Virus record (IMG/VR): IMGVR_UViG_3300046499_000502
Span: 1-64,000 of that record
Length of the DNA: 64,000 nucleotides
Source of the DNA: a virus
Reading direction: 5' to 3' (one strand)
Within the stretch, counting starts at the first letter, position 1. Every line of letters starts with the position of its first letter. The position numbers and the translations under genes were made by a program. Under the pieces are notes generated by a model. That model saw nothing but the letters and a program-made list of their open reading frames with translations. It did no database searches and was not told where the DNA came from. Shown here piece after piece: positions 1 to 64,000 of the stretch.

Positions 1-59
1 CGGATCGGGTGGACGGGACGCCGTGGCTGATGCTGATTCCCATGCGGGTTCCTTTCGGG

Positions 60-557
60 TCAGAGGCTGCGGTTGTAGGCGAGTTCGGCGGCCCGGTCGA
101 AGGCGAGCAGGACGGGCGCGGGGCTGGTCTGGGCCGCGTTCCAGGACGGGATCGTCTCCGTCCGGAAGGTGCGCTGGATGGATTCGAGGAGGGTCACGCA
201 GGCGTCATCGGCCTGGTGGCGGCTGGCGGCTTCGAGGCGGATCGCCCGGATCGGGCAGACGGCGCCCTGGTCGTCGTGCAGGGCGTCGCGGCACCATCCG
301 TCGGCGGCGATGCGGTTGCGGGCCCGGTGGAGCAGGCCGGCTATCGGCGTCCGGTACGGGCTGGGTGCCAGGGTGGGGGTGAGCGGCAGCGGCGCGGTGA
401 TCTCGGGCGCCTTGACGGGGATGTGTGCGCTATTGATATCGACGGCGAGGACGGCGGTGGCGAGCCGGTCGTCCATGGCGAGCGAGGCCAGGGCGAGCCG
501 GTCGTCGATGTCGAGGGTGGCCGGCCGGGTTGCGAGTGCGCGGGTGATCGTGGTCAT
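60..557 (-). CDS. hypothetical protein, last visible gene of the transfer module
   Basis: A 165-residue protein starting MTTITRALAT. I recognise no domain. It is Ala/Arg/Leu-rich with no membrane segment or cysteine cluster. The ATG overlaps the TGA of the preceding small reading frame as ATGA, which implies translational coupling and supports this start over longer versions. It is the most downstream gene of the leftward transfer operon visible here. Its role is unknown; replication or excision genes of an integrative conjugative element would be expected nearby or beyond the left edge. Confidence 0.6.
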   Translation of the reverse strand: MTTITRALATRPATLDIDDRLALASLAMDDRLATAVLAVDINSAHIPVKAPEITAPLPLTPTLAPSPYRTPIAGLLHRARNRIAADGWCRDALHDDQGAVCPIRAIRLEAASRHQADDACVTLLESIQRTFRTETIPSWNAAQTSPAPVLLAFDRAAELAYNRSL

Positions 558-677
558 CGCTTGGCCTTGCCGTTCCCGCGGCACTCGGGGCAGTTGACCT
601 TTCGCTGGACGCCACCGAACGCGGGCTTCGTTGGGTGAGAGGGCGCCGTTCTGGGCCTCCCATTCCTGGTCGGTCAT
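554..677 (-). pseudogene. small zinc-motif protein split by an apparent frameshift
   Basis: Translation from the ATG at 677 gives MTDQEWEAQNGALSPNEARV and continues to about position 600. The +1 frame then gives VNCPECRGNGKAKR and a stop at 554-556 that overlaps the next start (ATGA). The CPECRGNG stretch fits the DnaJ-type CxxCxGxG zinc motif. Neither frame alone gives a sensible product: the start frame lacks the cysteines, and the cysteine frame has a stop at 674-676 and no ATG. One extra base near the AAAGG at 598-602 would explain it. This could be a mutation, a sequencing error or programmed +1 frameshifting. Confidence 0.5.
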
Positions 678-732
678 GCGTGGTGCCATGATGATGATCT
701 CCTCGTTCGCTGTGATTCGGGCTGGGAGGTGC

Positions 733-773
733 GGGGCGCCCCCGGTCGCTTCCAGGCATTCGAGGGGCGCCCC
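733..773. terminator. GC-rich inverted repeat after the 781-1176 gene
   Basis: Two copies of the self-complementary 10-mer GGGGCGCCCC at 733-742 and 764-773 can pair around a 21-base loop. It lies just past the stop of the gene at 781-1176. There is no clear T-run, so termination or RNA processing is inferred. Confidence 0.4.
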
Positions 774-780
774 GGCGGGG

Positions 781-1176
781 TCAGAACCAGCTGCGGCGAC
801 CCCGGTCGCGGCGGGCTGCGGCGTCGCGGTTGCGCTTCTCCAGGCCTCGGATCTCCGCCTCGTCGAGGACGCCCTCGTAGCCGTGCGGCAGCGGTCCGGC
901 GACCTGCGGGGCGGGCCCGGCCATGTTGCGGAGCCCGGCAGGCGGCTGCTCGTAGACGGGGCCGAAGTTCTGGCACAGGGTCACCGCGTCGACCGAGCCG
1001 GAGCACGGGGTGTTGGTAAAGGGCCGCCGAGCGGTGAAGACGTGCTCGCTGTACGTGTGGGTGTCCTCGTAGGGGCCGAGGTTCCGGGCGTGCGAGTTGA
1101 CCGTGTAGTAGGTCTTGCCGAGCTGTGCCTGCCGGGCGAACCTCTTCGCGTCGCCGGGGCTCCAGGTCTTGGGCAT
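781..1176 (-). CDS. hypothetical protein downstream of tra
   Basis: A 131-residue soluble protein starting MPKTWSPGDAKRFARQ, with a charged Arg-rich C-terminus (RNRDAAARRDRGRRSWF). I recognise no family. It lies 26 bases past the neighbouring small gene on the same strand and is probably cotranscribed with tra. The basic tail suggests nucleic-acid contact, which is inference only. Confidence 0.65.
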   Translation of the reverse strand: MPKTWSPGDAKRFARQAQLGKTYYTVNSHARNLGPYEDTHTYSEHVFTARRPFTNTPCSGSVDAVTLCQNFGPVYEQPPAGLRNMAGPAPQVAGPLPHGYEGVLDEAEIRGLEKRNRDAAARRDRGRRSWF

Positions 1177-1202
1177 AGCGGATCTCCTTGCAGTTGGTGG
1201 GG

Positions 1203-1388
1203 TTAGAGGTTGCGGAGCTCGTACTGGAGGACCAGGTCTTCGAGGGCGGTCTCGACGGCGTCGGTGCCGTACCGGTTGACAAGGGCCTGGATCCCGCGGG
1301 CTGCCGCCTTCTTGTCACCGCGGGCCATGTGGGGTTGGACGGTGCGCTCGTAGGCGCTGACGATCTGGGCGTGCTGGTTCTGGGACAT
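1203..1388 (-). CDS. small helical hypothetical protein
   Basis: A 61-residue protein, MSQNQHAQIVSAYERTVQPH onward. I chose the internal ATG at 1388 because upstream in-frame sequence runs through a palindrome-rich region with no protein-like composition. It is predicted mostly helical, with no known domain. It sits between the tra gene and the 781-1176 gene in the same orientation. Confidence 0.6.
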   Translation of the reverse strand: MSQNQHAQIVSAYERTVQPHMARGDKKAAARGIQALVNRYGTDAVETALEDLVLQYELRNL

Positions 1389-1488
1389 GCGGGGCTCCGT
1401 TCGATTCCTGTCCGATGCGCGGTGAGCTTTGCCCTGGTTTGGGCGGTTAGATGGGTGGTCGACGCCCGATAGACGGCGCTTTTGCGGC

Positions 1489-1615
1489 GGTATGTGACCC
1501 GGTCGAGGGCGCGGCCAGTCGGTCGATCGACCGCGCCGAAGCACGGCCCGACCGGGTCACATACCGGGTCATACCGGTTCGAGACCACGCACTGACCGGG
1601 CCTCGACCGGGCGGT
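1489..1615. other. candidate clt-like transfer locus beside tra
   Basis: A non-coding, repeat-dense patch immediately 3' of tra. A 17-bp perfect inverted repeat, GGTATGTGACCCGGTCG, lies at 1489-1505 and (reverse strand) 1549-1565. A further GACCCGGT follows on the minus strand near 1564-1571, with degenerate copies to about 1615. Between the arms is a 14-bp palindrome, CGGTCGATCGACCG, at 1520-1533. TraB-type translocases of Streptomyces plasmids are known to bind clt loci made of 8-bp repeats of the GACCCGGA type. Assigning this site to the adjacent Tra is inference from motif and position. Confidence 0.5.
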
Positions 1616-1619
1616 ATGC

Positions 1620-3680
1620 CTACTTGCTGAGGGCCTCGGTGAGCTGCTCGCGGGTGTAGCCGTTCGGGTTGGCCATGCCGTCGAGCGGGCCGAGCTTGCG
1701 GGTTACGCCTGCGCCAGCCTCCCGAAGACGGGCCTGCAGCTCGGGCTCGGTCAGGCCTTGGTAGCGGTCGGGCTGGTCGGTGATCAGCAGTTCCAGCAGC
1801 CGCGAGGTGCGGGCCCGGTCGACGCCGTCGGCGTCGAGGACGGTCAGACAGTTGGTCAGCAGCTCCTTGCGCGCTGCTGTCTCAAGGTCGGCCTTGCCGT
1901 ATTCGGCGGCGAACCCGGTCAGGGTGCCGGCGTCGACGCGCAACTGACGGCCGCGCAGGCAGATCTCGCGGAACTCGGGGATCGTCATGAAGTCGGTCCG
2001 CAGGGTGACATGGCCCTCTTCGCCGCCCTGGTCAAGGACGACGACGCCCTTCTGCGAGTCGAGCAGCATATGGGGTGCGGCGCCCGCAGCTACAGCGTCG
2101 TCGCCGAGGACCATCCGCGAGCTGGCCGCGCCCTTGACTCGGAAGCAGGCCCGCTTGCGACAGACCTCACGCAGCATGGTCGGCACGCTGGTGGCGTCGG
2201 GACGCTGGGTGATGAACAGGCCCATGCCGCCCGCGTACCGGGAGACGCGCACGAACCGGGCCATCGTCTCGACGAGAACGTCCTTGCCGCTGCGCCCGCG
2301 GTCCTTGCTGTCCGGGTCGTCATCCGTCTTGATCTTCATCATGGCGGCGGCGTCCAAGAGTTCCTGCAGCTCGTCCACGATCAGCAGGGTCAGGCCGCGC
2401 TTCCACTTTTTCGCCAGCTCGGGGGTGAGCTTGCCCTCGGGGCACTGCTCCGGGTGCTCCTCAGAGAGCTGCTCCAGGCGCTCACCGATCTGCTGCATGT
2501 CAGCGATCAGTTCATTCAGCAGATCCAAGAAGGCGAGAATCTTCGCAGGGGTGTTGCCAGCAACATAGGAGACGGCGAACTGCTTGGTAGCAGCCCAATC
2601 CGGGCCCGCCTTCCCGGTTGCCACGTGGACCGTCATGTACGGGTCGAGGGCGGCAGCGGCTGCCACCAGCCGGGCCAGGAACGACTTGCCGTAGTCGGGC
2701 AGACCTCCCAGCAGGATGGAGCACCACACCAGCTCCAAGATGTGCCGGCCGCCGCGGGCGTCGGTGCCCAGCGGGACGCCGTACTGCCAGAAGTCCAGTC
2801 GGTCCGCGGTGAGCAGCGGCGAGGGTACCGGCTTGGATCCGTAGGGGTTGGCCTCGTTGGCGACCCACAGCACGAACCGTCCCTCGTGGCCGTCCTCGGA
2901 GAAGTCGGCGTGCATCTCGACCTGGGACTTCTTCACCCTGAGCGCCGAGGCCAGTTCCTCTGCGCGGGAGATGGCGGTGGAGGCTTTCATGCCGCCGGGC
3001 AGTTCGACTGTGGCGGTCCAGCCGGGGCCGGACGGCTGGATGATGCCGACGAGGCGGGTCTCGTCACGCTGGGCGTCGCTGATGATCCCCGACTTGACGA
3101 GGGCGGTGACGAGGTCGGCTTCGCCGAGTACGCGCCCGTCGTATCGCTCGCCGCGCGGCCCAGCCGGCAGCGGCTCCACGCCGGGCTGGCTGCGGTCGCG
3201 GCCGTGGAACGCGCCGAGCCCCCAGGCGCTGAGGCCAGCGACGAGGTCGAGCCACAAGCTGCCGGTGACGGCGCCGAAGCCGACTCCCCCGGCGACCGCT
3301 CCGGACACGCCCGCGGTCTTGCCCAGGAACGCCTTGCGGTGCTGCCTGTAGTCGGCGCGGTAGTCGTCGGCCTTGCGCTTCCAGGTGCCCGCCACATTCG
3401 GGTCACCGGCTGCGTCGCGCACGGCCTGGTCGGCGTCAGCGATCAGCTGCGGGTAGTGGTTGTGGTAGCGCTCGACCCAGCGGCGGCCGAGCTGCCGGTA
3501 GCCGCGGAAGGTGTGCGGCAGCAGGGCCAGGGTGGCGATCCGGTTGGTGGTCTCGGCGACCGTCTTGGCCGACTCGATCCACGTCGAGCGGCCGGCCGCG
3601 GCGTCCTTGAAGACGGGCATCTCGGCGGGCGGCGGGACGAGCGTCAGCGGCGGGCGCTCGTCGGTCAGCGGGGTGGCCAT
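1620..3680 (-). CDS. tra: FtsK/SpoIIIE-like conjugative DNA translocase (TraSA/TraB type)
   Basis: A 686-residue motor ATPase expected to move double-stranded plasmid DNA between mycelial cells as a membrane hexamer. A hydrophobic Gly/Ala/Leu stretch near residues 122-160 is the likely membrane anchor. The FtsK-type Walker A is GGLPDYGKS (about 323-332) and the Walker B is LLIVDELQEL (about 430-440). The last 80 residues look like the winged-helix DNA-recognition domain of this family. The ATG at 3680 overlaps the preceding stop as TGATG. There is no relaxase gene nearby, as is usual for Streptomyces dsDNA transfer. A chromosome-segregation FtsK is unlikely given the length and the Spd neighbour. 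Confidence 0.9.
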   Translation of the reverse strand: MATPLTDERPPLTLVPPPAEMPVFKDAAAGRSTWIESAKTVAETTNRIATLALLPHTFRGYRQLGRRWVERYHNHYPQLIADADQAVRDAAGDPNVAGTWKRKADDYRADYRQHRKAFLGKTAGVSGAVAGGVGFGAVTGSLWLDLVAGLSAWGLGAFHGRDRSQPGVEPLPAGPRGERYDGRVLGEADLVTALVKSGIISDAQRDETRLVGIIQPSGPGWTATVELPGGMKASTAISRAEELASALRVKKSQVEMHADFSEDGHEGRFVLWVANEANPYGSKPVPSPLLTADRLDFWQYGVPLGTDARGGRHILELVWCSILLGGLPDYGKSFLARLVAAAAALDPYMTVHVATGKAGPDWAATKQFAVSYVAGNTPAKILAFLDLLNELIADMQQIGERLEQLSEEHPEQCPEGKLTPELAKKWKRGLTLLIVDELQELLDAAAMMKIKTDDDPDSKDRGRSGKDVLVETMARFVRVSRYAGGMGLFITQRPDATSVPTMLREVCRKRACFRVKGAASSRMVLGDDAVAAGAAPHMLLDSQKGVVVLDQGGEEGHVTLRTDFMTIPEFREICLRGRQLRVDAGTLTGFAAEYGKADLETAARKELLTNCLTVLDADGVDRARTSRLLELLITDQPDRYQGLTEPELQARLREAGAGVTRKLGPLDGMANPNGYTREQLTEALSK

Positions 3681-4156
3681 CAGAGTGTCAGTCCCTTCCA
3701 GGGTGCGGTCTGTTCGATGCGAGCTTGAGTGCGGGCCATACGGCTGTTCGGGAGGGTGTCGCCGCGGACGCGGCGGGGAGGCGTTCCGCCGTTCCTTCGG
3801 CGCCCGTCTGCCGGGCCCGTCACGTGCGGCGAGAGGTAAAGGAGGCCGGCTTGCTGGCAGGCGATGTCCCAGACTTCGCGAGCCGAGATCAAGCCGAGGC
3901 TCGACGTCTCCGTCCACCCGAACTCCCGCATCTCGTTCCGGGTCAGGTAGGGCGGGACGAACAGACGGTGCCGAATCTCGAAGAGAGCCATCTGTTCTAT
4001 CTGTCGAGCGATCCGGGAGTTGGTGACCTCAAGTGCCCGGTAGGGCTCCCATCCGCGCCGGCCGAACTCTTCCAGCCGGGTCGCCGTGGGGGTCGTGTAG
4101 CCGATCTTCACGGCACGGAAGTTGGGGTGGGTGATGACGTAGGTAAGGGCCGTCAT
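3680..4156 (-). CDS. T5orf172/GIY-YIG-like protein with a repeated C-terminal tail
   Basis: A 158-residue protein. Its N-terminus MTALTYVITHPNFRAVKIGY, with later Arg and Glu residues (FGRRGWEP, QIEQMALFEIR), resembles the T5orf172/MUG113 branch of the GIY-YIG nuclease fold. Whether it is catalytically active cannot be judged. Residues 117-145 form a tail (DGRRRNGGTPPRR...GDT) that closely matches the tail of the adjacent membrane protein. It overlaps both neighbours by one to four bases, so it belongs to the tra operon. It may nick or bind the transferred DNA or act as an adaptor; both are inference. Confidence 0.7.
   Translation of the reverse strand: MTALTYVITHPNFRAVKIGYTTPTATRLEEFGRRGWEPYRALEVTNSRIARQIEQMALFEIRHRLFVPPYLTRNEMREFGWTETSSLGLISAREVWDIACQQAGLLYLSPHVTGPADGRRRNGGTPPRRVRGDTLPNSRMARTQARIEQTAPWKGLTL
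3722..3808 (-). repeat. duplicated coding segment, copy 1
   Basis: Encodes residues 117-145 of the T5orf172-like protein. It is similar in DNA and protein to 4198-4284: about 18 of 29 residues are identical, with the shared core NGGTPP and GDT. The two copies lie 476 bases apart in the same orientation. Confidence 0.7.
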
Positions 4157-5463
4157 TCGGACGCCTCCTGCGTGTTACGCGCAGCTGTCTCTCGCCCGAT
4201 CTGCCGCCTCGCTCCTTCGCTGTACGGCTTGGTGTCGCCGGGCCGACGAACGGGCGGCGTGCCGCCGTTGTTGCGGCGCCCATCCGGCGCTTCGGGATCC
4301 CGCTTCTGGCGCCCCTTGATTTGGGATTCGATCAGCGACAACGACCCCAGAACGGGGGCTTCGGTGACGGTCCGCATGTGGGCTTGCGCAGCCTGCGACT
4401 GCGCCTCGATTTCGGCGCGGATTCCGACCGTCTTGCAGCCCGTCACGAGGAGCCAGGCCTCGGCCCAGATCTGCTCGGTGACGTACTGCGAACCGCGGGC
4501 GGAGCGGAGCGCGTCGGCAACCTCCCACACGTCCGGGTGCTGCTCGCGGCGGTCGGTGTCGCGCCGCTGCTGCTCCTCCGCGGCAGCCTGCTCCCGAGCC
4601 GCCTTCTCAGCCGCGGCCTTCGCCTCCGTCTCCGCCTTGGCCTTGGCCGCACTCGCTCGGGCAGCCTCCTCGGCTTCAGCCTTCTTCTCTGCCGCCCGCC
4701 GCTCCCGCCACGACGGGATCCCATCAGCTTTCTGGGCGATGCCGTGCTCGTAAGCCATCAGCACGATCGGCCCGCCGAGGGAGGCGATAGCGCCGATCAG
4801 GCCGGCGTTGAAGCCGATCCGCGGGTCGGACAGGCCGCCGTACATGTTGATCCCTGCGGCGATCGCGGCGCCGAGCATGATGCCGACCCGGTAGGGGGCG
4901 ACATCCCGCCGGTGGGCGACCGCCCACGCGGCACCGAACGCAAGGACGAGGGCGAGGCCTTCGAGGAGCGCAGGCGCAGCAATCAGGAACGGGCGGGCCC
5001 GGTCCCAGAAGTGCATGAACTGCACCGGCGCGGCGATGATCAGGCCGACCGCGTAAATGCCGCGGGCGCCCCACCTCCACCAGCGCTCGCTGCGCTCCTG
5101 CTCGGCCAGCTGCTGCGCCTCCCGCCCGGCCTCCTCCTTCTCCGCCTTCTCGGACTTGGCCTGCTCGGCGTTGTGCTTCGCCGTCTCGGCAGCCTTCTTC
5201 GCGAGGGCGGCCAGGTGGTCGGCCTTCTCCTTCTCCAGCCGCATCGCGGCGCGCTCGTTGGCGATGCGCTCCTTCTCGGCCTTCTCGACGGCGAGGATCT
5301 TCTCGGCCTCGGCCTTGCCCGCCGCCTCGGTGCGCAGGGCGTCGGCTTCGGCGGCGGCTCGGGTACGGATCGCCTCCGCCTCGGCCAGTGCGCGCGGGTC
5401 AAATCGCGGCTCGGGCGAGGTCTTCGGCGTGCCGTTGACCTTTTCGACGGATACGGCGGTCAC
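4153..5463 (-). CDS. spdB: SpdB-like (DUF2637-type) membrane protein for plasmid spreading
   Basis: A 436-residue protein. Residues 25-125 form an Ala/Glu/Lys-rich helix, probably a coiled coil. Four transmembrane segments follow at about 134-152, 158-182, 192-210 and 218-238. A second charged helix covers about 250-310, and then comes a soluble C-terminal region ending in the duplicated tail. This architecture matches Streptomyces SpdB/DUF2637 proteins, which help intramycelial spread of conjugative plasmids and cooperate with the Tra motor. GTG at 5463 was chosen because it follows the previous gene with a normal gap; longer versions are Arg/Pro-rich junk. Confidence 0.85.
   Translation of the reverse strand: MTAVSVEKVNGTPKTSPEPRFDPRALAEAEAIRTRAAAEADALRTEAAGKAEAEKILAVEKAEKERIANERAAMRLEKEKADHLAALAKKAAETAKHNAEQAKSEKAEKEEAGREAQQLAEQERSERWWRWGARGIYAVGLIIAAPVQFMHFWDRARPFLIAAPALLEGLALVLAFGAAWAVAHRRDVAPYRVGIMLGAAIAAGINMYGGLSDPRIGFNAGLIGAIASLGGPIVLMAYEHGIAQKADGIPSWRERRAAEKKAEAEEAARASAAKAKAETEAKAAAEKAAREQAAAEEQQRRDTDRREQHPDVWEVADALRSARGSQYVTEQIWAEAWLLVTGCKTVGIRAEIEAQSQAAQAHMRTVTEAPVLGSLSLIESQIKGRQKRDPEAPDGRRNNGGTPPVRRPGDTKPYSEGARRQIGRETAARNTQEASE
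4198..4284 (-). repeat. duplicated coding segment, copy 2
   Basis: Encodes residues 394-422 of the Spd-like membrane protein (DGRRNNGGTPPVRRPGDT onward) and matches the tail of the next gene at 3722-3808. Confidence 0.7.
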
Positions 5464-5495
5464 GGGGATCGGTGTCCTCTCGGGTCTCGGGTCGG

Positions 5496-5702
5496 TTAGG
5501 CGGTGGCGGGCTGGATGACGACGGTCCGGCGGTGACGCAGCCAGACGGCGCCAGCAGCGAACACCCAGAGGTAGGTGGGCACCAGGCCGGCGAGTACGGC
5601 CAGTCCGGCGAAAGCGAGGGACACGGGCGCTGCGGCGGCGTGCCACAGGCCGATCGTGACCAGGTAAGCCGCGAGAAACAGCCAGAAAACGGTGCGGAGC
5701 AT
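5496..5702 (-). CDS. small two-helix membrane protein (Spd-like)
   Basis: A 68-residue protein with two hydrophobic helices (about residues 5-24 and 28-52) and a short basic C-terminus. It lies directly upstream of the SpdB-like gene, where Streptomyces conjugative elements often carry small Spd membrane proteins. No enzymatic motif is present. Confidence 0.7.
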   Translation of the reverse strand: MLRTVFWLFLAAYLVTIGLWHAAAAPVSLAFAGLAVLAGLVPTYLWVFAAGAVWLRHRRTVVIQPATA

Positions 5703-5796
5703 GACGACCTCACACAGGGTCGGAACGGATGGCGGGGGTTGCTGCGTCGGTTCTCCGCCCGCCCCGGGCGGGGGTCCGGGGCGGACAGACAGCCGA

Positions 5797-6003
5797 TCAG
5801 CTCGCCGGAAGGGCGCGCTGGTAGGCGCGAATGTCGGCGTCGGTGAAACCGAGGGCGCGGGCGGCGGCCTGGTCGGCGTTGAAGCCGGCGAGCTCGGCCC
5901 GGTCGAGGGGCCGGCCGTCCGCCTCCCGGCCCGCCTTCATCTCCAGGCCGATGGCCGCCGTGTACAGGGCGTCCTTCGCGGCCTTGGTCAAGTTGCTGCG
6001 CAT
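5797..6003 (-). CDS. small hypothetical protein of the transfer operon
   Basis: A 68-residue, soluble, Ala-rich helical protein (MRSNLTKAAKDALYTAAIGL onward). I recognise no domain. It sits in the same operon as tra and spdB. Confidence 0.65.
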   Translation of the reverse strand: MRSNLTKAAKDALYTAAIGLEMKAGREADGRPLDRAELAGFNADQAAARALGFTDADIRAYQRALPAS

Positions 6004-6048
6004 GTGGATCAGTCCTCTCGGGTTGGGGGTGGCGGATCGGGCAGCCGG

Positions 6049-6237
6049 TCAGGCCTTGCGGAGCTGGTCTTCGGTGAACGTCGGCGTCCCGAGCGCCAGG
6101 TCGAGGTGCGGGTCGCGGATGCCGTCGACCTGCACCCGCCCGTCGCCGGTCGGCCAGGCCTCGCCGGTCCGGCCGACCAGGCCGGGCGCGTCCGGGCTGG
6201 ACACGACGGTCACCCGGTCGCGCTTGTTGATCGTCAT
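6049..6237 (-). CDS. small beta-rich hypothetical protein
   Basis: A 62-residue protein starting MTINKRDRVTVVSSPDAPGL. Its beta-rich pattern resembles a small SH3-like barrel, but no family was recognised. I used the internal ATG at 6237 because the sequence upstream is a Pro/Arg-rich shadow. Confidence 0.6.
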   Translation of the reverse strand: MTINKRDRVTVVSSPDAPGLVGRTGEAWPTGDGRVQVDGIRDPHLDLALGTPTFTEDQLRKA

Positions 6238-6332
6238 TGGTCTCCTTCGACGCGGTGGACGGGTCGTGGTGCGTGCCCCGGGCCGCAGTCGATGCGGCGC
6301 CCTCACGGCTGGATGCCGGGGCTGTGGTGCGG

Positions 6333-6578
6333 TCAGGCGGCGGCCGGGTAGTCGAAGCCGTCGAACTCGTCGACCAGCTGCGGGTCGAACGCGGCAGCGT
6401 GGTCACGGATCAGCGCCATCTGGCCGACGTCGCCGCCGGAGCGGGCCGCGAGGTAGTCGTCGATCAGGGTGGCCGCGTACTCGTCGTGCGCATCGGCGAC
6501 CGTGATACGGGCCCGGCGCAGCGCAGCGAGATCCGTCTTGGTGGCCAGATCGGCGTCGGAAAGGATGAACGGAGACAT
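6333..6578 (-). CDS. small acidic hypothetical protein
   Basis: An 81-residue acidic, mostly helical protein (MSPFILSDADLATKTDLAAL onward). Function unknown. It is the last gene before a long hairpin at 6639-6678 that could partly separate it from the genes upstream. Confidence 0.6.
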   Translation of the reverse strand: MSPFILSDADLATKTDLAALRRARITVADAHDEYAATLIDDYLAARSGGDVGQMALIRDHAAAFDPQLVDEFDGFDYPAAA

Positions 6579-6638
6579 GGGGGATCACGGGACCTTTCAG
6601 GTCATGGGGTTGCGTGGGGGTGATGCGGGGGTGGGGCA

Positions 6639-6678
6639 CCGCGGGCGGAGACGGGGGGGGTTGTCGACCCGCCCGCGG
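6639..6678. terminator. inverted repeat inside the transfer operon
   Basis: CCGCGGGCGG at 6639-6648 pairs with CCGCCCGCGG at 6669-6678. It lies between the 28-codon gene at 6692-6778 and the gene at 6333-6578. It could be an attenuator or a processing site; there is no T-run. Confidence 0.35.
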
Positions 6679-6691
6679 CGGTCTTGGGGGT

Positions 6692-6778
6692 CTAGCGGGG
6701 CCGGTTCTCGCTGCGCTTGTTGGCGTCGGCGACCTTCTTCGACAGCTCGGCGCGCTCGGCGTCGGTCAGGCGGGTCAC
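6692..6778 (-). CDS. 28-residue peptide, translationally coupled
   Basis: GTG at 6778 overlaps the previous stop as GTGA and reads VTRLTDAERAELSKKVADAN plus eight residues to TAG. It is highly charged and helical. The coupled start and the operon position are the main support. Confidence 0.5.
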   Translation of the reverse strand: MTRLTDAERAELSKKVADANKRSENRPR

Positions 6779-6945
6779 GACGCCACCTCCTCGTCCGAAG
6801 CGATGACGAGGAACCGGTCGTTACGGATGTCCTGCACGACGGTCACCGGGATGCCCTGGTCGCGGAACGTCTGCGCCTGCTCCTCCGCCGGGAACTGGCC
6901 GCGGGGGTGGCCGGCCGGGGACTCGGCGAGAACCTTGCGGGCCAT
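6775..6945 (-). CDS. small hypothetical protein
   Basis: A 56-residue protein, MARKVLAESPAGHPRGQFPA onward, with an alpha-beta pattern ending in EEVAS. Its start overlaps the previous stop (TGATG) and its stop overlaps the next start. No known domain. Confidence 0.6.
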   Translation of the reverse strand: MARKVLAESPAGHPRGQFPAEEQAQTFRDQGIPVTVVQDIRNDRFLVIASDEEVAS

Positions 6946-7124
6946 CACACGCCCCCGGCCTCGTCGAGCATCTCCAGCAGCTGCTGCAGCACAACCTCCA
7001 GGCGGCCGATCATGCGAGCCATCGCCCGGTCGTCCGCCATGTCCAGCTGCTCAACAGCGGCCAGTTCCCGGCGGGCGGCCTCGATCCGGTAGCGGTCGTG
7101 GTCCGTCAGGTCGATGCGGCCCAT
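6945..7124 (-). CDS. small helical hypothetical protein
   Basis: A 59-residue helical protein, MGRIDLTDHDRYRIEAARRE onward, with heptad-like Leu spacing near the C-terminus that suggests dimerisation. Its start overlaps the preceding stop. Function unknown. Confidence 0.6.
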   Translation of the reverse strand: MGRIDLTDHDRYRIEAARRELAAVEQLDMADDRAMARMIGRLEVVLQQLLEMLDEAGGV

Positions 7125-7585
7125 CACGCCGCCTCGACCAGGTGCAGCATTCCGGCGGCGGCGAGGCGGCTGCGGGCGCCGGCCATCAGGTCTTCGGCGA
7201 CGGCGAGACTGTCCGCGTCCAGGTCCGTCATCCGGCCCGACTCGGCAACCGCGGCGAGGTCGGCGACGTGAGTGGCGGCCGTCTCGTACACGGCCACGGC
7301 GCGAACCACGGACGGGCCGGCGAGACGCGCCTCCAGGGACGCCATCGCAGCAGCGGCGAGCGACGGAAGCGGGGCGGTGGGGTCCGTCCACGTGAGCCAT
7401 CCGGACGTGCCGAACGGGGCGCCGTGCGGGTCATCCACGGCGTGGCCGCCCGCGCAGGTCATGTAGTCGCCGGTCGGGGTGCGCATGCCTCGATCGGTAC
7501 GCGCCGGGCAGGTAGAGCGGACGTAGGACGCGAGGTCGTGGGTCAGGTGATCGGCCGGCGACATCGGCTGGGTCGTGGTGCTCAT
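7124..7585 (-). CDS. hypothetical protein with an N-terminal Cys/His patch
   Basis: A 153-residue protein. Residues 1-70 hold two Cys and a His (STCPARTD, TCAGGHAV), and residues 75-153 are helical and Ala-rich. I chose MSTTTQPMSPADHLTHDLAS at 7585, which overlaps the preceding stop. The arrangement is typical of small proteins in actinobacterial integrative elements. No function can be given. Confidence 0.65.
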   Translation of the reverse strand: MSTTTQPMSPADHLTHDLASYVRSTCPARTDRGMRTPTGDYMTCAGGHAVDDPHGAPFGTSGWLTWTDPTAPLPSLAAAAMASLEARLAGPSVVRAVAVYETAATHVADLAAVAESGRMTDLDADSLAVAEDLMAGARSRLAAAGMLHLVEAA

Positions 7586-7845
7586 GCCGTCACCGCCTTG
7601 GACCACCAGCGGCGCTTCGCCGGCTTCACCGGCTCACGCAGCGCAAGCGCCTCGTAGTAGAAGGACTCGTGCAGGCGGCCCACGAACATCCAGAGCTCCT
7701 CGGACGGCACCTTCGCCGCCAGCTCCATCAGCTCATCGGCCATCTCGCCAAACGTGCGGGCGAGCACCTCACGGTCGCCGGACTCCAGGGCGGAGGCGAG
7801 GGAAGCGAAGTGGGCGGTGGGGGTGGTGGGGGTCGCGGTGGTCAT
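7582..7845 (-). CDS. small hypothetical protein
   Basis: An 87-residue, largely helical protein (MTTATPTTPTAHFASLASAL onward) with a basic C-terminus (KPAKRRWWSKAVTA). It overlaps both neighbours by four bases. I recognise no family. Confidence 0.65.
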   Translation of the reverse strand: MTTATPTTPTAHFASLASALESGDREVLARTFGEMADELMELAAKVPSEELWMFVGRLHESFYYEALALREPVKPAKRRWWSKAVTA

Positions 7846-8084
7846 GCCGCCTCCTCGGTAGCGGGCTGAGTGGTGGTGCGGACGGCGGCGCTGTCGAGGA
7901 ACGCGGCGAGCGCGGCCTCGGAGACGCGGAACCGGGGGCGGCCGTGGCCCTTGGCGATGTCGATCGCCTCGATGCGGCCGGACTTGATCAGTTCACGCAC
8001 GTGCTGCGGGGTGCCGCCGATGCGTATGGCGACCTCTCCGGTGGTCAGGTAGCCGCCCGTGGGGGCGACGGAGACAGGCGTCAC
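7842..8084 (-). CDS. MerR/excisionase-type helix-turn-helix protein, first gene of the transfer operon
   Basis: An 80-residue protein with the HTH_17 pattern: YLTTGEVAIRIGGTPQHVRE, then LIKSGRIEAIDIAKGHGRPR and a short C-terminal helix. Such proteins act as excisionases or architectural regulators. Its position directly after the operator cluster at 8135-8166 makes it the first product of the transfer operon. It could be the Xis of an integrative element whose integrase lies outside the window, or a local regulator. Confidence 0.75.
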   Translation of the reverse strand: MTPVSVAPTGGYLTTGEVAIRIGGTPQHVRELIKSGRIEAIDIAKGHGRPRFRVSEAALAAFLDSAAVRTTTQPATEEAA

Positions 8085-8134
8085 TAGGTGCTCCCCTGCG
8101 GTCGACTGGGGTGGACGACTCCATGGAAGCAGTC

Positions 8135-8166
8135 GCTCTAGAGCAAAGCAAGTGCCCTAGAGCAAG
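8135..8166. promoter_or_regulatory. Kor-type operators of the transfer operon
   Basis: The palindrome GCTCTAGAGC at 8135-8144, followed by AA, and a half-match CCTAGAGCAAG at 8156-8166. They lie upstream of the transfer operon's first gene. The same element recurs at the start of the GntR gene and in the divergent promoter at 9091-9100, which points to one repressor controlling all three. Confidence 0.7.
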
Positions 8167-8186
8167 CAGTGGAAATTCAGGCAACG

Positions 8187-8217
8187 AAAAAGCCCCCGCC
8201 CATCAAGGGCGGGGGCT
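8187..8217 (-). terminator. terminator of the GntR repressor gene
   Basis: On the minus strand, AGCCCCCGCCC pairs with GGGCGGGGGCT and a TTTTT run follows, 13 bases past the stop of the repressor gene. It isolates that gene from the transfer operon downstream. Confidence 0.85.
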
Positions 8218-8229
8218 CATCTCTGCAGG

Positions 8230-8985
8230 TCAACGCTTCACGTCGTACACCAGCAGGAATCGAGAAGCGTCCAGAATCATTCGGTTGAACTCCACGACGC
8301 GCCCGTCATCCTGCATCGCCAGTCGATGCTGCTCGATCACCGGGGCGCCGACAGCCAGACCTAGGTCGTCCGCCTCTACGGGAGTTGCCAGGCGGCTGCG
8401 GAACTGCTCGACGAACTCCACGGGGCCGTGGCCAGCCTCGGACAGTCGCGCATAAATGCCGCCATCCCCAGTGTCGACCTCAGTGATGCGCGTGCCGCGC
8501 GCGAACTCGTCCGGGATGTACGAGGTAGCCCGCATGACAGGCACCGCGTCGACGGCGTACTTCCGATCACGCCTCCATGCATTGGAGTCGGGCGCCAGGC
8601 CAAGCACGCGTGCAACATCGGCGGACACCCGAGGAAAGTCGACCTGCGGTTCGATCACCGCCCACTCGCGCCCCTCCACGTCGACGTCCCACATCGAGGG
8701 AACCCCTTCCCACTGGTCGGGGTACAGCCGCTTCAGCGCCCTCCGAACGATGGGCTTCCACTCGGCGAGATACCAGCCCGCCCCCTGGCGAGACTCGATG
8801 AGCCCCTCGTCGCGCAGCACGCCGAGGGCTTGTCGCACGGTCATCAACGAAACACCGTAGTGGTCACGCAGACCTCGTTCGCCGGGGAGCTTGCGCGTCA
8901 CCTCGAAATCACCGGCAGCGATACGCCGGCGCAGGCCGTCGGCGATCTCCCGATACTTGTGCGTCTCGCCGGGCTTGCGTGGCAC
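8230..8985 (-). CDS. kor: GntR-family repressor with UTRA domain (KorSA-like)
   Basis: A 251-residue regulator. An N-terminal winged helix (YREIADGLRRRIAAGDFEVT, then LPGERGLRDHYGVSLMTVRQ) is followed by a UTRA ligand-binding domain to the end. In Streptomyces conjugative elements GntR-type Kor proteins silence lethal tra expression. I chose GTG at 8985, with AAGGAG seven bases upstream. The ATG at 9009 lies within an operator copy, which implies autorepression. The effector of the UTRA domain is unknown. Confidence 0.88.
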   Translation of the reverse strand: MPRKPGETHKYREIADGLRRRIAAGDFEVTRKLPGERGLRDHYGVSLMTVRQALGVLRDEGLIESRQGAGWYLAEWKPIVRRALKRLYPDQWEGVPSMWDVDVEGREWAVIEPQVDFPRVSADVARVLGLAPDSNAWRRDRKYAVDAVPVMRATSYIPDEFARGTRITEVDTGDGGIYARLSEAGHGPVEFVEQFRSRLATPVEADDLGLAVGAPVIEQHRLAMQDDGRVVEFNRMILDASRFLLVYDVKR

Positions 8986-9006
8986 GGGCTCTCCTTGGGA
9001 CGGATT

Positions 9007-9100
9007 CATCTAGAGCAACGCTACCTGCTCTACATCTCCGCTGGTCAATGGGTGCCGCGGCCCGACATTGCGGACAGGGTGGCTTTGATTGCTCTAGAGC
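9007..9100. promoter_or_regulatory. divergent control region with Kor-type operators
   Basis: TCTAGAGCAA at 9009-9018 sits at the upstream edge of the repressor gene. A half-site TGCTCTA lies near 9025-9031. The full palindrome GCTCTAGAGC at 9091-9100 is preceded by TT. This region should drive the repressor leftward and the gene at 9184 rightward. Confidence 0.65.
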
Positions 9101-9183
9101 GGTACGGTTCTTCGTAGTCGGGGTGTGACAGTGAGCACACCTCGGGTTGGGGACACCCCTGTCTATCCGCTCGAAGGGAACCC

Positions 9184-9747
9184 ATGGCCGACATTGAGCG
9201 CACCGCGCTCTACCGCTACCTCGACGCCGACGGACGCCCCTTGTACATCGGGATCACGGGCGACGTGAAGCAGCGCAGGGAGTCGCACGCAAATAGCCGT
9301 TGGGACCAGGAGGCCACCGACTACAGAGTCGAGTGGCACGACACGCTCGCAGACGCGCTAGCTGCCGAATTCAATGCGATCAAGTCCGAGAAGCCGAAGT
9401 ACAACCGCGCCCACAACTTCGGCGACATCACACTGGGCGACGTGGACTGGCCGTCTCTCGCGACGGACAACCGCACGAAGGCGATACTGCTCGCCGAGTT
9501 CATGCAGAGCGAGATCGACAGCGGGCGCTGGCCTGTTGGCTATCGAATCCCGGGCCCCCATGAGCTGGCCGCCCGGGCGGATGTAGGGCCCGGCACCGCG
9601 ATCTCCGCCGTGAAGAAGCTCACCAACCGGCGATACGCCTACCTCCGCCGGGGGTTCGGGCACTTCGTGCGCATGCCGCCCCCACGGCCGAGTTCCCGCC
9701 GTTCCGTCCACCGTTTCGACCTTCGGGGCGCTGCTCGGGACGGGTAG
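9184..9747 (+). CDS. GIY-YIG nuclease domain fused to a GntR-type winged helix
   Basis: A 187-residue protein. The GIY-YIG core spans residues 8-78: Y10, LYIGIT at 20-25, Arg31, a likely catalytic Glu62 (AEFNAIK) and Asn74. Residues 101-163 match a GntR-type winged helix (LLAEFMQSEIDSGRWPVGYR, then PHELAARADVGPGTAISAVK). A nuclease tethered to a repressor-type DNA-binding domain suggests site-specific cleavage, perhaps at the Kor operators that flank its own promoter. That target is inference. It is the only plus-strand gene of the module and is divergent from the repressor. Confidence 0.8.
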   Translation: MADIERTALYRYLDADGRPLYIGITGDVKQRRESHANSRWDQEATDYRVEWHDTLADALAAEFNAIKSEKPKYNRAHNFGDITLGDVDWPSLATDNRTKAILLAEFMQSEIDSGRWPVGYRIPGPHELAARADVGPGTAISAVKKLTNRRYAYLRRGFGHFVRMPPPRPSSRRSVHRFDLRGAARDG

Positions 9748-10173
9748 CGCATCCTATCGCCTCTGCCAAACCGCGCGTTCCTGCTGGTGGGAGGGCGTTC
9801 CCGCGGAGGCTGGTTCGTAATCCGGTGGCCGGGCCGGCGTCTGGTTTTGATCTAGCGTCGTTTCTGGTCGCGCCATCACCGTCGAGTTTCGGTCTTCGGC
9901 TCGACTTCGCCTACCTGCGGTGATCCCGGAGGGGGTGCAGGGGGTGTACCGCACAATGATCGGATAGACCCCGCGACCTGCAAAGTCGCTGGTCAGCCCC
10001 ACTCTATGGCAACGACTGTTGCCGATGCTTGATCCAGTCTGCGGCGTCATCGGCTGCGGCAAGCTGGACCTGAAGACGCGAACGGCCGGGCGCTACCAAC
10101 GCCCGGCCAGTTCATCAACCAGCGGTGTCCGCCGCTGATCCGCAATCCGTCTCTCCAGAAAGGGACTACATCC
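9748..10173. other. 426-bp intergenic region
   Basis: No convincing gene. It holds small inverted repeats: GGCAAC/GTTGCC around 10008-10023, GCGAC/GTCGC near 9978-9994, and a strong hairpin GGCCGGGCG...CGCCCGGCC at 10084-10108. The last could end transcription or shape the leader of the next gene. Confidence 0.5.
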
Positions 10174-10632
10174 GTGACTGTAGCAACCCCCGAGCCTGCC
10201 GTCGCCTCGCCCGACGCTCCCCGAACATGGTCGTTCGTGAACCGTCACACGGGTCGCCCGCAGACCGTCACCTGTATGGCCGGCTGTACCCGCGACCACT
10301 CGTCCGACGAGGGCTCGCCGGCGGCGCCGGAGGACATCTGGTGCTGGTTTTGGTCGGATCCGCTGACGCTGCCGGTGAATGAGAACGGTGAGCCGGAGGA
10401 GTTCAAGGTTCTCGACACGGTGGTCAAGGTGGAGCCGTGGTCTCCGAAGATCGCCGAGCGGCTGCCCTACGCCGTCATCGAGCTGGTCGACGACCACTTC
10501 ATCGACGGCCTGGACCCTGACGGTCTGGCCACGGTGATCCGCACGCTGTCTGACCGCCTGGAGCAGATGCGAGAGACGCACGCGCGCCTGGTCGCGGTCC
10601 GCTCCGACTACATGTCACGGACGCGTCCCTAA
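10174..10632 (+). CDS. DUF6907-like protein
   Basis: A 152-residue protein with a small Cys/His cluster (TCMAGCTRDHSS), a W-rich stretch (DIWCWFWSD) and a helical C-terminus. This pattern matches the DUF6907 proteins common in Streptomyces chromosomes and integrative elements; function is unknown. The GTG at 10174 follows AAAGGGAC. It is the first of four plus-strand genes that converge on the early phage region. Confidence 0.75.
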   Translation: MTVATPEPAVASPDAPRTWSFVNRHTGRPQTVTCMAGCTRDHSSDEGSPAAPEDIWCWFWSDPLTLPVNENGEPEEFKVLDTVVKVEPWSPKIAERLPYAVIELVDDHFIDGLDPDGLATVIRTLSDRLEQMRETHARLVAVRSDYMSRTRP

Positions 10633-10697
10633 TCCTGCCGGGGCTCGGCTGTCTCACTAGACTGGCCGGGCCCCACCGTGAGAGGAATTGATCCCAT

Positions 10698-11087
10698 ATG
10701 CGCCCTTTGGATTACCGAGATTTTCTGGTTGACCTGCTGAAGAACACCCCTGGTGTGCAGCGGGTGGAGGTGTTGGAAGGCGGTCCGCAGTCGTTCGCTG
10801 TGGCCGTCTCTGTGGGCGGTCGTGACTTGCGCTGGCAGGTGATCGGTCAGCTGGCGGACGGAGCGAAGCACGACACGCCCACCGCGGCCGTTCAGTCGGG
10901 TCCGCCCGCGTTCAAGGCTGCGCCGGTGGATGGCGCGCCGGACGCGTGGCTGGCCGGGGTGATCGGCGCTGCGGAGCCGGCGGACACGGAGCGCATCGAG
11001 GTGTGGTCGACCCGCGACGGCAAGCAGGACGCCGGGATCACCGTCTTCTTCCACAATGGCGAGAAGGCGTTCGTTCGCCTGTTCTGA
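10698..11087 (+). CDS. hypothetical protein
   Basis: A 129-residue alpha-beta protein, MRPLDYRDFLVDLLKNTPGV onward, ending GITVFFHNGEKAFVRLF. GAGAGGAA precedes the start. No domain is recognised. It probably shares a transcript with the genes at 10174 and 11159. Confidence 0.7.
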   Translation: MRPLDYRDFLVDLLKNTPGVQRVEVLEGGPQSFAVAVSVGGRDLRWQVIGQLADGAKHDTPTAAVQSGPPAFKAAPVDGAPDAWLAGVIGAAEPADTERIEVWSTRDGKQDAGITVFFHNGEKAFVRLF

Positions 11088-11158
11088 GGATTCGCCGCGA
11101 CCTCCGGCGGAATACCTGACGCATCGGCAACTTCCCGTCGAATGAGGGAGAACCGCCC

Positions 11159-11308
11159 ATGCGCGATCATGTCGACCCCGCCCAGTGCTCGGCGTGTTGT
11201 TCGGTCTGCGGCGCCTACGGTGGTGCGGAGCCCGGTCAGCCGATGGCGCCGCACCAGCCGCAAGGGAGCCGCGAGATGTGCCCGGGGAGCGGCCAGCCCG
11301 CGGTCTGA
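11159..11308 (+). CDS. 49-residue cysteine-rich protein
   Basis: Reads MRDHVDPAQCSACCSVCGAY and then a CPGSG near the end. Five cysteines plus a His suggest a small zinc-binding fold. GAGGGAGAACC lies just upstream of the ATG, and a strong terminator follows the stop. It is too short for family assignment. Confidence 0.6.
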   Translation: MRDHVDPAQCSACCSVCGAYGGAEPGQPMAPHQPQGSREMCPGSGQPAV

Positions 11309-11328
11309 CCGAGCTCTGACGCCTCCGC

Positions 11329-11359
11329 AGCCTCGCCCGTTTCGCACGGGCGGGGCTTT
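11329..11359 (+). terminator. terminator after the Cys-rich gene
   Basis: A GC hairpin (GCCTCGCCCGT pairing with ACGGGCGGGGC) followed by TTT, 20 bases past the stop at 11308. Confidence 0.75.
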
Positions 11360-11442
11360 GGCGTGTGCGCCCTTGCGGCCGACGCACACCCGTCTGACCG
11401 TGGACCGTCAGCAGGGTGGCGTACCGACGACAGGGGGACGAC

Positions 11443-11685
11443 GTGCGACGCAGGTTGGACGACGTGGCTGGCCGGCTGCTGCTGCGGTTGGCGGTGGTGC
11501 TGCACCGGACGGTGGCGGGTAGGGCGGCGCGGGAACGGCTGCAGGCCCGCCGGAATCGGGCGTTGCGGGCGGCTTACCGCCGGGGCGTGCCGGTGGAGGA
11601 ACTGGCAGCACGGATGCAGTTGACGCCTAGCTGGATCCGGCAGGTGCTCAACGGGAAGAAGCCGGCGGTGGAGGAAGCCGCGTAG
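11443..11685 (+). CDS. small helix-turn-helix protein
   Basis: An 80-residue basic protein. Its C-terminal half (YRRGVPVEELAARMQLTPSW, then IRQVLNGKKP) looks like a helix-turn-helix. I chose GTG at 11443, preceded by AGGGGG; a GTG at 11416 would add nine residues. It ends at a shared bidirectional terminator. Confidence 0.6.
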   Translation: MRRRLDDVAGRLLLRLAVVLHRTVAGRAARERLQARRNRALRAAYRRGVPVEELAARMQLTPSWIRQVLNGKKPAVEEAA

Positions 11686-11698
11686 GCGGACAACAGAG

Positions 11699-11728
11699 CG
11701 CCCCCGTAGCCGTATGGCTGCGGGGGCG
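11699..11728. terminator. bidirectional terminator between plus-strand genes and the early operon
   Basis: CGCCCCCGTAGCC and GGCTGCGGGGGCG form a near-perfect stem with a four-base loop. It lies between the convergent genes ending at 11685 and 11742 and marks the end of the phage early transcript. Confidence 0.8.
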
Positions 11729-11741
11729 TCGTCGTGGCCGG

Positions 11742-12695
11742 CTACTCCTTGCCGTCGAGGACAGCGCGCCAGGCGCGGAGGTGTTCGGGCTGGACGGCGG
11801 TCTCGCCGGGCCCGTCGTAGCTGGCGCGCGCCCAGTACGCCTCGAACGCGTCGAGGGCTTGCCGGAGGGTGGCGGCCAGCTGGTCCCCACGTTCCTGCCA
11901 GACATACCGTTCGGCGGCCAGGTCCTGTCGCTGGGTGAGTAGGCGATGGCTTGCCTCCTGCTCGTCACGCCAGTGCTTCGCGTGCCGGTAGGCGGTGTCC
12001 TCCCACTCCCGGCGCTGAGCCTCTGCCTCTTTGACCTGCTCGCGTAGCCGGTCGAGTTCGGGCTGTACGTCGGCGAGCTGGAGGCGCTGCCGGAGTTGGG
12101 CGAGGTGCCGGTCCCGGACGTTGAGAACCGTGTCGGCGATCTCCCGGGCGCGGGCGGCGGCTATGGGCTTGGGCAGGTTGTCCATGAGCAGCGGCTGGAC
12201 GGCGGCGGCGTACTGCTGGTGGAGCCATTCCGGGTCGGTGATGGTGGCGGGCTCGGAGTGCTTCTGGGTGCGCGCTTTCTGCTGCCGGTCGTACTCGCGC
12301 CAGCGTTCCCCGTGCGAGACGGATGCCGCGCTGCCGTCATGACGTCGGCAGGGCTCGCCGGGCTGGGCGCCGCAGCCCGGCGGTCGGCAGCGCGCGGACC
12401 AGGACGGGTCGGTGATCGTGGCGGGCTCGGTCGCTTCAGTCGCTGCCGCCTTTCGGAGGTCCGAGAACGGCTTCGGCCACACGTTCGGGTCGGCCATGAA
12501 TCGGTGCGCCCAGTCCTGTCGGTAGTCGCAGTCGGGCAGCCAGCAGTGCCAACCGTCCTCGTGAGCGACGAGGTGCAGGGCGCCCGTGGCGTGGTCGTTG
12601 CCGCAGGTGAACGGGTGCATGCCGCCCTCCGCCTGAAAGCGATTCAGGGCGGCCACCTGCTCGGGCGTCCACGGGGCGTGGATCTGGTCGGTCAT
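11742..12695 (-). CDS. hypothetical protein with zinc-like motifs and a coiled coil
   Basis: A 317-residue protein. The N-terminal 130 residues carry Cys/His pairs (FTCGNDHATG, WHCWLPDCDYRQD, ARCRPPGCGAQPGEPCRRHD). The CGAQPGEPC part resembles small zinc motifs of actinophage proteins. Residues about 190-290 form a long Glu/Arg/Gln coiled coil. It is the last gene of the leftward early operon. Function is unknown. Confidence 0.7.
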   Translation of the reverse strand: MTDQIHAPWTPEQVAALNRFQAEGGMHPFTCGNDHATGALHLVAHEDGWHCWLPDCDYRQDWAHRFMADPNVWPKPFSDLRKAAATEATEPATITDPSWSARCRPPGCGAQPGEPCRRHDGSAASVSHGERWREYDRQQKARTQKHSEPATITDPEWLHQQYAAAVQPLLMDNLPKPIAAARAREIADTVLNVRDRHLAQLRQRLQLADVQPELDRLREQVKEAEAQRREWEDTAYRHAKHWRDEQEASHRLLTQRQDLAAERYVWQERGDQLAATLRQALDAFEAYWARASYDGPGETAVQPEHLRAWRAVLDGKE

Positions 12696-13090
12696 GCCGC
12701 CGCCTCCATCGCCGCCGCGCGGTCGGCGGCAGCCTCGAAGAGGTGGGCCAGCTGCTCGGCGGTGTGGGTTGCCGCCCAGCCGGACACGGCCTCGTGGGCG
12801 CGGCGGACGCGCTGCGAGAAGTACCCGGCCTGCCAGGTCGCGTCGGGCCAGCCCTGGTCGGTGACCTCTGGGTCGACGAGGCCGCCGATCAGGACGAGCG
12901 CGACGCCTTCTGCGATGGCGTGCTCCGGTGTGATGACCGTGATGAAGTCCTCGAAGGTCGTGGTGCCGAACAGGGCTCGCCGGAGGGCCATGAACGGGCC
13001 GTGGCCGGCGTACTGGGCTGCTTCTCGCAGGCCGGTGGAGATCGTTGGTGCTGTGGGGAGGGTGGCGAGTTCGGTGACGGACATGCTCAT
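12692..13090 (-). CDS. hypothetical protein
   Basis: A 132-residue, helical, Ala-rich protein, MSMSVTELATLPTAPTISTG onward. The start could be Met1 at 13090 or Met3 at 13084. It overlaps the next gene by four bases. No recognisable domain. Confidence 0.65.
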   Translation of the reverse strand: MSMSVTELATLPTAPTISTGLREAAQYAGHGPFMALRRALFGTTTFEDFITVITPEHAIAEGVALVLIGGLVDPEVTDQGWPDATWQAGYFSQRVRRAHEAVSGWAATHTAEQLAHLFEAAADRAAAMEAAA

Positions 13091-13214
13091 GCGGCGGTCT
13101 CCTGGGTCATGGGTTGGCCTTCCTGCGGGCTCTGTGCGGGTTCTGACGGCCTTTCGGGGCCGGGTTGGGGTCCTGGTGCTCCGGCCGGCTCCTGGGCGCT
13201 CTGACGGCCGCCTG

Positions 13215-13589
13215 TCACGCTGCCGCCCCTCGCGGCCCTGTGCGCCTGTCTGCGGCTCTCGCGGCCCCCCGGACGTCCCGAGCGGCCCGCGCGGGCTCCT
13301 GGGCGCTCCTGCCGTCGCTGAGCGGCCCTCGCGGGGGTTCACCGCCCAGCGACGGCAGTTCGAGTTCGTCGGGCCGCAGCAGCCCGCAAGCGACCGCGAC
13401 AACCGCCGCGTGCGTCCGGGACTTGGCACCCAGCCGGACCGCGGCCTCCTTCAGCCGCAGATGCACGCCCTGCTCCGTCGTGCCCAGCCGCACGGCTATC
13501 TGGCGGCTCGTGTAGCCGGACGCGGCCAGCCGCAACGCCGCCAACTGGCCAGGGCTCAACGGCTTGCCCTCGAAGCCGGGGCTTCTCAC
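13215..13589 (-). CDS. LuxR-type helix-turn-helix protein
   Basis: A 124-residue protein whose N-terminal half is a LuxR/NarL-type DNA-binding domain (LSPGQLAALRLAASGYTSRQ, then IAVRLGTTEQGVHLRLKEAA). The rest is an Arg/Pro/Ala-rich tail. The GTG at 13589 overlaps the upstream stop as GTGA. There is no receiver domain. It is likely a phage regulator of unknown target. Confidence 0.75.
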   Translation of the reverse strand: MRSPGFEGKPLSPGQLAALRLAASGYTSRQIAVRLGTTEQGVHLRLKEAAVRLGAKSRTHAAVVAVACGLLRPDELELPSLGGEPPRGPLSDGRSAQEPARAARDVRGAARAADRRTGPRGAAA

Positions 13590-13786
13590 GCCTGCCTCCG
13601 CACTTCGTGCCGCCCGCCAACACCGCGCTTGATCCGCCCGCGGGTATCGAGGTGGCCGTCGGCGTCGGCGAGCATCCGCACCGCGCGGGCCAGCACGTCG
13701 CCCGGGATCTCGCCGCGGTAGCAGCGGGACAGGATCTCCGCCGTCTGCGGGTCGACCATGACCAGCGGGGCACGGGCCGGGCTCAC
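13586..13786 (-). CDS. small hypothetical protein
   Basis: A 66-residue protein starting VSPARAPLVMVDPQTAEILS with GTG at 13786 overlapping the previous stop. It is helical with a basic end. It lies between the LuxR-type gene and the 206-residue gene, in the same operon. Confidence 0.6.
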   Translation of the reverse strand: MSPARAPLVMVDPQTAEILSRCYRGEIPGDVLARAVRMLADADGHLDTRGRIKRGVGGRHEVRRQA

Positions 13787-14403
13787 GACCGGGCCTCCTT
13801 GCCGGGCTGGGACACGGCGGCGGGGTCGAGGCTGTGCCCGGGGCACTGGACGTAGACCATTCCGGGCTGCGGCCACCACACGTGCGGAATGTGCGGCTGA
13901 TGAAGTACCGCTCGGCTGCACGGCACCACCTCCACGCCGGAGGTGACGACGTGGTCCCCGGCGTGCCCGGCGGGCTTGATGCAGCCGGAGCCGTCACCCG
14001 GGCCCTCGCCGTAGGGGCAGTCGGCGGCGGGCTGCGTCTCGGGCTGGGGCGCCTCGTCGGCCATGCGGCGCAGCTCGGTGGCACGGCGCCGCAGCCTGCT
14101 TTCCGCGTCGCTGAGCGCGATGCGCTGCCGGAAGTCGTAGCGGTGGTACTCGGCGACGTTCACGTCCGTGGTGTCGCGCATCTCGGCTACGACGTCGGCC
14201 GCGGCGCTCCACTCGGCGGCACGACCGGCAGGCGCGGCCTGCACGAGCGCGATCACCTCACGGGCCGCAGCCAGATAGTGCGAGCAGGACGCGCCGTTCG
14301 GATCACTCGCCCAGGGGACGCCGCCATCGCCCCAGTCCTTCGCGGCGAGGTGACGGGCGACGCGCTCCTCGACGTCGGCCTGCGGGTTGGTGGTCTCGGG
14401 CAT
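13783..14403 (-). CDS. hypothetical protein with a C-terminal Cys/His segment
   Basis: A 206-residue protein, MPETTNPQADVEERVARHLA onward. The first 130 residues are helical. A zinc-like segment follows (DCPYGEGPGDGSGC, then HAGDH) and a VQCPGH near the end. ATG at 14403 has GGAG six bases upstream. An alternative ATG at 14481 overlaps the preceding stop but adds a low-complexity leader. Confidence 0.7.
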   Translation of the reverse strand: MPETTNPQADVEERVARHLAAKDWGDGGVPWASDPNGASCSHYLAAAREVIALVQAAPAGRAAEWSAAADVVAEMRDTTDVNVAEYHRYDFRQRIALSDAESRLRRRATELRRMADEAPQPETQPAADCPYGEGPGDGSGCIKPAGHAGDHVVTSGVEVVPCSRAVLHQPHIPHVWWPQPGMVYVQCPGHSLDPAAVSQPGKEARS

Positions 14404-14477
14404 CGTGCGCTCCAGGTCGTGGGAGGGTTCGGGGTGCGGGCCGACGCCGATACCAGCGGCGTCGGCCCGTCCTGCGG

Positions 14478-15317
14478 TCATGCGGCGGGGTCGAGGTGCT
14501 GCTGGACGATGCGCTGATGCCAGCGGATCGCCCAGTCCGGGCAGTTGGCGCAGTTCTTGTGCGTGTGGCCGGGCATCGGGTCGGAGCGGCGGGCGTCCAT
14601 CGACCAGGCCATCGAGTCAGCCGAGACGAGATCGTCCGCGTAGGCGCCGAGGCCTTGGGTCTTCACGCCGAAGCCGTGCAGGCGCAGACCTTGGCCCGCG
14701 AAGTGCTGCACGATCTCCCGGATTTCGTCGGTGGCCTGGCGGCGGCAGACGGATCCGAGGCCGACGACGGGCTGCGCGGCAAGGTCGACCCCGGCGTCGG
14801 CGTACATCTGGGCGCAATGCTGGTAGTCCTCGAGGCTCTGGCCCTGGAGGACCGGGATGAACGGGAGCTCTGGCGCGAGGCGCTTCAGCTCGAGGTAGTT
14901 GTCGACCGTGAACCGCTGGTGGATGCGCACGGCGGTCGTCAGGTCCTGCTCCGGGTCGAACGGGCCGAGCCCGCGGGCTTCACGGGTGCCGTGGAACGTC
15001 ATGCCGTTGAGCACGCCGCCGCGGATGACGGCCTCTTCGCACATCCAGTCCTGCGGGGCGGCCCATTCGAGCTTGCCGATCGCCTCGGCGTACCTGCGGA
15101 CCTCGGCGACGTAAGCCTCCGGCGTGAGGGTCCACCGGCCGTGACGCTGCAGCTCGGTGAACCCACCGGAGTCCAGCGCCCACGGCGACTTGGCGCGGGG
15201 GAAGGTTTTGCGGTCCTTGAGACGATTACGGGAGATGAACAGCGGTATGTCCGAGGTGGCCAGCCAGTTCGGCATGTGGGTGCCCAGGTAGAACCTGGTG
15301 CCCTCCTCGGCGGTCAC
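14478..15317 (-). CDS. dpdA: DpdA-like 7-deazaguanine DNA transglycosylase
   Basis: A 279-residue member of the tRNA-guanine-transglycosylase-like superfamily. It has ALDSGGF at 47-53 (the substrate-binding Asp of this fold), VVGLGSV, LHGFGVKT, and ADSMAWSMDAR at 233-243 where the TGT nucleophile Asp lies, then a CxxC (NCANCPDW). Phage DpdA proteins exchange guanine in DNA for 7-deazaguanine derivatives such as preQ0, which blocks many restriction enzymes. The overlapping upstream gene encodes a YhhQ-type preQ0 transporter, which strongly supports this function. No preQ0 synthesis genes are in the window, so the base should come from the host or by salvage. Confidence 0.85.
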   Translation of the reverse strand: MTAEEGTRFYLGTHMPNWLATSDIPLFISRNRLKDRKTFPRAKSPWALDSGGFTELQRHGRWTLTPEAYVAEVRRYAEAIGKLEWAAPQDWMCEEAVIRGGVLNGMTFHGTREARGLGPFDPEQDLTTAVRIHQRFTVDNYLELKRLAPELPFIPVLQGQSLEDYQHCAQMYADAGVDLAAQPVVGLGSVCRRQATDEIREIVQHFAGQGLRLHGFGVKTQGLGAYADDLVSADSMAWSMDARRSDPMPGHTHKNCANCPDWAIRWHQRIVQQHLDPAA

Positions 15318-15832
15318 GCCGCCACCGCCTGACGGCGACGGCCGATGACCGCGATCACCGCGACCGCGGCCAGCGTCATCCACGCCTTGCCGAGCAGTTG
15401 GCCAGGCAGGAACTCCAGCGAGTGGAACGCCAGCCACAGGAAGATCAGGCTGTCGGCGGCCAGGCCCACCGCGTTCGAGGCGAGCATCGCCGTCAGCAGG
15501 CCCCGGCGGCGCAGCGGCTCGTACACGGCGAAGTCCATCGCCTCCGACACCGCGAACGCCGCAGCCGAAGCAGCAGCCAGAGCCGGATCGGCCAGCCACC
15601 ACGACAGGGCAGCGCCCACAACGATCGCCGCCAGCACCGCGGCACGGCCCGCAGCCTCCCGGGCCAGATCGCGCAGGACCAGAGCGAGACCGACGGTGTA
15701 CACACCAGCCGGGGCGAGGTAGCCGAAGCCGACCGGCTGAACGCCGAAGCGGGTCACGAGCCAATTCGCGGCGGGGATGGTGGCGATGTAGGCGGCCAGC
15801 AGGGTAGCGGCGGCGAATCGGCGAGTGGTCAT
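15314..15832 (-). CDS. yhhQ: YhhQ-family (DUF165/VUT) preQ0 transporter
   Basis: A 172-residue integral membrane protein with about six hydrophobic helices. It starts MTTRRFAAATLLAAYIATIP, with the family-typical ANWLVTRFG and the SEAMDFAVYEPLRRR signature. YhhQ proteins import preQ0/preQ1. Its stop overlaps the dpdA start as GTGA, so the two are translationally coupled, a pairing known from phages with 7-deazaguanine DNA. It is expected in the host inner membrane. Confidence 0.88.
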   Translation of the reverse strand: MTTRRFAAATLLAAYIATIPAANWLVTRFGVQPVGFGYLAPAGVYTVGLALVLRDLAREAAGRAAVLAAIVVGAALSWWLADPALAAASAAAFAVSEAMDFAVYEPLRRRGLLTAMLASNAVGLAADSLIFLWLAFHSLEFLPGQLLGKAWMTLAAVAVIAVIGRRRQAVAA

Positions 15833-15933
15833 GCGGTTCCTCCGTGGGCATCTCGGGTGGTGGGGTGGGGTGCGCCGCCGGTTTCGGGCCGGTCGGCGAC
15901 GTCGGGCGGGGAACAACGCGCGACGGGGGTTAG

Positions 15934-16413
15934 CTAGGCGGCTACGGCAGCGGGGCAGGGCTCGAGGTCGTAGTCGCCGCCAGGGAGGCGCCGGCAGCTG
16001 CACGAGGTCTCCTCGCGGATGTGGGAGCAGACCTCGACGGTCGGGTCGTCGTCGCCGGCCTCGGTGAAGTACTCGTCGCATTCGCGCTCGAGGCAGTCGA
16101 TGCCGCCGACCCAGACCTGCACGGGCTGGTGTTCGGCATCCGGGCTAGGGGCGATGCCGCGGACAGAGCGGGCGTGGTCGCGGCCTTCGCAGCGGTCCCA
16201 CGGCACCATGTCGCCGGACTCGGCGGAGCATGCCGGGCAGGCGATCCCGGCGGGTGCGGCAAGGCAGATGACGCCGTCGTCGTAGGGGCGGTGGTTGCAC
16301 ATCCACTCGTCCCACGCGTCGGTGTAGCGCTCCGGCTCGGGCTCGTGAGGGCAGTGCTCGCTGTCGGCGGACCAGTAGAACTGGGCGGGCTCGTGATCGT
16401 GCAGGGCGGTCAT
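15934..16413 (-). CDS. cysteine-rich hypothetical protein
   Basis: A 159-residue acidic protein, MTALHDHEPAQFYWSADSEH onward, with about a dozen Cys and several His arranged in pairs (CPACSAES, CLERECDEY, CSHIREETSCSCRR). It probably binds zinc. It lies 100 bases upstream of the yhhQ-dpdA pair. There is no close family and no clear link to base modification. Confidence 0.65.
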   Translation of the reverse strand: MTALHDHEPAQFYWSADSEHCPHEPEPERYTDAWDEWMCNHRPYDDGVICLAAPAGIACPACSAESGDMVPWDRCEGRDHARSVRGIAPSPDAEHQPVQVWVGGIDCLERECDEYFTEAGDDDPTVEVCSHIREETSCSCRRLPGGDYDLEPCPAAVAA

Positions 16414-16448
16414 CGGTGCTCCTTCTCGGGGTTGGTGGTGCGGGCGGG

Positions 16449-17201
16449 TTAGGCGGCCTCGGTGTCGCCGTCGGGCTGCACGGAGGCGGCTGAAAGCCAG
16501 GGGAGGCGGACGAACTCGAAGTGGTTCTCGAAGTCGCGGTAGAGCGTGGATTCGTTGGCGCCGCCGCAGGCTGGGCAGCGACGCAGGCCCGCTCCCTCGA
16601 CCCAGGTCGCGCGGGCGCAGCCGGAGCAGCGCGTCAGCCACGAGTTGTGGCGCCGGGTCGACGTCCAGCGGATGAAGCCGCCGTGGCGCCGTGCGAGCTT
16701 GGCTTTGGAGCGGCCGGGCCAGTGGCGGTAGTCGTCGTGGGTCCACGGGTCGATCGGTGTCGGCGGGTGGCCGACGATGACCATCTCGCCGCCGGGCCAG
16801 TCGCACGTGCAGGCGAGGGGGTCGCAGTCGCAGGCGAGCATCTTGCCGAGCTCGAAGGCCTTCTCGATGCGGGGAATGCCGGGGCCTTTGACCTCGAGCC
16901 AGACGCCTATCTCGGTGAGGTGGAAGTCGGGGAGGTACTTCACGCCGGAGTCGAGCTGGAAGGTCTGGGGCTCGTACTCCCAGGTGATGTGGAGGGAGTC
17001 GAGGGTTGCTGCCCAGCAGGCTTCGAGCAGGGAGCGGAACTGAGTGCCGCGGTAGATCGTCGGGAGGGCTGTGATGCCGGGCTGGCCGTCGGCGTCTTCG
17101 TCCGATGTCCGGGCTCCGCGCAGGTTCGCGGTCGCCTCGCGGTCCTCGCACTCCTGGATGAGGCGCTCGAGGTACGCCTCCCAGTTGTTGTACTCGTTCA
17201 C
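16449..17201 (-). CDS. PD-(D/E)XK nuclease with C-terminal zinc ribbon
   Basis: A 250-residue protein. YRGTQFRSLLEACWAATLDS at 50-69, YLPDFHL at 89-95 (catalytic Asp92) and WLEVKGP at 101-107 (Glu103, Lys105) form the restriction-endonuclease-like active site. A CSGCARA...CPACGG zinc ribbon lies near 195-220. It is adjacent to the replicative helicase, so a role in replication-intermediate processing or host DNA degradation is plausible. Its start overlaps the helicase stop. Confidence 0.8.
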   Translation of the reverse strand: MNEYNNWEAYLERLIQECEDREATANLRGARTSDEDADGQPGITALPTIYRGTQFRSLLEACWAATLDSLHITWEYEPQTFQLDSGVKYLPDFHLTEIGVWLEVKGPGIPRIEKAFELGKMLACDCDPLACTCDWPGGEMVIVGHPPTPIDPWTHDDYRHWPGRSKAKLARRHGGFIRWTSTRRHNSWLTRCSGCARATWVEGAGLRRCPACGGANESTLYRDFENHFEFVRLPWLSAASVQPDGDTEAA

Positions 17202-18520
17202 CAGATCGCTCCTGTCTCGCTGTAGCCGCTGAACTGGTCGGCGTCGATGGGCTTGTAGGAGATCCAGGGCCAGCGCTCGCCCTGCTTGATGAAGTTCGGC
17301 CAGTCGCGTTCATCGCGGCTGCCGCGCCAGGGGACGACGCGACGGCCGCGGGCGCCTTCGACGTTCTGTGCCGACTTCTCGTCCTCGACGGGGCGCAGGC
17401 CGAAGCCGAACTCGGGCCAGCGCATCCAGAGGCTGGAGCCGAGCGGGCGAAGTGAGCGCGGGCCCATGTTGTTGCCATGGGGGGCGTGGGCTTCCATCAG
17501 GACGGTGCAGCCAGCGGTGGCGCGGGCTTCGTCGATGACGACGGAGACTTTGCGGGCGAGCTCTTCGTCGTTGGGGTTGCCGGCGTGGAGCCGATAGACG
17601 GGCCCGATGATCAGCACGTCGGGCTTGATCTTCTCGACGCGGCGCATGGTCCACGCCCGGTCGGACGGCCTGGTCAGGTCAAGGCCGGAGGGGCGGCATT
17701 CGATGTGGAACTGGCCGCGTCGCACCGGTTGCTCGAGGCTGTCCGCGGCGGCGAGCAGGGGCCGGAACTTGCGGCGGGAGGCCGCCTCGCCGTTCTCGCA
17801 GTCGAGGGTGAGCACTCGGACGGGGTCGATCGTCTTCCAGGTGTCGAACGGATGGATGCCGGCGGCGAGAGTCACGGACAGCTGCCGTAGCAGAGTCGAC
17901 TTGCCGCCGCCTTCGGATGCGGTGAGGATCAGCCGGTCTTGCCGCTCGAGCAGGCCGGGCACGACCCAGTCGTAGACGTCCTCCTTCTTGACGAAGTCGA
18001 GGATGTCCTCGACGGGAAGATCTTCGGAGGCCATGCCGCGGTCGCGGAGTTCACGGGATTCGGCGACGACCCGCTCGATGAGGTTGCTGGTTTCGCCGGT
18101 GGTGCTGTAGCCGGCCTGCACGGTGCGGGTGCCGAGCTCGATGAGCGACCTGCGTAGGCCGCGGTCTTGGACGATCTCGGCGTAGTACTCGCCGTTGGCG
18201 GCGGTGGGCACGGCGCGAACGAGCTCGTACAGGTATGCGGCGCCTCCGACGCGGAGGAGATCGCCGGTGTCGGCAAGGTATTTGCCGAGGGTGATCTGGT
18301 CGACGGACAGGCCTCGCGAGTCCATGTGGAGAATCGCGGCGAAGATCACCTGGTGGCGGGCCTGGTAGAAGGCCGCGACTTCGACGGCGTCTCGGATTTC
18401 GGCGAGCGCCTTCTTGGAGAGCAGGCAGGCGCCGAGGGCGCCCTGCTCGGCTTCGAAGTCCTGCGGCGGGACACGCTCGAGCGGGATGTCCGCGAAGTCG
18501 GGCTCGAGATCGGTGGTCAC
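17198..18520 (-). CDS. replicative helicase: DnaB N-terminal domain plus RepA-type AAA ATPase
   Basis: A 440-residue protein. Residues about 15-120 match the DnaB N-terminal domain (PPQDFEAEQGALGACLLSKK). The C-terminal ATPase resembles RepA/AAA_25, with Walker A SEGGGKST at 202-209 and a Walker B-like PDVLIIGP near 300-310. It is the probable fork helicase. The GTG at 18520 abuts the stop of the initiator-like gene, the usual initiator-helicase pairing of phages. Confidence 0.85.
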   Translation of the reverse strand: MTTDLEPDFADIPLERVPPQDFEAEQGALGACLLSKKALAEIRDAVEVAAFYQARHQVIFAAILHMDSRGLSVDQITLGKYLADTGDLLRVGGAAYLYELVRAVPTAANGEYYAEIVQDRGLRRSLIELGTRTVQAGYSTTGETSNLIERVVAESRELRDRGMASEDLPVEDILDFVKKEDVYDWVVPGLLERQDRLILTASEGGGKSTLLRQLSVTLAAGIHPFDTWKTIDPVRVLTLDCENGEAASRRKFRPLLAAADSLEQPVRRGQFHIECRPSGLDLTRPSDRAWTMRRVEKIKPDVLIIGPVYRLHAGNPNDEELARKVSVVIDEARATAGCTVLMEAHAPHGNNMGPRSLRPLGSSLWMRWPEFGFGLRPVEDEKSAQNVEGARGRRVVPWRGSRDERDWPNFIKQGERWPWISYKPIDADQFSGYSETGAIW

Positions 18521-19306
18521 TTAGAAGATCCCCCTGTCTTCGGGGCTTTGTCCGGCGACGGGCCGGAGGTGGCGAACGGGCTTGGCTGGCTGGCGGGGCG
18601 CGCCTTCGGGGACCTCTGGAATGCCGCGCCATCCGGCGAGGAAGTAGCGGGCAAGTCGCGGCGTGCTGCGGGCGCGGTGCCAGGCCTCGACTGCATCGGC
18701 GACGAGAACGTCGACCGGGATGCGCTTGATGATCGATTCGATCTGCAGCCATTCGTTGGCGGACAGCTCCCAGGAGACGTGGATCCCTGCTTGCTGCATG
18801 GCGGAGACGAGCGGCTGACAGTTGACGGCGATGCGGGGGCCGTCGAGTTTCGGGGCGTCCTGCTTGCTAGCTGAAGAGGTAAAGGAACTCTTGTGGTCAG
18901 CTGCTGACCCAACTTGGTTCATCTGCTGACCTAGCTCTGGGTCAGCTGCTGACCCAGTGTCCGGATTGTCTAGGTCATCGGGTGACCCAGTAGCTAGGTC
19001 AGCTGCTGACCCAGCCGGAACGTGCAATTTGTAGACATTCCGGGCCTTCTTCCGGACCTGATCTTCCTGGCTGGGCGACGTGAACGTCACCCACTTCTCC
19101 TCGTCGAGCGTCTTTCGGTGCGCAAGGAGCGACCCCTTCGACATGCCCGTCGCGGCCATGAGCGTCGAGAGGGAGGGCTGATAGCGCGCCGGGATAACAC
19201 CCGTCTCCGAGTTGGCGAACGTAGCGATCGTCAGCGCCAGCAAGCGCGACAGCGGCGGCAGGCTGCTCGCCTTCACTGCTCGCTCGAACTCGAACCTGCT
19301 GGGCAT
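18521..19306 (-). CDS. replication initiator-like protein with internal iterons
   Basis: A 261-residue protein. The N-terminal winged-helix region (LSRLLALTIATFANSETGVI, then LSTLMAATGMSKGSLLAHRK) resembles phage O/DnaD-type initiators. A variable linker at about 98-140 contains repeated GSAAD peptides encoded by DNA iterons, and a helical C-terminal domain may contact the helicase. The layout (initiator, origin inside its gene, helicase next) parallels lambda O-P. Assignment rests on context and the helix-turn-helix. Confidence 0.75.
   Translation of the reverse strand: MPSRFEFERAVKASSLPPLSRLLALTIATFANSETGVIPARYQPSLSTLMAATGMSKGSLLAHRKTLDEEKWVTFTSPSQEDQVRKKARNVYKLHVPAGSAADLATGSPDDLDNPDTGSAADPELGQQMNQVGSAADHKSSFTSSASKQDAPKLDGPRIAVNCQPLVSAMQQAGIHVSWELSANEWLQIESIIKRIPVDVLVADAVEAWHRARSTPRLARYFLAGWRGIPEVPEGAPRQPAKPVRHLRPVAGQSPEDRGIF
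18895..19011. repeat. iteron array inside the initiator gene: candidate replication origin
   Basis: Three exact copies of GGTCAGCTGCTGACC start at 18895, 18940 and 18997. Two degenerate copies are GGTTCATCTGCTGACC (18916-18931) and GGTCATCGGGTGACC (18973-18987). Each unit is near-palindromic. The right halves are spaced 22, 23, 33 and 24 bases, so mostly about two helical turns. The encoded linker is low-complexity, suggesting DNA-level selection. This is the typical look of an initiator-binding origin. Confidence 0.75.
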
Positions 19307-19394
19307 GGGGACTCTCTTTCGGCGGGGACGCTGAGGGGTTTTGGGCGCGTGGAACCAGGGCGCTTAGGGCGGTGTGTTCAACCCCTCCCCGCTG

Positions 19395-19409
19395 TAGCTA
19401 TCATAGCTA
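19395..19409. promoter_or_regulatory. operator palindrome upstream of the Phd-like gene
   Basis: TAGCTATCATAGCTA has perfect 7-base arms around a central C, about 30 bases before the start of the antitoxin gene. Phd/YefM proteins usually autorepress by binding such palindromes. Confidence 0.6.
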
Positions 19410-19438
19410 AGAAAGGCGTCTGAGCTAAGGAGACTAAG

Positions 19439-19756
19439 ATGACCATTGCGGCTATCAGCTACGATCTGCTCATGAGCGAGCGGCCGACCGTCCACCGGAA
19501 CCAGATCGCCGAGGCACGCAACGTCCTCGGCAAGGTCATCGCCCGTGCGCGCTTCGCCGGCGAACCGACCGTGCTGGTCAATCGCGGCGAGGAAGCGGCC
19601 GTGATCGTGAGCTACGAGGACTACGCCACGCTCCGCGAACTCCGCGCCTACGTGGAGGAGCTGCAAGACGCCGACGACGTGCACGCAAAGCACAAGGCTC
19701 GTGTCCTCACCGAGGCCCTGGCCCTCGCCAAGTTCCGCGCTCTCGACTCGACCTGA
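19439..19756 (+). CDS. Phd/YefM-family antitoxin without an adjacent toxin
   Basis: A 105-residue protein. HRNQIAEARNVLGKVIARAR and TVLVNRGEEAAVIVSYEDYA carry the Phd/YefM DNA-binding fold, followed by a helical C-terminus for toxin contact. AAGGAG lies six bases before the ATG. It is the only plus-strand gene within the leftward early region, with its own operator and terminator. No toxin gene (RelE, Doc or PIN type) is visible beside it. It may counter a host toxin or act only as a regulator. Confidence 0.82.
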   Translation: MTIAAISYDLLMSERPTVHRNQIAEARNVLGKVIARARFAGEPTVLVNRGEEAAVIVSYEDYATLRELRAYVEELQDADDVHAKHKARVLTEALALAKFRALDST

Positions 19757-19779
19757 CGTCACGTCCCCTCCTTCCTCCC

Positions 19780-19803
19780 GGCCCCGCCATCGGCGGGGCC
19801 TTT
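19780..19803 (+). terminator. terminator of the antitoxin gene
   Basis: GGCCCCGCC-ATC-GGCGGGGCC hairpin followed by TTT, 24 bases past the stop at 19756. It also lies just past the end of the methyltransferase gene on the other strand. Confidence 0.8.
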
Positions 19804-19815
19804 GTCGTGTCCGGG

Positions 19816-20550
19816 CTAGGCGGCGGGCAGTAGTCCGCCGCGGGCGATCGCCTTCAGGCGCTTGTCGGGGTCTGGTTCGCTGCGGGCGCCCCATTCGCCG
19901 GCTGTGATGAACTCGCGGCCGATGTACTTCGTGTAGGCGGGCGGGATGGCCTCGGTGAGTTCCTCGTGGACGTCGGTCCATGTGATGTCCATGGCGGCCT
20001 GCATCTCGGCGACGTTGCCCTTGCCGCCGCCTTTGCCGTAGGCGGCGATGTACGGTCCGTCGCGGTACACGCCGTGTCGCCAGCCGCGGACCGGACCCCG
20101 GTGCCGCTTGTGCTCGGGCTGCCGGGCTGGCGTGGCTCCGATCCATCCGAGTTCGAACTTGCGGTGCCGGATCACGCCGAGCCCGAACATTTCGCCGCAC
20201 AGGTTGAGGTCGGCTCGCATGGGGGCGCCGGCCACGTTCTCGATGACCCAGTCGACGCCGAACCACAGGCACAGTTCGCGCATCTCGGCGAGGAAGTCGG
20301 CGTACTCGCGGCCCCGGTTGGTGCCCTTGGTGAGGGCGGTGTGGGGCTGGCAGGGCGGGGAGGCGTGGACGAGGTGAAATTCCTGGCACCGTTCCCGCAT
20401 GACGTCGAGTGCGTTGCCCTGGATGAACGTGAACGGGTAGCGGGGGCGGTCCACGATGTCGACGCCGACGACGTCGAAACCAGCCCGCCAGTAGCCCATG
20501 CCTGCACCGCCGGCGCAGCAGAACAGGTCGAGGACGCGGGGGCGCTTCAT
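19816..20550 (-). CDS. DNA C5-cytosine methyltransferase
   Basis: A 244-residue methyltransferase with motif I DLFCCAGGAGMG (8-19), the catalytic ASPPCQP with Cys67, motif VI ENVAG (104-108), and a short target-recognition region. There is no restriction endonuclease partner nearby, so it is an orphan phage methylase, probably protecting phage DNA from host restriction. Its recognition sequence cannot be read from the protein. Its start overlaps the preceding stop. Confidence 0.9.
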   Translation of the reverse strand: MKRPRVLDLFCCAGGAGMGYWRAGFDVVGVDIVDRPRYPFTFIQGNALDVMRERCQEFHLVHASPPCQPHTALTKGTNRGREYADFLAEMRELCLWFGVDWVIENVAGAPMRADLNLCGEMFGLGVIRHRKFELGWIGATPARQPEHKRHRGPVRGWRHGVYRDGPYIAAYGKGGGKGNVAEMQAAMDITWTDVHEELTEAIPPAYTKYIGREFITAGEWGARSEPDPDKRLKAIARGGLLPAA

Positions 20551-21062
20551 GCCGCGACTCCCTTGGCTCGGGCCCGGTGGACGGTGCGCGGGGTGCAGCG
20601 GACGCGCTCGGCGATGACAGCGGCCGAGTAGTCGCGGCGGTCGAGCTGGGCAATGGCGGCGGCCCGTTCGCGGGGAGTCAGCCGGTCGGGCGGGTCACCG
20701 GCTACGGCGCGCTCGATGGCGATTTCGTCCGGCTGTACGGGCTGGTAGGTGCTGACCCTTTTCCGCGGCTGGCGGGTGCTGGCCTTCCGCGGCCGGTAGG
20801 TACTGGCCCTGTTGCGCCCGCGGATCCGAGAGCAGGCCAGGCAGTAGAGCCAGCCGTTGGGGTAGTGGGCGACGTTGTCGGGGAACGGGTGCCCGTGGCG
20901 GCATGCGGGACTGTCGGCGGTGACCCGGTAGCCAGGCAGGCCGAGGCGCTTCCGGTACCGGCGGACGGTGCCGCGATCGACACCGGTTTCCCGGTGGATG
21001 GCGAGGTCGCTGTGTCCGGCGTGCAGGAGCGTTTCGACCTGCTCGCGCTTCTCCGGGGTCAT
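20547..21062 (-). CDS. helix-turn-helix protein with internal zinc motif
   Basis: A 171-residue protein. An N-terminal resolvase-like HTH (LAIHRETGVDRGTVRRYRKR) is followed by a central Cys/His patch (ACRHGHPFPDN, YCLACSRIRGRN), a basic repeat region with three TYxP-like units, and a C-terminal HTH (YSAAVIAERVRCTPRTVHRA). It has two DNA-binding ends and is likely a phage regulator. Confidence 0.7.
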   Translation of the reverse strand: MTPEKREQVETLLHAGHSDLAIHRETGVDRGTVRRYRKRLGLPGYRVTADSPACRHGHPFPDNVAHYPNGWLYCLACSRIRGRNRASTYRPRKASTRQPRKRVSTYQPVQPDEIAIERAVAGDPPDRLTPRERAAAIAQLDRRDYSAAVIAERVRCTPRTVHRARAKGVAA

Positions 21063-21910
21063 GCCGCCACCTCGATCGCGTACTCGGGGTGGTCGCGGAA
21101 CGCGTGGTCGATGTAGGACTTGTCGACGCCGAGGCGCTCGGCGGCGGCGGCACGGTCGAGCCCGGCGGTGGACATGACCCAGTGCGCGTCTTGCGCTATG
21201 AGTTCCCGGCGGGTGACGCGGTACATCGACTCGAAGTGGGGGTCGTCGATGGCGCCGGGGTGCTGGTCCCAGTACTTCGGCGGCGCCCACCGGTGTTGCT
21301 GGGAGTTGCGGAGGGCTCGGGCGACTCCGAGCTTGCTGACGCCGTGTTTGCGGGGCTTGTCGTTGCGGAGCCGTTCGTAGGCGTCGATGGTGGCCTGGGC
21401 GGTGGTGCCGTAGACCTTCTGGCCGCGGACGAGGATGCGGCGCACGTTGTCGGGCTTGATGCCGACGTGCTGGCCGAGTTCCTTGAGCGGCCAGCCGATT
21501 GCGGACAGGGCTTGGATGCGGCGACGGGTGCCGGTGGGGTCGACTCGACCGGGCAGGACCGGCTCGACGGGGATGGCGAGGATCTTCGCCTGGACCTCAG
21601 CCGTGGTCTGCCGGATCATCCCGCGGCCCTGCTTCACGGCCGGCTGCGTGTAGAGGCGGACCGTGTTCCAGTCGATGCCGGTGAGGTCGGAGATCCGCTG
21701 GATGGTGGAGCCGGCGGCGTACAGCTTGAGAAGGTGTTCGCGAACGGGCGTGGCGTCGATGAACGGCTGCCATGTTCCGGCTGCGACAGCGCGGAGCCGG
21801 TTCCGCTGCCAGTCGTTGAACCGTTCCCGGCAGTCGGGGAGACGGCAGCCGTAGTCGGTGTAGCAGGTGAGGTTGCGGTGGTGGGGGGCTTCGCGGACGG
21901 CGGTGGTCAT
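21059..21910 (-). CDS. multi-HTH DNA-binding phage protein
   Basis: A 283-residue protein with an N-terminal Cys cluster (TCYTDYGCRLPDCRERF) and at least three HTH-like segments (STIQRISDLTGIDWNTVRLY, LKELGQHVGIKPDNVRRILV, RAAAAERLGVDKSYIDHAFR). Such proteins are frequent in actinophage early regions. The specific target is unknown. Confidence 0.72.
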   Translation of the reverse strand: MTTAVREAPHHRNLTCYTDYGCRLPDCRERFNDWQRNRLRAVAAGTWQPFIDATPVREHLLKLYAAGSTIQRISDLTGIDWNTVRLYTQPAVKQGRGMIRQTTAEVQAKILAIPVEPVLPGRVDPTGTRRRIQALSAIGWPLKELGQHVGIKPDNVRRILVRGQKVYGTTAQATIDAYERLRNDKPRKHGVSKLGVARALRNSQQHRWAPPKYWDQHPGAIDDPHFESMYRVTRRELIAQDAHWVMSTAGLDRAAAAERLGVDKSYIDHAFRDHPEYAIEVAA

Positions 21911-22056
21911 GAGGCTTCCTCCTCTCGGATGTCGTTGATGGCGTCGGCGACGATCTGGTCGGCGCCGCGCAGGGCCTGGATGCTGCGGCGGATGACCCAG
22001 GCGGCGAAGAGGAGGAGGCTGGCGGCGATCGCGGCGTTGATGGCGTCGGTGTTCAC
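21907..22056 (-). CDS. small membrane protein
   Basis: A 49-residue protein with one hydrophobic helix (INAAIAASLLLFAAWVI) and a charged C-terminus (DINDIREEEAS type). GTG at 22056 overlaps the stop of the preceding 27-residue reading frame. Function unknown. Confidence 0.6.
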   Translation of the reverse strand: MNTDAINAAIAASLLLFAAWVIRRSIQALRGADQIVADAINDIREEEAS

Positions 22057-22136
22057 GTCCGCCTCCTGATGGCCTGGTAGGCGAGGGCGGCGATGCCCGT
22101 CATGAGCGCGAGGCGGGCGAGGAAGAGGGGGATCAC
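22053..22136 (-). CDS. 27-residue hydrophobic peptide
   Basis: GTG at 22136 reads VIPLFLARLALMTGIAALAY plus seven residues. Both ends overlap neighbouring genes by four bases, which is the main support for translation. It probably spans the membrane once. Confidence 0.5.
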   Translation of the reverse strand: MIPLFLARLALMTGIAALAYQAIRRRT

Positions 22137-22480
22137 GCGGCACCTCCGGCCGTGCCGCAGGCGTTGCAGGTGAACCCGGCAGGCGGGGCATCCATGCAGG
22201 CGTGGCACTTGGGCTCGTCGAGAAGCTGCTCGGGGCGGACGCCGAAGGCGGCAGCCAGGGCGACGAGGTCGTCGACACAGACGGCGACCGGGCTGGTGCC
22301 GGGCTCGCGCGTCTTCTCGATGCGGCAGATCGTGCTGAATCCGACCGGCTTTCCCTCCCCGCCCTTGGTGCGGTCGGCGAGGGTGCGCTGCGACCATCCG
22401 CGGGCGGCGCGCATCACTGCGATGTTGCCGCCGACGATGCGGGAGACGGGCAGGTCGTCGTAGTTGCGGGGGCGACTCAT
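22133..22480 (-). CDS. XRE-family regulator with C-terminal zinc ribbon
   Basis: A 115-residue protein. An XRE helix-turn-helix (IAVMRAARGWSQRTLADRTK, then LVALAAAFGVRPEQLL) is followed by CHACMDAPPAGFTCNACG, a four-Cys ribbon. It may tune early transcription. It overlaps both neighbours. Confidence 0.75.
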   Translation of the reverse strand: MSRPRNYDDLPVSRIVGGNIAVMRAARGWSQRTLADRTKGGEGKPVGFSTICRIEKTREPGTSPVAVCVDDLVALAAAFGVRPEQLLDEPKCHACMDAPPAGFTCNACGTAGGAA

Positions 22481-22890
22481 CAGGCGGCCGCCTTCCGCTG
22501 CTCGGCGCGGGCGGCTCGTCGTGCGGCGCGTTCTTCGCGGCGCCGGGCGGCGACCATCTCCCGCATGGCGGCGGGGACGCCGATCCACACGTGGACGAGG
22601 GACTGGTGGGCGCGCTGGCTGCCGCCGAAGCCGTGGTGGCAGATCAGCCCGGCGTCCTGCAGCCGGGCCGGGAGGCTCCCCCACTGGCTAGCCGGGCGGG
22701 GCGGGTCCGGGAGCTGCTTGCGGGCGGCGACGTCGGCGATCGTGAACGGCTCGCGGGAGTCCGCGGCCTCGACGAACGCGTCCCAGACCTCGGTGACCCA
22801 GGCCTCGAAGTCGTCGACTATCCGGCGGGTAGCGGCGGGGGCCGCGGCGGCGAGCTGGGTGCCGTCGAAGGCGGGGGCGATGTGGGTCAT
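22480..22890 (-). CDS. hypothetical protein
   Basis: A 136-residue protein. The middle (FTIADVAARKQLPDPPRPAS, then RLQDAGLICHHGFGGSQRAH) looks like a winged helix and the tail is Arg/Ala-rich. It is probably DNA-binding. It is in the same operon, overlapping neighbours by one to four bases. Confidence 0.65.
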   Translation of the reverse strand: MTHIAPAFDGTQLAAAAPAATRRIVDDFEAWVTEVWDAFVEAADSREPFTIADVAARKQLPDPPRPASQWGSLPARLQDAGLICHHGFGGSQRAHQSLVHVWIGVPAAMREMVAARRREERAARRAARAEQRKAAA

Positions 22891-23306
22891 GACGCGGTCT
22901 CCTCGTCGGCGATCTCGGCGTCCTGGACGGGGATGGCGGCCTCGAGCTCGGCGTCCGTCATCAACCAGTGCGGGATGCGGCCGGTGGTGAGTACCGTGCG
23001 GATGTCGCGGGCGGCCTGGCTGATCTGCCGGGCGCGTGCTTTGGCGACGTCACTGACGGCCTTGGCGGCGGTCTCCTCGTACCGCTCGGCGAGCGTGTTG
23101 AGCGCCGACAGGGTGGCGGCGGGGTCGTCTCCGCCGCCGTCCCACTGGTTGGCGACGTGCCGCAGGACGTAGGCGGCGGCGGGCTGGCCCATCCCGTTCG
23201 CGACGGCCTCGATCTCGACGCCGCCTTCGGTCTTGCCGGGTCGGATGATTACGAAGGCGAGGGCGTCGGTGCCGTCGACGGCGGTGATGGTGGTCTTGGA
23301 TGTCAT
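22887..23306 (-). CDS. hypothetical protein
   Basis: A 139-residue alpha-beta protein, MTSKTTITAVDGTDALAFVI onward, with a helical second half. It lies two genes from recT, so a role in replication or recombination is possible. No domain recognised. Confidence 0.65.
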   Translation of the reverse strand: MTSKTTITAVDGTDALAFVIIRPGKTEGGVEIEAVANGMGQPAAAYVLRHVANQWDGGGDDPAATLSALNTLAERYEETAAKAVSDVAKARARQISQAARDIRTVLTTGRIPHWLMTDAELEAAIPVQDAEIADEETAS

Positions 23307-23327
23307 GGCGTGGTCTCCTTGGTGTTG

Positions 23328-23364
23328 CCGGGCCCCCGCCTGATTTCGGCGGGCGGGAGCCCGG
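23328..23364. terminator. hairpin between early genes
   Basis: CCGGGCCCCCGCC pairs imperfectly with GGCGGGCGGGAGCCCGG in the 69-base gap between the genes ending at 23376 and starting at 23306. It is a probable partial terminator in the leftward transcript. Confidence 0.5.
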
Positions 23365-23375
23365 ACTCGGGTGGG

Positions 23376-23984
23376 CTAGAACGGGGGCTGGTCGCTGTAG
23401 CGGAGGGGGCTGTCGTAGCTGAAGGGCTTGCCGCCGTTGAGGTCTTCGGCGCGCTGCTCGACGCGGCCTCGGAGGTCGAGCCCGATTCGCTTCAACTCGT
23501 CGGCGACGCTGCGGGCCCACGCGCGGACCGCGTCGCTCTCGCCGTCGGTGAGGGCTTCCGCGATGTGCCCGGCGATGACGGGGATAGCCGCGTTGAGGGT
23601 GTCGCCGGGCGTGACGTGGCCTGCGAGGTTGAGATTCCGCAGGGCCGTCTCGACGGGCGGCGAGTACGGCTGGCCCTTGATGTAGGGGCCGAACTCGGCC
23701 GCATGCCGAACCGCCCCCGGGTCGTCGGCTGGGACTGACTTGTTGCCGGTCGCGGCGCGCCACTCGCTGATGTGGTCGCCGTCGCCGACGTACCGGTCGG
23801 CGAGCTTGTCGACATCCAGGGCGATCTTGGCTGCGTCGAAGTGGGCTTGCGCTTCGGCGAGGTAGGCGTCGGCGTGGGCGTGCGATTCGGCATCGTCCTG
23901 AAGATCGCCGTCGTGGAAGCGGCGCTTCGCTTCGGCGATCACGAGGAGCTCCATGCCTCGCTGGTAGTGCTGCGGCCCGTTCAC
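23376..23984 (-). CDS. hypothetical protein near recT
   Basis: A 202-residue, acidic, mainly helical protein, MNGPQHYQRGMELLVIAEAK onward. It ends in a Pro/Phe-rich tail (RYSDQPPF) like those used by single-strand-binding or recombination partners. The link to RecT is by position only; the start overlaps the recT stop. Confidence 0.65.
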   Translation of the reverse strand: MNGPQHYQRGMELLVIAEAKRRFHDGDLQDDAESHAHADAYLAEAQAHFDAAKIALDVDKLADRYVGDGDHISEWRAATGNKSVPADDPGAVRHAAEFGPYIKGQPYSPPVETALRNLNLAGHVTPGDTLNAAIPVIAGHIAEALTDGESDAVRAWARSVADELKRIGLDLRGRVEQRAEDLNGGKPFSYDSPLRYSDQPPF

Positions 23985-24748
23985 GCGGCACCGCCGGTGG
24001 TGGCCGCCTCGGGCCAGTCGGTGGAGCCTTCGGCCGCTTCGGCGTCCCAGACCCCGTCGCTGGACTCGTCGTCGCGGGCGACGGTGTACGCGGGCTCGGC
24101 GGCGGGCTGCTCGGGCGCCGCGGCGGGGGCCGGGGCCGTCAGGGCGGCAACGCTCAGCGGCGCCTTGGCGGGTGCGATCTCGCCGTGGACGTAGCCGTCG
24201 ACTTCTTCAGCCGCATACGGCAGGCCGTGCAGGGCGTCGGAGGCGATGAGCCTGCAAAGTTCGCCGGTTGCGCGGGCGACGAGCATCGTCTTGGGCTGCT
24301 TCTTCCACTGGTCCTTGCCGAGGAGGCCCATTCGCTGGGCTCGCGGGATGTCCCAGACGACCTGCTGCCAGGTCTCGGCGCCCTTGCGGCGGCCTCGCAT
24401 GATGCAGTGGACGTCGTCGGACTCGACGAGTTCGATCTCGTGGCCCTGGTGCTGGACGATGGCCCGCATGGCGTGCGCGCGGAGGGCGGGCTGTCCCTGG
24501 ATGACGTCGATCGACTTGAGGGCCGTCATCGGCTGGAGGCCGAGTTCCTGGCCGGTGAGGATCGCGGCGGTGATCTCGTCGGGCTTGCCGCGGTAGGCGC
24601 CGGCGAAGCTGGTGTTGGCGAGGGACTGGGCGACGAGGTTGGCCTGCCTCGCGGATTCGACCCACTGCATGAGCTCGTTGGTCGGCTGCTGCGGCGCTGC
24701 GGTGGCGACGGTCTTCTCGTCGCGCTGGGCGATGTCTGTGCTGGTCAC
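23981..24748 (-). CDS. recT: RecT-family single-strand annealing protein
   Basis: A 255-residue protein. The RecT core (residues about 30-190) includes FAGAYRGKPDEITAAILTGQ, ELGLQPMTALKSIDVIQGQP and TGELCRLIASDALHGLPYAA, typical of phage RecT annealases. An acidic Pro/Ala tail follows. GTG at 24748 overlaps the stop of the exonuclease gene, giving the classic exonuclease-annealase pair for phage recombination. Confidence 0.9.
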   Translation of the reverse strand: MTSTDIAQRDEKTVATAAPQQPTNELMQWVESARQANLVAQSLANTSFAGAYRGKPDEITAAILTGQELGLQPMTALKSIDVIQGQPALRAHAMRAIVQHQGHEIELVESDDVHCIMRGRRKGAETWQQVVWDIPRAQRMGLLGKDQWKKQPKTMLVARATGELCRLIASDALHGLPYAAEEVDGYVHGEIAPAKAPLSVAALTAPAPAAAPEQPAAEPAYTVARDDESSDGVWDAEAAEGSTDWPEAATTGGAA

Positions 24749-25599
24749 TTCAGGTATTCCTCTGCCTGTCGGATGGTGTCCCAGGTCGGCATTCCGATCT
24801 GGGGGATTTCGGTGACGGCGCCGGTCCAGTCGGGCCAGCTGCCGGTGGCTTCGCATTCGGCGTAGATGCGCAGGGCGCGTTCGTTGCGGGCGCGGCCGAT
24901 GTCCCGGTCCTGGTCGGTGAGTTCGCGGACCGTGATCAGGTAGGGCGCGATCTTCGACTGAAAGACGAAGACGAAGCGGGCGCCTTCGGGGGCGAGCCCT
25001 GCGGCCTCGATGCCGTCGATGTAGAAGGCGTCCTGCTGGTGGTAGCTGCGGTCCTTGATGGCGCGGGAGATGGTGTCCGGCGCCGCGTCCTTGATCGTCT
25101 TGTAGTCGACGGCGATCGACCCGCGCCGCCAGTCCGGCCGGACCCGGCAGCGGACCCCGGTTGCCGGATCCGTCCAGAAGATCGACTGCTCGGCGACACC
25201 CGCACCAGGGGCGAACAGCGGGCTGGCGATCGGGTGCTGGCGGATCGCCTCCGCCATCGCCTGGACCATGTCGTGGTCCTTGGTGAGCAGCGGCACCTTG
25301 CCCGCCAGGTAGGCCTCGTCCCGCTGGATCTGCGCGTCCTTCTTGCGCCAGTCCGGGAAGTCGATGACCTCCAGCTCCGGGCCCTCCCCCAGCACCAGCA
25401 GGTGCGCGGCGTGCCCGAGGTCGAACTCCTTCTTGTGCGGCTGCGGGTGCTCCCGGTCGTACTTGAACTGGGCGGGGCAACCCGGGTTGAGCAGGGCGCG
25501 CAGGCCGGACGAGGAGATCGACGTCGTGTCCGCGTGGTAGGCCTCGGCGGACAGGCCGTCGACGATCTGCGGGGCCTCGACCTCCACCGCGGCGGTCAC
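24745..25599 (-). CDS. PD-(D/E)XK exonuclease, RecE/lambda-exo-like
   Basis: A 284-residue protein. The active-site motif is in VRPDWRRGSIAVDYKTIKDA (about 155-175), with LTGLDQ-type surroundings and YHQQDAFYIDG further on, as in DUF3799/RecE-like nucleases. It should resect double-stranded ends to load RecT. GTG at 25599 overlaps the preceding stop. Confidence 0.87.
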   Translation of the reverse strand: MTAAVEVEAPQIVDGLSAEAYHADTTSISSSGLRALLNPGCPAQFKYDREHPQPHKKEFDLGHAAHLLVLGEGPELEVIDFPDWRKKDAQIQRDEAYLAGKVPLLTKDHDMVQAMAEAIRQHPIASPLFAPGAGVAEQSIFWTDPATGVRCRVRPDWRRGSIAVDYKTIKDAAPDTISRAIKDRSYHQQDAFYIDGIEAAGLAPEGARFVFVFQSKIAPYLITVRELTDQDRDIGRARNERALRIYAECEATGSWPDWTGAVTEIPQIGMPTWDTIRQAEEYLK

Positions 25600-26183
25600 T
25601 TCGCACCGCCGGTGACCGCGTCGTAGACGTCGCGGGCCCACCTGGCGTCGCCGAGCGCGGTGTGGGCGACGTCCTTGGTGGGCGGCTCGACGCCGACCTC
25701 GCGCGACACCCAATAGGAAGAGAACGGGCGGTCGTTCCGCAGCATGAAGTCGCGGTCGTTGCCGTAGATGTAGCCGGCCGCGAGGGTGGCGACGTCGACG
25801 GCGCGGTAGTGCCAAGGCCTCGGCTGCCAGTAGTAGCGGCCGAAGACGACGGCGATCATCTCGGCGTCGAATGCCGGGTTGGAGCCGATCACGATGGCGC
25901 TGTCGAGGAGCCGGTACAGGGAGCGTGCGACGTCCTGCGGTTCGTTCCAGGTCCAGTCGGTGGCGCTGGTCCGCTCGTGGAAGCGGTTGATCTCCAGCGC
26001 CTTCGGGTCCGCGCTGGCGAGGTCGGGGGCGATGCGGAAGACGTGCTCCTGGTCGTCCTCTTTCGGCTTGCGAAGGATGACCGCGATCTCCCACGGGTCG
26101 TGCTGGAACGGGTCGAGGCCTGTCGTCTCGCAGTCCACGAATGCCAGTGGCGGCGGTTGCTTTGTGGTGCTTTCGGTGCTCAT
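25596..26183 (-). CDS. DnaQ-like (DEDDh) 3'-5' exonuclease
   Basis: A 195-residue exonuclease. FVDCETTGLD at 15-24 gives the first two acidic ligands, NPAFDAEM provides the third, and HTALGDARWARD near 173-184 gives the catalytic His and last Asp. It is likely a proofreading or RNase T-type nuclease for phage replication or repair. Confidence 0.87.
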   Translation of the reverse strand: MSTESTTKQPPPLAFVDCETTGLDPFQHDPWEIAVILRKPKEDDQEHVFRIAPDLASADPKALEINRFHERTSATDWTWNEPQDVARSLYRLLDSAIVIGSNPAFDAEMIAVVFGRYYWQPRPWHYRAVDVATLAAGYIYGNDRDFMLRNDRPFSSYWVSREVGVEPPTKDVAHTALGDARWARDVYDAVTGGAK

Positions 26184-26216
26184 GGGACTCGCTTTCAGGT
26201 GTCGTGAAGGGCGGGA

Positions 26217-26253
26217 GGCTCGCCCCGACCGGGGGGTGGGTGCGGGGCGAGCC
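26217..26253. terminator. hairpin upstream of the exonuclease genes
   Basis: GGCTCGCCCC at 26217-26226 pairs with GGGGCGAGCC at 26244-26253 in the gap between the genes at 25596-26183 and 26311-26853. It is a likely attenuator. Confidence 0.5.
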
Positions 26254-26310
26254 GCCCTGGGTGCCGCGGGAGCGAGGGGGCGCCCGCCGCGGCGGTATGG
26301 GGAGTTGTGG

Positions 26311-26853
26311 CTACTCGGCGCCAGCAGCGCGGGCGATGCGGTCGTGGGCCTCGTTGAAGTCGCCGGTGTCGAGGCCCATCCACGGGACCGTGGCGCTCAT
26401 CGCGACGAGGATGTCCGCGGCATTGAAGCCGTCCGCCTTTGCTGCGGCTGCCGCTTCCTCGATGTCCGCGTCGGTGTAGGTGCCGTTGCTGCTGACGTCG
26501 CCGGGCATGTAGTTGCTGCCGGGCTCGTCGCACCACGCGTAGCTGAGCTTCGCGTACAGGCTGCGGGCCACCTTGTCGGTGATCGCTTCCTTGAGGTCCT
26601 CGGCGTCCTGCGTCCAGTCGACGCCGGACTCGGCGAGGATTTCGACGCCCTTGAAGGCGTTCTCGCGGGTCATCGACTCAGCGACGGCGAGGCCCTCGTG
26701 GTGGCCGATCCGCCAGCGGGCCGGGTTGTTCAGCGACTGGCTGGCGGGCATCCGGAAGACGACCAGTCCGGGCGCTGCTTGTACGGCGCCGGAGAAGGTG
26801 TGCTTCTGCTGGCCGTGGACGATCATCGTGTAGTCGGTGGTCTCACCGATCAT
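26311..26853 (-). CDS. hypothetical protein
   Basis: A 180-residue acidic protein, MIGETTDYTMIVHGQQKHTF onward. The N-terminal half is beta-rich and the second half helical. I chose ATG at 26853 with GGAGGGG six bases upstream over the ATG at 26868. Function unknown. Confidence 0.68.
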   Translation of the reverse strand: MIGETTDYTMIVHGQQKHTFSGAVQAAPGLVVFRMPASQSLNNPARWRIGHHEGLAVAESMTRENAFKGVEILAESGVDWTQDAEDLKEAITDKVARSLYAKLSYAWCDEPGSNYMPGDVSSNGTYTDADIEEAAAAAKADGFNAADILVAMSATVPWMGLDTGDFNEAHDRIARAAGAE

Positions 26854-26887
26854 GGCGTTCCCCTCCATGGGAAGCTGGTGGTGGACT

Positions 26888-26912
26888 CCCGCCCGTTAGC
26901 CCCGGGCGGGGG
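26888..26912. terminator. hairpin between early genes
   Basis: CCCGCCCG and CGGGCGGG form a short-loop stem in the gap upstream of the gene at 26311-26853. Confidence 0.5.
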
Positions 26913-26967
26913 TTCTTGCGTTGGGCGCCGGGCCTGCCAGCCGTTGGCCATCTGGCGGCCCGGCGAG

Positions 26968-27477
26968 TCAGGTGTGCAGTGCCGACGCGGGCACGTGCGT
27001 GGGGTCGACGGACGCCATCGGCGACAGGTGCAGCGGCAGCACCGGCGTGATGACGGGGATCGGCTGCGTGATGGTGACGGCGGTCTCCGCGAGCTTCCGC
27101 ACGTCTAGGCGCCGTTCGAGATCGGCGACCTTGCCTTCCAGGTCGGCCACCCATCGGCCGCGGGTCTCAGCGTCCTTGTCGGCGACGGCGCGGGCGCCCT
27201 GCTCTTCGGCGAGTTCAGCGCGCAGGCGGCGGACGTCGTCTTCGAGGTCGTCGATGAGCTGGACCTGAATGACGAACGTGTCGTCGGCGGCGGCCTTCAG
27301 GTTGCGCAGGGCCCCGTTTTCCTCACGCAGGTCCGCGAGCTCGGCCAACGCCTGGTCCAGGGCCGCGGTCAGCGACGTCGCCTTGTCCTCGGCCTGCGTC
27401 AACTCGCGCTGCAGCTGCAGTCCGGTCTTGCCGCGATGGCGGTTCCGGTAGCGGGCGGGGATCAGGTTCAAGCTCAC
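26968..27477 (-). CDS. coiled-coil protein
   Basis: A 169-residue protein. A basic N-terminus (IPARYRNRHRGKTGLQLQRE) leads into about 100 residues of Leu/Glu/Ala heptads, followed by a Pro/Val-rich tail. GTG at 27477 overlaps the preceding stop. It resembles coiled-coil proteins seen in Streptomyces phages. Function unknown. Confidence 0.68.
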   Translation of the reverse strand: MSLNLIPARYRNRHRGKTGLQLQRELTQAEDKATSLTAALDQALAELADLREENGALRNLKAAADDTFVIQVQLIDDLEDDVRRLRAELAEEQGARAVADKDAETRGRWVADLEGKVADLERRLDVRKLAETAVTITQPIPVITPVLPLHLSPMASVDPTHVPASALHT

Positions 27478-27938
27478 GACGTCTCCTCGGCGGCCCACGC
27501 CTCGATGGCGGTCTCGACGGGCGCGATGAGGTGGGGGTGCCACAGGCTTCCCATCGGGGTGGGCTTGCCGGTGTGGGCGAGGGTGGCGACGGTCGCGGCG
27601 AGCATCGCGGGAGCCACCCAGCCCGGGACGGGGAGGGGCTCGGGGAGGACGCTCTGCCCGTGGGAGTCGACCAGCTTCGCCCACTGCCAGGACGGGCCGC
27701 GGTCGTAGTCCTCGTCACGGCCGGTGTGCCAGTCCCAGATGAGGATGAGGCCGTACCTGAAGCGGGTGTCGGGAATGCCGGACGTTTCGGTGGTCAGGGT
27801 GATGGCGCCACGCAGGTAGGGCACGTCGTAGGAGTCCTCGACGAACGCGTCGGGTTGCTCGGGCTCCAGGCCGGCTTCGGTGAGCGCGTCGACGACGGCG
27901 GTGATGTACGGGTCGTGCGGCAGGATGCGGTCGGTCAC
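27474..27938 (-). CDS. hypothetical protein
   Basis: A 154-residue acidic protein rich in Trp (LILIWDWHTGRDEDYDRGPS, then WQWAKLVD). It belongs to a run of small operon genes that overlap by four bases. No domain recognised. Confidence 0.65.
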   Translation of the reverse strand: MTDRILPHDPYITAVVDALTEAGLEPEQPDAFVEDSYDVPYLRGAITLTTETSGIPDTRFRYGLILIWDWHTGRDEDYDRGPSWQWAKLVDSHGQSVLPEPLPVPGWVAPAMLAATVATLAHTGKPTPMGSLWHPHLIAPVETAIEAWAAEETS

Positions 27939-28114
27939 TGGGATTCCCCCTGGGTGCGGTTGGCGGTCAGCTGCTGGTTTTCGGCGATAGCCACGGCGAC
28001 TTCGGCTTCGAGCAGGAGCGCGTGCGCGGCCAGCCGGTCGTTGAGCCAGGCCACGAAGGCGTTGAACGCGCCCGCGATCGGCGACAGGCGCGGGACGGGG
28101 ACGGGAGCGGTCAC
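27935..28114 (-). CDS. small hypothetical protein
   Basis: A 59-residue protein, VTAPVPVPRLSPIAGAFNAF onward, with a central amphipathic helix. GTG start at 28114 overlaps the previous stop. Confidence 0.55.
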   Translation of the reverse strand: MTAPVPVPRLSPIAGAFNAFVAWLNDRLAAHALLLEAEVAVAIAENQQLTANRTQGESQ

Positions 28115-28482
28115 GAGGCCACCGCCGCGTCCAGCGCGACCGGCTCCCAGATGGCGCGCATGGTCTGCGCGCACTCCTCCAGGAACCAGCGGACGCGCGG
28201 CTCGTCAGCCTCAGTGATCGGCATCTCGACGGAGCAGCAGATGGCCTTGCGCTGGAGGATGAAGAACAGCTTCAGCTGCTCGTCGCCCTCCCAGTCGTTG
28301 AAGCCGGGCTTCTCCCAGTCCCACCGGTAGAGCAGGTTGAGGTCCCGGTCGCCGTCGTAGAAGGTCGTCTCGACGAACTCGTCCCAGGAGCTGAAGAGGT
28401 TGTGCAGCCCGACCTTGTAGAAGTTGCCTTCGCTGGCGTAGTACGGGTGGTCGATCTCCCAGAGGTGCTGCTCGGTGCTCAC
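28111..28482 (-). CDS. hypothetical protein
   Basis: A 123-residue acidic, aromatic-rich protein (HLWEIDHPYYASEGNFYKVG onward). Its Trp/Tyr/Asp composition resembles the gene product at 30489-31091, so the two may be related. GTG start at 28482 overlaps the neighbour. Confidence 0.62.
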   Translation of the reverse strand: MSTEQHLWEIDHPYYASEGNFYKVGLHNLFSSWDEFVETTFYDGDRDLNLLYRWDWEKPGFNDWEGDEQLKLFFILQRKAICCSVEMPITEADEPRVRWFLEECAQTMRAIWEPVALDAAVAS

Positions 28483-28721
28483 GCCGCCTCCAGGACTTGC
28501 CGGTACATGGCGGCGGTGGTCGGCTGGGTTTCGGCCAGGAGCGGCCCGTGGCCCGCGTACACGACCGGCAGGGGCAGGGCTCCGGCGCCGGTCTGGTCGA
28601 GGCGCAGCATCAGCGGCTCGCCGGACTCGGTGTGGTCGCAGGTCCACAGCCAGCGGCTGCCGTCGAGGGCGACCTGCACCCGGTCGAGGTCGATCTCGGT
28701 GCCGTCGAGGAAGCCAGTCAT
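28479..28721 (-). CDS. small hypothetical protein
   Basis: An 80-residue protein, MTGFLDGTEIDLDRVQVALD onward, with a WLWTCDHTESGEPLM segment reminiscent of small beta-rich phage proteins. It overlaps both neighbours. Confidence 0.6.
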   Translation of the reverse strand: MTGFLDGTEIDLDRVQVALDGSRWLWTCDHTESGEPLMLRLDQTGAGALPLPVVYAGHGPLLAETQPTTAAMYRQVLEAA

Positions 28722-28969
28722 CAGGCCACCTCCGGGAGGGCTTTGAGGCTCTCCATGCGGACGGCCCAGGCGGCGAGTTCGGCCACGGCCTCTTGCAGCT
28801 GGGCGAGCGTCTCGGCCGGCGAGCTGGTGACGGCGATCCCGATGCTGTCGCTGCCGTCGCCGATGACGAGGCGTGCGGTCGGCTTGCCGTCGAAGCCGCG
28901 GGAGTACTCGGTGCGGATCGGGCCGTCGGACAAGTCGACGGTGATACCGCCGATGATGCGCGTGGTCAC
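28721..28969 (-). CDS. small hypothetical protein
   Basis: An 82-residue protein, VTTRIIGGITVDLSDGPIRT onward: a beta-rich first half and a helical second half. GTG at 28969 overlaps the stop of the next gene upstream. Confidence 0.6.
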   Translation of the reverse strand: MTTRIIGGITVDLSDGPIRTEYSRGFDGKPTARLVIGDGSDSIGIAVTSSPAETLAQLQEAVAELAAWAVRMESLKALPEVA

Positions 28970-29220
28970 GGCTTCTCCTGGGGGCGCTTGATGAGGTTCA
29001 CGCGGAAAGCGGGGCTGGTGGAGTCGGGGTCGGCGTCGTGCAGCCAGTGCCGCTGTTCCTTGAGCTCGCCGCGGGTGGCGGGACGGCTGGGTGCCGGGTG
29101 GGCGAGGAGCCAGCGGAGTTTTGCCGCCGACTCCTCGGCGCGGGCCGCAGCCCGCTGCCGGGCGACGAGGGCCTGCACGGTGGCCAGCGGCACGTCCAGG
29201 TCGCGGATCGGGCGGGTCAC
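28966..29220 (-). CDS. small basic hypothetical protein
   Basis: An 84-residue basic helical protein (MTRPIRDLDVPLATVQALVA onward) starting with GTG at 29220 in GTGA overlap. It may bind nucleic acid, judged from charge alone. Confidence 0.58.
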   Translation of the reverse strand: MTRPIRDLDVPLATVQALVARQRAAARAEESAAKLRWLLAHPAPSRPATRGELKEQRHWLHDADPDSTSPAFRVNLIKRPQEKP

Positions 29221-29588
29221 CGGGGCTCACCGCCGCCCACTGCCTTACGAACGGCGTCGACCGTGAACCAGCCGCCGGACGTGACGCCCGCGTGGTCCGC
29301 TGCGTCGCACACGGCGCGCACGGTCTCCAGGCGTTCCTGGAGGGCGTCGCGCTCCGCCTTCAGGCGCCGGATCTCGGCGGTGCCTTTCAGCAGCGCCTCG
29401 GCGATCACCTCGTCGAGCTTGTCGACTGCCTTGGTCGCGGCCGTCTCCGGCATGTAGTCGCGGAACGTGCGGATCAGGTCCGTGCGGAGCTGCTGCCAGC
29501 GGGGGGTGGGCTGCGGCGCGTAGTCCGCCGACAGCGGGACACCCAGCTCGGCGATCCGGGCGGCCAGGGTAGGGTCGGTGGCGGTCAT
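29217..29588 (-). CDS. hypothetical coiled-coil protein
   Basis: A 123-residue protein, MTATDPTLAARIAELGVPLS onward. Residues about 55-95 form a charged coiled coil (EIRRLKAERDALQERLETVR). Its start overlaps the preceding stop. Confidence 0.62.
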   Translation of the reverse strand: MTATDPTLAARIAELGVPLSADYAPQPTPRWQQLRTDLIRTFRDYMPETAATKAVDKLDEVIAEALLKGTAEIRRLKAERDALQERLETVRAVCDAADHAGVTSGGWFTVDAVRKAVGGGEPR

Positions 29589-29998
29589 GACGCTGCCTCC
29601 CGCTGTTCGCCGGGGTGGGTCTGGTTGCGGACGGGCTTCCACGGGGGCTTGCCGGTGCCGGGGCACGGCTTGGACCAGCGCTGGCTCTTGCTGCTGTACG
29701 CCGAGTAGCTGCGGCCGCTCCAGTGGTGGCGGCCCATCACTCCATCTGCGGTCATGGCCCGGTCCTTCATGCAGTGCTTGCACCAGCCGCGCGGCCGGGC
29801 AGGTTCGGGGATGGCCGGGTAGACGATGCGGTAGGTCGGGTGGTCGGCCGCGATTCGCTTCTCGCCGTCGACCCGAAAGGCGAGGTACGGGCCGCGAGTC
29901 CCGACGATCGTGGCGGGCTTGCCGTCGTACTCGATACGCATGCCGTGCCGGGCGGGCACGTCGTAGGTGCGGCGAATCCACTCCATTGAGCTGGTCAT
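29585..29998 (-). CDS. hypothetical protein with zinc-like Cys/His
   Basis: A 137-residue protein. The first half is an SH3-like beta stretch (RIEYDGKPATIVGTRGPYLA). The second half has WCKHCMKDRAMT and later SKPCPGTGKPP, a possible zinc site. It is basic. Function unknown. Confidence 0.65.
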   Translation of the reverse strand: MTSSMEWIRRTYDVPARHGMRIEYDGKPATIVGTRGPYLAFRVDGEKRIAADHPTYRIVYPAIPEPARPRGWCKHCMKDRAMTADGVMGRHHWSGRSYSAYSSKSQRWSKPCPGTGKPPWKPVRNQTHPGEQREAAS

Positions 29999-30492
29999 GC
30001 CGTCACCGCCTGGGCGTGCTTGCAGGGCCAGCGGTTGCCGCACGCGCACCAGTGGCATCCGTCCGCCGGGTCCGGCACCTTGTCGAAGTGCTGCGACTCG
30101 GGGGCCTCTGCCGTTTCGGTGACGTCGGTCCAGTCGCAGCAGGACCAATCGCTGGCGCCCAGCGCGGCGAGCCGGTGCTTCCGGACGCCTTCGTCGGGCG
30201 GACCGAACCGCCAACCGATGGCCTGCGTTTCACGGGTGGCCGGGTCGGTGCTGATCGCGAGGCACTCGAACCGGAGGTCGGCGTGCAGGCTGCTCTGGTA
30301 CGTGCGCCCGGACTCGAAGAAGCCGGGGTCGGGCAGCATCAGCAGGTTGTTCGGACGGACAGCGCCACGGCTGATCTTCGAGGCGATCACCGCCACCGTG
30401 TCGGCCTGCGCTCGGCCCTCGCGCGTACCGTCGGCACGGAACTCGCGGGCCTTCTTCACCAGCCAAGCGGTGACCTCGGGGTAGTCGGTCAT
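29995..30492 (-). CDS. hypothetical protein with C-terminal Cys/His cluster
   Basis: A 165-residue protein starting MTDYPEVTAWLVKKAREFRA. The end carries SCCDWTD and CHWCACGNRWPCKHAQ, a probable SWIM-like or treble-clef zinc site. Its N-terminal MTDY matches the next gene upstream, hinting at a shared translation-initiation context. Confidence 0.65.
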   Translation of the reverse strand: MTDYPEVTAWLVKKAREFRADGTREGRAQADTVAVIASKISRGAVRPNNLLMLPDPGFFESGRTYQSSLHADLRFECLAISTDPATRETQAIGWRFGPPDEGVRKHRLAALGASDWSCCDWTDVTETAEAPESQHFDKVPDPADGCHWCACGNRWPCKHAQAVTA

Positions 30493-31091
30493 GCCGCCAC
30501 CGCCTTCGAGAGCGCGTCATACTTGGCGATGCCGAACAGGACGGCGTGGCAGGCGAAGAGGAACTCCCACGAGAAGTCCTCGAAGTCCTTCTCCCAGTCG
30601 TTCGGGATGCGGAGCCGGAAGTCGCCGTGGCTGAACGCCGCAACCGCGTACTCAGCAGTGCCCTGGTACTCGGTGCTGTGCTCGTCCGAGTTGAGGATCT
30701 GCCTGCCGACGGCCTCGACGGCGCCCGGATGCTGGGCCTCCGCCTTCGTGGCCTCGTCGAGCACCCAGGCGCGGAACAGATCCTCCGACCAGTCCCGAAC
30801 CTTCCCGGCGGTGACCTTCTCCTGCCAGTAGCCCGGATTGATGCCACCGCTGCTCGACCCGCGGAACACGTCGAACATGTCCTCGGTCGGCCACACGGAG
30901 AAGCCGAAGGAGAAACCGTCACCGCGCAGGAACACGTTGTGCGGCCAGGTGATCAGGTCGAAGCGGTAGAAGCCGCCGTTCGGGTTCGCGCACTTCAGAT
31001 GCCGGTACAGGCCGTCCTCGTGCAGGACCGTCATTTCGTGGCCGCGCGTCTCCCGGGCGAACCGGGCAGCGGAAGCGGAGTAGTCGGTCAT
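30489..31091 (-). CDS. hypothetical aromatic-rich protein
   Basis: A 200-residue protein, MTDYSASAARFARETRGHEM onward, with many Trp/Phe/Asp residues (GFSVWPTEDMFDVFRG, DWEKDFEDFSWEFLFA). It has no membrane segment. It resembles the 28111-28482 product in composition. Family unknown. Confidence 0.65.
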   Translation of the reverse strand: MTDYSASAARFARETRGHEMTVLHEDGLYRHLKCANPNGGFYRFDLITWPHNVFLRGDGFSFGFSVWPTEDMFDVFRGSSSGGINPGYWQEKVTAGKVRDWSEDLFRAWVLDEATKAEAQHPGAVEAVGRQILNSDEHSTEYQGTAEYAVAAFSHGDFRLRIPNDWEKDFEDFSWEFLFACHAVLFGIAKYDALSKAVAA

Positions 31092-31591
31092 CGCTGGCTG
31101 CCTGTCTCGCCGAAGCGGATCAGCTCGGACGGGAACGGGCCGCCGCCCTTCAGCGGGTCGATCCCGTCAGCCGCGTTCCGCATGGTCGAAGCGGTCTCGG
31201 TCTGGGTCCCGAGCGTGGCGTCCAACTTGGCGGCCGTCATGCGGATGTCCTTCGCGGCCTCCGTGGCAGCCCGGCCGCCGACGGCCTGCTGGTAGCGCAA
31301 GTGCACGTCCTCGGCGAGGCGGGTGGACAGGAAGCGGTGGACCTCGGCCGGGGTGACGGAGAAGCGCGACAGGTACTCGGAGTCGCCGATCACCTGCCCG
31401 TCGATCTCCAGCTTCGCGAGGAGCCGGGACACCTCGTAGTGGGCGCCCAGCGCCTCGGTGCCCGGGTCTGTGGAGTCGTTGATGAACGACTGGAGGGACT
31501 CGGCCACGCGCTTTGCGGCGGCGGCGAGTTCGTCCCGCTCGATGCGGAGGCGTTCGATCTCGCGCTCCGGCGTAGTGGATGATGTAGGCAC
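31088..31591 (-). CDS. hypothetical helical protein
   Basis: A 167-residue protein. The N-terminus is a charged coiled coil (REIERLRIERDELAAAAKRV), followed by mixed helices. GTG at 31591 is the first start after the 107-base gap from the Xis-like gene. Function unknown. Confidence 0.6.
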   Translation of the reverse strand: MPTSSTTPEREIERLRIERDELAAAAKRVAESLQSFINDSTDPGTEALGAHYEVSRLLAKLEIDGQVIGDSEYLSRFSVTPAEVHRFLSTRLAEDVHLRYQQAVGGRAATEAAKDIRMTAAKLDATLGTQTETASTMRNAADGIDPLKGGGPFPSELIRFGETGSQR

Positions 31592-31698
31592 CGATCTGCC
31601 TCTTCTCTTCGGAGTGGTGAGTGGTGGATCGCGCGGCTCTCGGGCCGCGAGGCCCCTGCTGCCGGTGTGTGGAAGCCCGGTAGTGGGGGCTTGCCGCG

Positions 31699-31980
31699 TT
31701 AAGCGGCGGAGTGGGCCGGCTTGCGGCGAGGGCGGCCGTGGGCGCGGGTGACGCGCGTGGGCCCGATCCGGCTGGCCTGGTAGTAGTCGGCGATGTCCTG
31801 GGCGCTGACGCGGATGACCGCGTATGGCTTCTCCTGGCTGTAGCCGAGCCGGCCGTCGGCGAGGTATCGCCGGACGGTGCGGACGCTGCACTTGAGGATG
31901 CTGGCGACCTCGGGCAGGTCGTAGAACTGCGGGGCGCCGGTGTCCGCCGTGAGGGGGGTCGGGGACTGGATGCTGTTCAC
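31699..31980 (-). CDS. xis: excisionase-like HTH_17 protein
   Basis: A 93-residue protein with the MerR/Xis-type HTH: FYDLPEVASILKCSVRTVRR, YLADGRLGYSQ, and IRVSAQDIADYYQAS, then a basic tail (GRPRRKPAHSAA). It lies directly after the Cro-like gene at the head of the leftward early operon and 1.3 kb from the integrase, as expected for a recombination directionality factor. It could instead be a transcriptional regulator. Confidence 0.72.
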   Translation of the reverse strand: MNSIQSPTPLTADTGAPQFYDLPEVASILKCSVRTVRRYLADGRLGYSQEKPYAVIRVSAQDIADYYQASRIGPTRVTRAHGRPRRKPAHSAA

Positions 31981-31981
31981 T

Positions 31982-32227
31982 TCACTTCCTTTCTGGGGGG
32001 TCCGGGTGGGGGGCGAGGAGTTCGGTCTGGTGTGCGTCCAGGGCGGCTCTGAGGGCCTGGTAGTGGCCAGGTCTCATGCGGGTGCGGGCTCCGCGCTCCA
32101 GCTTTCGGAGGTAGTTCGCGGTGATGCCGACGAGGTCGGCGAGCTGCTGGACTTCCATCCCCGCTTGCATGCGCTTGGTGCAGATAGCCGTCCCGTCCAC
32201 TGAGTAAGTGGTTGGGGTTTGTGCCAT
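31982..32227 (-). CDS. cro: Cro-like XRE-family protein
   Basis: An 81-residue protein with an XRE helix-turn-helix (MEVQQLADLVGITANYLRKL, then ERGARTRMRPGHYQALRAAL). It is the first leftward gene, divergent from the repressor gene across a 176-base operator region, so it takes the Cro position of a lambda-like switch. A Cro function is inferred from position and size. Confidence 0.75.
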   Translation of the reverse strand: MAQTPTTYSVDGTAICTKRMQAGMEVQQLADLVGITANYLRKLERGARTRMRPGHYQALRAALDAHQTELLAPHPDPPERK

Positions 32228-32403
32228 GCGTAGAAGTTACCCCTAGATGACCCCAACGTCTAGCCATAGATGGCCTTGGGTTGCCACTAGTTGTCACCTG
32301 TAGGCCTCAGATAGCCTGTGAGCTGGGCAAACGTAGGGTCTCTTTTGGGCCTAAGTAGCCCCTGGTCCTGGCTGGTCCCCGCTAGTCCTGCCAAGATGAC
32401 CCC
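32228..32403. promoter_or_regulatory. divergent switch region between cro-like and repressor genes
   Basis: Contains several partially palindromic elements: GCCATAGATGGC (32263-32274), AGGCCTCAGATAGCCT (about 32302-32317) and GGGCCTAAGTAGCCCC (about 32347-32362), plus CCTAGATGACC near 32242. Their GGC/GCC arms and spacing suggest multiple operators for the repressor and Cro. Exact promoters are not assigned. Confidence 0.55.
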
Positions 32404-32838
32404 ATGCCATCCCCTACCGAGCACGACCTTGAGAGGCTGGCGCGGGCAGTCCGACGTCGCCGCGCCGACCTCGGCATCGCCATGAACGACGCCAACGCCA
32501 AGAAGGCCGGCGTCTCCAAAGGCACGTGGCAGCGAGTCGAGAAGGGCCTCCCGATCCGGGAGACGAACTACGTCAAGATCGACGGTCTGCTGCGGTGGGC
32601 CCCTGGCAGCTGCCTCAAGGTGGCCGAGGGCGGTGAGCCCATCCCCGTGAGCGACATGAAGGAAGATGGCGCTCCGGATGTCCAGAAGTCGCCGCTTCCT
32701 CGCGAGGTGCTGGACAGGGAGGCTCTGAAAACGGTGCAACTGGCGCTGATCGCCACAGCGAAGGGGACTTCGGCGGAGGAGATCCGGGAGATGAGCGAGC
32801 AGGTAGTACGCGACCTGCGCGAACAGGGCCTGATCTAG
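32404..32838 (+). CDS. putative immunity repressor (XRE-family)
   Basis: A 144-residue protein. The N-terminal HTH region spans residues 8-75 (LARAVRRRRADLGIAMNDAN, then KAGVSKGTWQRVEKG). The C-terminal helix-rich region (EIREMSEQVVRDLREQGLI) may mediate oligomerisation. There is no S24 protease domain, so it should not be RecA-cleavable. Its position, divergent from cro-like and upstream of the integrase, supports a lysogeny repressor. Confidence 0.75.
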   Translation: MPSPTEHDLERLARAVRRRRADLGIAMNDANAKKAGVSKGTWQRVEKGLPIRETNYVKIDGLLRWAPGSCLKVAEGGEPIPVSDMKEDGAPDVQKSPLPREVLDREALKTVQLALIATAKGTSAEEIREMSEQVVRDLREQGLI

Positions 32839-32853
32839 TCGAAGTTCACCCGT

Positions 32854-32882
32854 TTGACGTACAACCTTTTTGCTTCTACTTA
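32854..32882 (+). promoter_or_regulatory. candidate promoter for the integrase operon
   Basis: TTGACG at 32854-32859, a 17-base spacer, and TACTTA at 32877-32882, in an unusually AT-rich patch upstream of the genes at 32999 and 33280. The -10 match is imperfect. Confidence 0.4.
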
Positions 32883-32998
32883 GCTGTTACGTCACTCCTC
32901 GTATCACTTCAGTCCCAGCCAGTCCCAACAGGGCTCGAATGTGGCAGAGTCGTTTCACGTCCTTCGGGGCTTCCCTACAGGCGACGTAAGGGGGAGCC

Positions 32999-33202
32999 AT
33001 GCAGCAAAGCGACGCGCTCATAGTCGACTACGGGCCAAGGTTCGATGGAACGGCGGTCCGCACCGATGACGGGATCGTTTGTGTCGTGCCGGTCCAGATC
33101 CAGGAGAGGCCGCAAGCCCGGGCCTCGATGCGGGAGTTGGTGAGGGACCTCGGTGGCGAATGTGGTCACTGCCCGCGCTGTCCTTTGGGGCAGGCGGGCT
33201 GA
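32999..33202 (+). CDS. small hypothetical protein upstream of integrase
   Basis: A 67-residue protein, MQQSDALIVDYGPRFDGTAV onward, with a C-terminal CGHCPRCPLGQ that may bind zinc. AAGGGGGAG precedes the ATG. It lies 77 bases before the integrase start in the same orientation; a directionality or regulatory role is possible but unsupported. Confidence 0.65.
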   Translation: MQQSDALIVDYGPRFDGTAVRTDDGIVCVVPVQIQERPQARASMRELVRDLGGECGHCPRCPLGQAG

Positions 33203-33214
33203 GATCATGGCGAC

Positions 33215-33256
33215 GCGGAGGCGAGGCGGTAGTAGGGGTACACGCCGAGCCTCCGC
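33215..33256 (+). promoter_or_regulatory. hairpin in the integrase leader
   Basis: GCGGAGGC at 33215-33222 pairs with GCCTCCGC at 33249-33256. It lies just upstream of the integrase ribosome-binding site (AAGGGGCG) and could attenuate integrase translation or transcription. Confidence 0.4.
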
Positions 33257-33279
33257 GCCACCGGCAGCGAAGGGGCGAC

Positions 33280-34551
33280 ATGGCCAGACGCGCGCAGGAC
33301 GTCTACACGGAGTGGCGGGGCGGCACCTGCCGCGTGAAGTGGTGGTCGGGCGAGTATCACGACGACGGCCGCAAGCGGTTCGAGTCCAAGGGCGGCTTCA
33401 CCGACGAAGAATCGGCGTTCCAGCACGGCCAGGACAAGATCTACGAGATCCGTCACGGCATGCATGTGAAGAACGCCGACGGCGCCACCCTCATGTCCGA
33501 CTGGCTCGACAGCTGGCTCGCGGGCCTCGACCACGCGCATCTGACGGAGCGGAACTACCGGTCCATCGTTGAGACCCACATCCGCCCCTACTTCAAGAAG
33601 CGCAACGCTGCCGTTGCCGACATCGACGTGATGGCCTTCCGAGCCTTCCGCAAGCACATCAACGGCGTACTGAAGCCGAACACGGCGAAGAAGGTCATGA
33701 CGATCTTCGGGATGATTCTCGACGATGCTGTGCCGCGACTCATCAAGACCTCCCCGGTGGAGCGCACCAGGCGCCGGGGTCGGTATACGCGCAAGCCGAA
33801 GGAGCGCAAGCCCGACATGACGGCCGCGGCCGTGGAGCAGCTCGCGGTCAACGCCCGGACGCTGCTGGGCGATTCGGGCTACGTCTTCATCTGGACGATG
33901 GCCTGCACCGGGATGCGGCCGGCGGAGCTGTACGGGCTCACCCGCGAGTACTGCTACCCCAACTGGCCCGGCATGGACCTGCGATCGAACCCCGACGACC
34001 ACGACCGCTACAACGACGACCTCGCGCGGTACGGCAAGGGCGACAACCTCATGCCCGCGATCCGTGTTGAGCGGCAGGTGCAGTACAAGGACGGCGGGCT
34101 CGCGTTCATGCCGCCGAAGTATGAGTCGTACAGGACGCTGGTGATTCCGCCGTTCCTGGCGGAGATGCTGGAGCAACTGCTCTCCTCGCACGACAGGCCG
34201 TGGGTCTTCCCGGCGCTCGAGGGCGGGAGTCTGGGCGTGGTGAACTTCGACTACCGGTGGTGGCGTCCGATGGCTGACGGCGCCGAGAAGCGCGAGGCGA
34301 AGCAGGCCCGGTGGAATCGCCCGGCCATCCCCGCAGTGCCGTCGTTCGCGGGCCGGCGCCTGTATCTGGTCCGCCATGGCGCGAAGGCGTGGCTGGACGA
34401 GGACGGCCACAGCCGGTTCGCGGTGGAGTCGCGGATGGGCCACGAGGTGCCGGGCGTCGAGGGCGTCTACTCGTCCGTGACAGTGCCGATGGAAGAGGGC
34501 ATCATGAAGACGTTGCAGGAGCGTTGGGACGGGCTCCAGGAGCGGAAGTAG
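33280..34551 (+). CDS. int: tyrosine-family integrase
   Basis: A 423-residue recombinase. The N-terminal AP2-like arm-binding region spans about 1-60, a SAM-like core-binding domain about 70-165 (LTERNYRSIVETHIRPYFKK), and the catalytic domain about 185-400. It has Arg213 (TGMRPAEL), Arg365-His366 (YLVRHG) and Tyr397 (GVYSS). The box-II HxxR motif has Tyr362 where His is usual. I chose ATG at 33280 with AAGGGGCG upstream; a longer in-frame extension to 33079 overlaps another gene. Direct-repeat arm sites follow it. Confidence 0.9.
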   Translation: MARRAQDVYTEWRGGTCRVKWWSGEYHDDGRKRFESKGGFTDEESAFQHGQDKIYEIRHGMHVKNADGATLMSDWLDSWLAGLDHAHLTERNYRSIVETHIRPYFKKRNAAVADIDVMAFRAFRKHINGVLKPNTAKKVMTIFGMILDDAVPRLIKTSPVERTRRRGRYTRKPKERKPDMTAAAVEQLAVNARTLLGDSGYVFIWTMACTGMRPAELYGLTREYCYPNWPGMDLRSNPDDHDRYNDDLARYGKGDNLMPAIRVERQVQYKDGGLAFMPPKYESYRTLVIPPFLAEMLEQLLSSHDRPWVFPALEGGSLGVVNFDYRWWRPMADGAEKREAKQARWNRPAIPAVPSFAGRRLYLVRHGAKAWLDEDGHSRFAVESRMGHEVPGVEGVYSSVTVPMEEGIMKTLQERWDGLQERK

Positions 34552-34570
34552 CCCTACGGGGCGATGCTTC

Positions 34571-34806
34571 TTTCCCAGTTGTTTCCCACTTGAGGGATTC
34601 AGATCAAGGACTCTGCAGGTCGGGGCGATTCACGGCCCCGATCCATCAAGTACTACGACTTCTTCAAGCCGGATGACTGCGCGATTCTCTGAGCGTGCGG
34701 TTTGAAGTAACCCGGGTCCTCTAGCTGGCGTTACGCCGCGAAACAGTGGCCACGTGTTGCCACCTGACGCCAGGAAAGGACACGATCGTTTCCCACTTGT
34801 TTCCCA
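34571..34806. other. attP: candidate attP with paired integrase arm-type sites
   Basis: TTTCCCA occurs as a pair 11 bases apart at 34571 and 34582, and again as a pair 11 bases apart at 34789 and 34800, all in the same orientation. The two pairs bracket about 200 bp that should contain the crossover core. Mycobacteriophage L5-type attP sites have this size and paired-arm layout. No tRNA 3' end could be recognised, so the exact core is not assigned. Confidence 0.65.
34620..34641 (+). terminator. hairpin after the integrase gene
   Basis: TCGGGGC at 34620-34626 pairs with GCCCCGA at 34635-34641. It may end integrase transcription; it lies within the attP region. Confidence 0.45.
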
Positions 34807-34841
34807 GTGGCAGACTGTCCCCGGGACGAGTGCTTTAAAGC

Positions 34842-34909
34842 GCCGGGCCCGGCTCCCCCCGGGAGCGCCCTTCGGGGCGATGGTGGGAGCCGGGCCCGGC
34901 TTTTTCTTT
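34842..34909 (+). terminator. strong 16-bp-stem terminator
   Basis: GCCGGGCCCGGCTCCC at 34842-34857 pairs perfectly with GGGAGCCGGGCCCGGC at 34885-34900, and TTTTTCTTT follows. A nested hairpin fills the loop. It blocks rightward transcription from the integrase operon. Confidence 0.85.
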
Positions 34910-35296
34910 CAACGAGTGCCCCGTACACCGATAACGGCCCACGGCTCACTCGTTCGCACGGGTGCCCGGCAACTACTCCCCGGCACCCGCACTGGTCCAC
35001 CTCCCAGCCGGGGGTACACGGCCAGGCGGCGGTCCACTCGGCGCCGCGGAGACCTGAACGCCGCGGCGCCGAAGTATTTATGAATGGAACATCTGTTCGA
35101 CAGCCGACCCTACCCCTGATCCCACGGCATATGCCAGGCCGCAGGGCCGCAAGCGGGAGGTTGCGGCGGCCACCCGAAGGCGGCACCCACCTGTTCTACG
35201 GCGGGGGAAGGGGCGTCCGTCGCGCGACTTTCATGATCAGAGAATGCCGCAAAACTGCTGCTGACTTATGATCATGGTCCGTAAGACGTTGAGCGG
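34910..35296. other. non-coding stretch between terminator and HTH gene
   Basis: No convincing gene on either strand. The only long frame (34731-35186 minus) runs through the terminator and attP and is Arg/Pro/Gly-rich. Together with 34552-34909 this forms a 745-base intergenic region. Confidence 0.6.
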
Positions 35297-35527
35297 GTGC
35301 CAGCCGAACAGCCCCAGTGGGTCCTCGATGCCCGCCGGGCCGCGGGCGACCGCATCCGCGTGCGCCGGCTGCACCAGAACATGACGCAGGAGAGCCTCGC
35401 TTACACCAGCGGCGTCGACCGGTCGACGATCCAGCGTATGGAGGGCGGGAGCGAGATGAAACTCAGCCACCTGCTGCTTGTCGCTCACGCGCTGCGAATC
35501 CATGTCACCGACCTCCTGCACGGGTAG
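35297..35527 (+). CDS. small XRE-family HTH protein
   Basis: A 76-residue protein with an XRE HTH (IRVRRLHQNMTQESLAYTSG, then VDRSTIQRMEGGSEMKLSHL). It starts with GTG at 35297. Such short XRE proteins recur in Streptomyces integrative elements as secondary regulators. Confidence 0.8.
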   Translation: MPAEQPQWVLDARRAAGDRIRVRRLHQNMTQESLAYTSGVDRSTIQRMEGGSEMKLSHLLLVAHALRIHVTDLLHG

Positions 35528-35618
35528 ACCACTGCCCGCAATGTCCGAGCTGCACGACTGAATCAGAGTCAACATCACGTCGGACGATAAGGGAAGGTTG
35601 AACGCTCCACTAATCTGT

Positions 35619-35691
35619 GCGCATCTAGTGCGCCCCGCACGTTTCCGTAACCGCAGGTCAGGCGATGGCCAGCACTTACCGTCACGGTAAG
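35619..35691. promoter_or_regulatory. two palindromes in the 35528-35725 gap
   Basis: GCGCATCTAGTGCGC at 35619-35633, and CTTACC/GGTAAG arms around GTCAC at 35675-35691. They lie between convergent genes, so they could be operators for an unseen transcript or a processing site. Confidence 0.4.
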
Positions 35692-35725
35692 ACCATGCGC
35701 CCGATCCTGTGCCTCTGAGGCAAGG

Positions 35726-35875
35726 TCAGCCGCGGGTGTCCTTGTGGGCCTCGACGAGCCGCTGCCCGGTCTCGCATGGCCCGCTCGTCCGGCACGTCTC
35801 ACACGCCTGCAGATGGACGACGAGCGCGGTCCACTCCGGGGTCGGCGGCGCTACCGGCCGCGGCGCCGGCTTCAC
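35726..35875 (-). CDS. 49-residue Cys-containing protein
   Basis: GTG at 35875 overlaps the preceding stop (GTGA) and reads VKPAPRPVAPPTPEWTALVV and on through HLQACETCRTSGPCETG. Three Cys and a His suggest zinc binding. It is a small accessory gene typical of Streptomyces elements. Confidence 0.6.
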   Translation of the reverse strand: MKPAPRPVAPPTPEWTALVVHLQACETCRTSGPCETGQRLVEAHKDTRG

Positions 35876-36081
35876 AGCACACCCTCGAGCCCGGTGGCGG
35901 ATACGGCGGGGCACACGTAGACGGCGCGAACGGCGGACCCGCTCGGTGACAACTGGTCGCCGATGCGGATGGCCTCATGCTCGGTGCTGCCGCAGCGGCA
36001 CGGGGTCGGCCCGGCCGGTTCGAGCGCATCGATCGTGTCGGCGGTCTGGACCGCGGGCTGTGGCTCCGTAGGGTGGGTCAT
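35872..36081 (-). CDS. small hypothetical protein
   Basis: A 69-residue protein, MTHPTEPQPAVQTADTIDAL onward, with PCRCGSTEHEA and a later Cys (VYVCPAV). It is coupled to the next gene by GTGA overlap. It is divergent from the GntR-type gene across a repeat-containing gap. Confidence 0.6.
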   Translation of the reverse strand: MTHPTEPQPAVQTADTIDALEPAGPTPCRCGSTEHEAIRIGDQLSPSGSAVRAVYVCPAVSATGLEGVL

Positions 36082-36170
36082 TGTCGACGCTCCGTTCGTC
36101 GGCTGCCTCCGGGGCTGCGTGGCCCGCTGCCCCGGAGGCTCTTGCAATTGCAGGCTAGTCCCACTTGTAT

Positions 36171-36232
36171 CGGCCTGTCTCGCGACGTATCGATACGTAG
36201 CCCGAGATGCCGCTCTGTACTGGCCTGTCTAG
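36171..36232. promoter_or_regulatory. operator region upstream of the short GntR gene
   Basis: Direct repeats CGGCCTGTCTCG (36171-36182) and TGGCCTGTCTAG (36221-36232) flank a perfect 14-bp palindrome ACGTATCGATACGT at 36185-36198. It sits between divergent genes starting at 36081 and 36242, so it is probably a shared operator. Confidence 0.55.
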
Positions 36233-36241
36233 CTTCGGATC

Positions 36242-36505
36242 ATGGCCGTAGATCCCGATGCGCAGATTGACCACGAGGGTCCTGTCACCCCGTACCGGCA
36301 GCTCGCCGAGATCCTGAAGGCCCGGATCGCGCGCGGCGACTGGGCCGACGGCAGGCCGATCGCGTCGGAGACGCGGCTGTTGCAGGAGTACGGGCTCGCC
36401 CGGTCCACGGTGCGGCGGGCGATCGCCGTGCTCGCCGAGGAGCAAGCCGTGTGGACGGTCCAGGGGCGCGGCACCTATGTGGGACAACCGCCCGCCGAGG
36501 GCTGA
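36242..36505 (+). CDS. GntR-type winged-helix protein without effector domain
   Basis: An 87-residue protein that is a GntR DNA-binding domain only (PYRQLAEILKARIARGDWAD, then SETRLLQEYGLARSTVRRAI and GRGTYVG). The missing FCD/UTRA domain makes it a minimal repressor. It probably binds the palindrome just upstream. Confidence 0.82.
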   Translation: MAVDPDAQIDHEGPVTPYRQLAEILKARIARGDWADGRPIASETRLLQEYGLARSTVRRAIAVLAEEQAVWTVQGRGTYVGQPPAEG

Positions 36506-36538
36506 CCGCTGTCGTACCCGGCGGCTAGGCTTTGATCT

Positions 36539-36727
36539 ATGCCTCCCACTCCCCCGTCCCGCAGCCAAGCACGCCCGGCTGCCGTGGTGAACGAGGAGAT
36601 CCGCGCCCTGATCGTGAGGGCAGGCGGCTGGCTGTACGGGGAGACCCGGCAGCGGTACGAAGTGCTCGTCGCCGAGTGGACGGTCGCGGTCGCGGCGGAG
36701 CGGTGCGACGTTGTCGAGGCGGCTTAG
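36539..36727 (+). CDS. small hypothetical protein
   Basis: A 62-residue protein, MPPTPPSRSQARPAAVVNEE onward, with a helical C-terminal half. It lies 33 bases past the GntR-type gene and is followed by a terminator. Similar small proteins follow GntR genes in Streptomyces. Confidence 0.65.
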   Translation: MPPTPPSRSQARPAAVVNEEIRALIVRAGGWLYGETRQRYEVLVAEWTVAVAAERCDVVEAA

Positions 36728-36745
36728 AGGTACGGTGACACGGCG

Positions 36746-36776
36746 ACGCCCCGGCCGCTTTCCTCAGCCGGGGCGT
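36746..36776. terminator. bidirectional terminator
   Basis: ACGCCCCGGC at 36746-36755 pairs with GCCGGGGCGT at 36767-36776, between convergent genes ending at 36727 and 36788. Confidence 0.78.
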
Positions 36777-36787
36777 CTATCGAGCCC

Positions 36788-37597
36788 CTATTTGCCGCCG
36801 GACCCCATGCGCCCTCCGGGGATCGCTCCGATCTTGACGAGCCTGGCGCGCATGTTTTTCGGGGTGACGTCGTGACGCTTGGCCAACTCCTCCACCACCG
36901 CGAGGGTTCCGCCAAGTTCGTTGAACTCTGCGATCAGTTCCTCCCTCCTCTTCTGGGCGGCTCGCTTGATGCCCTCTCGGGCGTTGGCTGCGCTCTTTGA
37001 CATGGCGGTCTTCTCCTGTGGTGTCGCCGCGCGTCGTGCACGGTTGTCGGCGCCTCCAAGACCGAGTCGAGCGAGCGCGCCCCTGACTCCATCGATCCCG
37101 AGCCCTGTCTCGATGGCGATATCCCGCAAGAGGACGCCCTCTCGGAAGCGACGCCCGACAAGTTCATCTACCTGGGCCATGTCTCGGCGGACTTGACGCC
37201 TGCGTCCTTCGTTGGCGGCTTCGATTCGCTCCGCCGTCGCAGCTTCATAGCCCTTACGTGACATCGCAGGCCAGGCTGGCCGCTCGATCAGCAGATCGCG
37301 GCAGCTCTGCGAATGATCGGGGTCGCAGATGGAAGCCCTTTTCTTCAGTCCAGCCAGTTCGCGCAATTCGGAGGCGCCGATACCGTGCGAACGGCTCGTG
37401 TGGGTGGCCAGAACCTTGTATGGCCCCCGACCACACCAGGGACACTTGCCCGCTCCGATGGCCTCACGCACAGCAGACGGTTCGGGCGCGACGACTTGGC
37501 CGTGCTGTCCCTCAGGGGGGCGGGCCAGCTTCTTCGCGCCAGCTAGAGGGTCTGCGTAGCGCCCCCGCGTCTGACGACGCTCCGAGCGGTGCGCCAT
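36788..37597 (-). CDS. zinc-finger and HTH DNA-binding protein (MucR/Ros-like)
   Basis: A 269-residue protein. KCPWCGRGPYKVLATHTSRS, followed by HGIGASELRELAGL, is a Ros/MucR-like zinc finger (residues about 51-85). Later HTH-like segments (LRDIAIETGLGIDGVRGALA; LAVVEELAKRHDVTPKNMRA) suggest several DNA contacts. This architecture is frequent in actinophages. It starts the leftward pair with the gene at 37600. Confidence 0.72.
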   Translation of the reverse strand: MAHRSERRQTRGRYADPLAGAKKLARPPEGQHGQVVAPEPSAVREAIGAGKCPWCGRGPYKVLATHTSRSHGIGASELRELAGLKKRASICDPDHSQSCRDLLIERPAWPAMSRKGYEAATAERIEAANEGRRRQVRRDMAQVDELVGRRFREGVLLRDIAIETGLGIDGVRGALARLGLGGADNRARRAATPQEKTAMSKSAANAREGIKRAAQKRREELIAEFNELGGTLAVVEELAKRHDVTPKNMRARLVKIGAIPGGRMGSGGK

Positions 37598-37599
37598 GC

Positions 37600-37902
37600 T
37601 CAGCTCCTCTCCTTATGGGGTTTGGCCTCATGGTTGCGGACGCTGGCCTCGGTGCCGGTGTACGTGCAGCCGTCGACGGAGCAGCGGACCCAGCCTCCGC
37701 CGGTGACGGCCGCTTCGGTGACGGACTTGTCGGGCCCGTAGCCGTGGGCGGCGAGGAGCTTGGGGACCGTGCCGCCGTATTCGGCTGCGACGAGCGCGGC
37801 TTCGGCGATCTTGTCGTGGCCTCGGGCGAAGAAGGAGCCGATGCCGGTTTCGGTTCCGCAGCCGCACCAGCATGAGCCGGTGGGCAGGAGTCGCTCGCTC
37901 AT
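37600..37902 (-). CDS. small zinc-finger-like protein
   Basis: A 100-residue protein with an N-terminal CWCGCGTETG and FFARGHDK segment, then CSVDGCTYTGTEASVRNHEA, a C2H2-like finger. The GxGSFFARGHD pattern recurs in Streptomyces phage proteins. It is coupled to its neighbours. Confidence 0.68.
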   Translation of the reverse strand: MSERLLPTGSCWCGCGTETGIGSFFARGHDKIAEAALVAAEYGGTVPKLLAAHGYGPDKSVTEAAVTGGGWVRCSVDGCTYTGTEASVRNHEAKPHKERS

Positions 37903-38069
37903 CGCGTGCCCTCCAGCAGTGCACCGATGGCGGCCACGACGTCGGACACGGCCTGGTTGTACGCCTCATCCTCGGGCGTGCCCGTGGCGTCCGTGAGGTA
38001 CTCGCCGCGTGCCGCTTCGATGGCCTCGCGGAGGACCTCAGCGCGGGTCTCGCTGTCGATTTTCGTCAT
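37899..38069 (-). CDS. 56-residue acidic protein
   Basis: ATG at 38069 reads MTKIDSETRAEVLREAIEAA and ends GALLEGTR. Its stop overlaps the next start (ATGA). It is helical and acidic. A perfect 16-bp palindrome lies just upstream, so it is the first gene of a regulated leftward unit. Confidence 0.6.
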   Translation of the reverse strand: MTKIDSETRAEVLREAIEAARGEYLTDATGTPEDEAYNQAVSDVVAAIGALLEGTR

Positions 38070-38081
38070 GTAACCAAGGTA

Positions 38082-38097
38082 GCCAATCTAGATTGGC
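38082..38097. promoter_or_regulatory. 16-bp operator palindrome
   Basis: GCCAATCTAGATTGGC is a perfect palindrome 13 bases before the start of the gene at 37899-38069, in an AT-rich patch. It is the likely binding site for one of the small HTH proteins nearby. Confidence 0.6.
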
Positions 38098-38180
38098 AAT
38101 CAAGGTGAACTAGAAAAGATACGCACGCCGCAGTCACGGCGGAGCGGGTGCGAGGGGACGTCGTGAAGGCGGCGTGAGGC

Positions 38181-38684
38181 TCAGAAGTCCATGACGATGC
38201 CGAGCGCCATCAGCCGGTAGCCCATCGCTGCTCGGCTCATCCCGAACCGGTTGGCGAGCAGGTCGACCAGCTCGGCGGCCGTCCCGAACTCCGCCTCGGC
38301 TGCCGCCTTGCGCACCTCTTTCTCCGGGGCCAGGAGTGCGGCGGCGAAGCGGTTCGCTTCGGCTTCCTCGCGGTCCGTCGGCATGCTCGGCAGCTTGCTG
38401 TAGCGGTGCCGGTCGATCGTGTCGAGGATCAGGTCCCGCCTACGGTGCAGTTGGAAGTGTCCGATCAGGTGGGCCAGCGTGAACCGCTGAGCGACTGGCG
38501 GTCGACCCGAGTTGAGACCGAGGATGATCTGGCCGTCGCGGCGTAGCAGCATTCCGGAGAGGCCGACGTCGTTTCCCTGTCGGGCGACCACGACCCCTAG
38601 ATCGCATGCGGTCTTCTCCGGGTCGACGGGAAAGTCGGCGAGACCATCCGTGATGGCGCGGGCGGCTACGTCTGCTCTGGACAC
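38181..38684 (-). CDS. ImmA/IrrE-like protein lacking the catalytic glutamate
   Basis: A 167-residue ImmA/IrrE-family protein. The zinc motif, normally HExxH, reads H72-L-I-G-H76 (TLAHLIGHFQLH), so the catalytic Glu is Leu. The later EEAEANRFAAALLAP keeps the third zinc ligand region. ImmA proteases cleave phage repressors to allow induction. Without Glu this copy may bind but not cut, acting as an anti-repressor or decoy. Confidence 0.8.
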   Translation of the reverse strand: MSRADVAARAITDGLADFPVDPEKTACDLGVVVARQGNDVGLSGMLLRRDGQIILGLNSGRPPVAQRFTLAHLIGHFQLHRRRDLILDTIDRHRYSKLPSMPTDREEAEANRFAAALLAPEKEVRKAAAEAEFGTAAELVDLLANRFGMSRAAMGYRLMALGIVMDF

Positions 38685-38732
38685 GCCACTCCTAGGGGCA
38701 GGCGATCGGTCGTCCCATCGTAGGATCTCCCG

Positions 38733-38930
38733 GTGGCAATCGAACTACCTGAAGATCTGATCGCGCTCGAGCGCACCGCCTGGGCTGAGATCCAGGCCGG
38801 GCGGCTGACCGTGGAGACCGCCCGCGCCGTACACGAGGGCATCGTCGCCTTCGCCGAACAGTCCAAGACCGGGCGGTACGACGTCGAGATGGGGCTGAAG
38901 AAGGCCGTCCGGCACGCGGCCGAGGCCTAG
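38733..38930 (+). CDS. small hypothetical protein
   Basis: A 65-residue helical protein, MAIELPEDLIALERTAWAEI onward (GTG start), divergent from the ImmA-like gene and followed by a terminator. Similar small proteins occur widely in Streptomyces. Function unknown. Confidence 0.68.
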   Translation: MAIELPEDLIALERTAWAEIQAGRLTVETARAVHEGIVAFAEQSKTGRYDVEMGLKKAVRHAAEA

Positions 38931-38940
38931 ACAGCAGCGA

Positions 38941-38971
38941 GCCCCGCACCGGGCGCTGTTCCGGGCGGGGC
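38941..38971 (+). terminator. terminator after the 38733 gene
   Basis: GCCCCGC at 38941-38947 pairs with GCGGGGC at 38965-38971, with extra pairing inside the loop. Confidence 0.65.
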
Positions 38972-39080
38972 ATCAGCAACAACCCGACTAGATCGTTGGG
39001 ATGTTGGCCACCACTTTACGGGCGGCCACTGACAACGGGGATGCCCATCGTCGACGGGGGACGGCGAACGAGGGGCAGGA

Positions 39081-39293
39081 TCAGTCTCGCAGGCCGTCCG
39101 CCTCGTCGGGCCAGGACGCGAGGACCAGCTGCTCCTGCTCGTCGACGAGGGTGACCCGGGCGCCGGTGACGGTCCCGTGCTCGCCAATCCAGCGGCGGAA
39201 CTTCCGCTCGGCGGTCGCCCGGTCCGACCACCAGCCCTGCATGACAGGCTGGGCGCCGACCGACAGGGTGAGGTGATAACGCTCGTCGTCCAT
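39081..39293 (-). CDS. small hypothetical protein
   Basis: A 70-residue protein, MDDERYHLTLSVGAQPVMQG onward, beta-rich with several Trp. Its ATG overlaps the stop of the LexA-type gene (TGATG); a GTG one codon earlier is also possible. It is cotranscribed with the LexA-type regulator. Confidence 0.62.
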   Translation of the reverse strand: MDDERYHLTLSVGAQPVMQGWWSDRATAERKFRRWIGEHGTVTGARVTLVDEQEQLVLASWPDEADGLRD

Positions 39294-39517
39294 CACGCCA
39301 GCCTGATCCCGCGGCGCCGGCCCGGCTCCCGGACGATCGCACCCTTCGTCTCCAGCTCGCCCAGCTGGTAGTGGACGGAGGCGCGGCTGCGCATGCCGAC
39401 CCGCTCCCCGATCTCCTGCACGGTCGGTGCCTCCCCGCGGTCAGCGATCATCTCGCGGATGCAGCGGAGGATGCGTTCCTGGGTGTCGGTGAGGTGCTCG
39501 ACCTTGTAGTGGCCCAT
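39293..39517 (-). CDS. LexA-type DNA-binding domain without the peptidase domain
   Basis: A 74-residue protein matching the LexA N-terminal winged helix: LTDTQERILRCIREMIADRG, APTVQEIGERVGMRSRASVH, YQLGELETKGAIVREPGRRR. The S24 autoprotease domain is absent, so it cannot be cleaved in the SOS response. It could occupy SOS operators constitutively or regulate phage genes. A GTTCGAA element lies just upstream of its start. Confidence 0.82.
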   Translation of the reverse strand: MGHYKVEHLTDTQERILRCIREMIADRGEAPTVQEIGERVGMRSRASVHYQLGELETKGAIVREPGRRRGIRLA

Positions 39518-39569
39518 GGATCGATTAGAGCGCGTGTTCGAATATTGGGGCAAGTCGACGCACGAGGGC

Positions 39570-39597
39570 TGACAGCCTGGCTGGCGGCACGTAGCGT
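39570..39597 (+). promoter_or_regulatory. promoter for the 15-residue peptide gene
   Basis: TGACAG at 39570-39575, a 16-base spacer and TAGCGT at 39592-39597 resemble a housekeeping actinobacterial promoter, 30 bases before the peptide start. Confidence 0.55.
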
Positions 39598-39627
39598 GGC
39601 CGGGCCGCACCAACGTGAGGAGGGGCC

Positions 39628-39675
39628 ATGAGCGACGACACGACCTGGGGCATGAGCGACACCGCCTGGGGATGA
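39628..39675 (+). CDS. 15-residue repeat peptide
   Basis: ATG at 39628 reads MSDDTTWGMSDTAWG and stops, a near-duplicate of MSDxTxWG. GAGGAGG lies six bases upstream, a promoter-like element is at 39570-39597 and a strong terminator at 39690-39722, so this is a complete transcription unit with nothing else in it. It could be a signalling peptide, a RiPP-like precursor or a leader. I found no modifying enzyme beside it. Confidence 0.5.
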   Translation: MSDDTTWGMSDTAWG

Positions 39676-39689
39676 ACCCGGACAGCGCG

Positions 39690-39722
39690 ACGCCCCCGCA
39701 GCCGATGAGGCCGCGGGGGCGT
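39690..39722. terminator. bidirectional terminator
   Basis: ACGCCCCCGC at 39690-39699 pairs with GCGGGGGCGT at 39713-39722. It lies between the peptide gene and the recombinase gene, which converge here. Confidence 0.8.
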
Positions 39723-39730
39723 TCGCCCGT

Positions 39731-40747
39731 TCAGAGCCCGATGTCTTCGCTGGCGGCGTCGGTCCACTTGTCGGCTTCGCGGATGTAGCCCCAGAAGGCG
39801 GGGCTGTTCTCGGCGTGGCCGGACTGGGCGCGGATCTTCTCCTCGCGCTTGCCTGCGATCCTCGAGGTCGTGATGAACCCGGCCCGCATGGAGTGGCCCG
39901 TCAGCCGGACGGCGATCCCGGCGCGCTCCGCGTTCCGGGCGATGATCTCGCGGCAGGCTTCGGGCGAGAGGCTCCTCGAGCCGACGTTGCCCCATACGTC
40001 GATGGGCAGGAAGGCGGGTCCGCTCGTGATGACGCTCGAGGACTTCCAGGTGGACCAGGCGCGGACGGGGCAGGTGTCGGGGTTCTTGCCGTAGGCGACG
40101 ACGACGTCTCGAGCGGGGCGGCCTTTGACGGAGGGGACGTGTACCTCGAGGCCCATGCTCGAGAGGACGATGCCTTCGACGGTGAGCGCGGCGACTTCGG
40201 CGGATCGGCCTGCGATGCCGAAGGCCATGAGCCATAGGGCGCGGTCGCGGAGGCCGGTCAGGCTCGAGGGTGCGGCGGCGCTCATCTTCCGCAGTTGCTC
40301 GGCGGTGGCTGCTGGGGCTTGCCCGCGTCCTCGAGCTTGGCGTTCGGGGTCGAGCTTGAGCGGCTTGAGGGCTTGGCGGGCGGCGACAGTGGCGGCCTTG
40401 GGGACTTCGACGCCTTGGCCTCGAGCGGTGACGGTGACGCCGGTGATGCGGCGGTCGATGCTGTTGGGTGCGGCGAGTTTGATGGTGTCGAGCCAGACGA
40501 CGAATCCGACGAGCGTGCCCTTGGTTACGGCGGTCAGCGGCAGCGGCTGTCCGGTGCGTTCGGCGAGCCAGTCGTGGAACTCTTCCCAGAGTGCCCAGTC
40601 GTTGGCGTAGCCGCGCTTCGTGTTGTGGGGGCGGATGGCGTCGAGGTGTTTCTCGGCTGCCTCTTCCATGGCGGCCAGAACAGCGAGCGTCGCAGCGTCG
40701 TAGGCGGCGGGGGTGGCGTCCGGCTGGCGCGGGGCGAGGTCGGTCAT
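39731..40747 (-). CDS. second tyrosine recombinase
   Basis: A 338-residue recombinase. A core-binding domain (about 35-110, HNTKRGYANDWALWEEFHDW) precedes a catalytic domain with Arg181, Lys208, His285-x-x-Arg288 (GHSMR), His311 (SGH) and Tyr321 (FWGYIREAD). All catalytic residues are present. It resembles element-borne recombinases more than classic phage integrases. It may resolve dimers, mediate a second integration or serve a captured element. Nine CTCGAG sites cluster inside it. Its start overlaps the preceding stop. Confidence 0.87.
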   Translation of the reverse strand: MTDLAPRQPDATPAAYDAATLAVLAAMEEAAEKHLDAIRPHNTKRGYANDWALWEEFHDWLAERTGQPLPLTAVTKGTLVGFVVWLDTIKLAAPNSIDRRITGVTVTARGQGVEVPKAATVAARQALKPLKLDPERQARGRGQAPAATAEQLRKMSAAAPSSLTGLRDRALWLMAFGIAGRSAEVAALTVEGIVLSSMGLEVHVPSVKGRPARDVVVAYGKNPDTCPVRAWSTWKSSSVITSGPAFLPIDVWGNVGSRSLSPEACREIIARNAERAGIAVRLTGHSMRAGFITTSRIAGKREEKIRAQSGHAENSPAFWGYIREADKWTDAASEDIGL

Positions 40748-40893
40748 CCCTTTCCCTCGCGCCGTGCGTGCATGCGGTCTTTGATCTGTTGCTGGGTGGG
40801 TGGCTGCCAGGTGTGGCTACCGTCGGATCCGGCCTGGATTGCGTGGCCGCGCTGCCCGATACCGCAGAGACGGCAGCCGTTCGGGATGGTCAT
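40744..40893 (-). CDS. 49-residue Cys/His protein
   Basis: Reads MTIPNGCRLCGIGQRGHAIQ and ends in a basic helix (IKDRMHARREGKG). CxxC plus His suggests a zinc knuckle. Its stop overlaps the recombinase start (ATGA), so it could be a directionality or accessory factor for it. Confidence 0.62.
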   Translation of the reverse strand: MTIPNGCRLCGIGQRGHAIQAGSDGSHTWQPPTQQQIKDRMHARREGKG

Positions 40894-41252
40894 GCGTGTG
40901 CCTTTCGGGTTGCGGGCCAGGACCAGCCGTGCCGCGTCCGGTGCTTGCCGTCGTGTTCGGGGGCCCGGTTGCACTTGCGGGGCTTGTACTGGGAGGGCAC
41001 CAGGTGGGCAGGGCCGCCTATGTCGTCGCACTCGGGTTCGCCGGGGTTGGCGAAGTGCCTGAACCAGTCCAGGTGCAGGAGTGTTGACGCGTCGTCGCGG
41101 TAGCACATGTGGGTGATACAGCTGCCGCAGAACTCGCACTCGACGCACTCGGCCAACAGCCACGGGTCGACTTGAAGCCCGAAGTAGGCGAGGTAGCTTT
41201 TGTTGGCGCACGGGGTGCCGTAGCGGTCCCACGTCTTCTGATCGTTGGTCAC
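40890..41252 (-). CDS. hypothetical cysteine-rich protein
   Basis: A 120-residue protein, VTNDQKTWDRYGTPCANKSY onward, with CVECEFCGSCITHMC, a dense Cys cluster, and a later Cys (RKCNRAPEH). It is probably zinc-binding. GTG at 41252 overlaps the preceding stop. Confidence 0.65.
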   Translation of the reverse strand: MTNDQKTWDRYGTPCANKSYLAYFGLQVDPWLLAECVECEFCGSCITHMCYRDDASTLLHLDWFRHFANPGEPECDDIGGPAHLVPSQYKPRKCNRAPEHDGKHRTRHGWSWPATRKAHA

Positions 41253-41728
41253 GGCCGCCACTCCTCGTGGTAGCCGGGCCGGTCCGCGTAGGGCAGGGCG
41301 AGCAAGCGCAGTGTGGCGCAGGGCCACGACAGCTCGGGAAACTGGAGGTCTGGCTCGCAGGAGCGGCACACGGTCGCCGTGGCGTAGTGCTGCGCACCAC
41401 CTCCAGCACGAAGGGTCGCTCGCCCGTGTAGCTTCACGAGCTGCCGCTTGGCGTCGATCTCGTGCAGCACCCGCGCTGGGTCATGGCGGGCGATGTGCTC
41501 GCCGAGCTTCTGCTCGCTGTCGCGCTTGACACTGATCCTCTCCCAGCCGAGCGCCCCATCCCCGCCCACGTTGATCGCCGTCACCTGCTCTTGGGCCGGG
41601 GATGCCGCATAGGTGACGTAGCGGGCCCCACGCACTTCCCAGTTGCGCTGATCTTCCGGCCAGGGCAGGGCCGCTGCCTCGTCCTCGTTCAGCCGGTCGC
41701 ACAGAAATTGGATCAGTTCGTCACTCAA
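41249..41728 (-). CDS. DUF6221-like protein
   Basis: A 159-residue protein starting MSDELIQFLCDRLNEDEAAA, with HIARHDPARVLHEIDAKRQL and ending LRLLALPYADRPGYHEEWRP. These signatures match DUF6221 proteins, common in Streptomyces phages and integrative elements. Function unknown. It overlaps both neighbours. Confidence 0.82.
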   Translation of the reverse strand: MSDELIQFLCDRLNEDEAAALPWPEDQRNWEVRGARYVTYAASPAQEQVTAINVGGDGALGWERISVKRDSEQKLGEHIARHDPARVLHEIDAKRQLVKLHGRATLRAGGGAQHYATATVCRSCEPDLQFPELSWPCATLRLLALPYADRPGYHEEWRP

Positions 41729-41994
41729 CGGGGGTCCCTTCGGCGGAGGTTGCGAACGGGCACCACGTCGCTGGTGCCATCGGAGCGAACTATCTGGACG
41801 TTGCGAGGTCCGAGGCGACCGGTACGGACGAGAGGGAACGGAGACTCAGGGACTCCGCCGCACTTCCCGTATCGGGTGGTCACCGTGACTGGCTGCCAGT
41901 CACGAGGGCCGCGGTTCTCGTAGTAGGTGGAGGGCTGTGGCTTCGGAGGCCGCTCGGGCTCCGGTATTAGAGCGAGTTGCTCGGCTTCAGGCAT
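41725..41994 (-). CDS. small hypothetical protein
   Basis: An 89-residue basic, Pro-rich protein, MPEAEQLALIPEPERPPKPQ onward. It is the first gene of the leftward unit that ends with the second recombinase. No domain recognised. Confidence 0.58.
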   Translation of the reverse strand: MPEAEQLALIPEPERPPKPQPSTYYENRGPRDWQPVTVTTRYGKCGGVPESPFPLVRTGRLGPRNVQIVRSDGTSDVVPVRNLRRRDPR

Positions 41995-42263
41995 ACCCGA
42001 TTGTACCGGTTTTTCGCCCGTGATATGGCATGTTATCGAGAGTGGTCCATGGTCAACTCCTAGCGCATAAGGAAACGTTATGCGCTAGTGCCACGACACC
42101 GAGCCCCGCCGTACCGCCACTCCCCGCCCAAGCCGAGGGCGGGGCGTGTCCGTTGAACGTTCATGTTCCGTTACGGTTTCATCACCGAATCTCCATGGCG
42201 CTTACAGTTTCCTCACCTGCCCCGTTACGGTCATCCCTCCACGAACCATCCCTGGGGGGACAT
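41995..42263. promoter_or_regulatory. 269-bp divergent control region
   Basis: Contains a strong inverted repeat TAGCGCATAA...TTATGCGCTA (42061-42087, 7-base loop), a palindrome TGAACGTTCA (42154-42163) and two copies of CCGTTACGG (42168-42176 and 42222-42230). It separates the leftward gene at 41994 from the rightward gene at 42264 and likely carries promoters and operators for both. Confidence 0.55.
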
Positions 42264-42887
42264 ATGTCGCAGAATCAGCAGCCGCCAGTCGGGCCTCCGA
42301 GCTGGATCCAGGCACCGCCGCCGCCTCCGCTCCCGCCGCAGCCCACCGGCCGCCCGAAGTGGGCGCGTAAGCGGATCGTCATCCCTGCCGCCGTACTGCT
42401 CCTGGGCATTGGCGCCGGCATCGGCGGCTCCGGTGACGACCAGAAGACGGCCGCCGACGCGAAGCCTGCGCCGCGCGTCACCGTCACCGAAACCGCGAAG
42501 AGCAACGCGAAGCCTGCACCCGCCCCGACGGTGACCGTGACGAAGACCGCGAAGCCGGCCGCCGTGAAGGCGAAGCCGAAGAAGGCGGCACCGGCCGCCC
42601 CCAAGGACAAGGTCGTGTTCAAGGTGTGGGGCAGCGCCCCGGCCGGCGCGGACATCACCTACGGCAGCGACTCCGACAACCTGCAAGGCCGCGGCCTGCC
42701 GATGACGAAGACGCTCCCGTTGAAGGACGACTCGCTGTACTACAGCGTCACCGCTCAGCTGCAGGGCGGCGGTGACGTCCACTGCTCGGTGACGGTGGAC
42801 GGCAAGACGAAGACGGGGCACGCGTCGGGCGGATACAACATCTGCTCGGCGCAGCTCAACGGCGGCCTGTTCGGCGACTGGAGCTAA
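42264..42887 (+). CDS. membrane-anchored MmpS-like protein (lysogenic cargo)
   Basis: A 207-residue protein. It has a Pro-rich cytoplasmic N-terminus, one membrane helix at about 36-52 (IVIPAAVLLLGIGAGIGG), a Lys/Ala/Pro linker, and an exported C-terminal domain (VVFKVWGSAPAGADITYGSD). That domain resembles the MmpS/DUF-type domains of Streptomyces surface proteins. GGGGGGAC precedes the ATG. It is transcribed against the late genes with its own control region, as expected for a gene expressed in the lysogen, perhaps altering phage entry. Confidence 0.75.
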   Translation: MSQNQQPPVGPPSWIQAPPPPPLPPQPTGRPKWARKRIVIPAAVLLLGIGAGIGGSGDDQKTAADAKPAPRVTVTETAKSNAKPAPAPTVTVTKTAKPAAVKAKPKKAAPAAPKDKVVFKVWGSAPAGADITYGSDSDNLQGRGLPMTKTLPLKDDSLYYSVTAQLQGGGDVHCSVTVDGKTKTGHASGGYNICSAQLNGGLFGDWS

Positions 42888-42904
42888 GACCCCGGTCACG
42901 ACGA

Positions 42905-42947
42905 ACCGCCCCCGCCCGCTGCCGGTTGGCAGCAGTACGGGGGCGGT
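42905..42947. terminator. terminator between cargo gene and late genes
   Basis: ACCGCCCCCG at 42905-42914 pairs with CGGGGGCGGT at 42938-42947; an inner GCTGCC/GGCAGC stem adds stability. It separates convergent transcripts. Confidence 0.8.
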
Positions 42948-42956
42948 CTCGCGCCG

Positions 42957-43052
42957 TCACTCGGTCTCGTCGTCGTCGGCCACGGGCCAGGGCGGCGGTT
43001 CGAGGAACGGCCGCGGCGACAGCCAGAACGGCGGCGGGGGTTCGTCTTCCAT
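42957..43052 (-). CDS. 31-residue proline-rich peptide
   Basis: ATG at 43052 reads MEDEPPPPFWLSPRPFLEPP and ends VADDDETE. It is the last gene of the late operon, 17 bases after the preceding stop. It is short, and support is mainly position and composition. Confidence 0.45.
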   Translation of the reverse strand: MEDEPPPPFWLSPRPFLEPPPWPVADDDETE

Positions 43053-43069
43053 CGGCCGCACTCCAGTTC

Positions 43070-43402
43070 TCACAGCTCGATGGAGTCGAGGTATGGGCGG
43101 GCCCGTTCGGGGATGGGGCGAGGTATGGGGGTCTTCAGTCCGCCGTTGCGGATCGTACTGACGAGGCTCCGCCGATCCACGACGAGCCAGGCGATTGCCG
43201 CCCCCTGCCCGGCAATCTGATCCTGCTGCTCTCCCTGCCGCTTCTCCAGCCGCTCGATGTCCTTGTCCATCCGGGCGGTCACGGTGGTGAAGTCATCACG
43301 GCGTTCCTGCGGCCGTGTTCGCTTCGCTGAGCGTGCGGCCCATGCCGCCAGGCCTCCGGTCGCGACGGTCCCGATCACCGAAGCGATGCTATTGAAGTCC
43401 AT
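43070..43402 (-). CDS. membrane-anchored coiled-coil protein of the lysis region
   Basis: A 110-residue protein with an N-terminal hydrophobic helix (FNSIASVIGTVATGGLAAWA), a basic turn, and a charged coiled coil at about 40-75 (MDKDIERLEKRQGEQQDQIA). This layout matches DUF2746-like actinophage proteins found next to holins and endolysins. A role in lysis timing is inferred. Confidence 0.68.
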   Translation of the reverse strand: MDFNSIASVIGTVATGGLAAWAARSAKRTRPQERRDDFTTVTARMDKDIERLEKRQGEQQDQIAGQGAAIAWLVVDRRSLVSTIRNGGLKTPIPRPIPERARPYLDSIEL

Positions 43403-43826
43403 ACGGAGGCTCTTCTCTCTTGGGCCTCGGGGGTTCCGCCCATCCGGCCACCACCATGATCCCGACCGCGAGCCCGCCATACAGCGCGCTCGCGATCCAC
43501 CCTCTAGGGAAGCCGCCCTGCCACCAGGCGACGAGGTAGGAGAAGATCCACGGCGTCACGATCAGCGACAGGGCGAGGAACCCGAAACGGTCGCTGCCCT
43601 GCGGCAGGAACGCGGACACGATCGCCACCGCCCCGGCTGTGATCCACAGCCAGCCCCACACCACCAGCGGCACCCGGTCCAGCAGCAGATGCAGGCCGCG
43701 CTGGTCCGGCTGCGGGGAGGAGATTTGGCCGTAGCCGATCAGCCCCCACACCGTGCCAAATGCCAGCAGGAACGCGCCGCGACGGCCGAGCAGCACGCTC
43801 AGCCGCCGGCAGATGCGGCGCGGCAC
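43389..43826 (-). CDS. multi-pass membrane protein, holin candidate
   Basis: A 145-residue protein with four likely membrane helices (FLLAFGTVWGLIGYG; VVWGWLWITAGAVAIVSAFL; FGFLALSLIVTPWIFSYLVA; ASALYGGLAVGIMVVAG). It lies between two other membrane proteins downstream of the endolysin. It could be a holin or antiholin. Confidence 0.7.
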   Translation of the reverse strand: MPRRICRRLSVLLGRRGAFLLAFGTVWGLIGYGQISSPQPDQRGLHLLLDRVPLVVWGWLWITAGAVAIVSAFLPQGSDRFGFLALSLIVTPWIFSYLVAWWQGGFPRGWIASALYGGLAVGIMVVAGWAEPPRPKREEPPYGLQ

Positions 43827-44207
43827 CTACACGCCTCGGGGTGCGGACTTGACCGGGCTGGACAGCTCCAGCGGCACCGACAGAACCGGGGCGGTGACCG
43901 CGGGGCGTTCGATCACGGCCAGCACCGCGGCAACCAGAGACATCCATCCCGCCTGCTGCTGCGCCGACATGTCCAGGCCGAAGCCCGCGAAGAGGGCGAG
44001 GGCTGCCTGGGAGAACTGGAGGATGGCGGCGTAGACGGCGCCGTTCTTCAGGATGATCGCGGAGGCGACGGCGACAGCGCAGGCGAGTGCGGTGTTGATG
44101 AGGGTCTGCTGGTCGTCGCTGACGTTGAGCCCGTAGGCGGCGCCGAGCTTGAGGATGATGGCGACCGCCGCGAGGATCGCGACCGGTTCTCTGCCGAATA
44201 TCTTCAT
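43827..44207 (-). CDS. holin-like protein
   Basis: A 126-residue protein with three hydrophobic stretches (VAILAAVAIILKLGAAYGL; ALACAVAVASAIILKNGAVY; ILQFSQAALALFAGFGLDMS). It lies 21 bases from the endolysin gene and is cotranscribed, the usual place of actinophage holins. Confidence 0.75.
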   Translation of the reverse strand: MKIFGREPVAILAAVAIILKLGAAYGLNVSDDQQTLINTALACAVAVASAIILKNGAVYAAILQFSQAALALFAGFGLDMSAQQQAGWMSLVAAVLAVIERPAVTAPVLSVPLELSSPVKSAPRGV

Positions 44208-44228
44208 GAGGTTCTCGTTTCTTCCAGG

Positions 44229-45116
44229 TCAGTCGGTGACGGTGAAGCCGTGCCGTGCGGCGAGCTTCGAGAGGGAGGTCTTGCCGGGGATGCCGTCGGC
44301 GGCGCTGCCGGTGTAGCCGAGGCGCTTCTGCCAGGCCTTGTAGGCGGCGGCAGTGAGCGTGCCGAAGGAGCCGTCGACGTATCCGGCCGCGATGAGCCCC
44401 TCCGCCTGCAACGCCTTTTCGACGAGCAGGACTTCGGCCTTGTGGCTGGTGTGGCCCTGCGCGGCGGCGGGGTCGTGCTTCGCCGCGTACACGACGTGCG
44501 CGAGGGAGACCTTCGGTTTCGCCGGGGCTGGCGGCTTCGGCGGAGTGACTGGGGTGGTCCCGAACAGGTTCGGCATCGGCCCGGGGTCGACGTGGCTGTT
44601 GCCGGGGATCTGGTTGTGGCCGTAGTGCCCGCCGAGCTTCAGCCAGCTGTCCAAGCTCACGGTGTCGCGGACGAACCCGGTCGGCGAGCCGCCCGGCCAG
44701 GTGTCGGCGATGCCGAGGCTGCGCAGCCACGTCGTGATCTGGTCGAGGCTCTTGCAGGGCGTGTCCCGGACGGAGTTGTACTTCTTGCCGCCGACGGTCT
44801 CGCCCTCGGTGAAGACGATCTCGATCTGCACGCAGTAGGCGCCAGTCCGGTTCGTGCGAACGTCGCCCGCGTTCTGCAGCGAGAGGCTGCGACTGTCCGC
44901 GGGAAAGAACTGCGCGATCTCCCCAGTGAACGGGTCCCACAGCAGGTGGGGTGCGACGTCGGCGCCGCCACCGGTGAACCAGCCCAGCTCTCGGGTGAAC
45001 GTCCAGTCGGTGGCGTTGCTGGTGATGTGCCAGACGGCCCGCGCGGGGCCACCGTTCATCGCGCCGGTGTTTCCGACAGCATGCCGGGCCGCACCGGGTA
45101 TCCACAGGTCGACCAT
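44229..45116 (-). CDS. lysA: endolysin: N-acetylmuramoyl-L-alanine amidase with peptidoglycan-binding domain
   Basis: A 295-residue protein. The amidase_2-like catalytic domain covers residues 10-190, with VWHITSNATDW (His30 zinc ligand), APHLLWDPFTGEI, and GHYGHNQIPGNSHVDPGPM near 164-182. A Pro/Lys-rich linker follows at about 190-215, then a C-terminal peptidoglycan-binding helix domain with DGSFGTLTAAAYKAWQKRLG and DGIPGKTSL. There is no signal peptide, so export relies on the holin. Confidence 0.9.
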   Translation of the reverse strand: MVDLWIPGAARHAVGNTGAMNGGPARAVWHITSNATDWTFTRELGWFTGGGADVAPHLLWDPFTGEIAQFFPADSRSLSLQNAGDVRTNRTGAYCVQIEIVFTEGETVGGKKYNSVRDTPCKSLDQITTWLRSLGIADTWPGGSPTGFVRDTVSLDSWLKLGGHYGHNQIPGNSHVDPGPMPNLFGTTPVTPPKPPAPAKPKVSLAHVVYAAKHDPAAAQGHTSHKAEVLLVEKALQAEGLIAAGYVDGSFGTLTAAAYKAWQKRLGYTGSAADGIPGKTSLSKLAARHGFTVTD

Positions 45117-45118
45117 GG

Positions 45119-46012
45119 TCAGGCTCCCGTCACGTGGTTGTCGTGCGCCCACGCCGTCATCAGATCCAGCGCCTGAACCAGGCGAGGATCAACTGGAGCA
45201 GGGGTGGGCGACGGAGGAGGGGTCGGCACCGGTGTTGGCTGCGGGGCCGGGATGGGGTTCTTCTGGCCTGTCAGTGCCGCGAACTGATCCCCGAGGGCGT
45301 AGAAGGACGGGGCGCCGGTGAAGTAGGCGGCGGCCTTGTTCAGGCCGTCCTGGTCGAGGACGACCCACGCCTCGTCGACGTACTTCTTCCAGAACGCTTC
45401 AGTCATCGACGTCTCGGCGCCCCAGGTGATGAGGCCGAGCTTGCCGCCGCCGTAGGCGCCGACGATGACGCAGTGGCCGCCTTCGACCTTGGCGCCGCGG
45501 ACGACGTCCCAGGGCTTGCCCTCGTCGAACTGGTCCATCGCCGTGCTGGGGAAGTTGAGGCCGACGTAGACGGTGCCGAACAGGGCGATGGCCTGCTTGA
45601 TCTCGGTGAGGTTCGAGACGTCGAGCGACGCATAGGCCGTGATCTTGTGGCCTTCGAGTCCGGTCTTCCGCCAGTAGGCGAGGACGTCCTGGCAGTAGGC
45701 GCCGGTGTCCGAGTCGGGCCGCGCCGGGTCGTAGCCGGTGATCGCCGAGTACATGCCGAGCACCGACGGCTCTGCGGGCTCCACCTCGGCGCCCGTGCCG
45801 TAGTAGGTGAGCTGGTTGACGAGGTGGCCGACGCCCGCGCACGTGCAGTCTCCGACCTCGTCGTTCGCGTACATCGGCCAGACGATCCGGTCGTCTTGCC
45901 AGTCGACGGCCGCGGGCGGTGCGGCAAGCCGCTCGCCGAGGACCGCGGACAGCTTCAGCTGCGGCCTGGCGGGCTGGGCGGGTAGCTTCCCGCCGCGAAA
46001 CCTGATGGTCAA
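45119..46012 (-). CDS. papain-like cysteine peptidase domain protein
   Basis: A 297-residue protein. EVGDCTCAG gives the probable nucleophile Cys56 and GGHCVIVGAYGG the catalytic His180, as in C1/C39-like folds. A Pro-rich linker (residues about 250-272) leads to a short helix. It lies between the tail genes and the endolysin. It may be a virion-associated protein cleaving host envelope proteins, or a second lysis factor. Confidence 0.75.
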   Translation of the reverse strand: MTIRFRGGKLPAQPARPQLKLSAVLGERLAAPPAAVDWQDDRIVWPMYANDEVGDCTCAGVGHLVNQLTYYGTGAEVEPAEPSVLGMYSAITGYDPARPDSDTGAYCQDVLAYWRKTGLEGHKITAYASLDVSNLTEIKQAIALFGTVYVGLNFPSTAMDQFDEGKPWDVVRGAKVEGGHCVIVGAYGGGKLGLITWGAETSMTEAFWKKYVDEAWVVLDQDGLNKAAAYFTGAPSFYALGDQFAALTGQKNPIPAPQPTPVPTPPPSPTPAPVDPRLVQALDLMTAWAHDNHVTGA

Positions 46013-46035
46013 CGTGCCCTCCAGGGCATGAAAAA

Positions 46036-46051
46036 AGGCCCGGACGGGCCT
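46036..46051 (-). terminator. terminator after tail genes
   Basis: On the minus strand AGGCCCG-TC-CGGGCCT is followed by TTTTT. It is a classic intrinsic terminator between the gene ending at 46074 and the peptidase gene, and would separate tail from lysis expression. Confidence 0.8.
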
Positions 46052-46073
46052 CGGGGTCAGGATGCTGCTGGCG

Positions 46074-46544
46074 TCACCAGGGGTGGATGCAGAGCTTGAA
46101 CTGCGCGTACAGGATCTTGCGGGCGACCTTGTCGTTGTGCCGGACTGTCACCCCGAGCGGCACCCCCGGGTGCACGCCGATCTCGTGGTGCTTGGTGAAG
46201 AACTGGTAGCCGCCTGACGGGACGCGGTCGTCTCGCGCGGTGTCGTTCATGGGGTCGGCGGTGAAACCGAGCGGGTCCCGCATGAACTGGTCCCGCAGCT
46301 CCGTGTAGCCGCCCGCCTCCCACTGGAATTCGGCGGTCAAGTGTCCCCAGCCCTCGCACGACGGCCAGATCAGGCCCGTCCTGGGGTCACTGCTGGTGGC
46401 GACGACCCCGTCGGGCTGGGACGGCTCATGCATGCCCCACTTGTCGATCTGGTCCTGGTCGAACGGGAATGTAAGCAGGGTGTCGACGTTGGGCTGGATC
46501 ACCTGATCCGGCGTCGCGGACAGGGAGCACACGTAGACGGTCAC
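46074..46544 (-). CDS. hypothetical tail-region protein
   Basis: A 156-residue protein starting VTVYVCSLSATPDQVIQPNV. It is beta-rich and ends in GVTVRHNDKVARKILYAQFK. It resembles the early-gene protein at 26311-26853 in phrases such as KVAR and LYA, perhaps by chance. The GTG follows the preceding stop by one base. Confidence 0.62.
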   Translation of the reverse strand: MTVYVCSLSATPDQVIQPNVDTLLTFPFDQDQIDKWGMHEPSQPDGVVATSSDPRTGLIWPSCEGWGHLTAEFQWEAGGYTELRDQFMRDPLGFTADPMNDTARDDRVPSGGYQFFTKHHEIGVHPGVPLGVTVRHNDKVARKILYAQFKLCIHPW

Positions 46545-46545
46545 G

Positions 46546-46947
46546 TCAGCCTCCGGTGGTCTCGTCGAGTAGGGAGCCGCCGACGGTGAGGCGGATGAAT
46601 CCGAGCGCCTGCCGGGTGAGTTCGGCGACTTGGGCAATCGCGTCATCGGTGGTGGCGGTGCCTGCCGTGACGGTGTCGAGGTAGGTCTGGTTGGTGGCGA
46701 GGTCTGCGCAGGCCTGTTCCAGCAGCGCAGCCTGGGTGACGCGGCGCGCTTTGTCGGCGATGGCCTGGTCGGCGGACGTGTTCTCCGCGTCGGTGAACGG
46801 CCGTTCTTCGGCGAGGGTGCCGGATTCGTAGCGGCGGTAGGTGCGGGATGGCACGTCCCACTGCGCAACGACCGACGAGTCCCGTACTTCGGTCGTGTAC
46901 GGCGGTGCGGGCCCGGGATCCTGGCTGTCAGGAGGCGGCGTAGTCAC
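46546..46947 (-). CDS. tail-region protein
   Basis: A 133-residue protein with a Pro-rich N-terminus, a central WDVPSRTYRRYESGTLAEER segment and a helical C-terminus. Such proteins sit between fibre and lysis genes in many Streptomyces siphoviruses. Function unknown. Confidence 0.65.
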   Translation of the reverse strand: MTTPPPDSQDPGPAPPYTTEVRDSSVVAQWDVPSRTYRRYESGTLAEERPFTDAENTSADQAIADKARRVTQAALLEQACADLATNQTYLDTVTAGTATTDDAIAQVAELTRQALGFIRLTVGGSLLDETTGG

Positions 46948-46958
46948 GTCTGCTGCGC

Positions 46959-47729
46959 TCAGAAGTGGCAGGTGACGATGACAATTCCGGCGCCCCCGTT
47001 GCCGCCCGCCTGGGCTGCTGCGGTAGATCCGCTCGTGCCCCCCAGGGCTCCACCGCCGCCTCCGCCGAAACGGTTGCCGGTGTCGGCGGCGGTGCCCGCG
47101 CCGGCCACGGTGGTCCCGGACGGGCCACGGCGCTGGTTGCCCATGAATCCGATGCCGCCGTAGGCCTGTGCGGTCGGTGTGCCGGTGATGACGATGCCGT
47201 TTCCGCCGTCGCCGCCAGCGACCTGAATGTCTCCGGCCGAGCCCACCCCGGCGGCGCCGCCTGTGGCGCTGTTGCTGCCGCTCGTGGCGGTCCCGGGCGA
47301 GCCGCCCGATCCGCCACCTGCGACCACGAGGGAGCCGAACGAGGAAGCGCTACCCGTCGAACCGGTATTGGCGCCTGCCGTTGCTCCGGCTCCTCCGGCG
47401 CCGACGGTGACCGAGACGGTTGCGCCGAGGCTGGACGCCGCAATGATGGATTCGGCGTAGCCGCCGCCTCCGCCACCGCCCGCCACGGACGCCTGGCCGG
47501 AGGGCGTGGACGGGGTTCCGCCCCCGCCGCCGCCGCCGCCCTGCACCTGGACGCGCACCCACTTCGCGCTGGCCGGCTTGGTCCACGACCCGCTGGATGT
47601 GAACACCTGCCGGGCTGGCATGTTCAGTTGCGGGTCCACGTTCTGGGCCAGCGTCTGCATGTGCTCCCAGATCCGCGCGTGGTCCGAACTTTCGGGATAC
47701 GTGATCCCGTTCGGGGTCTGCTGGGTCAT
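46959..47729 (-). CDS. glycine-rich tail fibre protein
   Basis: A 256-residue protein. The N-terminal 80 residues include TPNGITYPESSDHARIWEHM and a beta stretch. Residues about 80-256 are poly-Gly-rich (runs of up to eight Gly), ending AGIVIVTCHF. This is the glycine-rich fold seen at the tips of phage fibres, where Gly-rich loops set receptor specificity. Its start overlaps the preceding stop. Confidence 0.82.
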   Translation of the reverse strand: MTQQTPNGITYPESSDHARIWEHMQTLAQNVDPQLNMPARQVFTSSGSWTKPASAKWVRVQVQGGGGGGGGTPSTPSGQASVAGGGGGGGYAESIIAASSLGATVSVTVGAGGAGATAGANTGSTGSASSFGSLVVAGGGSGGSPGTATSGSNSATGGAAGVGSAGDIQVAGGDGGNGIVITGTPTAQAYGGIGFMGNQRRGPSGTTVAGAGTAADTGNRFGGGGGGALGGTSGSTAAAQAGGNGGAGIVIVTCHF

Positions 47730-48547
47730 GAACTCCGCCTCCAATAAAGCGTCAAACTCCAGGCGGCGGACCAGGAGCCGCGTCCTGCGAGACGGATGTA
47801 GGGGTCGTCGGCGCTGACCGTGATGCAGAGTCCGCCGCGGGTGCCGTCGACCATGGCCTGCCCCCACGATGTGGGCAGGGCGAAGGTCGCCTCGGAGGGG
47901 CTGACGTGGCCCTGCACGCCGAGCGCGGGACCGCTCGTCGATTCGTTGAGTGTCGGGAAACTGCCCGGTCGGGTGGACTCCGACACCAGTCGCAGTGTCG
48001 CCGAGCGTCTCCCGTAGTCGCCCGAGGTCAGACGCCTCAGCTTTACGGTGGCCTTTGTGACGGTGGCACCCGAGATGGAGCGAGGCTTGGAGCCGTAGAA
48101 CGCGAACCCGGAGTTCCTGCCGAACCCGGAGCCGCCGTAGCGGCCCTGGTAGGTGTCCGCGTTGGTGGAGCTCCCCGTGTCGGTGCGCCAGTGTCCGTCA
48201 CGCCACGTCGATGTCGCGGCTGGCGAGCACACGAGGCTGCCGGTGGTGATGGTCGGCTTGGGCGCGGGCGCCGGATCGTTGGTGTCGATGGTGTTGTCGG
48301 GCGGCGGCGGTGCCGGTGGCACGGCGGGCGCCGAGGTCAGGGTCTGGATGGCCCAGTAGGTGGAACCTTTCCGGAGAATCAGCAGAGCCTGCTTGGCTGT
48401 GACTGTGAGGCCCGGTGGCACGCGGACGGTGACCTGGATACCGCCCACGTTCGCGAGGCAGGCCCCGCTTGCGGAGGCGGTCAGCGCCGTCCCGTATACG
48501 GTTCCCTCTCCAGCGAGCGAAACCCGGGTGTCTGCGAAGTCGGCCAT
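47726..48547 (-). CDS. minor tail protein
   Basis: A 273-residue beta-rich protein with a Pro-rich linker near residue 75 (APAVPPAPPPPDN) and a C-terminal jelly-roll-like region (GATVTKATVKLRRLTSGDYG onward). It overlaps the Gly-rich fibre gene and likely forms part of the tail tip. Confidence 0.75.
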   Translation of the reverse strand: MADFADTRVSLAGEGTVYGTALTASASGACLANVGGIQVTVRVPPGLTVTAKQALLILRKGSTYWAIQTLTSAPAVPPAPPPPDNTIDTNDPAPAPKPTITTGSLVCSPAATSTWRDGHWRTDTGSSTNADTYQGRYGGSGFGRNSGFAFYGSKPRSISGATVTKATVKLRRLTSGDYGRRSATLRLVSESTRPGSFPTLNESTSGPALGVQGHVSPSEATFALPTSWGQAMVDGTRGGLCITVSADDPYIRLAGRGSWSAAWSLTLYWRRSS

Positions 48548-49627
48548 CTACAGCACCCTCACCGTGAGATTCATTTCGCTTGGCGAGTACGGCAGTGTCA
48601 GCGTCTCTATGGCGCAGGGCGCGTTCGTCAGGCCGGCGCCGGTGGCGGAGATGATGTCGCCTGCCATCAGGCCAGGGTGCGGGACCATGGTCACGGCCAG
48701 GCGTCGAGACGTGGTCCGCCGCAGTTGTAGGAGTTTGGCTGCGGCACCCTTGCGGCATTGGTCGACGGTCGTCATCAGTGGGGAGCTGTACGTGTACGGG
48801 ACCGCGAGCGGGTTGAAGGGGCCTCCGAACATGAACGGTGAGGCGCTGTTCCTGTCGTAGGCGACGCCCTGGAGCTGGTTGCCAGACGCGTCCTCGCCTT
48901 GCGCGACGACGCAGTTGAAGGCGCCGTCGCGGCTGCTGGAGCCCTGCCAGTGCATGACGGTGCCGCCGTGGCCGTCGGTCAGGGACAGCACTGGTGTGCC
49001 GTCGTCGCTGACCGGCTCGACGAGTAGAACGCCGTCCTCGGTGACGTAGGCGTCGGCGGCCCACGCGTCGAGTACCTCGGTGAGGCCGCCGAGCCGATCG
49101 CTGTCCCACTGCATGCCGACCGGCACCGACCGGTCGACGAGCGTGCCGTCGAAATTCACGGTCAGCGCGGGCTCGACCAGCGAGCGGATTGTCGATGCGA
49201 GCGTGCCCGACGGCTGGAAGGGCGCCACGAATTTAGCCTCGTCGACCCAGGTGAGCAGGCCCTGCGCTGTGACGGTGACGGTGGTGTCGTCGGAGCTGGT
49301 CTCGGTGATCAGGAACCATCCGCGGTCGATCCACTCGAAGTCGCCTCCGCCGATGTCGACGCCATAGGAGATGTGGAGTTGCTGTCCGTAGGCGGCGAGC
49401 GGGTGGTCGGGGTCGGCGCCGGGATCCCACGTGTAGCCGCGATCGCGTCGGGGCACGGTCAGGCTGATGCGCTCCGGGACGGCGAGGGACCGGTCGCGGT
49501 CCTCGCTGCCGTCGGCGACGGGGATGTCCGCGGCGAGGAGGTCGCCGTCGCGCCAGGATTCGGCGCGCACGGACATGGTGAAGCTGCGCTGGACGACGCT
49601 CAGCGCCACGTCGGACATGTCCAGCAT
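48548..49627 (-). CDS. minor tail protein (DUF5047-like)
   Basis: A 359-residue protein with VPERISLTVPRRDRGYTWDP, GWFLITETSSDDTTVTVTAQ and MVPHPGLMAGDIISATGAGL, matching the DUF5047 minor tail proteins of Streptomyces siphoviruses. It is a probable baseplate hub. Confidence 0.82.
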   Translation of the reverse strand: MLDMSDVALSVVQRSFTMSVRAESWRDGDLLAADIPVADGSEDRDRSLAVPERISLTVPRRDRGYTWDPGADPDHPLAAYGQQLHISYGVDIGGGDFEWIDRGWFLITETSSDDTTVTVTAQGLLTWVDEAKFVAPFQPSGTLASTIRSLVEPALTVNFDGTLVDRSVPVGMQWDSDRLGGLTEVLDAWAADAYVTEDGVLLVEPVSDDGTPVLSLTDGHGGTVMHWQGSSSRDGAFNCVVAQGEDASGNQLQGVAYDRNSASPFMFGGPFNPLAVPYTYSSPLMTTVDQCRKGAAAKLLQLRRTTSRRLAVTMVPHPGLMAGDIISATGAGLTNAPCAIETLTLPYSPSEMNLTVRVL

Positions 49628-49630
49628 GGG

Positions 49631-51094
49631 TCACCCGAAGTCGTAGAGGGCGATCGCCAGCAGTGTGGAGAATGCGGCGGCGAGGTCGGCGAGGGTCGAG
49701 TAGTTGTCGGCGATGTCCTGGAGTGTGAATCCTGCGGCCTCCATGACGTCGGGCCAGTCGTCGGCTTTGACGACGTCGAGGGTGAACCAGCGGAATTCGT
49801 CGTACCAGGTGGGTGCCTCGTTGTCGGAGAGCAGGGCGTAGGTGCCGTCGAGGCGGCTCATTGACGTCTGCTTGCGGACGAGGATGACGCCTTCGGTGGC
49901 GTTGTCGAGGATCCCGTTGAGGGCGTCGCCGTCCTCATCGGTCTCGGTGCGCACGCTGATGGATGAGGACGGCGCGGACCGCGGGCGTCCCACGACGACA
50001 ATCCGGCCGCCGACGTTGAACTGGGTAGCGTCGCGGTCCCTTTTTTTCTCCAGAGGCGATTCGATTTTCACGGCGGCGCCGACACCGCGGATGGCGTCCG
50101 AGACGACGTCGCTGGTCACCGTGGACGTAATCGGCCCGGAGTACGCGGTCCACTGCTGGCCGTAGACGTCGGTGAGGATGGCCGCATAGTTCAGCGAGAT
50201 CCCGAACGGCTGCTCTGCGTCCACGCGCAGGAACGAGGACTGCCCTGTGACGTCGATGCCGCTGGCCGCGCGCACAGGGATGAGGTCGGTGCCGACCTGC
50301 CGGTAGAGGGTGATGGTGGTGATGTCGTCGGCGGTCAGGCCGGTCGCCGCTACGAGGTTGCGGGGCGGGAACACGGACTGCGGGGTGGCGTTGACGTCGC
50401 TGGACGCCTCCCGGACGCGCAACACGCTGGCAACCCCTGTCGTGGCGGTTGAGAGGGTCGCTGTGATGGTAGGCGCCATCGTGGCCGGGCCTGCGGTTAC
50501 TGACGCGCTGGCCGCTCCGGTGCGCGCTCCGTTGCCCGTCGCCGCCGCGGCGGAGAACCGGCCGACCGCCGTATCGAAGGTGACACCTGCCGCGGAGATG
50601 CCCACCGTCGGAAACCCGTCGGTCGACACCGGCAGGCCATACCCCCACCATGCAAAGTCGCCGGGAGCCCAAGTCAGGGCGGTAGTGCAAGGTGCCGAGA
50701 ACGCGGTGCCGGAGGTGGTGTCCTCGGCTGCCGCAAAGGCCCACCGCCAGCCGGTGCCCGCCGAGCGGGACAGTAGGGCGATCGTGCCTGCGATGACGGA
50801 GCCCGTGCCCCCGGAGGGGATGGAGGTGGTGGGCCCGGCGTCCCCGCCGATCATCTCGCGCACAAATATGGTGATCCTGCGCGGCCCCGTCCCGACCCCG
50901 AGTGTTCCGCCGCCCCCGGAGAACGATCCGGCGAGCGTCCAGCCCGACGGCGTGGACGGGATGCTGAGGTTGGGGTGCGAGGAGATAACCTGCAGAATTC
51001 CGAGCTGGCCGGCCGATGGGGTCGCGGAGTAGGACGGCGTGACGGTGTTCGCGTCGACCGCCGTTCCACCCTGACTGAGGTACGAGATCGTCAC
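49631..51094 (-). CDS. minor tail protein
   Basis: A 487-residue protein. The N-terminal 230 residues are Ser/Thr/Gly-rich beta structure (GGTAVDANTVTPSYSATPSA onward). The C-terminal half includes RIVVVGRPRSAPSSSISVRT and a distal-tail-like end. It is next to the tape measure gene, the usual place of the distal tail or tail-associated protein, and overlaps it by four bases. Confidence 0.77.
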   Translation of the reverse strand: MTISYLSQGGTAVDANTVTPSYSATPSAGQLGILQVISSHPNLSIPSTPSGWTLAGSFSGGGGTLGVGTGPRRITIFVREMIGGDAGPTTSIPSGGTGSVIAGTIALLSRSAGTGWRWAFAAAEDTTSGTAFSAPCTTALTWAPGDFAWWGYGLPVSTDGFPTVGISAAGVTFDTAVGRFSAAAATGNGARTGAASASVTAGPATMAPTITATLSTATTGVASVLRVREASSDVNATPQSVFPPRNLVAATGLTADDITTITLYRQVGTDLIPVRAASGIDVTGQSSFLRVDAEQPFGISLNYAAILTDVYGQQWTAYSGPITSTVTSDVVSDAIRGVGAAVKIESPLEKKRDRDATQFNVGGRIVVVGRPRSAPSSSISVRTETDEDGDALNGILDNATEGVILVRKQTSMSRLDGTYALLSDNEAPTWYDEFRWFTLDVVKADDWPDVMEAAGFTLQDIADNYSTLADLAAAFSTLLAIALYDFG

Positions 51095-54000
51095 CGCCGC
51101 CCCACCTTCGCCCGGTACGCCTGCCAGCCCTCGGACGCCTTGATCTTCGGTTTGACCTGGACGTCGATGAGGTCGCGCAGCCGGTCGTCGTTGAAGTGGA
51201 CGTGAACGTCAGTGCCATCACGGTTTTCCAGTGCGAGGGCAACCCGCTCCCACAGCGCGTTGTCGCGGGAGTTCGCGGAGGTCGCCGCGGTCGGGACGTA
51301 GCGGCGGCGCACGGAGACGCCAGACGCCGTGTCGGCGAGGCGTTGGGCTGCTCCTCCGGCGAGGTGGCTGTGCAGGTCCATGCCGTGGACCATGCCGAGG
51401 ACGACCTGCTTGCCGACCTCGTCACGGAACACCCCGGACGGGCTCTTGATCTTCAGAGCCTTCTTGATGGCCTTCACGAGATCGGTGGCGAGCTTGTCGA
51501 TCTGCTTCGTGAGAGCCTTCTCCTGCGACTTCAGGCCTGCGAGGAATCCCTCGCCAGCATGCTTGCCACTGTCGTACATCATGTCGGCCATGTCCTGGCC
51601 GAAGGATGTCGCCAGCTTCCCGCCGGACGCCACCAGGCCGTTCAGCTTGGTGATGTCCTGGGTGGTGACGTTCTTGTCGCCGAGAATGTTCGCGAGCTGA
51701 CTGCCCGGTCCGGCGTCCGACAGTTGCTGAAGCAGTGCCTTGCTGGCACCGCGCGCCTTCAGCGACTTCGTCAGCGACACGAAGTTGCTCGCGGTCTTCT
51801 GCTGGCCGCTCATCTGCGAAATGAGGCCGCCAATGTCGGTGGCCGATGTTCCGGAGATGGACAGGAAGTCGCTGATGTTCGACGCCTGATCCGATGCGTA
51901 CTGCATGGCCGCGGCGATGGTCTTCTCAATCGAGGCCCGCTTGTCGACGAGCTTCTCCAGCTTGTCGCCCGACTTCATGACCGTCTTGGACAGCTTGTCG
52001 AATCCGGCGTTCAGGAGCTTCGCGTTGAGGCTCTTGAGCGCCGAGGCGATTGCCGACGAGGTGCCCGCCGTCAGCGTCTTCAGCAGGCCGTTCTTGATGG
52101 TCGTGGCGATCGACGTCTTCGCGCTGCGCCTCGCGTTCTTCAGTGATATCTCCGCAGCCTGCAGCTCCTTCTCGGCAGCCTTCAGTCGCTTCTCCGCCGC
52201 CTGTACGCCTTTGTGTCGCCGCTTGGCGCGAGCGAGATCGCCCTTGGCGTCCCCCACTTTCCGCTTGTCGCGCCGCACCCGGTCCGCGGCGTTGGTGATG
52301 GTGCCGGACGCGTACCCGGGCAGTTTGATCCCGTTGGCCTTGGCGAACGCCATCGACTGCGGGTTGGACATCACGTCCTCGCCGCCCTTGAAGTTGACCA
52401 GCTCCGGGCCCTTTTCGCCGACCCAGGCCAGGCCCTTCGCGGCGCCGCCCGTGCCCTTGGCGTACCAGTGCGGCGAGCGGGCGAGCCACTGGCTGTAGGC
52501 GTTCAGCGGGCTGCCGTAGCGTTCGGCAATGTACGACAGACCCCACTTGATCTGCGTGGAGGCGTTCGTCTTCCAGTCCGAGCCCGCCGAGCCCATCTTG
52601 CTCGCCGGCAGCGACTGCGGGATGCCATACGCGCCGCTGCTCTTGTTCAGTGCGCGCTCGTTCCAGCCCGACTCGCCGTTCCACAGGTTCTTCAGGGCAG
52701 CCCACTGTGGGCCGGACCAGCCGCGGGCAGCCGCGAGCGCCTCACCGATCTTCTGGTTGGCCGACGACCCTCCGCCGCTTCCACCCAGACCGAGCAGGCC
52801 GAGCAGGTCACCCCCGAGGCCCCCAAGCGCCTTGAGGGCCTTGCCGGGTAGCTTGGTGATGCTGACCAGGCCCTTCTTGACGATCGACCCGAGCGCCTTC
52901 GGAAGGGAGCCGAAGACCTTCTTCGCGATGGCCGTGCCCGACGTCTTGGCCATGCCCTTCATGAGGCCGGTAACCAGGTGACCGCCGATACCCATGAACA
53001 CGCGGCTGGGTGACCGGATGCCGAAGAAGTGCTTCACCGCGTTGACGACGGGATCGACGATGGTCTTCTTGATCCAGGAGCCGATTCCCTTCATCGTCCC
53101 GACGATCCCGGTCTTAAAGCCGGAGATCAGCGAGCCGCCCTTGCTCACGAGCCAGCCGCCCGCCTTCGAGAACCGGCTCAGGACCGGGCTGGCGATATGG
53201 GAGTACGCCCACGACCCGATCGCCTTGGCGCCGACGCTGACGCCCGACTTGAAGCCGCCGACGAGAGCACTACCCTTGCCGATCAGCCACCTTCCCGATC
53301 GAGCCATCCAGTTGGCAATGGGCGCCAGGATGTGGTCGAACACCCAGCCGCCGATCGCTTTCGCGCCGGTACTGACGCCGCTCCTGAAGCCGGAGACGAG
53401 AGCGCTACCCTTGGACAGCAGCCACGACCCGGCACGCTTGAAGGCTCCGACGACCGGGTCGATAACCCACTTCTTGCCGAAGCCCCCAATGGCCCGGCCG
53501 CCCCGGGCCACGCCGCTACCGAAGCCCCGTGCGAGGTCGGCGCCCTTGCCGAGTAGCCAGCTGCCAGCCTTGACGAAAGGCTTCACGACGAGGCCGACGA
53601 TCTCGCCGACTTTCGCGATGACCCAGCCGGCTCCATCACGGATGCCGTTGCCCAGGAAGTGGATGGCGGCCTTGCCTTTGTCCAGCAGTTTGAGGCCCCA
53701 CACGCCGATACGCGTGGTGAGCAGCCCGGTCTCGCGCTCGATGATTTTTGCGCCCTCAGGGAAGACCCGGGCGAGCCCCTTCCACAGGCTCGTGCCGAAG
53801 AACTTTACGACCTTGCTGAAGGCGCGCGAGATCGGCCCGGTCAGACGATCGATGCCGCGGAGCATCGGTGCGAAAATCTTGAGGATCGGGATCCTCGAAA
53901 TGATCCTTTCAAGCGGTCCGGCGATCTTCCCGACACCCACGAAGGACAGCGCGGCGACGACCGTGTCCCACCAGTGCTTCTTCCAAAAATCGGCACTGAA

Positions 54001-55734
54001 CAAGTCCGCGCCGAAGCTGCTGACGAAACCGATCGCGAAGCCGAGAGCGTTGCCGCCGACCTCCTTGCCGATGTTCACCCAGTCGAGACCACCGAGGGCG
54101 CTCGCGAGCTGCTTGGTGAGCTTCCCGGCGTTCTTGGCTAGCCACTGGAAACTCTTGCCGAGAGCGTCTCCGAGCTGCGCGCCCATCTTCGAGAAGTCCG
54201 CGTTGCCGATGCCGATGGAGACGGCCTTGCGGATCGTCTCGCCGATCTTCTGGGCAGCGCTCTTGGGAGGCGCCGCCTTCGGCGATACGAGCGAGGCCAC
54301 CAGACCCGACCCGCCATGCGGCAAGGGCGCCAGCGCAGGCCCCCGCACACCGGTGGTGGGTGCGACCTGGCCGACGCCGTAGTGCGGCATCGGCGCCAGA
54401 GCAGGGCCCTTCACCTTCGCGGCTGCACTGCCGGAGCCCAGATGCGGAGACGTGTCGAACAGGCCGCTGACCAGATCCGATGCAGCGCTCTTCGTGCCGG
54501 AGAAGCCCTTCAGGAAGTCGGACACGAGGCCCTTGGCGGTCGAGATGCTGGTCTTGATGGCGTCGACCGGTATCAGGTTGCCCATGGTCCGCCCGAACCG
54601 CGCCGCGGCTGGCATGGCGTCCGAGGCGAGGAACTTCACGAACGCGGTGACGGGCGGCAACACCTTCGTGCCAACCCGGATGCCCATCACCTCGAGGTTC
54701 GAGACGAGCAGGTGCCATTGGGCCTCGGCCGTCTTGCGCTGCATTTTGACCGCGTCGTCGAACCGGCCGGTGCTGCGGTTGATCTGCTCCTGCTTCTTCT
54801 CGAGCACGTCGAGGTTGTTGAGCATCAGCAGGATGCCGCTCGAGGAACGGCCGCCACCAAACGCCCTGCTGAGCAGCTGGGACTGCTTCGAGGCGGACAG
54901 CCCCGACTTGTCGAGGTGCTCCTTCAGAAGTCCGATGGCGCCGATCAGTCCCTTTGGACCACGCATCGCGTCGGCGAGGTTCAGCCCGGTGAGTCCGATC
55001 TTCTTCAGCTGCTTCTCCGCCGCACCAGACGGGGCGCCCAGCAGCGAGAAGCTCATCCGCAGCCGGGTCGCGGCTGACGCGGAGTCGATGCCCTCGTCCG
55101 TCATCAGCGCGAGCGCGGCGCCGACCTGCTTCATCGACAGGCCGAAGGTCTTCGCCGACGGCAGGATGCCGGTGCCGATCGCCGCGTTGAACTGATCCAT
55201 CGACATGTTGCCCGCGCCGATGATCGCGTTCACCGTAGAGACGGCCTCGTGGAACGAGGTGGCGCCCTTGATGCCGGTCCGCCACGCGCCCGCCAGGGCG
55301 TTCGTGGTCTCTTCGAGGTTCGCGTGGCCGACCGCCGCGAGGTCCGACGCCTCCTTGAGGGCCTTCATCGCAGACACGTTGTCCATACCGACGCTCTTCA
55401 GGTGGTACAGCGACTCGGCGAGATGCTGCGGACCCTGCTGGGTGGACGTCCCCAGCTTCAACACTGCATCGGAGAGAACCTTGACGTCCTTCGCAGTGCC
55501 GCCGGCCTGCGTCGAGATCCGAGTCATCTCGGACTGGAACTCGGCCGCCTTCTTCGCCGACTCGCCCAGTCCCACCGCGAGCCCGGCAGCCATGGCGGCG
55601 CCCGCCTTGACGGCGGTCTGGCCGAGCTTCGCGAGCGTGCGCTCCGTGCTACTCGCGGACCGGCCCACCGTGTTGAACGTGCGGGACGCCGAGTCGTGGG
55701 CGATGAGCCGGTAGATGATGCTGGAGCTGGCCAT
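51091..55734 (-). CDS. tape measure protein with lytic transglycosylase domain
   Basis: A 1547-residue protein. The N-terminal region (about 30-330) matches the phage tail tape measure core, starting SSIIYRLIAHDSASRTFNTV. Hydrophobic segments follow. Tandem units of about 50 residues at about 715-915 share AGSWLLxKG and GxKAIGxW. A goose-lysozyme/SLT-like domain lies near 1010-1110 (ALKNLWNGESGWNERALNKS and GAYGIPQSLPASKMG). The C-terminus is a coiled coil. It sets tail length and probably opens the cell wall at injection. Confidence 0.92.
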   Translation of the reverse strand: MASSSIIYRLIAHDSASRTFNTVGRSASSTERTLAKLGQTAVKAGAAMAAGLAVGLGESAKKAAEFQSEMTRISTQAGGTAKDVKVLSDAVLKLGTSTQQGPQHLAESLYHLKSVGMDNVSAMKALKEASDLAAVGHANLEETTNALAGAWRTGIKGATSFHEAVSTVNAIIGAGNMSMDQFNAAIGTGILPSAKTFGLSMKQVGAALALMTDEGIDSASAATRLRMSFSLLGAPSGAAEKQLKKIGLTGLNLADAMRGPKGLIGAIGLLKEHLDKSGLSASKQSQLLSRAFGGGRSSSGILLMLNNLDVLEKKQEQINRSTGRFDDAVKMQRKTAEAQWHLLVSNLEVMGIRVGTKVLPPVTAFVKFLASDAMPAAARFGRTMGNLIPVDAIKTSISTAKGLVSDFLKGFSGTKSAASDLVSGLFDTSPHLGSGSAAAKVKGPALAPMPHYGVGQVAPTTGVRGPALAPLPHGGSGLVASLVSPKAAPPKSAAQKIGETIRKAVSIGIGNADFSKMGAQLGDALGKSFQWLAKNAGKLTKQLASALGGLDWVNIGKEVGGNALGFAIGFVSSFGADLFSADFWKKHWWDTVVAALSFVGVGKIAGPLERIISRIPILKIFAPMLRGIDRLTGPISRAFSKVVKFFGTSLWKGLARVFPEGAKIIERETGLLTTRIGVWGLKLLDKGKAAIHFLGNGIRDGAGWVIAKVGEIVGLVVKPFVKAGSWLLGKGADLARGFGSGVARGGRAIGGFGKKWVIDPVVGAFKRAGSWLLSKGSALVSGFRSGVSTGAKAIGGWVFDHILAPIANWMARSGRWLIGKGSALVGGFKSGVSVGAKAIGSWAYSHIASPVLSRFSKAGGWLVSKGGSLISGFKTGIVGTMKGIGSWIKKTIVDPVVNAVKHFFGIRSPSRVFMGIGGHLVTGLMKGMAKTSGTAIAKKVFGSLPKALGSIVKKGLVSITKLPGKALKALGGLGGDLLGLLGLGGSGGGSSANQKIGEALAAARGWSGPQWAALKNLWNGESGWNERALNKSSGAYGIPQSLPASKMGSAGSDWKTNASTQIKWGLSYIAERYGSPLNAYSQWLARSPHWYAKGTGGAAKGLAWVGEKGPELVNFKGGEDVMSNPQSMAFAKANGIKLPGYASGTITNAADRVRRDKRKVGDAKGDLARAKRRHKGVQAAEKRLKAAEKELQAAEISLKNARRSAKTSIATTIKNGLLKTLTAGTSSAIASALKSLNAKLLNAGFDKLSKTVMKSGDKLEKLVDKRASIEKTIAAAMQYASDQASNISDFLSISGTSATDIGGLISQMSGQQKTASNFVSLTKSLKARGASKALLQQLSDAGPGSQLANILGDKNVTTQDITKLNGLVASGGKLATSFGQDMADMMYDSGKHAGEGFLAGLKSQEKALTKQIDKLATDLVKAIKKALKIKSPSGVFRDEVGKQVVLGMVHGMDLHSHLAGGAAQRLADTASGVSVRRRYVPTAATSANSRDNALWERVALALENRDGTDVHVHFNDDRLRDLIDVQVKPKIKASEGWQAYRAKVGRR

Positions 55735-55759
55735 GGCGCCTCCCCTTACTCACGGGTGG

Positions 55760-56325
55760 TCAGGGCCAGTTGCGGCCACGGGGCTCAGCGGCCTCGTTTT
55801 CGGCGGCCTCGCGGTCCTCGTCTTCGAGGCGGAAGAAGATTTCCCACTCGGTGAGCTCCCGGGCGGACACCCGGCGGAGCATCTCGCCTACGGAGCAGTG
55901 GAAGACGCGTCGGGCGAGGAAGAAGTAGAACCGGCGCTCTCCGCCGGATCGGAGTTTCCCTCCAACTCCGCCTTCTCCTCTTCGGACAGACCCGAGAGGC
56001 GGGAGGCGACGTCGTACAGCTTGTCGAGAACAGCCCCGTTCTTCGCGCCGAGCGCGGGGGCGTCCTGGTCGGTGAACAGACGCTCCCCGGCCTCGTCGAT
56101 GAGGCACTTCACCAGCAGCTTTGCCCGCATGCCTTCCTGGACGAGGACGGCCTCCATGCCCTTGCCGTCGAAGGTCGGCCGGAACTGGCGGACCGAACCC
56201 TGGAAGGCGTCGAGCTCGTCTCCGGTGAGGCCACGAACAATGACCTCGTCACCCCACTCGGGGACGGGGACCTTCTCGGTCTGAACGTCTACGGCTCCGA
56301 GGATGCCGTCTCGGGACAGGGCCAT
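55760..56325 (-). CDS. tail assembly chaperone, -1 frameshifted long form (gpGT-like)
   Basis: The same start as the short form. Slipping -1 at GGGAAAC (55954-55960) continues as LRSGGERRFYFFLARRVFHC and on to EAAEPRGRNWP, about 187 residues in total. The extension has no start codon of its own before the slip and is well conserved in style (aromatic and charged). Programmed frameshifting here is a hallmark of siphovirus tail genes. Confidence 0.85.
55888..56325 (-). CDS. tail assembly chaperone, short form (gpG-like)
   Basis: A 145-residue protein, MALSRDGILGAVDVQTEKVP onward, predominantly helical, ending in a Ser/Ala-rich tail. It lies between the tail tube genes and the tape measure, where siphoviruses encode the gpG chaperone. 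The heptamer GGGAAAC near its end allows a -1 shift to make the long form. Confidence 0.85.
   Translation of the reverse strand: MALSRDGILGAVDVQTEKVPVPEWGDEVIVRGLTGDELDAFQGSVRQFRPTFDGKGMEAVLVQEGMRAKLLVKCLIDEAGERLFTDQDAPALGAKNGAVLDKLYDVASRLSGLSEEEKAELEGNSDPAESAGSTSSSPDASSTAP
55954..55960 (-). other. -1 slippery heptamer GGGAAAC
   Basis: On the minus strand the sequence reads G-GGA-AAC in the frame of the short chaperone, a canonical X-XXY-YYZ site. Confidence 0.85.
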
Positions 56326-56332
56326 GGTTCTC

Positions 56333-56812
56333 CTAGCGAATGTCTCGTGAGATCCCGTCGAGGACGCGGTTGACGGCCTTGCGCGAGGCAAGTCCGAGCG
56401 GTCGCACGACGTGGAAGAAGTAGGGCTGCGGCTTCTGGTTGACCCACACCTCGCGGTTGCCGAAGACCGGATGCCGAAAGCGTTTCTTACCCTCGACCAT
56501 CGACGGCAGGCTCTTCATGTGGGTGGGCATTTTGCGGCCGTCGACGCGGATCGCGACGCCCGCCTGCTTACCGGCGGTGCGCACTTCGAGCTTCGTGGCC
56601 CGCGACAGATTCCCGCGCAGGCCCGACGCACTGTAAGCGCGCTTCGACGGGATGGAGCGGATCGAGTTGCGGACCACCGGAACGAGCGGCTTGGCCGCCG
56701 CGCGGAGTTCCTTCGTGAACCGCTTCTTGATCTCCTTGTTGTCGATGCCGCGCAGTTCGCGGGAGATGCGCCGCAGGTCATTCCCGTGACGCAGCCCCCA
56801 CTCGCCAGGCAC
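56333..56812 (-). CDS. HK97 gp10-like minor capsid/tail completion protein
   Basis: A 159-residue basic protein with ISRELRGIDNKEIKKRFTKE and KPLVPVVRNSIRSIPSKRAY, ending PYFFHVVRPLGLASRKAVNR. The pattern matches the HK97-gp10 family that completes the head-tail joint. GTG at 56812 overlaps the tail tube stop. Confidence 0.82.
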   Translation of the reverse strand: MPGEWGLRHGNDLRRISRELRGIDNKEIKKRFTKELRAAAKPLVPVVRNSIRSIPSKRAYSASGLRGNLSRATKLEVRTAGKQAGVAIRVDGRKMPTHMKSLPSMVEGKKRFRHPVFGNREVWVNQKPQPYFFHVVRPLGLASRKAVNRVLDGISRDIR

Positions 56813-57291
56813 TACGGCACCACGATATTTTCCACGGGAATGCTGGTCACCGAGAACTGGATGGTGATCTGCGCCGGGTTCTCGACGTCACGGGACTTCG
56901 GCTGCCCCGTCACTTTCACCGGGAACACGTCGTACTTCAGGCCCGCCGTGTCGCCCTCGGGGAAGATGCAGACGAACCCGGCCGTGTCGCGCGGCAGCAG
57001 CGTTCGCACGTCGCTCGAGGTCGACGACATGTACAGCGTGATGCTGGAGTCGTCGGCGGTGATCCGCCCCGGGATCTTCCCCACGAAACGGGAGCCGAGA
57101 TCCGGGGTGTCCTGCTGGTCCGAGGACGTCGCGAACCCAGACACTGCGGCGACCTCCGCCGTCAGGTCCGAGCCCGCGTTCAACTCGGACCTGGTCGGCG
57201 AGTTCTTGTTCGCGATGGTCGCGACCCAGTAGTAGCGGGTCGTACCCGGGGGAATGTAGCGAGACGTCGCGGTGATCGGCGTGGCGACCAT
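56812..57291 (-). CDS. major tail tube protein
   Basis: A 159-residue beta-rich protein (MVATPITATSRYIPPGTTRY onward, with FVGKIPGRITADDSSITLYM and TGQPKSRDVENPAQITIQFS). Size, composition and place before the chaperones fit the tail tube subunit. Confidence 0.82.
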   Translation of the reverse strand: MVATPITATSRYIPPGTTRYYWVATIANKNSPTRSELNAGSDLTAEVAAVSGFATSSDQQDTPDLGSRFVGKIPGRITADDSSITLYMSSTSSDVRTLLPRDTAGFVCIFPEGDTAGLKYDVFPVKVTGQPKSRDVENPAQITIQFSVTSIPVENIVVP

Positions 57292-57293
57292 GG

Positions 57294-57587
57294 TCAGCTC
57301 TCCTCGGTCTTCTTCTCGGGCGCCTTGACGCGCGATCGCGCCGGCTTCTCGGTGGGAACTTCCGCCGGCTCCGACTGCTCCGGCTCGTCTGCGGTCTCGG
57401 CAACCTCGCCCGCGGCAACTGCGGCGGCCTCAGCCTCGGCTCGCGCCTTCAGGGCGGCCCGCCGTTCCAGCTCCTCCTGCGGCACCCGCTGCCAGCCGGC
57501 CCCCGTGTAGTGCGGCAGGGCGTCGGCGGCGACCTCGATTTCCTGCTCAGGCGGCAGAGTGGGATGGCGCAACACGACGGTGCTCAC
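57294..57587 (-). CDS. acidic small structural-region protein
   Basis: A 97-residue protein. The N-terminal half is a small domain (VSTVVLRHPTLPPEQEIEVA, then HYTGAGWQRVPQEE). The second half is a Glu/Ala/Pro/Lys low-complexity tail. Similar to small Gly-Trp-containing connector-associated proteins of Streptomyces phages. Confidence 0.62.
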   Translation of the reverse strand: MSTVVLRHPTLPPEQEIEVAADALPHYTGAGWQRVPQEELERRAALKARAEAEAAAVAAGEVAETADEPEQSEPAEVPTEKPARSRVKAPEKKTEES

Positions 57588-57925
57588 GGGACCCTCACCA
57601 CCGCGACGGTCACCGAACCGGTGGCCGAGTAGTTGATGGTGGCCAGTCCCGTCGTCGGATCCGCATACAGCGACGCGAAGAGCGGGATGACGCCCAGCCC
57701 GGTCGTCAGCGCGATGCTCGGTGAAACGCTGTCCGCGATGGCGAGCCTGCCGTCGACCTGGCCGGGCGTGGTCAGCGTGACGGTGATGCCCGCACCGCTG
57801 GCGTTCTTGACCAGCAGGAACGTGCTGGGCCCGCATGCCGCGGTGTCGCCATTGCTGGCAGCGACGAGCGAGGTGGAAATGTCGACGCCCACATTCGGGA
57901 CGACTTGGGTGACGAGCGCGGTCAT
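57584..57925 (-). CDS. beta-rich structural protein
   Basis: A 113-residue beta-sandwich-like protein, MTALVTQVVPNVGVDISTSL onward. It may be a head decoration or tail-terminal component; assignment is by position among connector genes. Confidence 0.65.
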   Translation of the reverse strand: MTALVTQVVPNVGVDISTSLVAASNGDTAACGPSTFLLVKNASGAGITVTLTTPGQVDGRLAIADSVSPSIALTTGLGVIPLFASLYADPTTGLATINYSATGSVTVAVVRVP

Positions 57926-58016
57926 CCGCGTACTCCTGTTCTGATTGACGTGTCATCAGCACGCGAGGACGATCCGCGCATGACTGCCCTGAAGTGGTGG
58001 CCGGGGACGGAAAGCT

Positions 58017-58478
58017 CTAGCGGCCGCTGTACGCGTCGCAGGACACCTCGAACACGACGACTGCCTGCGCGCCCTTGGTCGTCTGGTCCATGGTCAGACT
58101 GTGCGACGAGATCATCGCTCGCATCACGCTGCCGCCGAGCTGTCGGTTCGCCGCGATAGCCTCCCCGGCCTCGCGGAGCAGCTCATAGGCGCGCCGCCGG
58201 GCGACGGCAACACCGTCCCCGCCGATCAGGACCGCCGTTGCGCAGCGGATGGTGAACTGCTCACGGTCGATCGAGCCCCCCATGCCCTCTGTCAGCAGGG
58301 TGGACTCGGCGTCCGTGCCATCGTCGCCGCCGGTGTAACCGACCGACACGATCTCCTGCACGGTCGCCTGAGACGTCGACGGCCCGTCCCGCACCGTCAC
58401 GCCGGCCAGTCCGGGCCACGCAGTGAACGCGGCAACGAGAGCATCCATCGCGGCCGGAAGCCGGGACGTCCACACCAT
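58017..58478 (-). CDS. tail terminator-like protein
   Basis: A 153-residue protein, MVWTSRLPAAMDALVAAFTA onward, ending TTKGAQAVVVFEVSCDAYSG. An alpha-beta fold of this size between connector and tail tube genes fits the tail terminator that caps the tube. Its ATG overlaps the preceding stop. Confidence 0.75.
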   Translation of the reverse strand: MVWTSRLPAAMDALVAAFTAWPGLAGVTVRDGPSTSQATVQEIVSVGYTGGDDGTDAESTLLTEGMGGSIDREQFTIRCATAVLIGGDGVAVARRRAYELLREAGEAIAANRQLGGSVMRAMISSHSLTMDQTTKGAQAVVVFEVSCDAYSGR

Positions 58479-59281
58479 CAGGCCACCCCCGGCAGTTGCG
58501 GATCGAGGAGCTCCAGGGCCCGCCGCGGGATCGCGAATCCGCGCCCTGCGACGTAGGGCTCGCTGTCGCCGCCGAGCTGCACGCCCATCGTGCCGCGCTG
58601 CGTCTCCCACAGATGCTGAACGATGATCAGCCCAGCAAGCCGGTAGTCGTCCGGAATGACGGCCTCACCCGCCTGGTACGTGAAATCCACGTCGCCCGCA
58701 AGCGACTCGCCAGACGTGACCGTCAGAAGGCCCGTCTCGCCGTCGACCCGCAGGTTCGCCGTGTTCCAGGTTGTCGACCCGTCCGCCGCAACCACCGAGG
58801 TCAGGGACAGCACCGGCACCTGCCGGAGAAGCACCTCTCTGGCCCGGCCGACTTGCTGACGCTCGACGACGGTACGCCGCACCACAACCCGCCCTAGCGC
58901 CCGCTCCACCGCGCCCGTCGCCGCCCCGACGAAGCCGCGCAGCTCGTCGTCGTCGGCGGTCTCCGACGGCCCCATGTTCAGCTGAGCGCGCGCATCCGCC
59001 AACGACACGATGCCGACTGGGATCGCGGGCTGCACGTCGAAAACATCCGCATACGCCGTGGTCGGCCCGCTGGTGACGAGCCGCCACACGTGCCGACCCG
59101 CCTGAGCGGTCACGTAGTCGACGCGCACCTGCCCCGTCGTCGTCGGCGTCGGCACCGCGGGGCTGACCGTAGTCCCGTCCGGCAGGATGATCGTGAGGTC
59201 CGCCGAGCCCGGATTGACGGGCGCGCCGGACGCGTCGACGACGTCCACGGCCACCTGATAGACGCTGCCCAGGTCAAGCAT
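58478..59281 (-). CDS. head-tail connector (gp6-like) with N-terminal beta domain
   Basis: A 267-residue protein. Residues 1-85 form an Ig-like beta domain (YQVAVDVVDASGAPVNPGSA). Residues about 90-260 match the gp6/Phage_connect family (IVSLADARAQLNMGPSETAD, then FVGAATGAVERALGRVVVRR and DDYRLAGLIIVQHLWETQRG). The extra N-terminal domain is unusual for this family. Confidence 0.82.
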   Translation of the reverse strand: MLDLGSVYQVAVDVVDASGAPVNPGSADLTIILPDGTTVSPAVPTPTTTGQVRVDYVTAQAGRHVWRLVTSGPTTAYADVFDVQPAIPVGIVSLADARAQLNMGPSETADDDELRGFVGAATGAVERALGRVVVRRTVVERQQVGRAREVLLRQVPVLSLTSVVAADGSTTWNTANLRVDGETGLLTVTSGESLAGDVDFTYQAGEAVIPDDYRLAGLIIVQHLWETQRGTMGVQLGGDSEPYVAGRGFAIPRRALELLDPQLPGVA

Positions 59282-59849
59282 GTCCGGCCTCCTGGCGAGT
59301 GGGGCGCCGAGCCAGATAGGCATTGAGGGGCGGCCATGTCCTCTGCACCTCTGGCAGTCCCTCGTAGCCAGCCACGAGAGCGCGGTTGCAGAGGCTGCAG
59401 AGCAGGCCTCGGATGCATCGACCGCACGAGTTGCGCCCGGGACAGCACCCGTGATCGTGATCGATATCAGTTGCCGAGGCTGTACGACATATCGCACACA
59501 AGCCGCCCTGCTCAAGCAGCAGTTCCGCGTACTGCTCGACAGTGATGCCGTGCCTGGTGATATCAGGCCGCTTCGCCTTCTGGTGGGCCGCATTTCGCAA
59601 CCTCACGCACTCCCGGCAATATGTGGCGAGCCCATCCTTGCTCCACGTGCGCCGGTTGAAGTCCGCGGCTTCCTTGACCACGCCACAGGTCGTGCAGCGC
59701 TTCTTTTCCGGAATCGCCTTCGGGACGCTACGCATGCAATCGCGGCAGGCGTACTTCCGACCGTCAGACGACCGTCGTTCCCGATGGAACTCGCCCAACG
59801 GCTTGACGACACGGCAACGGCAGCACTCCTTCGTCGCGAGGTCGATCAC
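59274..59849 (-). CDS. HNH endonuclease VII-like homing endonuclease
   Basis: A 191-residue protein with two N-terminal CxxC pairs (CCRCRVVKP, CRDC; CTTCGVV, CREC) and a C-terminal endonuclease VII core (GGLCAICRTASATDIDHDHG, then GRCIRGLLCSLCN). It overlaps the connector by eight bases and the next gene by four. It interrupts the connector-fibre gene order, typical of a free-standing homing nuclease. Confidence 0.87.
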   Translation of the reverse strand: MIDLATKECCRCRVVKPLGEFHRERRSSDGRKYACRDCMRSVPKAIPEKKRCTTCGVVKEAADFNRRTWSKDGLATYCRECVRLRNAAHQKAKRPDITRHGITVEQYAELLLEQGGLCAICRTASATDIDHDHGCCPGRNSCGRCIRGLLCSLCNRALVAGYEGLPEVQRTWPPLNAYLARRPTRQEAGHA

Positions 59850-60985
59850 TGGGCGCCTCCCCTCGCTGTCGGTACGGCTGCCTTTCCGCGCTGCGCCCGG
59901 GGCGCGGCCGGCTGGCCGCTCCGGGCCAGAGGTCCGGTTCCTGCTGCCCTACGAGCCGTGCCGCGCGCCACTACGCCGGCGACCTGCCCTGCCGCCTGAA
60001 GCCCCACAGTGATGACCGCGCTGCCCCCAGATGTGGATCCGGTCGCCCCGGCCGCCGTGAGGGCGGCTGTCCCGGCGAGTGCCGCGTCGAGTCGGCGGCT
60101 GGTCGCACCCGCCGCGGCAAAGGCTGCGGTAGCGGTGAGCGCCGCATTGCCGGTGCTACTGCTGGCCACGGCGCCGTCGGCGGTCAAGGGTGCCGACACC
60201 GTGAGGCTCGCCGCCCCGGACGCCCCTCGAACGCCGTCCGCGGACAGCCCGGCCGTGGGTGTCAGCGATACGGCTCCAGCGGTTGCCCGCAATCCCGATG
60301 CGGACAAGGTTGCCGTCGTCGCCAGAGCAGAGGAGCCTGCAGCGGCACGTAGACCATTCGCTGTCAAACCCGCAGTCGCGGCGAGAGTAGCCGAACCCGC
60401 CGTGGCACGCAGGCCGGCAGCGGTCAGGGTGGCGGCGCCCGGGAATGCCGCGTCGCCCGTGGCTCCGCTAGAGACATCCGCCGCGGTGAAGTCGTCGAAG
60501 CGGAGTGCGCTGACGGATTCGGCTCGGAGGCCGACGCTGGTGCCGGTGGTGACGTTGGTGTCGGTGACGGAGACGCGTTGGATCCCGTTGACGAAGCCCT
60601 TGATCGTGGAGCCGACGGCCTGAACTTTCGCTACATCACCTGCAATGGCAGCCCCGGCGAAGCTGCCGATCGACGTGAACGAGCCGCCCACGACGGAGAA
60701 GAGATTCCAGGACGTGCCGTCGTTGCGCCACAGGTAGCCGGAGGTGATGTTGCTGTTGCCGCGGCACCATATGCCGTGGCTGACGGCTGCGGTGGCTGCG
60801 ATCGTTACCTGCACGCTGTTGTCGTTGCTGGCCATCGCCCCGGCGGCCCGAAGGATGATCGTGCCGCCCGCCGAGCCGGAGCTGAGCTGGTTGGAGATGA
60901 TCGACCAGTCGCCGGACACCTCAACCCATCCGGCACCGAGGCTCGTACTGTCGGAGCGGTTGAAGTCGTCGGTGAAGGTGGTCAC
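59846..60985 (-). CDS. lectin-like domain protein with Ala-rich tandem repeats
   Basis: A 379-residue protein. Residues 1-170 resemble a concanavalin-like beta jelly roll (DFNRSDSTSLGAGWVEVSGD and IWCRGNSNITSGYLWRNDG). About nine tandem units of roughly 14-16 residues follow (ATLTAAGLRATAGS-type), then an Arg/Ala/Pro-rich tail. It may be a capsid-surface fibre or decoration that binds sugars. Its place between connector and capsid genes, not among tail fibres, is odd. Confidence 0.75.
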   Translation of the reverse strand: MTTFTDDFNRSDSTSLGAGWVEVSGDWSIISNQLSSGSAGGTIILRAAGAMASNDNSVQVTIAATAAVSHGIWCRGNSNITSGYLWRNDGTSWNLFSVVGGSFTSIGSFAGAAIAGDVAKVQAVGSTIKGFVNGIQRVSVTDTNVTTGTSVGLRAESVSALRFDDFTAADVSSGATGDAAFPGAATLTAAGLRATAGSATLAATAGLTANGLRAAAGSSALATTATLSASGLRATAGAVSLTPTAGLSADGVRGASGAASLTVSAPLTADGAVASSSTGNAALTATAAFAAAGATSRRLDAALAGTAALTAAGATGSTSGGSAVITVGLQAAGQVAGVVARGTARRAAGTGPLARSGQPAAPRAQRGKAAVPTARGGAQ

Positions 60986-61006
60986 GGCGACCTCCCTGTC
61001 AGGGCG

Positions 61007-61414
61007 TTACGCCGCCTGCGCCCCGAGCGACACCCCGAGCGTAAGCAGGCTGAACTGATCACCCGACGCCCACGCCTTACTAGCCGTCAGCGCCACGGAG
61101 AACAGGAACGTGCCAGCCGACGACGCCGTCCACACCGAGATGTGCGTCAACGTCTCCGAAGTGCCGCCGTTCGTCCACGCTGACGGCGGCGTGCCCAGCG
61201 ACAGGGCCGAACCTGACGAAGAGCTAGACATCACACAGCTGTTGCGGGTTGCAGAGCCGACGGACACGTTGGTGGTGCCTGCCGCGCCGGGGTCGCCGGT
61301 GTGCAGCTGCACGAATGTACCGACGACGGCTGAGTATGCGGCGCCGCCGTTGCCGGTGGTGCGGAGGGTGTTGAGCCAGCCGGAGACCAGGCTGGGGGCG
61401 AGTCCTGCGGTCAC
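61007..61414 (-). CDS. head or tail fibre-region protein (LHTGDPG family)
   Basis: A 135-residue beta-rich protein with FVQLHTGDPGAAGTTNVSVG, a signature shared by a set of actinophage structural proteins that sit near capsid or fibre genes. It starts with GTG at 61414, overlapping the preceding TAG by one base. Confidence 0.75.
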   Translation of the reverse strand: MTAGLAPSLVSGWLNTLRTTGNGGAAYSAVVGTFVQLHTGDPGAAGTTNVSVGSATRNSCVMSSSSSGSALSLGTPPSAWTNGGTSETLTHISVWTASSAGTFLFSVALTASKAWASGDQFSLLTLGVSLGAQAA

Positions 61415-61512
61415 TACTCCACCTCCTCAGGCTCGGTCTCGGCAGGGGCCGGCTGGGCGGTGGCGACCTCGCCGGAAGCCTCCACCGCGAGGACGAACAC
61501 GAACTCGTCCAT
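61414..61512 (-). CDS. 32-residue acidic peptide
   Basis: ATG at 61512 reads MDEFVFVLAVEASGEVATAQ and ends EPEEVE. It is acidic, located between two structural genes with one to two base spacing, and stop-start coupled to the next gene. Confidence 0.5.
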   Translation of the reverse strand: MDEFVFVLAVEASGEVATAQPAPAETEPEEVE

Positions 61513-61514
61513 GG

Positions 61515-61856
61515 CTACTTATCCCCGGCAGGCTTGGCTGGGGCGCGCTTTACTGCGGCCTTCTTCGCCGGTGCAGGCTTCCGCTCCGGTTCGACCGCGC
61601 CCGGCATGACGGCCTCAGCGTTCTCGGTCGTGAGGTTCCGCGTCTCTACTCCACCAGCTGGGGCCGGCCGCTTCTCGACGTCACCAGAGGGTGCTGTTCG
61701 GGTTTCGACGTCGTCAGTGACGGCGATCGGCTGCGCGAGGCCGGACGCGCACAGACCGGCGCCCTCGATGTCGGAAACTTCGATGGTCTCGCCACGCTTG
61801 GGCCACGGCTGCCCGTCCCGCGAACCCGACACTTCGATCCTCATACGTACACGCAT
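61515..61856 (-). CDS. structural-region hypothetical protein
   Basis: A 113-residue protein with an N-terminal SH3-like beta segment (MRVRMRIEVSGSRDGQPWPK, then GETIEVSDIEGAGL) and a Lys/Ala/Pro-rich tail. It resembles small head-tail proteins in which a binding domain precedes a basic tail. Confidence 0.65.
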   Translation of the reverse strand: MRVRMRIEVSGSRDGQPWPKRGETIEVSDIEGAGLCASGLAQPIAVTDDVETRTAPSGDVEKRPAPAGGVETRNLTTENAEAVMPGAVEPERKPAPAKKAAVKRAPAKPAGDK

Positions 61857-61873
61857 CGAACCGTCCCTCGCTT

Positions 61874-62092
61874 TCAGTTGGCGATGATCCCGGCGTCACG
61901 CAGGGCCTGAGCGAGCACGTTGATGCGCTGCACCAGCGTCGCGAAGTTGTTGTTGATCGTGGACTGAGTGGGAGTCGCGGTCACATCGACCGTGCCGCCA
62001 GCCGGCGTTCCCACAGCGGTCGTCAGGTCGGTCAGCGCCGAGCGGACCGCGAGGGCTCCGTCGCTGCTCAGTACGTGCTGGCCCTTGGCCAT
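61874..62092 (-). CDS. head fibre/trimerisation-type small protein
   Basis: A 72-residue protein, MAKGQHVLSSDGALAVRSAL onward, with a NNNFATLVQRINVLAQALRD coiled coil near the end. Similar short proteins follow capsid genes in Streptomyces phages. I chose ATG at 62092 over an upstream ATG at 62119 that lies within the hairpin. Confidence 0.65.
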   Translation of the reverse strand: MAKGQHVLSSDGALAVRSALTDLTTAVGTPAGGTVDVTATPTQSTINNNFATLVQRINVLAQALRDAGIIAN

Positions 62093-62113
62093 GAGTTCCT
62101 CCGAGGTGTGACA

Positions 62114-62152
62114 GGCCACCGGAGAGCGACCCGCTGCCGCTCTCCGGTGGCC
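62114..62152 (-). terminator. 15-bp-stem hairpin after the capsid gene
   Basis: GGCCACCGGAGAGCG and CGCTCTCCGGTGGCC form a perfect stem. Placed directly after the capsid stop, it could attenuate downstream transcription or protect the abundant capsid mRNA. Confidence 0.8.
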
Positions 62153-62162
62153 ATGTGGTGAA

Positions 62163-63464
62163 TCAGGCTGCGTTCCCAGCGAAATACTTGACGGCGCCGG
62201 TGAGGTCCACGAGCGAGCAGTCCGCGCGCATCAGCGCCCGGAACGTCACGAGGTCGCTGCTGAACGCGAAGTCGTCGGAGCGCTCGAAGCGGACACCGCC
62301 GGCGAAGCGGACGAAGAACTGGCTGAAGTCGCCGAACAGGACGGACTTCGCGGCCAGCGCGACGCTCGCCACGTTCGGGTCGGTGAGGACGGGCTTGCCG
62401 AGCAGCATGTCCGGGGCGCCGGCCTGGAGGGACGGCTGCCAGATGTACTGGCCGGTGGTGTCCTTGAGCTTGCGGGCCGCTCCGACAGTGGCATCCTTCA
62501 TGATCCACTTGCAGGACGCGGAAGCACGGTACGGGGCGATCACCGAGTAGAACAGGTCGATGATGTTGTCGCCCGAGAAGGCGCCCGTCACGCCGGACTG
62601 GCCGGTGACGCCCAGGGTGGCGTCGGTAACGACGCCGCGGGGCTGGCTGGTGCCGGTACCCGTGATGGCGTGGGCGCCGAAGGCGTTGCCGAGCGCGCGC
62701 CCGGCCTGCATGGCGAGATAGCCCTCCAGGTCGACACCCGTGTCGTCCAGAAGCTCGCGGGAGACCTGGATCATCGTGCCGTACTTGTAGGCGGCAAGCG
62801 GGATCTGCCCGAATGCCGGGTCAGAGGTGCCGATCGTGTTGCCTTCGGTGACGATCGACGCCGAGCTGTGCGCGGTCGTCTTCGGGACCTGGATGACCTC
62901 ACCCGAATTGGTGTTGAGGATCGTCGCGCCCGCCTGCATGACCGCCGACACCTCGATCAGGTGCGCGATCAGCCGGTCGTAGAAGCCGGTCGGCACCGTG
63001 TTGCCGCCAGCCGTCGCCGTCCCCTTGACCAGCGACCGGTAGTCCACCGGCCCGTCCGGGGCGACATCGTAGAAGCGGCCACGCTCGCCGCGGAGGAACG
63101 AGCGCAGCTCATCACCACGGTCGCCTTCACTCCCAGCCGCCGGGCCCTGCGCGGCGCGCTGCGAGGTCGCGGTGCCGCCGCCCTGGCTGCTGCGCTGAGA
63201 GCCTCCCCCGCGCTGCCCCGAACCGGAGCCCTGATTGTGCAGCCGGTCGAAGGCCTCGTCCGCCTCCTTGGCGCGGGCCTCGGTGTCGAGTGCGGACTTG
63301 ATGCGGGCGTCGAGCTTGTCCAGCTCGTCGTTCATCGCATCCCACGAGCCCTGCTCGTCGGGGCTGAAGTTGCGGTTGTCCTCCGCGGCCTTGTCGGCGA
63401 TCGCCTTCATCTGCTCCCAGACGTTGGCGCGGCGCTCACGCAGCCTCTGAACCATTTCAGACAT
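62163..63464 (-). CDS. HK97-family major capsid protein with N-terminal delta domain
   Basis: A 433-residue protein. Residues 1-70 form the scaffolding-like delta domain coiled coil (QRLRERRANVWEQMKAIADK). A Gly/Ser/Gln linker follows at about 77-115, then the HK97 fold (DYRSLVKGTATAGGNTVPTG, IPLAAYKYGTMIQVSRELLD, RFAGGVRFERSDDFAFSSDL). The upstream prohead protease should remove the delta domain. The ATG at 63464 is preferred; a second ATG lies three codons later. Confidence 0.93.
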   Translation of the reverse strand: MSEMVQRLRERRANVWEQMKAIADKAAEDNRNFSPDEQGSWDAMNDELDKLDARIKSALDTEARAKEADEAFDRLHNQGSGSGQRGGGSQRSSQGGGTATSQRAAQGPAAGSEGDRGDELRSFLRGERGRFYDVAPDGPVDYRSLVKGTATAGGNTVPTGFYDRLIAHLIEVSAVMQAGATILNTNSGEVIQVPKTTAHSSASIVTEGNTIGTSDPAFGQIPLAAYKYGTMIQVSRELLDDTGVDLEGYLAMQAGRALGNAFGAHAITGTGTSQPRGVVTDATLGVTGQSGVTGAFSGDNIIDLFYSVIAPYRASASCKWIMKDATVGAARKLKDTTGQYIWQPSLQAGAPDMLLGKPVLTDPNVASVALAAKSVLFGDFSQFFVRFAGGVRFERSDDFAFSSDLVTFRALMRADCSLVDLTGAVKYFAGNAA

Positions 63465-63485
63465 GGGTGTGGACTCCTCGTCCGG

Positions 63486-63501
63486 TCGAAATCGATTTCG
63501 A
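63486..63501. promoter_or_regulatory. 16-bp palindrome upstream of the capsid gene
   Basis: TCGAAATCGATTTCGA is a perfect palindrome 22 bases before the capsid start, within a 274-base gap (63465-63738) that holds no other gene. It may be an operator or part of a capsid promoter or leader. Confidence 0.5.
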
Positions 63502-63738
63502 ACGGGGAGCCCTCGCGGTCCCGCACCCCGTGGGGTGCCGGCGGCCGGCGCCTTTTCGCAACCGGCGGTCCGCTGATCCCTTCCTCGTGTCGCATCCATC
63601 CCGTTGTGTGCTTCACCGCGCCCAGAGTGGACACCGACCGGGAGATCCCAAGTCGGCGCCGTGGCGGCGCGACTACGCGGTCCAAGGATGAAATGCCGCC
63701 CTCGCGTAACGAGGGGCTTCAGGGGCGAGGCAAATGCC

Positions 63739-64000
63739 TCAGACGTAGGGGTCTTCCTTGCGACCCAGAAGGACCGCGGCCGCGGCCGGACCGAACATCC
63801 CCTTGCGACCGACCTTCTTGGGCTGCGGGCCATCCGTCCGGACGAAGAACTTTCGGAGCTCGTCCGCGTCGGCCAGCGAGCGGACCTCTTCCAGGTCGGC
63901 GCTGAACTTGTCCGCCAGTGACCGCAGACCTGCGGTGCTGTCCGGGTAGGCCGGCGTGTTGACCGGGGCGACGTCGACGAGCTGGACGCCCGTCAGCCGG
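63739..64000 (-). CDS. prohead protease, C-terminal part
   Basis: The open frame enters at the right edge and ends at 63739. RLTGVQLVDVAPVNTPAYPD matches the C-terminal part of the HK97 prohead protease family, where VSPVxxPAYP is typical. It sits directly upstream of the capsid gene, as expected. The catalytic residues lie beyond the window. Confidence 0.85.
   Translation of the reverse strand, partial: RLTGVQLVDVAPVNTPAYPDSTAGLRSLADKFSADLEEVRSLADADELRKFFVRTDGPQPKKVGRKGMFGPAAAAVLLGRKEDPYV

Follow-up and report, generated by a model that had tools for sequence, protein, structure and literature searches.

The gene at 9184..9747 of the window (the whole stretch of DNA analyzed here, 64 kb of a virus record of 70,334 bases, or 70.3 kb, with 68.6% G+C) encodes a GIY-YIG nuclease joined to a GntR-type winged helix, and it lies beside a repressor gene in a position that, as read from related genomes, is an exchangeable nuclease slot. 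We consider it somewhat probable that the protein serves homing or competition as a free-standing GIY-YIG endonuclease, in which the GntR-derived winged helix would be the DNA-targeting part. In the best reading of its surroundings, the nuclease appears to be under the control of the repressor rather than aimed at the repressor's operators.

The element is a tailed and probably temperate phage, as genes for the following proteins are present:

17198-18520, DnaB-like helicase
39731-40747, tyrosine integrase
51091-55734, tape-measure protein
62163-63833, major head protein

Its actinobacterial host is probably Streptomyces or a close relative, because the nuclease and part of the tape-measure protein both point there.

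The nuclease ORF shows the distribution of G+C over codon positions that is expected of a genuine gene, and its product was divided as follows:

9184..9747, + strand, GIY-YIG nuclease with a C-terminal GntR-type winged helix, 187 aa (Pfam, PHROG and structure model)
9196..9420, + strand, GIY-YIG catalytic domain, residues 5-79 (PHROG 16880, E 4e-13; UvrC GIY-YIG, Z 10.3)
9472..9687, + strand, GntR-type winged helix, residues 97-168 (Pfam, structure match and contact-residue alignment)

In the window ORF, the only Pfam matches at E<=1 were GIY-YIG (residues 9-74, E 1.2e-3) and GntR (residues 109-162, E 7.7e-4), both below the curated cut-offs; relatives with the same domain order (L049, L057, and L061; L numbers are our own handles) were above the cut-offs for both domains. 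PHROG 16880, which matched the ORF with E 4e-13, is annotated as "endonuclease," and the C-terminal half of the protein matched PHROG 10724 (E 4e-8), the family to which the neighboring repressor itself belongs. The AF2 model, built with nine sequences, had a mean pLDDT of 83.9, with values of about 90 or above in most blocks of both domains, and a pTM of 0.58, which leaves the mutual orientation of the two domains unfixed. Comparison of the model with VIA-align matched residues 5-79 to the GIY-YIG domains of UvrC (Z 10.3) and residues 82-170 to GntR winged helices (Z up to 12.8), so that a separate DNA-binding module is carried on the same chain. No UTRA domain was matched by Pfam in the window ORF, in which only about 20 residues follow the winged helix.

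The nuclease residues named in the preliminary description of this DNA (Y10, Y21-I22-G23, R31, E62, and N74) could be read from the sequence at exactly these numbers. Y10, Y21, G23, R31, E62, and N74 were invariant in alignments A2 and A4, and the catalytic residues were all retained among nuclease relatives sharing 35%-45% identity; alignment A1, with six rows, gave no usable pattern. The same description had proposed a fusion to a repressor-type winged helix and named profile searches as the check, and these found the similarity (Pfam GntR, E 7.7e-4; PHROG 10724, E 4e-8). As profiles, the structure model, and relatives support both domains, we regard the two-domain fusion of an intact GIY-YIG domain and a GntR-type winged helix as real at the level of sequence and model.

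The suggested family search for this architecture and its context recovered L033, L034, L049, L057, and L061 as well as proteins of Streptomyces plasmids. In the plasmid collection, the fusion was found in S. canus NBC_01002 (41% identity) and S. tubercidicus NBC_00625 (39% identity), and also in NBC_01240. Four Streptomyces plasmids of 85-92 kb (pSLE1, NBC_01483, QHH-9511, and NBC_01369), which may be phage-plasmids, carried other GIY-YIG proteins 3ʹ of a GntR gene, with one or two small genes in between. A scan of genome contigs with the single window protein returned only UvrC-like proteins (L001-L009, from alphaproteobacterial and other MAGs) and no fusion, and a viral-contig scan with the S. 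tubercidicus relative as the query gave no matches. In MulchRoom, a Streptomyces phage satellite, GIY-YIG and GntR are named as separate predicted genes (PMC10690885), and the literature search made for Streptomyces, phage-plasmid, and GntR in combination found no publication.

Scans of the viral collection with an alignment of the repressor yielded twelve loci, namely L033, L034, and ten new ones (L066 being truncated), and the position beside the repressor was readable in twelve elements: the window, L033, L034, L055, L057, L059, L060, L061, L062, L063, L064, and L065. The repressor family was kept in all twelve, with 64%-80% identity to the window repressor, and GCTCTAGAGC-type sites occupied corresponding places in eleven, the sites of L062 being variant. 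The slot itself contained:

GIY-YIG with GntR winged helix: window, L033, L034, L057, L061
GIY-YIG alone: L062, L064
Endonuclease VII-type HNH protein (Pfam, E 1e-14): L055
No nuclease, the promoter being followed by a hairpin and a small conserved gene: L059, L060, L063, L065

The tally of five, two, one, and four elements, respectively, is one of mutually non-independent elements, most of whose IMG/VR records are incomplete, prophage-derived, or of unknown completeness. A nuclease gene of its own in an intergenic position is thus present as GIY-YIG in seven elements, replaced by HNH in one, and absent from four, between conserved flanks. Because unrelated nuclease families occupy one position, we conclude from these sequence comparisons that the position beside the repressor is an exchangeable nuclease slot. 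It is bounded on the left by the predicted repressor-controlled rightward promoter and on the right by a hairpin:

10084..10108, + strand, hairpin GGCCGGGCG-CTACCAA-CGCCCGGCC, right boundary of the slot, a conserved block
10174..10632, + strand, DUF6907 protein, the first gene past the slot, also replaced (28% identity between the window and L033)

The hairpin block directly follows the nuclease on its 3ʹ side in L033, L055, L057, L061, and L064, and the window has an extra 0.3 kb of DNA between the nuclease gene and this block. Downstream of the slot in L055, L057, L059-L061, and L063-L065 a conserved protein is encoded that is small, with some 95-100 aa, and has the motif LLDAPLxxLLAE; this protein had no Pfam match in the two examples tested. 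T5orf172/MUG113-type nucleases are encoded in L059 (4791-5606, - strand) and L063 (4937-5440, - strand) by the second gene after the rightward promoter, the first slot being nuclease-free. In L057 (4909-5844, - strand), the GIY-YIG domain is fused to a complete GntR-UTRA protein of 311 aa, and this long fusion perhaps preceded the shorter one.

The repressor region of the window has the following features, the operator sites being given without strand:

7842..8084, - strand, excisionase-like HTH protein, gene 1 of the leftward operon (HTH_17 3e-7, TIGR01764; 90% identical in L033)
8135..8144, perfect operator GCTCTAGAGC between the repressor gene and the leftward operon, its place kept in relatives
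8154..8163, operator copy GCCCTAGAGC with one mismatch; a similarly spaced second site occurs in L034, L055, L057, L059, L060, and L064
8230..9009, - strand, GntR/HutC-type repressor with UTRA domain, 259 aa (Pfam UTRA 4e-20, GntR 8e-19)
9009..9032, TCTAGAGC site (9009-9016) and inverted half-site GCTCTA (9027-9032), covering the start codon of the repressor and a -10-like hexamer, TAGCGT
9091..9100, perfect operator GCTCTAGAGC just 5ʹ of TACGGT, the -10-like hexamer of the rightward promoter (9103-9108); both recur, with variants, in all 12 elements

Two perfect copies of GCTCTAGAGC were observed in the 64 kb against 0.05 expected, and none of 100 shuffles had two. A NagR/YvoA relative matched the window repressor (E 1e-14). 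The operator of the HutC subfamily is GTMTAKAC (PMC4494728), and GCTCTAGAGC keeps G-5 and departs from the HutC-type operator solely at position 4 of each half, where G is changed to C. In NagR, Arg38 reads G-5 and Arg48 reads G-4 (PMC4333415), and all 12 repressors of the group have Arg38-[Gln/Leu/Ala]48-Arg52 in NagR numbering. Since the altered residue 48 is the reader of the altered base, the GCTCTAGAGC sites can be assigned with good confidence to the GntR-UTRA protein as their likely reader, and this repressor and its sites are clearly of the NagR/DasR kind (GntR/HutC; PMC4333415, PMC4494728). In every one of the 12 elements, the operator lies just before a TAnGnT hexamer of the rightward promoter (with variants in L033, L062, and L064), whether or not a nuclease follows, which is a normal position for a repressor site. 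At the repressor start, a 24-bp sequence, TCTAGAGCAACGCTACCTGCTCTA, was identical in the window, L033, and L034 and near-identical in the other elements, and the TCTAGAGC site and half-site over the start codon suggest autoregulation. The start codon, read from the sequence, lies 8 bp from the TAGCGT hexamer (9007-9032), and the repressor mRNA may for this reason be leaderless and autoregulated. This predicted GntR-UTRA/GCTCTAGAGC repressor–operator pair could be used for the study of lysogeny in these little-studied phages.

The nuclease gene moves independently of this repressor and its operators. Between the window and L033, protein identity was 90% for the excisionase-like protein, 67% for the repressor, and 88% and 87% for two downstream proteins, whereas it was 41% for the nuclease and 28% for the DUF6907 protein. 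The nuclease genes of L033 (1550-2124) and L049 (6000-6574) share 92.2% DNA identity, and their homologous block begins 1 base ahead of the start codon and ends 16 bp beyond the stop; upstream of it, the 50-bp blocks were 22%-32% identical, the 200 bases being unrelated, and the two repressors share 28% identity. Our case for independent movement is that a 92%-identical, gene-bounded copy sits in L049 beside an unrelated repressor and without GCTCTAGAGC. The grouping of operator-associated nucleases as one clade was also rejected (p-AU 6e-5 for five and 9e-4 for three), in a test whose groups were set by the operators and before which the L033/L049 relation had been seen. Furthermore, L049 is 85%-90% identical in DNA to the leftward operon of the window, and therefore repressor regions differ among phages of the same kin. 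The end of the window nuclease gene together with the adjoining DNA (9678-9870) resembles the DNA that follows the nuclease in L049 (75% over about 200 bases), and L049 looks as if a window-type nuclease gene had been overwritten by a newer gene. As dN was 0.054 and dS 0.196 in the L033/L049 nuclease pair (dN/dS 0.28), the protein has been under purifying selection while moving.

A single gene that is present, absent, or replaced, that moves, and that keeps its active site is what has been described for free-standing homing endonucleases and for nucleases at exchange boundaries, and for this reason we favor a homing or competition enzyme. Other phages are known to carry free-standing GIY-YIG and HNH endonucleases between their genes and to have nuclease genes where regions of genetic exchange are bounded (PMC2988022, PMC10448857). 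Repression, cleavage, target, and homing are inferred in the following scheme. By binding GCTCTAGAGC, the GntR-UTRA protein would repress its own expression as well as the leftward excisionase operon and the nuclease-led rightward operon. The position of the operator suggests that the nuclease would be kept low in the lysogen and released on induction or infection; once repression is lifted, by induction or by entry into a cell with a related phage, the nuclease would be made. Its winged helix would bring it to a site other than GCTCTAGAGC, and it would cut related genomes that have no copy of this nuclease allele, whereupon the cut genome would acquire the gene through recombination or the rival would be removed. 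So short a winged helix may be insufficient alone for site-specific cutting. Homing usually co-converts flanking DNA, whereas the exchanged block seen here keeps closely to the ORF and could have been produced by ordinary recombination.

This favored reading has its closest parallels in SegA-SegG of T4-like phages and the intron-encoded I-TevI, which likewise join a small GIY-YIG domain to a modular DNA-binding domain with HTH; enzymes of the Seg/I-TevI type are also intergenic and present or absent between related phages, with sibling HNH enzymes in comparable positions. The DNA-binding part, in contrast, is a GntR-type winged helix here and a linker, zinc finger, and HTH in I-TevI, and the gene described here lies in the repressor region of a temperate phage, under repressor operators, with cleavage and homing being putative. 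The homing-type T5orf172 nucleases and HEG-islands of ICP1-like phages (PMC10448857) are similar in that modular nucleases with shuffled domains occupy places of exchange, and the T5orf172-type nucleases in the next position of L059 and L063 overlap with that system; they differ in that a cargo island is found there, whereas a classical GIY-YIG enzyme occupies a single-gene slot in temperate actinobacterial phages here. A homing-type nuclease would thereby be tied to the repressor region, the part of a temperate phage genome where competition is strongest, and the occupied, empty, and other-nuclease alleles in otherwise matching phages are ready pairs for distinguishing homing, exclusion, and borrowed repressor domains.

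The same data fit a prophage-encoded weapon without homing, that is, an interference nuclease that destroys incoming rival phages or plasmids and is not mobile through its own cutting. Interchangeable nucleases in a slot of the immunity region agree with this reading, which we regard as possible and on the unlikely side. In a sharper form of it, the winged helix would derive from the repressor of another immunity type and lead the nuclease to the operators of that rival phage. The GntR-UTRA part of the L057 nuclease did score 98 bits with the other-immunity repressors L017 and L050 against 66 bits with its own type, its recognition helix TSNVTVQRGLRIL has 11 of 13 residues in common with TSNVTVQRALTIL of L050, and the resident repressor was the best repressor match for no nuclease of the GCTCTAGAGC group. 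A precedent of this type is Odn, the chimeric nuclease of ICP1, as discussed in PMC10448857: there, too, a nuclease is joined to a DNA-binding domain from a family of mobile-element regulators or initiators, the domain being that of a satellite replication initiator in Odn and that of a GntR repressor, with a target only putative, in the slot nucleases. However, the best repressor matches of the window, L033, and L034 nucleases were weak (42-46 bits) and not decisive, and the winged helix of the window protein has lost all three base-contact arginines. It is a rather doubtful proposal that these winged helices come from other-immunity repressors and make the nucleases operator-directed weapons, which would cut the repressor sites of a rival and spare the carrier, with the slot as an armoury in which repressor type and target are swapped separately. 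Assignment to a known defense system was dropped, as there was no convincing PADLOC match (best E 0.0065).

According to the preliminary description, operators flank the nuclease gene and the enzyme could be aimed at these sites of its own element, where it would start transfer, control copy number, or attack related elements. The sites are real and next to the gene, but they flank the GntR-UTRA gene (8135, 8154, 9009-9032, and 9091) and not the nuclease gene, which has one operator upstream only (9091, 83 bp away) and none downstream. A GntR-type winged helix and an operator at this distance speak for such an aim, and autorepression through binding to its own promoter is known for I-TevI (PMC2988022). 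However, the sites fit the adjacent repressor, and they persist in related phages without a slot nuclease (L059, L060, L063, and L065). Conversely, GCTCTAGAGC was absent, up to one mismatch, from the 75-kb record of L049, whose nuclease shares 88% protein identity with that of L033; the winged helices of these two are near-identical, and only one of the two genomes has GCTCTAGAGC sites. Although the nuclease has the winged-helix fold in common with NagR and DasR, it differs from them in having no UTRA domain and no base-contact arginines: in the window protein, His-Pro-Ile stands at the NagR contact positions 38/48/52, the Arg being lost at all three, and the residue combination of the repressors at these positions was found in 0 of 10 nuclease winged helices. 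Cutting at these sites would also break the phage's own repressor region. Because the contact residues differ, the operators outlast a missing nuclease, and the L033/L049 pair separates the two, targeting of GCTCTAGAGC is disfavored; the operator, residue, and mobility tests led us to reject it as the leading idea, and we hold it to be highly unlikely. No support was found for the proposals that the nuclease starts transfer or controls copy number; attack on related elements is possible.

That the protein is a second transcription regulator, retaining an old nuclease domain but acting mainly through DNA binding in the early region, would suit its GntR winged helix and the additional UTRA sensor domain in L057; we give this very little credence, as all catalytic residues are kept across 35%-45% identity, some slots hold a GIY-YIG protein without a winged helix or an HNH nuclease, and a regulator is not expected to be freely absent or replaced. 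It is hardly credible that the protein is a methylation-dependent (type IV) restriction enzyme reading N6-methyladenine like Ahi29725I and Apa233I (PMC11037411), which also combine GIY-YIG and a winged helix in one chain, since these cellular enzymes have the reverse order, with a DpnI-like winged helix first and the nuclease last, whereas here, in a phage immunity slot, GIY-YIG (9-74) precedes a winged helix (109-162) that is GntR-type by profile. The matches listed in the structural comparison of the model did not include the DpnI winged helix, an outcome that such a fold would also allow.

Several further features of these elements were recorded. Two minus-strand genes of the window are unusual for a phage: one encodes an FtsK/SpoIIIE-like protein (1620-3917; PHROG 1358, E 2e-20), and the ORF upstream of it (4153-5646) resembles, by eye, the DUF2637 proteins of Streptomyces plasmids and had no Pfam match; L049 contains DNA 86% identical to most of this ORF. 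In L049, at 6545-7000, a partial copy of the slot hairpin, GCGAACGGCCGGGCGC, comes right after the nuclease and the full hairpin about 430 bp further on, with a remnant of a window-type nuclease in between. A tRNA-Gly (tcc) call in the late structural region (58408-58493, - strand) overlaps an ORF and may be a false positive. The window also encodes a second GntR protein of 87 aa, consisting of the winged helix only (36242-36505, + strand; PHROG 10724, 6.7e-17). Between two minus-strand ORFs, at about 38081-38096, lies the perfect 16-bp palindrome GCCAATCTAGATTGGC, which is centered on TCTAGA like the operators, has other flanks, and is perhaps meant for another GntR protein.

Follow-up and report, generated by a model that had tools for sequence, protein, structure and literature searches.

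A transporter gene coupled to dpdA in an actinobacterial siphophage suggests a salvage-type 7-deazaguanine DNA-modification cassette

The IMG/VR virus record IMGVR_UViG_3300046499_000502 (70,334 bases), of which positions 1 to 64,000 were analysed as a single stretch of 64,000 nucleotides (the window), carries a gene for a Vut/QPTR-superfamily transporter coupled to a gene for a DpdA-type base-exchange enzyme. In our reading, which we consider probable, this pair equips a temperate actinobacterial siphophage with a salvage-type cassette for 7-deazaguanine DNA modification. The reading builds on the families of the two proteins, the fold of the enzyme and the conservation of its presumed catalytic residues, on how often the pair recurs and on the relatedness of the transporter to its counterparts in dpd islands that make preQ0. 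From these we infer transport, the identity of the substrate, DNA as the target and protection: the transporter, placed in the host membrane, would import a preformed 7-deazaguanine base, with preQ0 the likeliest; DpdA would remove guanines from the phage DNA by a TGT-type exchange in which Asp49 and Asp234 are catalytic and would insert the imported base; and the inserted base would shield the phage DNA from restriction nucleases. Its recurrence in many phages makes the pair look like a small toolkit by which DNA could be disguised while the base itself need not be synthesised. Phages with DpdA, YhhQ homologues in phages and the presence of YhhQ in dpd islands are already known. New here are a short phage Vut subfamily coupled, as a rule, to a gene of the DpdA/TGT type, in either gene order and from one of three enzyme families, and an actinobacterial branch of this subfamily that, judged from sequence, includes the transporters of dpd islands.

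Genes for terminase, portal, major capsid, tape measure, endolysin and integrase, together with RecE/RecT-like and DnaB-like genes, identify the record as a temperate siphophage. A Streptomyces-like actinomycete host is suggested by its GC content of 68%, by short segments similar in DNA sequence to Streptomyces phages and by the nearest genomic DpdA relatives, which are at home in Streptomyces; the phage is probably one of Streptomyces. The window contains two integrase-like genes (33280-34551, plus strand; 39731-40747, minus strand), and at its left end an FtsK/SpoIIIE-like gene and an uncharacterised 436-aa gene (1620-3680 and 4153-5463, minus strand) recall an actinomycete conjugative element and could belong either to the phage or to flanking host DNA. 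The features of the locus are as follows.

15838..15843, minus strand: Shine-Dalgarno-like GGAGGA, five bases upstream of the transporter gene (letters of the sequence)
15314..15832, minus strand: Vut/QPTR-superfamily transporter gene, 172 aa, ATG start (open reading frame, PF02592, PHROG_4899)
15314..15317, minus strand: four-base overlap GTGA, comprising the transporter stop and the dpdA start (letters of the sequence)
14478..15317, minus strand: DpdA gene, 279 aa, GTG start, predicted TGT-type base-exchange enzyme (PF23859; 7ui4 the best solved match)
15171..15173, minus strand: codon of Asp49 in ALDSGGF, predicted catalytic aspartate (invariant in 53 relatives; aligns with DSGGF of E. coli Tgt)
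14616..14618, minus strand: codon of Asp234 in SADSM, predicted nucleophile (invariant in 53 relatives; aligns with SFDS of bacterial DpdA)
13783..14481, minus strand: gene 3' of dpdA, 232 aa, overlapping dpdA by ATGA (open reading frame)

Because dpdA also overlaps the next gene (14481-13783), the pair lies in a tight operon to which the 232-aa gene belongs as well; family searches with this third gene gave no match. A DNA methyltransferase gene (PHROG_363; window 19816-20550, minus strand) is co-directional with the pair and may provide a second DNA mark.

The first-pass annotation had recognised a DpdA-like transglycosylase in the open reading frame 15317-14478, and the 279-residue protein does match the models and structures of known DpdA proteins. 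It scores 291.9 bits against Pfam PF23859 (DpdA; cut-off 27, E 5e-87) and 3e-86 against PHROG_1279. An AlphaFold2 model (pLDDT 93), for which 53 sequences were aligned, has as its best solved structure 7ui4, a DNA preQ0 insertase DpdA (E 5e-7), and the other 14 matches with E<=0.001 are all tRNA-guanine transglycosylases, with TM-scores of ~0.5 for a protein some 100 residues shorter than the matched structures. The protein is accordingly modelled with a TGT/DpdA fold. This match came from the fold search; sequence profiles of DpdA and of the transporter found no solved structure. Invariant across the 53 aligned sequences are D49, S50, F53, Q158, G159, D234 and S235, and the motifs of the window protein line up with DSGGF in E. 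coli Tgt and, in bacterial DpdA, with QGW and SFDS; since these profile alignments are short, and the one with Tgt not significant, the catalytic role of D49 and D234 is provisional. As a possible trace of the TGT zinc site (three Cys, one His), DpdA has a CxxC pair and a His close to it (HKNCANC...WH), of which only C259 is nearly invariant in the conservation summary. Compared with six relatives, dN is well below dS in both dpdA and the transporter gene, indicating purifying selection on both.

The partner had been annotated as a YhhQ-type preQ0 transporter, a description that stands for the superfamily and fails for orthology. The protein exceeds the cut-off of PF02592 (Vut_1; 38.6 bits against 27.2) and matches PHROG_4899 (4e-37), whereas it falls below the cut-offs of the queuosine-precursor transporter model TIGR00697 (39.1 against 50.95) and the E. 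coli-type YhhQ model NF008406 (22.2 bits against 252). Assignment to the Vut/QPTR superfamily is therefore safe and 'YhhQ orthologue' is not: E. coli YhhQ (QPTR, COG1738) has the Pfam Vut_1 superfamily in common with the window protein, which lies far under the cut-off of the YhhQ model. Its structural model has six long predicted helices (pLDDT 96), and a fold search found resemblance only to ECF S-components, at non-significant scores. We predict from its family and from the genomic context of its kin that it imports a 7-deazaguanine base; substrates within the QPTR family vary, being preQ0/preQ1 for E. coli and queuine for Chlamydia (PMC11130926).

As the first-pass annotation had noted, the base would have to come from elsewhere: genes for QueC, PTPS/QueD, radical SAM (QueE), FolE and FolE2 were not found in the 70,334-bp record, which is possibly a partial genome. 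Nor did that same record yield a DndB-domain protein (DpdB), so that it differs from a bacterial dpd system in having neither the DpdB partner nor the preQ0 genes.

The four-base overlap and the coupling of the two genes, both claimed at the outset, are borne out. Such overlaps are common in phages, and the overlap by itself was discarded as evidence; the pairing exceeds chance because it recurs in many lineages. Genes were called on 234 loci (with L012/L088 and L001/L104 as duplicate records), and in 45 of the 48 loci that contain both, the two genes adjoin each other on the same strand; the gap is exactly -4 in 28 of the 48. A less biased test used 72 IMG/VR phage loci found by the transporter alone, in which a DpdA/TGT-like gene was directly adjacent in 57 and at most two genes away in 65. 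The partner belonged to PHROG_887, annotated as 'queuine tRNA-ribosyltransferase', in 43 of these loci, to PHROG_15826, annotated as of unknown function and bearing a DNGG motif, in 12, and to PHROG_1279 DpdA in 10. A tree of 103 transporters has at least 13 changes of partner type and one of 166 DpdA proteins has 14 changes in transporter presence, at least six on starred branches, counts that are approximate given FastTree trees with many weak branches. The pairing of the transporter with a DpdA/TGT-like gene is no accident. Sinorhizobium phage phiLM21 likewise has overlapping DpdA and Vut neighbours (p025-p026), both annotated as hypothetical, but in reversed order and distant from those of the window (35% and 49% identity). 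PHROG_887 (~226 aa, DNGAF) and PHROG_15826 (~199 aa, DNGG) are further TGT-like families and the usual partners of the phage transporter (for example L094:9303-9983, L152:8674-9354, about 40 more IMG/VR loci, and L112:5225-5824); a Pfam search with four of their members gave no model matches.

The substrate class is firmer than the window alone could have indicated, as some of the transporter's nearest kin belong to queCED-folE2/dpdABC islands; the strongest new support thus comes from outside phages. In four genomes (L239-L242; gene families confirmed for one of the four) a transporter 71-73% identical to that of the window directly follows queC-queE-queD-folE2 and is divergent from dpdC-dpdB-dpdA, a position that ties it to preQ0-type bases. 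A fifth relative, 76% identical, comes from Streptomyces sp. BR123, where it neighbours dpdE and dpdF and where dpdA-C-like and queC/E/D genes lie on the same contig. All five nest with the window transporter in one starred clade of 20. Chromosomal actinobacterial dpd islands (dpdA-C, queC/E/D, folE2, Vut) thus resemble the phage locus in the transporter and in having a DpdA-type enzyme, but possess a longer bacterial DpdA (~410 aa, PADLOC DpdA), DpdB, DpdC, biosynthesis genes and in some cases restriction genes, none of which was seen in the phage. YhhQ has been reported in about 9% of dpd islands by GATOR-GC (PMC11888242); the kinship of phage and dpd-island transporters was not found in the literature searched.

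QueC scored above cut-off in 20 of the 50 host genomes, comprising 8 of the 21 hosts of transporter-bearing loci and 12 of the 29 hosts of loci without a transporter, and these proportions leave unsupported the idea that the transporter compensates for QueC-less hosts. Of three QueC regions inspected irrespective of the transporter, two had the gene in a dpd island. A host's own Dpd system could therefore feed preQ0 to the phage in some cases, and most hosts could not; salvage would be the simplest reason for carrying a transporter. Canonical Tgt was found in a single host genome, and its absence from the other 49 makes a role in tRNA unlikely. Combined with the only tRNA found in the window, tRNA-Gly(TCC), which is not a GUN tRNA, it led us to reject queuosine in tRNA as the likely purpose of the pair.

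Mycobacteriophages of ~68.5 kb carry the DpdA family of the window at about 48% identity. Orion belongs to cluster B1, whose phages are of this size, and from the other mycobacteriophages of this size we infer that its DpdA is of the same family. A recognisable relative of the transporter occurred in no Mycobacterium phage among the 50,697 records searched. Orion grown in M. smegmatis has no detectable 7-deazaguanine (PMC6884629), a negative that fits missing substrate as well, since M. smegmatis is without preQ0 genes (PMC6884629). Orion thus fits an enzyme without supply and equally allows a DpdA subfamily that does not modify DNA. The phage singleton DpdAs (PF23859, PHROG_1279; mycobacteriophages; group 3 of Hutinet et al. 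2019) are of the same family as that of the window (about 48-51% identity) and likewise lack preQ0 biosynthesis genes, but their phages have no recognisable transporter gene, whereas the window phage has one coupled to the enzyme. Rosebush and CAjan, which combine DpdA with the full preQ0 pathway, resemble the window phage in having DpdA as the inserting enzyme and dPreQ0 as the expected product, but make their own preQ0 where the window phage has a predicted importer. Deletion of dpdA in CAjan indicates that the phage enzyme introduces preQ0 and protects DNA (PMC6884629). The annotated replacement of G is known in phages as 7-deazaguanine exchange but overstated in extent, as only about 28-32% of Gs are replaced in Rosebush and CAjan (PMC6884629). 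How DpdA phages without preQ0 genes obtain the base was left open by Hutinet et al. (2019), who found that phage YhhQ homologues correlate with no phage group (PMC6884629).

Against a salvage cassette count the unmodified DNA of Orion, whose group carries the same DpdA family, the transporter score under the curated queuosine-precursor transporter cut-off, the failure of transporter presence to track QueC absence in the host, and the differing substrates of QPTR members (PMC11130926). An alternative with the same chemistry and another purpose is camouflage from the Dpd systems of hosts. The dpd islands found in many actinobacteria label the cell's DNA with 7-deazaguanine bases and attack DNA without the label; the phage, using a relative of their transporter, would copy this mark with a base either made by the host island or imported. 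The single clade of phage and dpd-island transporters agrees with this, as does Streptomyces sp. BR123, which has a close relative of the pair (L156, DpdA 71% identical) as well as a dpd island (dpdA-C, dpdE, dpdF, queC/E/D), but 30 of the 50 hosts are without QueC above cut-off, so that a Dpd target able to make its own preQ0 would often be missing, and we consider camouflage unlikely. It is similarly improbable, in our estimate, that the base imported and inserted is another purine-like one (preQ1, queuine, or an amidated or novel 7-deazapurine) instead of preQ0. Variation of substrate among QPTR proteins (PMC11130926), the distance of the window transporter from E. coli YhhQ and the known phages with dPreQ1, dADG and dG+ (PMC6884629) would allow it, but the nearest kin are found in operons whose pathway stops at preQ0 (queC/E/D, folE2), with no QueF or Tgt adjacent.

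That this DpdA subfamily modifies no DNA, being inactive or acting on RNA or a small molecule while the pair serves another purpose, would accommodate the negative for Orion (PMC6884629), the separate clustering of singleton DpdAs, for which functional divergence was left open (PMC6884629), and the pair's position among non-phage genes in two Streptomyces chromosomes (L157, L243), but it is made very unlikely by purifying selection on both genes, the invariant predicted catalytic motifs, hosts without canonical Tgt, a window tRNA that is not GUN, and the preQ0-less M. smegmatis (PMC6884629), through which Orion fits a lack of substrate too.

Reading Orion as an enzyme without supply gives the salvage cassette a sharp prediction: given a supply of preQ0, phages that have both DpdA and the transporter are expected to carry the modification, and those with DpdA only, such as Orion, are not. 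If true, the restriction resistance of such phages would depend on the base available in their surroundings. More tentatively, several bacterial groups may have phages and conjugative elements that share an import-and-insert cassette of a small Vut and any of three DpdA/TGT-like families; in actinobacteria it would exchange parts with host Dpd islands, copying the host's self-mark or bringing a mark from the environment to hosts unable to make it. We regard this extension as possible and somewhat doubtful.

Several further loci were observed. Stretches with the Vut-DpdA pair in Prauserella and Amycolatopsis species (L194, L196, L197 and L198; ~14-15 kb each) are 99.6-99.99% identical to one another and adjoin serine-recombinase-like and conjugation-like genes; they represent a recently mobile and probably conjugative element. 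In the two Streptomyces genomes mentioned above the pair lies amid apparently chromosomal genes beside an exporter-like gene (L157:5178-6583, L243:3422-6537), and in L243 a transposase-like gene splits it. Fodinicola feengrottensis has a single 406-aa open reading frame (L234:9701-10921) comprising the C-terminal half of Vut and DpdA, which could reflect a fusion, the decay of a former pair or faulty assembly; it was set aside as evidence of fusion, its Vut half being truncated and under the Pfam cut-off. In a prophage-like locus of Actinomadura montaniterrae (L246:5098-6235) the Vut gene is followed by one whose 196-aa product has the motif GADNGKFG and may represent another TGT-like partner family.

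Follow-up and report, generated by a model that had tools for sequence, protein, structure and literature searches.

A putative replication origin of palindromic iterons inside the initiator gene of an apparently temperate actinobacterial phage

Known in-gene origins and the phage locus

An origin within the initiator gene is known from phage lambda. In the O genes of lambda and the Stx phages, iterons are placed centrally in the coding sequence and are bound by O dimers, an AT-rich tract adjoins them, and the protein has a longer linker where there are extra iterons (PMC7466680). The staphylococcal plasmid Rep proteins of the pSK41 RepA_N type have a winged-helix N-terminal domain (N-domain), central origin boxes in rep that encode a dispensable region, and a C-terminal domain (C-domain) for host replication proteins (PMC5703833). 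The Rep of plasmid pPR9 is chimeric, with a phage-type HTH_36 (PF13730) N-domain on a C-domain of another family, and its N-domain and origin were exchanged together (PMC5703833). For mycobacteriophage repA, an in-gene origin was suspected and no repeats were seen (PMC7157519).

The window analysed here was 64,000 nucleotides long and made up most of the virus record IMGVR_UViG_3300046499_000502 (70,334 bases). The DNA was GC-rich (mostly 64-73% in 2-kb windows), and relatives came from Streptomyces genomes and phages. A weak tyrosine integrase match at 39731-40747 on the minus strand (E 6.6e-5, below the Pfam cut-off) and a head-tail adaptor encoded in the window fit a temperate tailed phage. 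The phage appears to be temperate and actinobacterial. A short tandem repeat (39623-39675, about 21-24 bp, 2.4 copies) adjoined the integrase-like gene, and a GntR/UTRA transcription regulator was encoded at 8230-9009 on the minus strand. Regulators of this type are common on conjugative elements of actinobacteria.

The initiator gene occupied 18521-19306 on the minus strand and encoded 261 amino acids, arranged as an N-domain, an iteron-coding linker and a C-domain. The protein matched PHROG 270, 391 and 6643, all replication initiation families (E 1e-6 to 1e-8), and a PHROG 'O-like' family at 2.6e-6. The next gene (17198-18520, minus strand) began directly after the initiator stop codon and encoded a replicative helicase with a DnaB N-domain and a RecA-like AAA_25 domain (Pfam 3.7e-28 and 1.9e-23). 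The PHROG matches and the adjoining DnaB-type helicase gene agree with an earlier note made from the letters, which had called the gene an initiator. A Phd/YefM-type antitoxin gene (19439-19756, plus strand; Pfam 3.3e-12) was divergent from the initiator gene.

The AlphaFold model of the initiator contained two ordered domains (pTM 0.40). The N-terminal winged-helix domain, presumed to bind the iterons, covered residues 1-100 (19007-19306, minus strand; pLDDT about 80-96 by block), with residues 57-69, including G58, as the recognition helix. The disordered linker, residues 103-157 (18836-19000, minus strand; pLDDT below 50), coincided with the iteron array. The C-terminal helical domain, residues 161-230 (18617-18826, minus strand), is presumed to contact the helicase machinery. 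The structural neighbours of the N-domain were winged helices, including the primosome protein DnaB (5wtn, Z 9.0). The RepA_N initiators 4pt7, 4pql and 5kbj also matched the fold at Z 7.6-8.1, tied with many unrelated winged helices (4pt7: Z 8.1, rmsd 3.6, 89 residues). The Pfam HTH_36 match of the window protein was sub-threshold (15.4 bits against a cut-off of 25), and that of its relative L011 passed (29.6 bits). A PDB sequence search with the family profile returned nothing at E up to 1. The best fold match of the C-domain, at Z 5.9, was to AAA+ lid-like helical bundles and was too weak for assignment; a DnaD-like fold had been suspected, and none was seen in the structure comparison.

As in lambda O, the iterons were placed in the gene between the DNA-binding and C-terminal domains. 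As in pSK41 Rep, the proposed origin sites lay centrally in the initiator gene; the N-domain, like that of pSK41 Rep, was predicted to be a winged helix, the RepA_N fold matches being tied with those of unrelated winged helices. The segment is very probably the replication origin of the phage, lying within its initiator gene as in lambda O.

The iteron array

The array consisted of five near-palindromic units of 21 bp. In gene order, and given on the plus strand, these were CTAGGTCAGCTGCTGACCCAG (18994-19014), CTAGGTCATCGGGTGACCCAG (18970-18990), CTGGGTCAGCTGCTGACCCAG (18937-18957), TTGGTTCATCTGCTGACCTAG (18914-18934) and TGTGGTCAGCTGCTGACCCAA (18892-18912), the fourth lying out of frame with the rest and the fifth closest to the downstream element described below. 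The cores began at 18895, 18917, 18940, 18973 and 18997 (span 18895-19011), so that the start-to-start steps were 22, 23, 33 and 24. Five units inside the coding region with mostly 22-24 base spacing had been described in the earlier note, and both the units and the spacing were recovered. The core was exactly GGTCAGCTGCTGACC in three of the five iterons and had two mismatches in the other two. No further copy with up to two mismatches was found elsewhere in the whole 70-kb record. With up to one mismatch, GGTCANNNNNTGACC matched the window 11 times against 2.5 expected, and none of 100 shuffles reached 11; five of these matches were the iteron cluster itself. A count of loose palindrome clusters in the window alone was weak evidence, the observed count being reached in 1 of 100 simulated sequences.

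The absence of other copies bears on the reading of the iterons as operators, in which the N-domain serves only to regulate the operon of initiator and helicase at the level of transcription, the origin being at some other place. Palindromes would be suitable targets for a winged-helix regulator that acts as a dimer, and the fold neighbours included MarR, LexA and Fur-type proteins. However, the sites were 290-412 bp into the gene, and neither the region upstream of it nor any other promoter had a copy. Moreover, a fixed multi-unit array with a conserved adjacent element, together with an initiator-type protein beside a helicase, fits an origin better. The operator reading is therefore considered unlikely. 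Autorepression via the iteron sites may occur.

The array lay inside the minus-strand open reading frame, and the linker peptide read GSAAD..GSPDD..GSAAD..LGQQMNQ..GSAAD. The earlier description of a GSAAD-repeat linker held for four units, which shared a frame and encoded GSAAD-like peptides, and failed for the unit at 18917-18931, which was in another frame and encoded LGQQMNQ. The array was therefore not purely a GSAAD repeat. The four in-frame units would suit a low-complexity peptide repeat with the DNA repeat as its by-product, but the remaining unit was out of frame and the units alternated frames in many relatives; in those with steps of 22, 32, 22, 23 and 22, the same DNA unit alternated between two frames.

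Synonymous recoding with the protein kept abolished the signal. For each of 26 genes, 60 recoding trials were run, and none reached the observed repeat score. In comparisons of the window gene with two close relatives, L005 and L007, none of 50 half-site bases and none of 19 half-site third positions had changed, against 48 and 54 of 215 third positions outside the half-sites (Fisher p 0.016 and 0.009, respectively). The central five bases of the iterons varied, with 5 of 25 changed in each comparison. The frozen half-sites, including their third positions, therefore point to selection on the DNA, located in the half-sites. By these comparisons the iteron repeats are DNA signals, and an array that is mainly a peptide repeat is barely credible.

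Relatives and exchange of domains

Protein and profile searches yielded 29 usable genes with the N-domain, some of them near-identical. The array was present at the same place in the linker in 28 of them, with 4 to 8 units in two frames and steps of mostly 22, 23, 24, 32, 33 or 57. According to the earlier note, repeats that were not conserved despite a conserved protein would speak against an origin; the position of the array was kept wherever the N-domain was found, except in one relative. This was L023 (2965-3594), a short protein with the helix MSRAA, for which a search of the gene and of 2.8 kb of surrounding DNA detected no array.

The C-domain differed among members with the N-domain, and the array stayed (L017, L060, L061, L063, L067 and L071). 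The initiator C-domain was in turn conserved in Streptomyces phages with other N-domains. In SV1, SoJo, ToastyFinz, Eklok and L024, which shared the C-domain and had a different N-domain, other iterons were found, as GGCCGGAATCCGGCC-like palindromes. In the Raleigh type, which combined the shared C-domain with another N-domain, the search found no iterons. Since the array stays when the C-domain is replaced, and other N-domains have other or no iterons, the array belongs to the N-domain.

The same linkage was seen when the search started from DNA. A DNA-only scan covered 2.9 million viral contigs with the two main half-site pairs and one exact 19-mer. The N-domain was encoded at 16 of 17 loci with clustered sites and at 0 of 52 other, single-site loci (Fisher p 9e-15), several of the loci being overlapping stretches of contigs already found by the protein search. 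The only clustered motif outside the family, at 3402-3491 of L128, was a coding repeat of 69 bp within a very large open frame that has no relation to initiators. One unrelated contig, L119, came from the exact 19-mer scan and encoded no such N-domain. No relative of the initiator was found in the plasmid collection searched. Few further close relatives came from 392 genomes of one genus, where most of the weak matches were other helix-turn-helix proteins.

Clustered palindromes also occur in partition sites and stoperator clusters. A parS-like partition site or a cluster of repressor stoperators lying by chance in the initiator gene would thus produce a similar array, but there were no scattered copies in the record and the array tracked the initiator N-domain across phages. 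This explanation is very improbable. An origin that travels with its initiator remains the preferred reading. The gene downstream of the initiator in the relatives usually encoded a DnaB-type helicase or an IstB/DnaC-like ATPase, which suggests that one origin module works with different loading systems.

The half-sites differed between members together with the recognition helix. They began with a common CTAGG, or with GGTGG in L071. The half-site TCAGC (GGTCAGC) occurred in the window group, L047 and L060 with the helix SKG, and TCGCC (GGTCGCC) in ten members with SKS or AKS. Nine members had GCAG with [SVA]RA[ST], L011 and L052 had GGCA with DRST, and L071 had a variant half-site with SKPT. 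In a tree built without the recognition-helix residues, the branches around L060 (SKG, TCA) were those of SKS/TCG members. The best tree therefore requires at least two joint changes of helix and iteron. The pairing of SKG with GGTCA in two separate lineages is suggestive of covariation between helix and iteron; the code is not significant by itself because there are only one or two independent pairs.

The proposed origin and known systems

The downstream element ACAAGAGT (18887-18894, minus strand) touched the core of the last iteron. The element was identical in all 16 genes of the GGTCA and GGTCG classes, some of which translate it as HKS and some as TRV. In the other classes, CAAGAGTTCC or CAGTAGTTCC-like DNA stood at that site, and L071 used a third frame. 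Being read in three frames beside the array, the element is a concrete candidate for the site of opening. A candidate unwinding tract at 18853-18894 (minus strand) was moderately AT-rich, with an AT fraction of about 0.47 against 0.36 for the gene; the value of 0.47 in the 40 bp next to the array was reached by 10% of windows of the initiator gene. The stretch after the array was within the top 10% of AT in its own gene in 20 of 28 relatives, and its mean across relatives was 0.46 against 0.33 for the genes, two array ends being misplaced in both counts.

A working scheme was drawn by analogy with lambda O (PMC7466680) and pSK41 Rep (PMC5703833). Each palindromic 21-bp iteron would be bound by the N-terminal winged-helix domain, probably in dimeric form, and a nucleoprotein complex would assemble on the five units, which are spaced by about two to three helical turns. 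The downstream element would then open together with the moderately AT-rich DNA towards the helicase gene, and the C-domain would bring in the DnaB-type helicase encoded next door. We infer origin activity from this arrangement. The earlier note had proposed GC skew at 18.9-19.0 kb as a check; no turn was seen at 18.9 kb, and the check is uninformative here because skew follows gene direction in the window.

Tentatively, and with somewhat less than even confidence, initiator and origin can be read as one exchangeable cassette with a readable code. Gly or Ser at helix position 58 would pair with A or G as the fifth half-site base (GGTCA/GGTCG), other helix types would pair with GGGCAG or GGGGC, and the frame-independent downstream element would be a separate conserved opening site. 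The family comprises about 28 naturally occurring pairs of initiator and presumed origin, which differ in specificity, so that the co-evolution of an initiator and an origin inside its own gene is directly testable. It could also be a source of small, mutually compatible replicons for use in high-GC actinobacteria.

Also close to the window system are the Streptomyces phages SV1, SoJo, ToastyFinz and Eklok, in which the C-domain is homologous and a gene of the same kind has iterons in its linker, whereas the N-domain and the iterons, of the GGGCCGGAATCCGGCCC type, differ from those of the window. Their initiators are annotated as RepA-like, replication initiation or DNA-binding, and a helicase loader is annotated downstream of that of SoJo. 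In all four (L033, L032, L035 and L034, respectively), the GGGCCGGAATCCGGCCC-type iterons in the linker were followed by a common GAGTGA-rich stretch. These phages would represent a second origin class. No description of iterons in Streptomyces phage initiators was found in the literature searched.

The parallel to lambda O drawn in the earlier note holds for the architecture and not for the domain family or the downstream gene. The window initiator had no match to Phage_rep_O (Pfam) at E up to 1, and a DnaB-type helicase follows it instead of the P-type helicase loader of lambda. The iteron sequence is also different, and the AT-rich tract is weak in a GC-rich genome. With respect to pSK41 Rep, no RepA_N domain was matched at E up to 1; the window differs in coming from a phage of high-GC actinobacteria and in its C-domain. 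The initiator resembles lambda O and pSK41 Rep in its presumed working and lacks their defining sequence domains, so it was filed as neither. The exchange of a phage HTH_36 N-domain along with its origin has its nearest precedent in pPR9 Rep, although the window protein is below the HTH_36 cut-off and the C-domains show no relation as far as tested. Compared with lambda, the window initiator belongs to a family of its own, in which the repeats and the domain that should bind them seem to vary in step. Its members form a natural series, unusually clear, in which initiators and presumed origins are matched.
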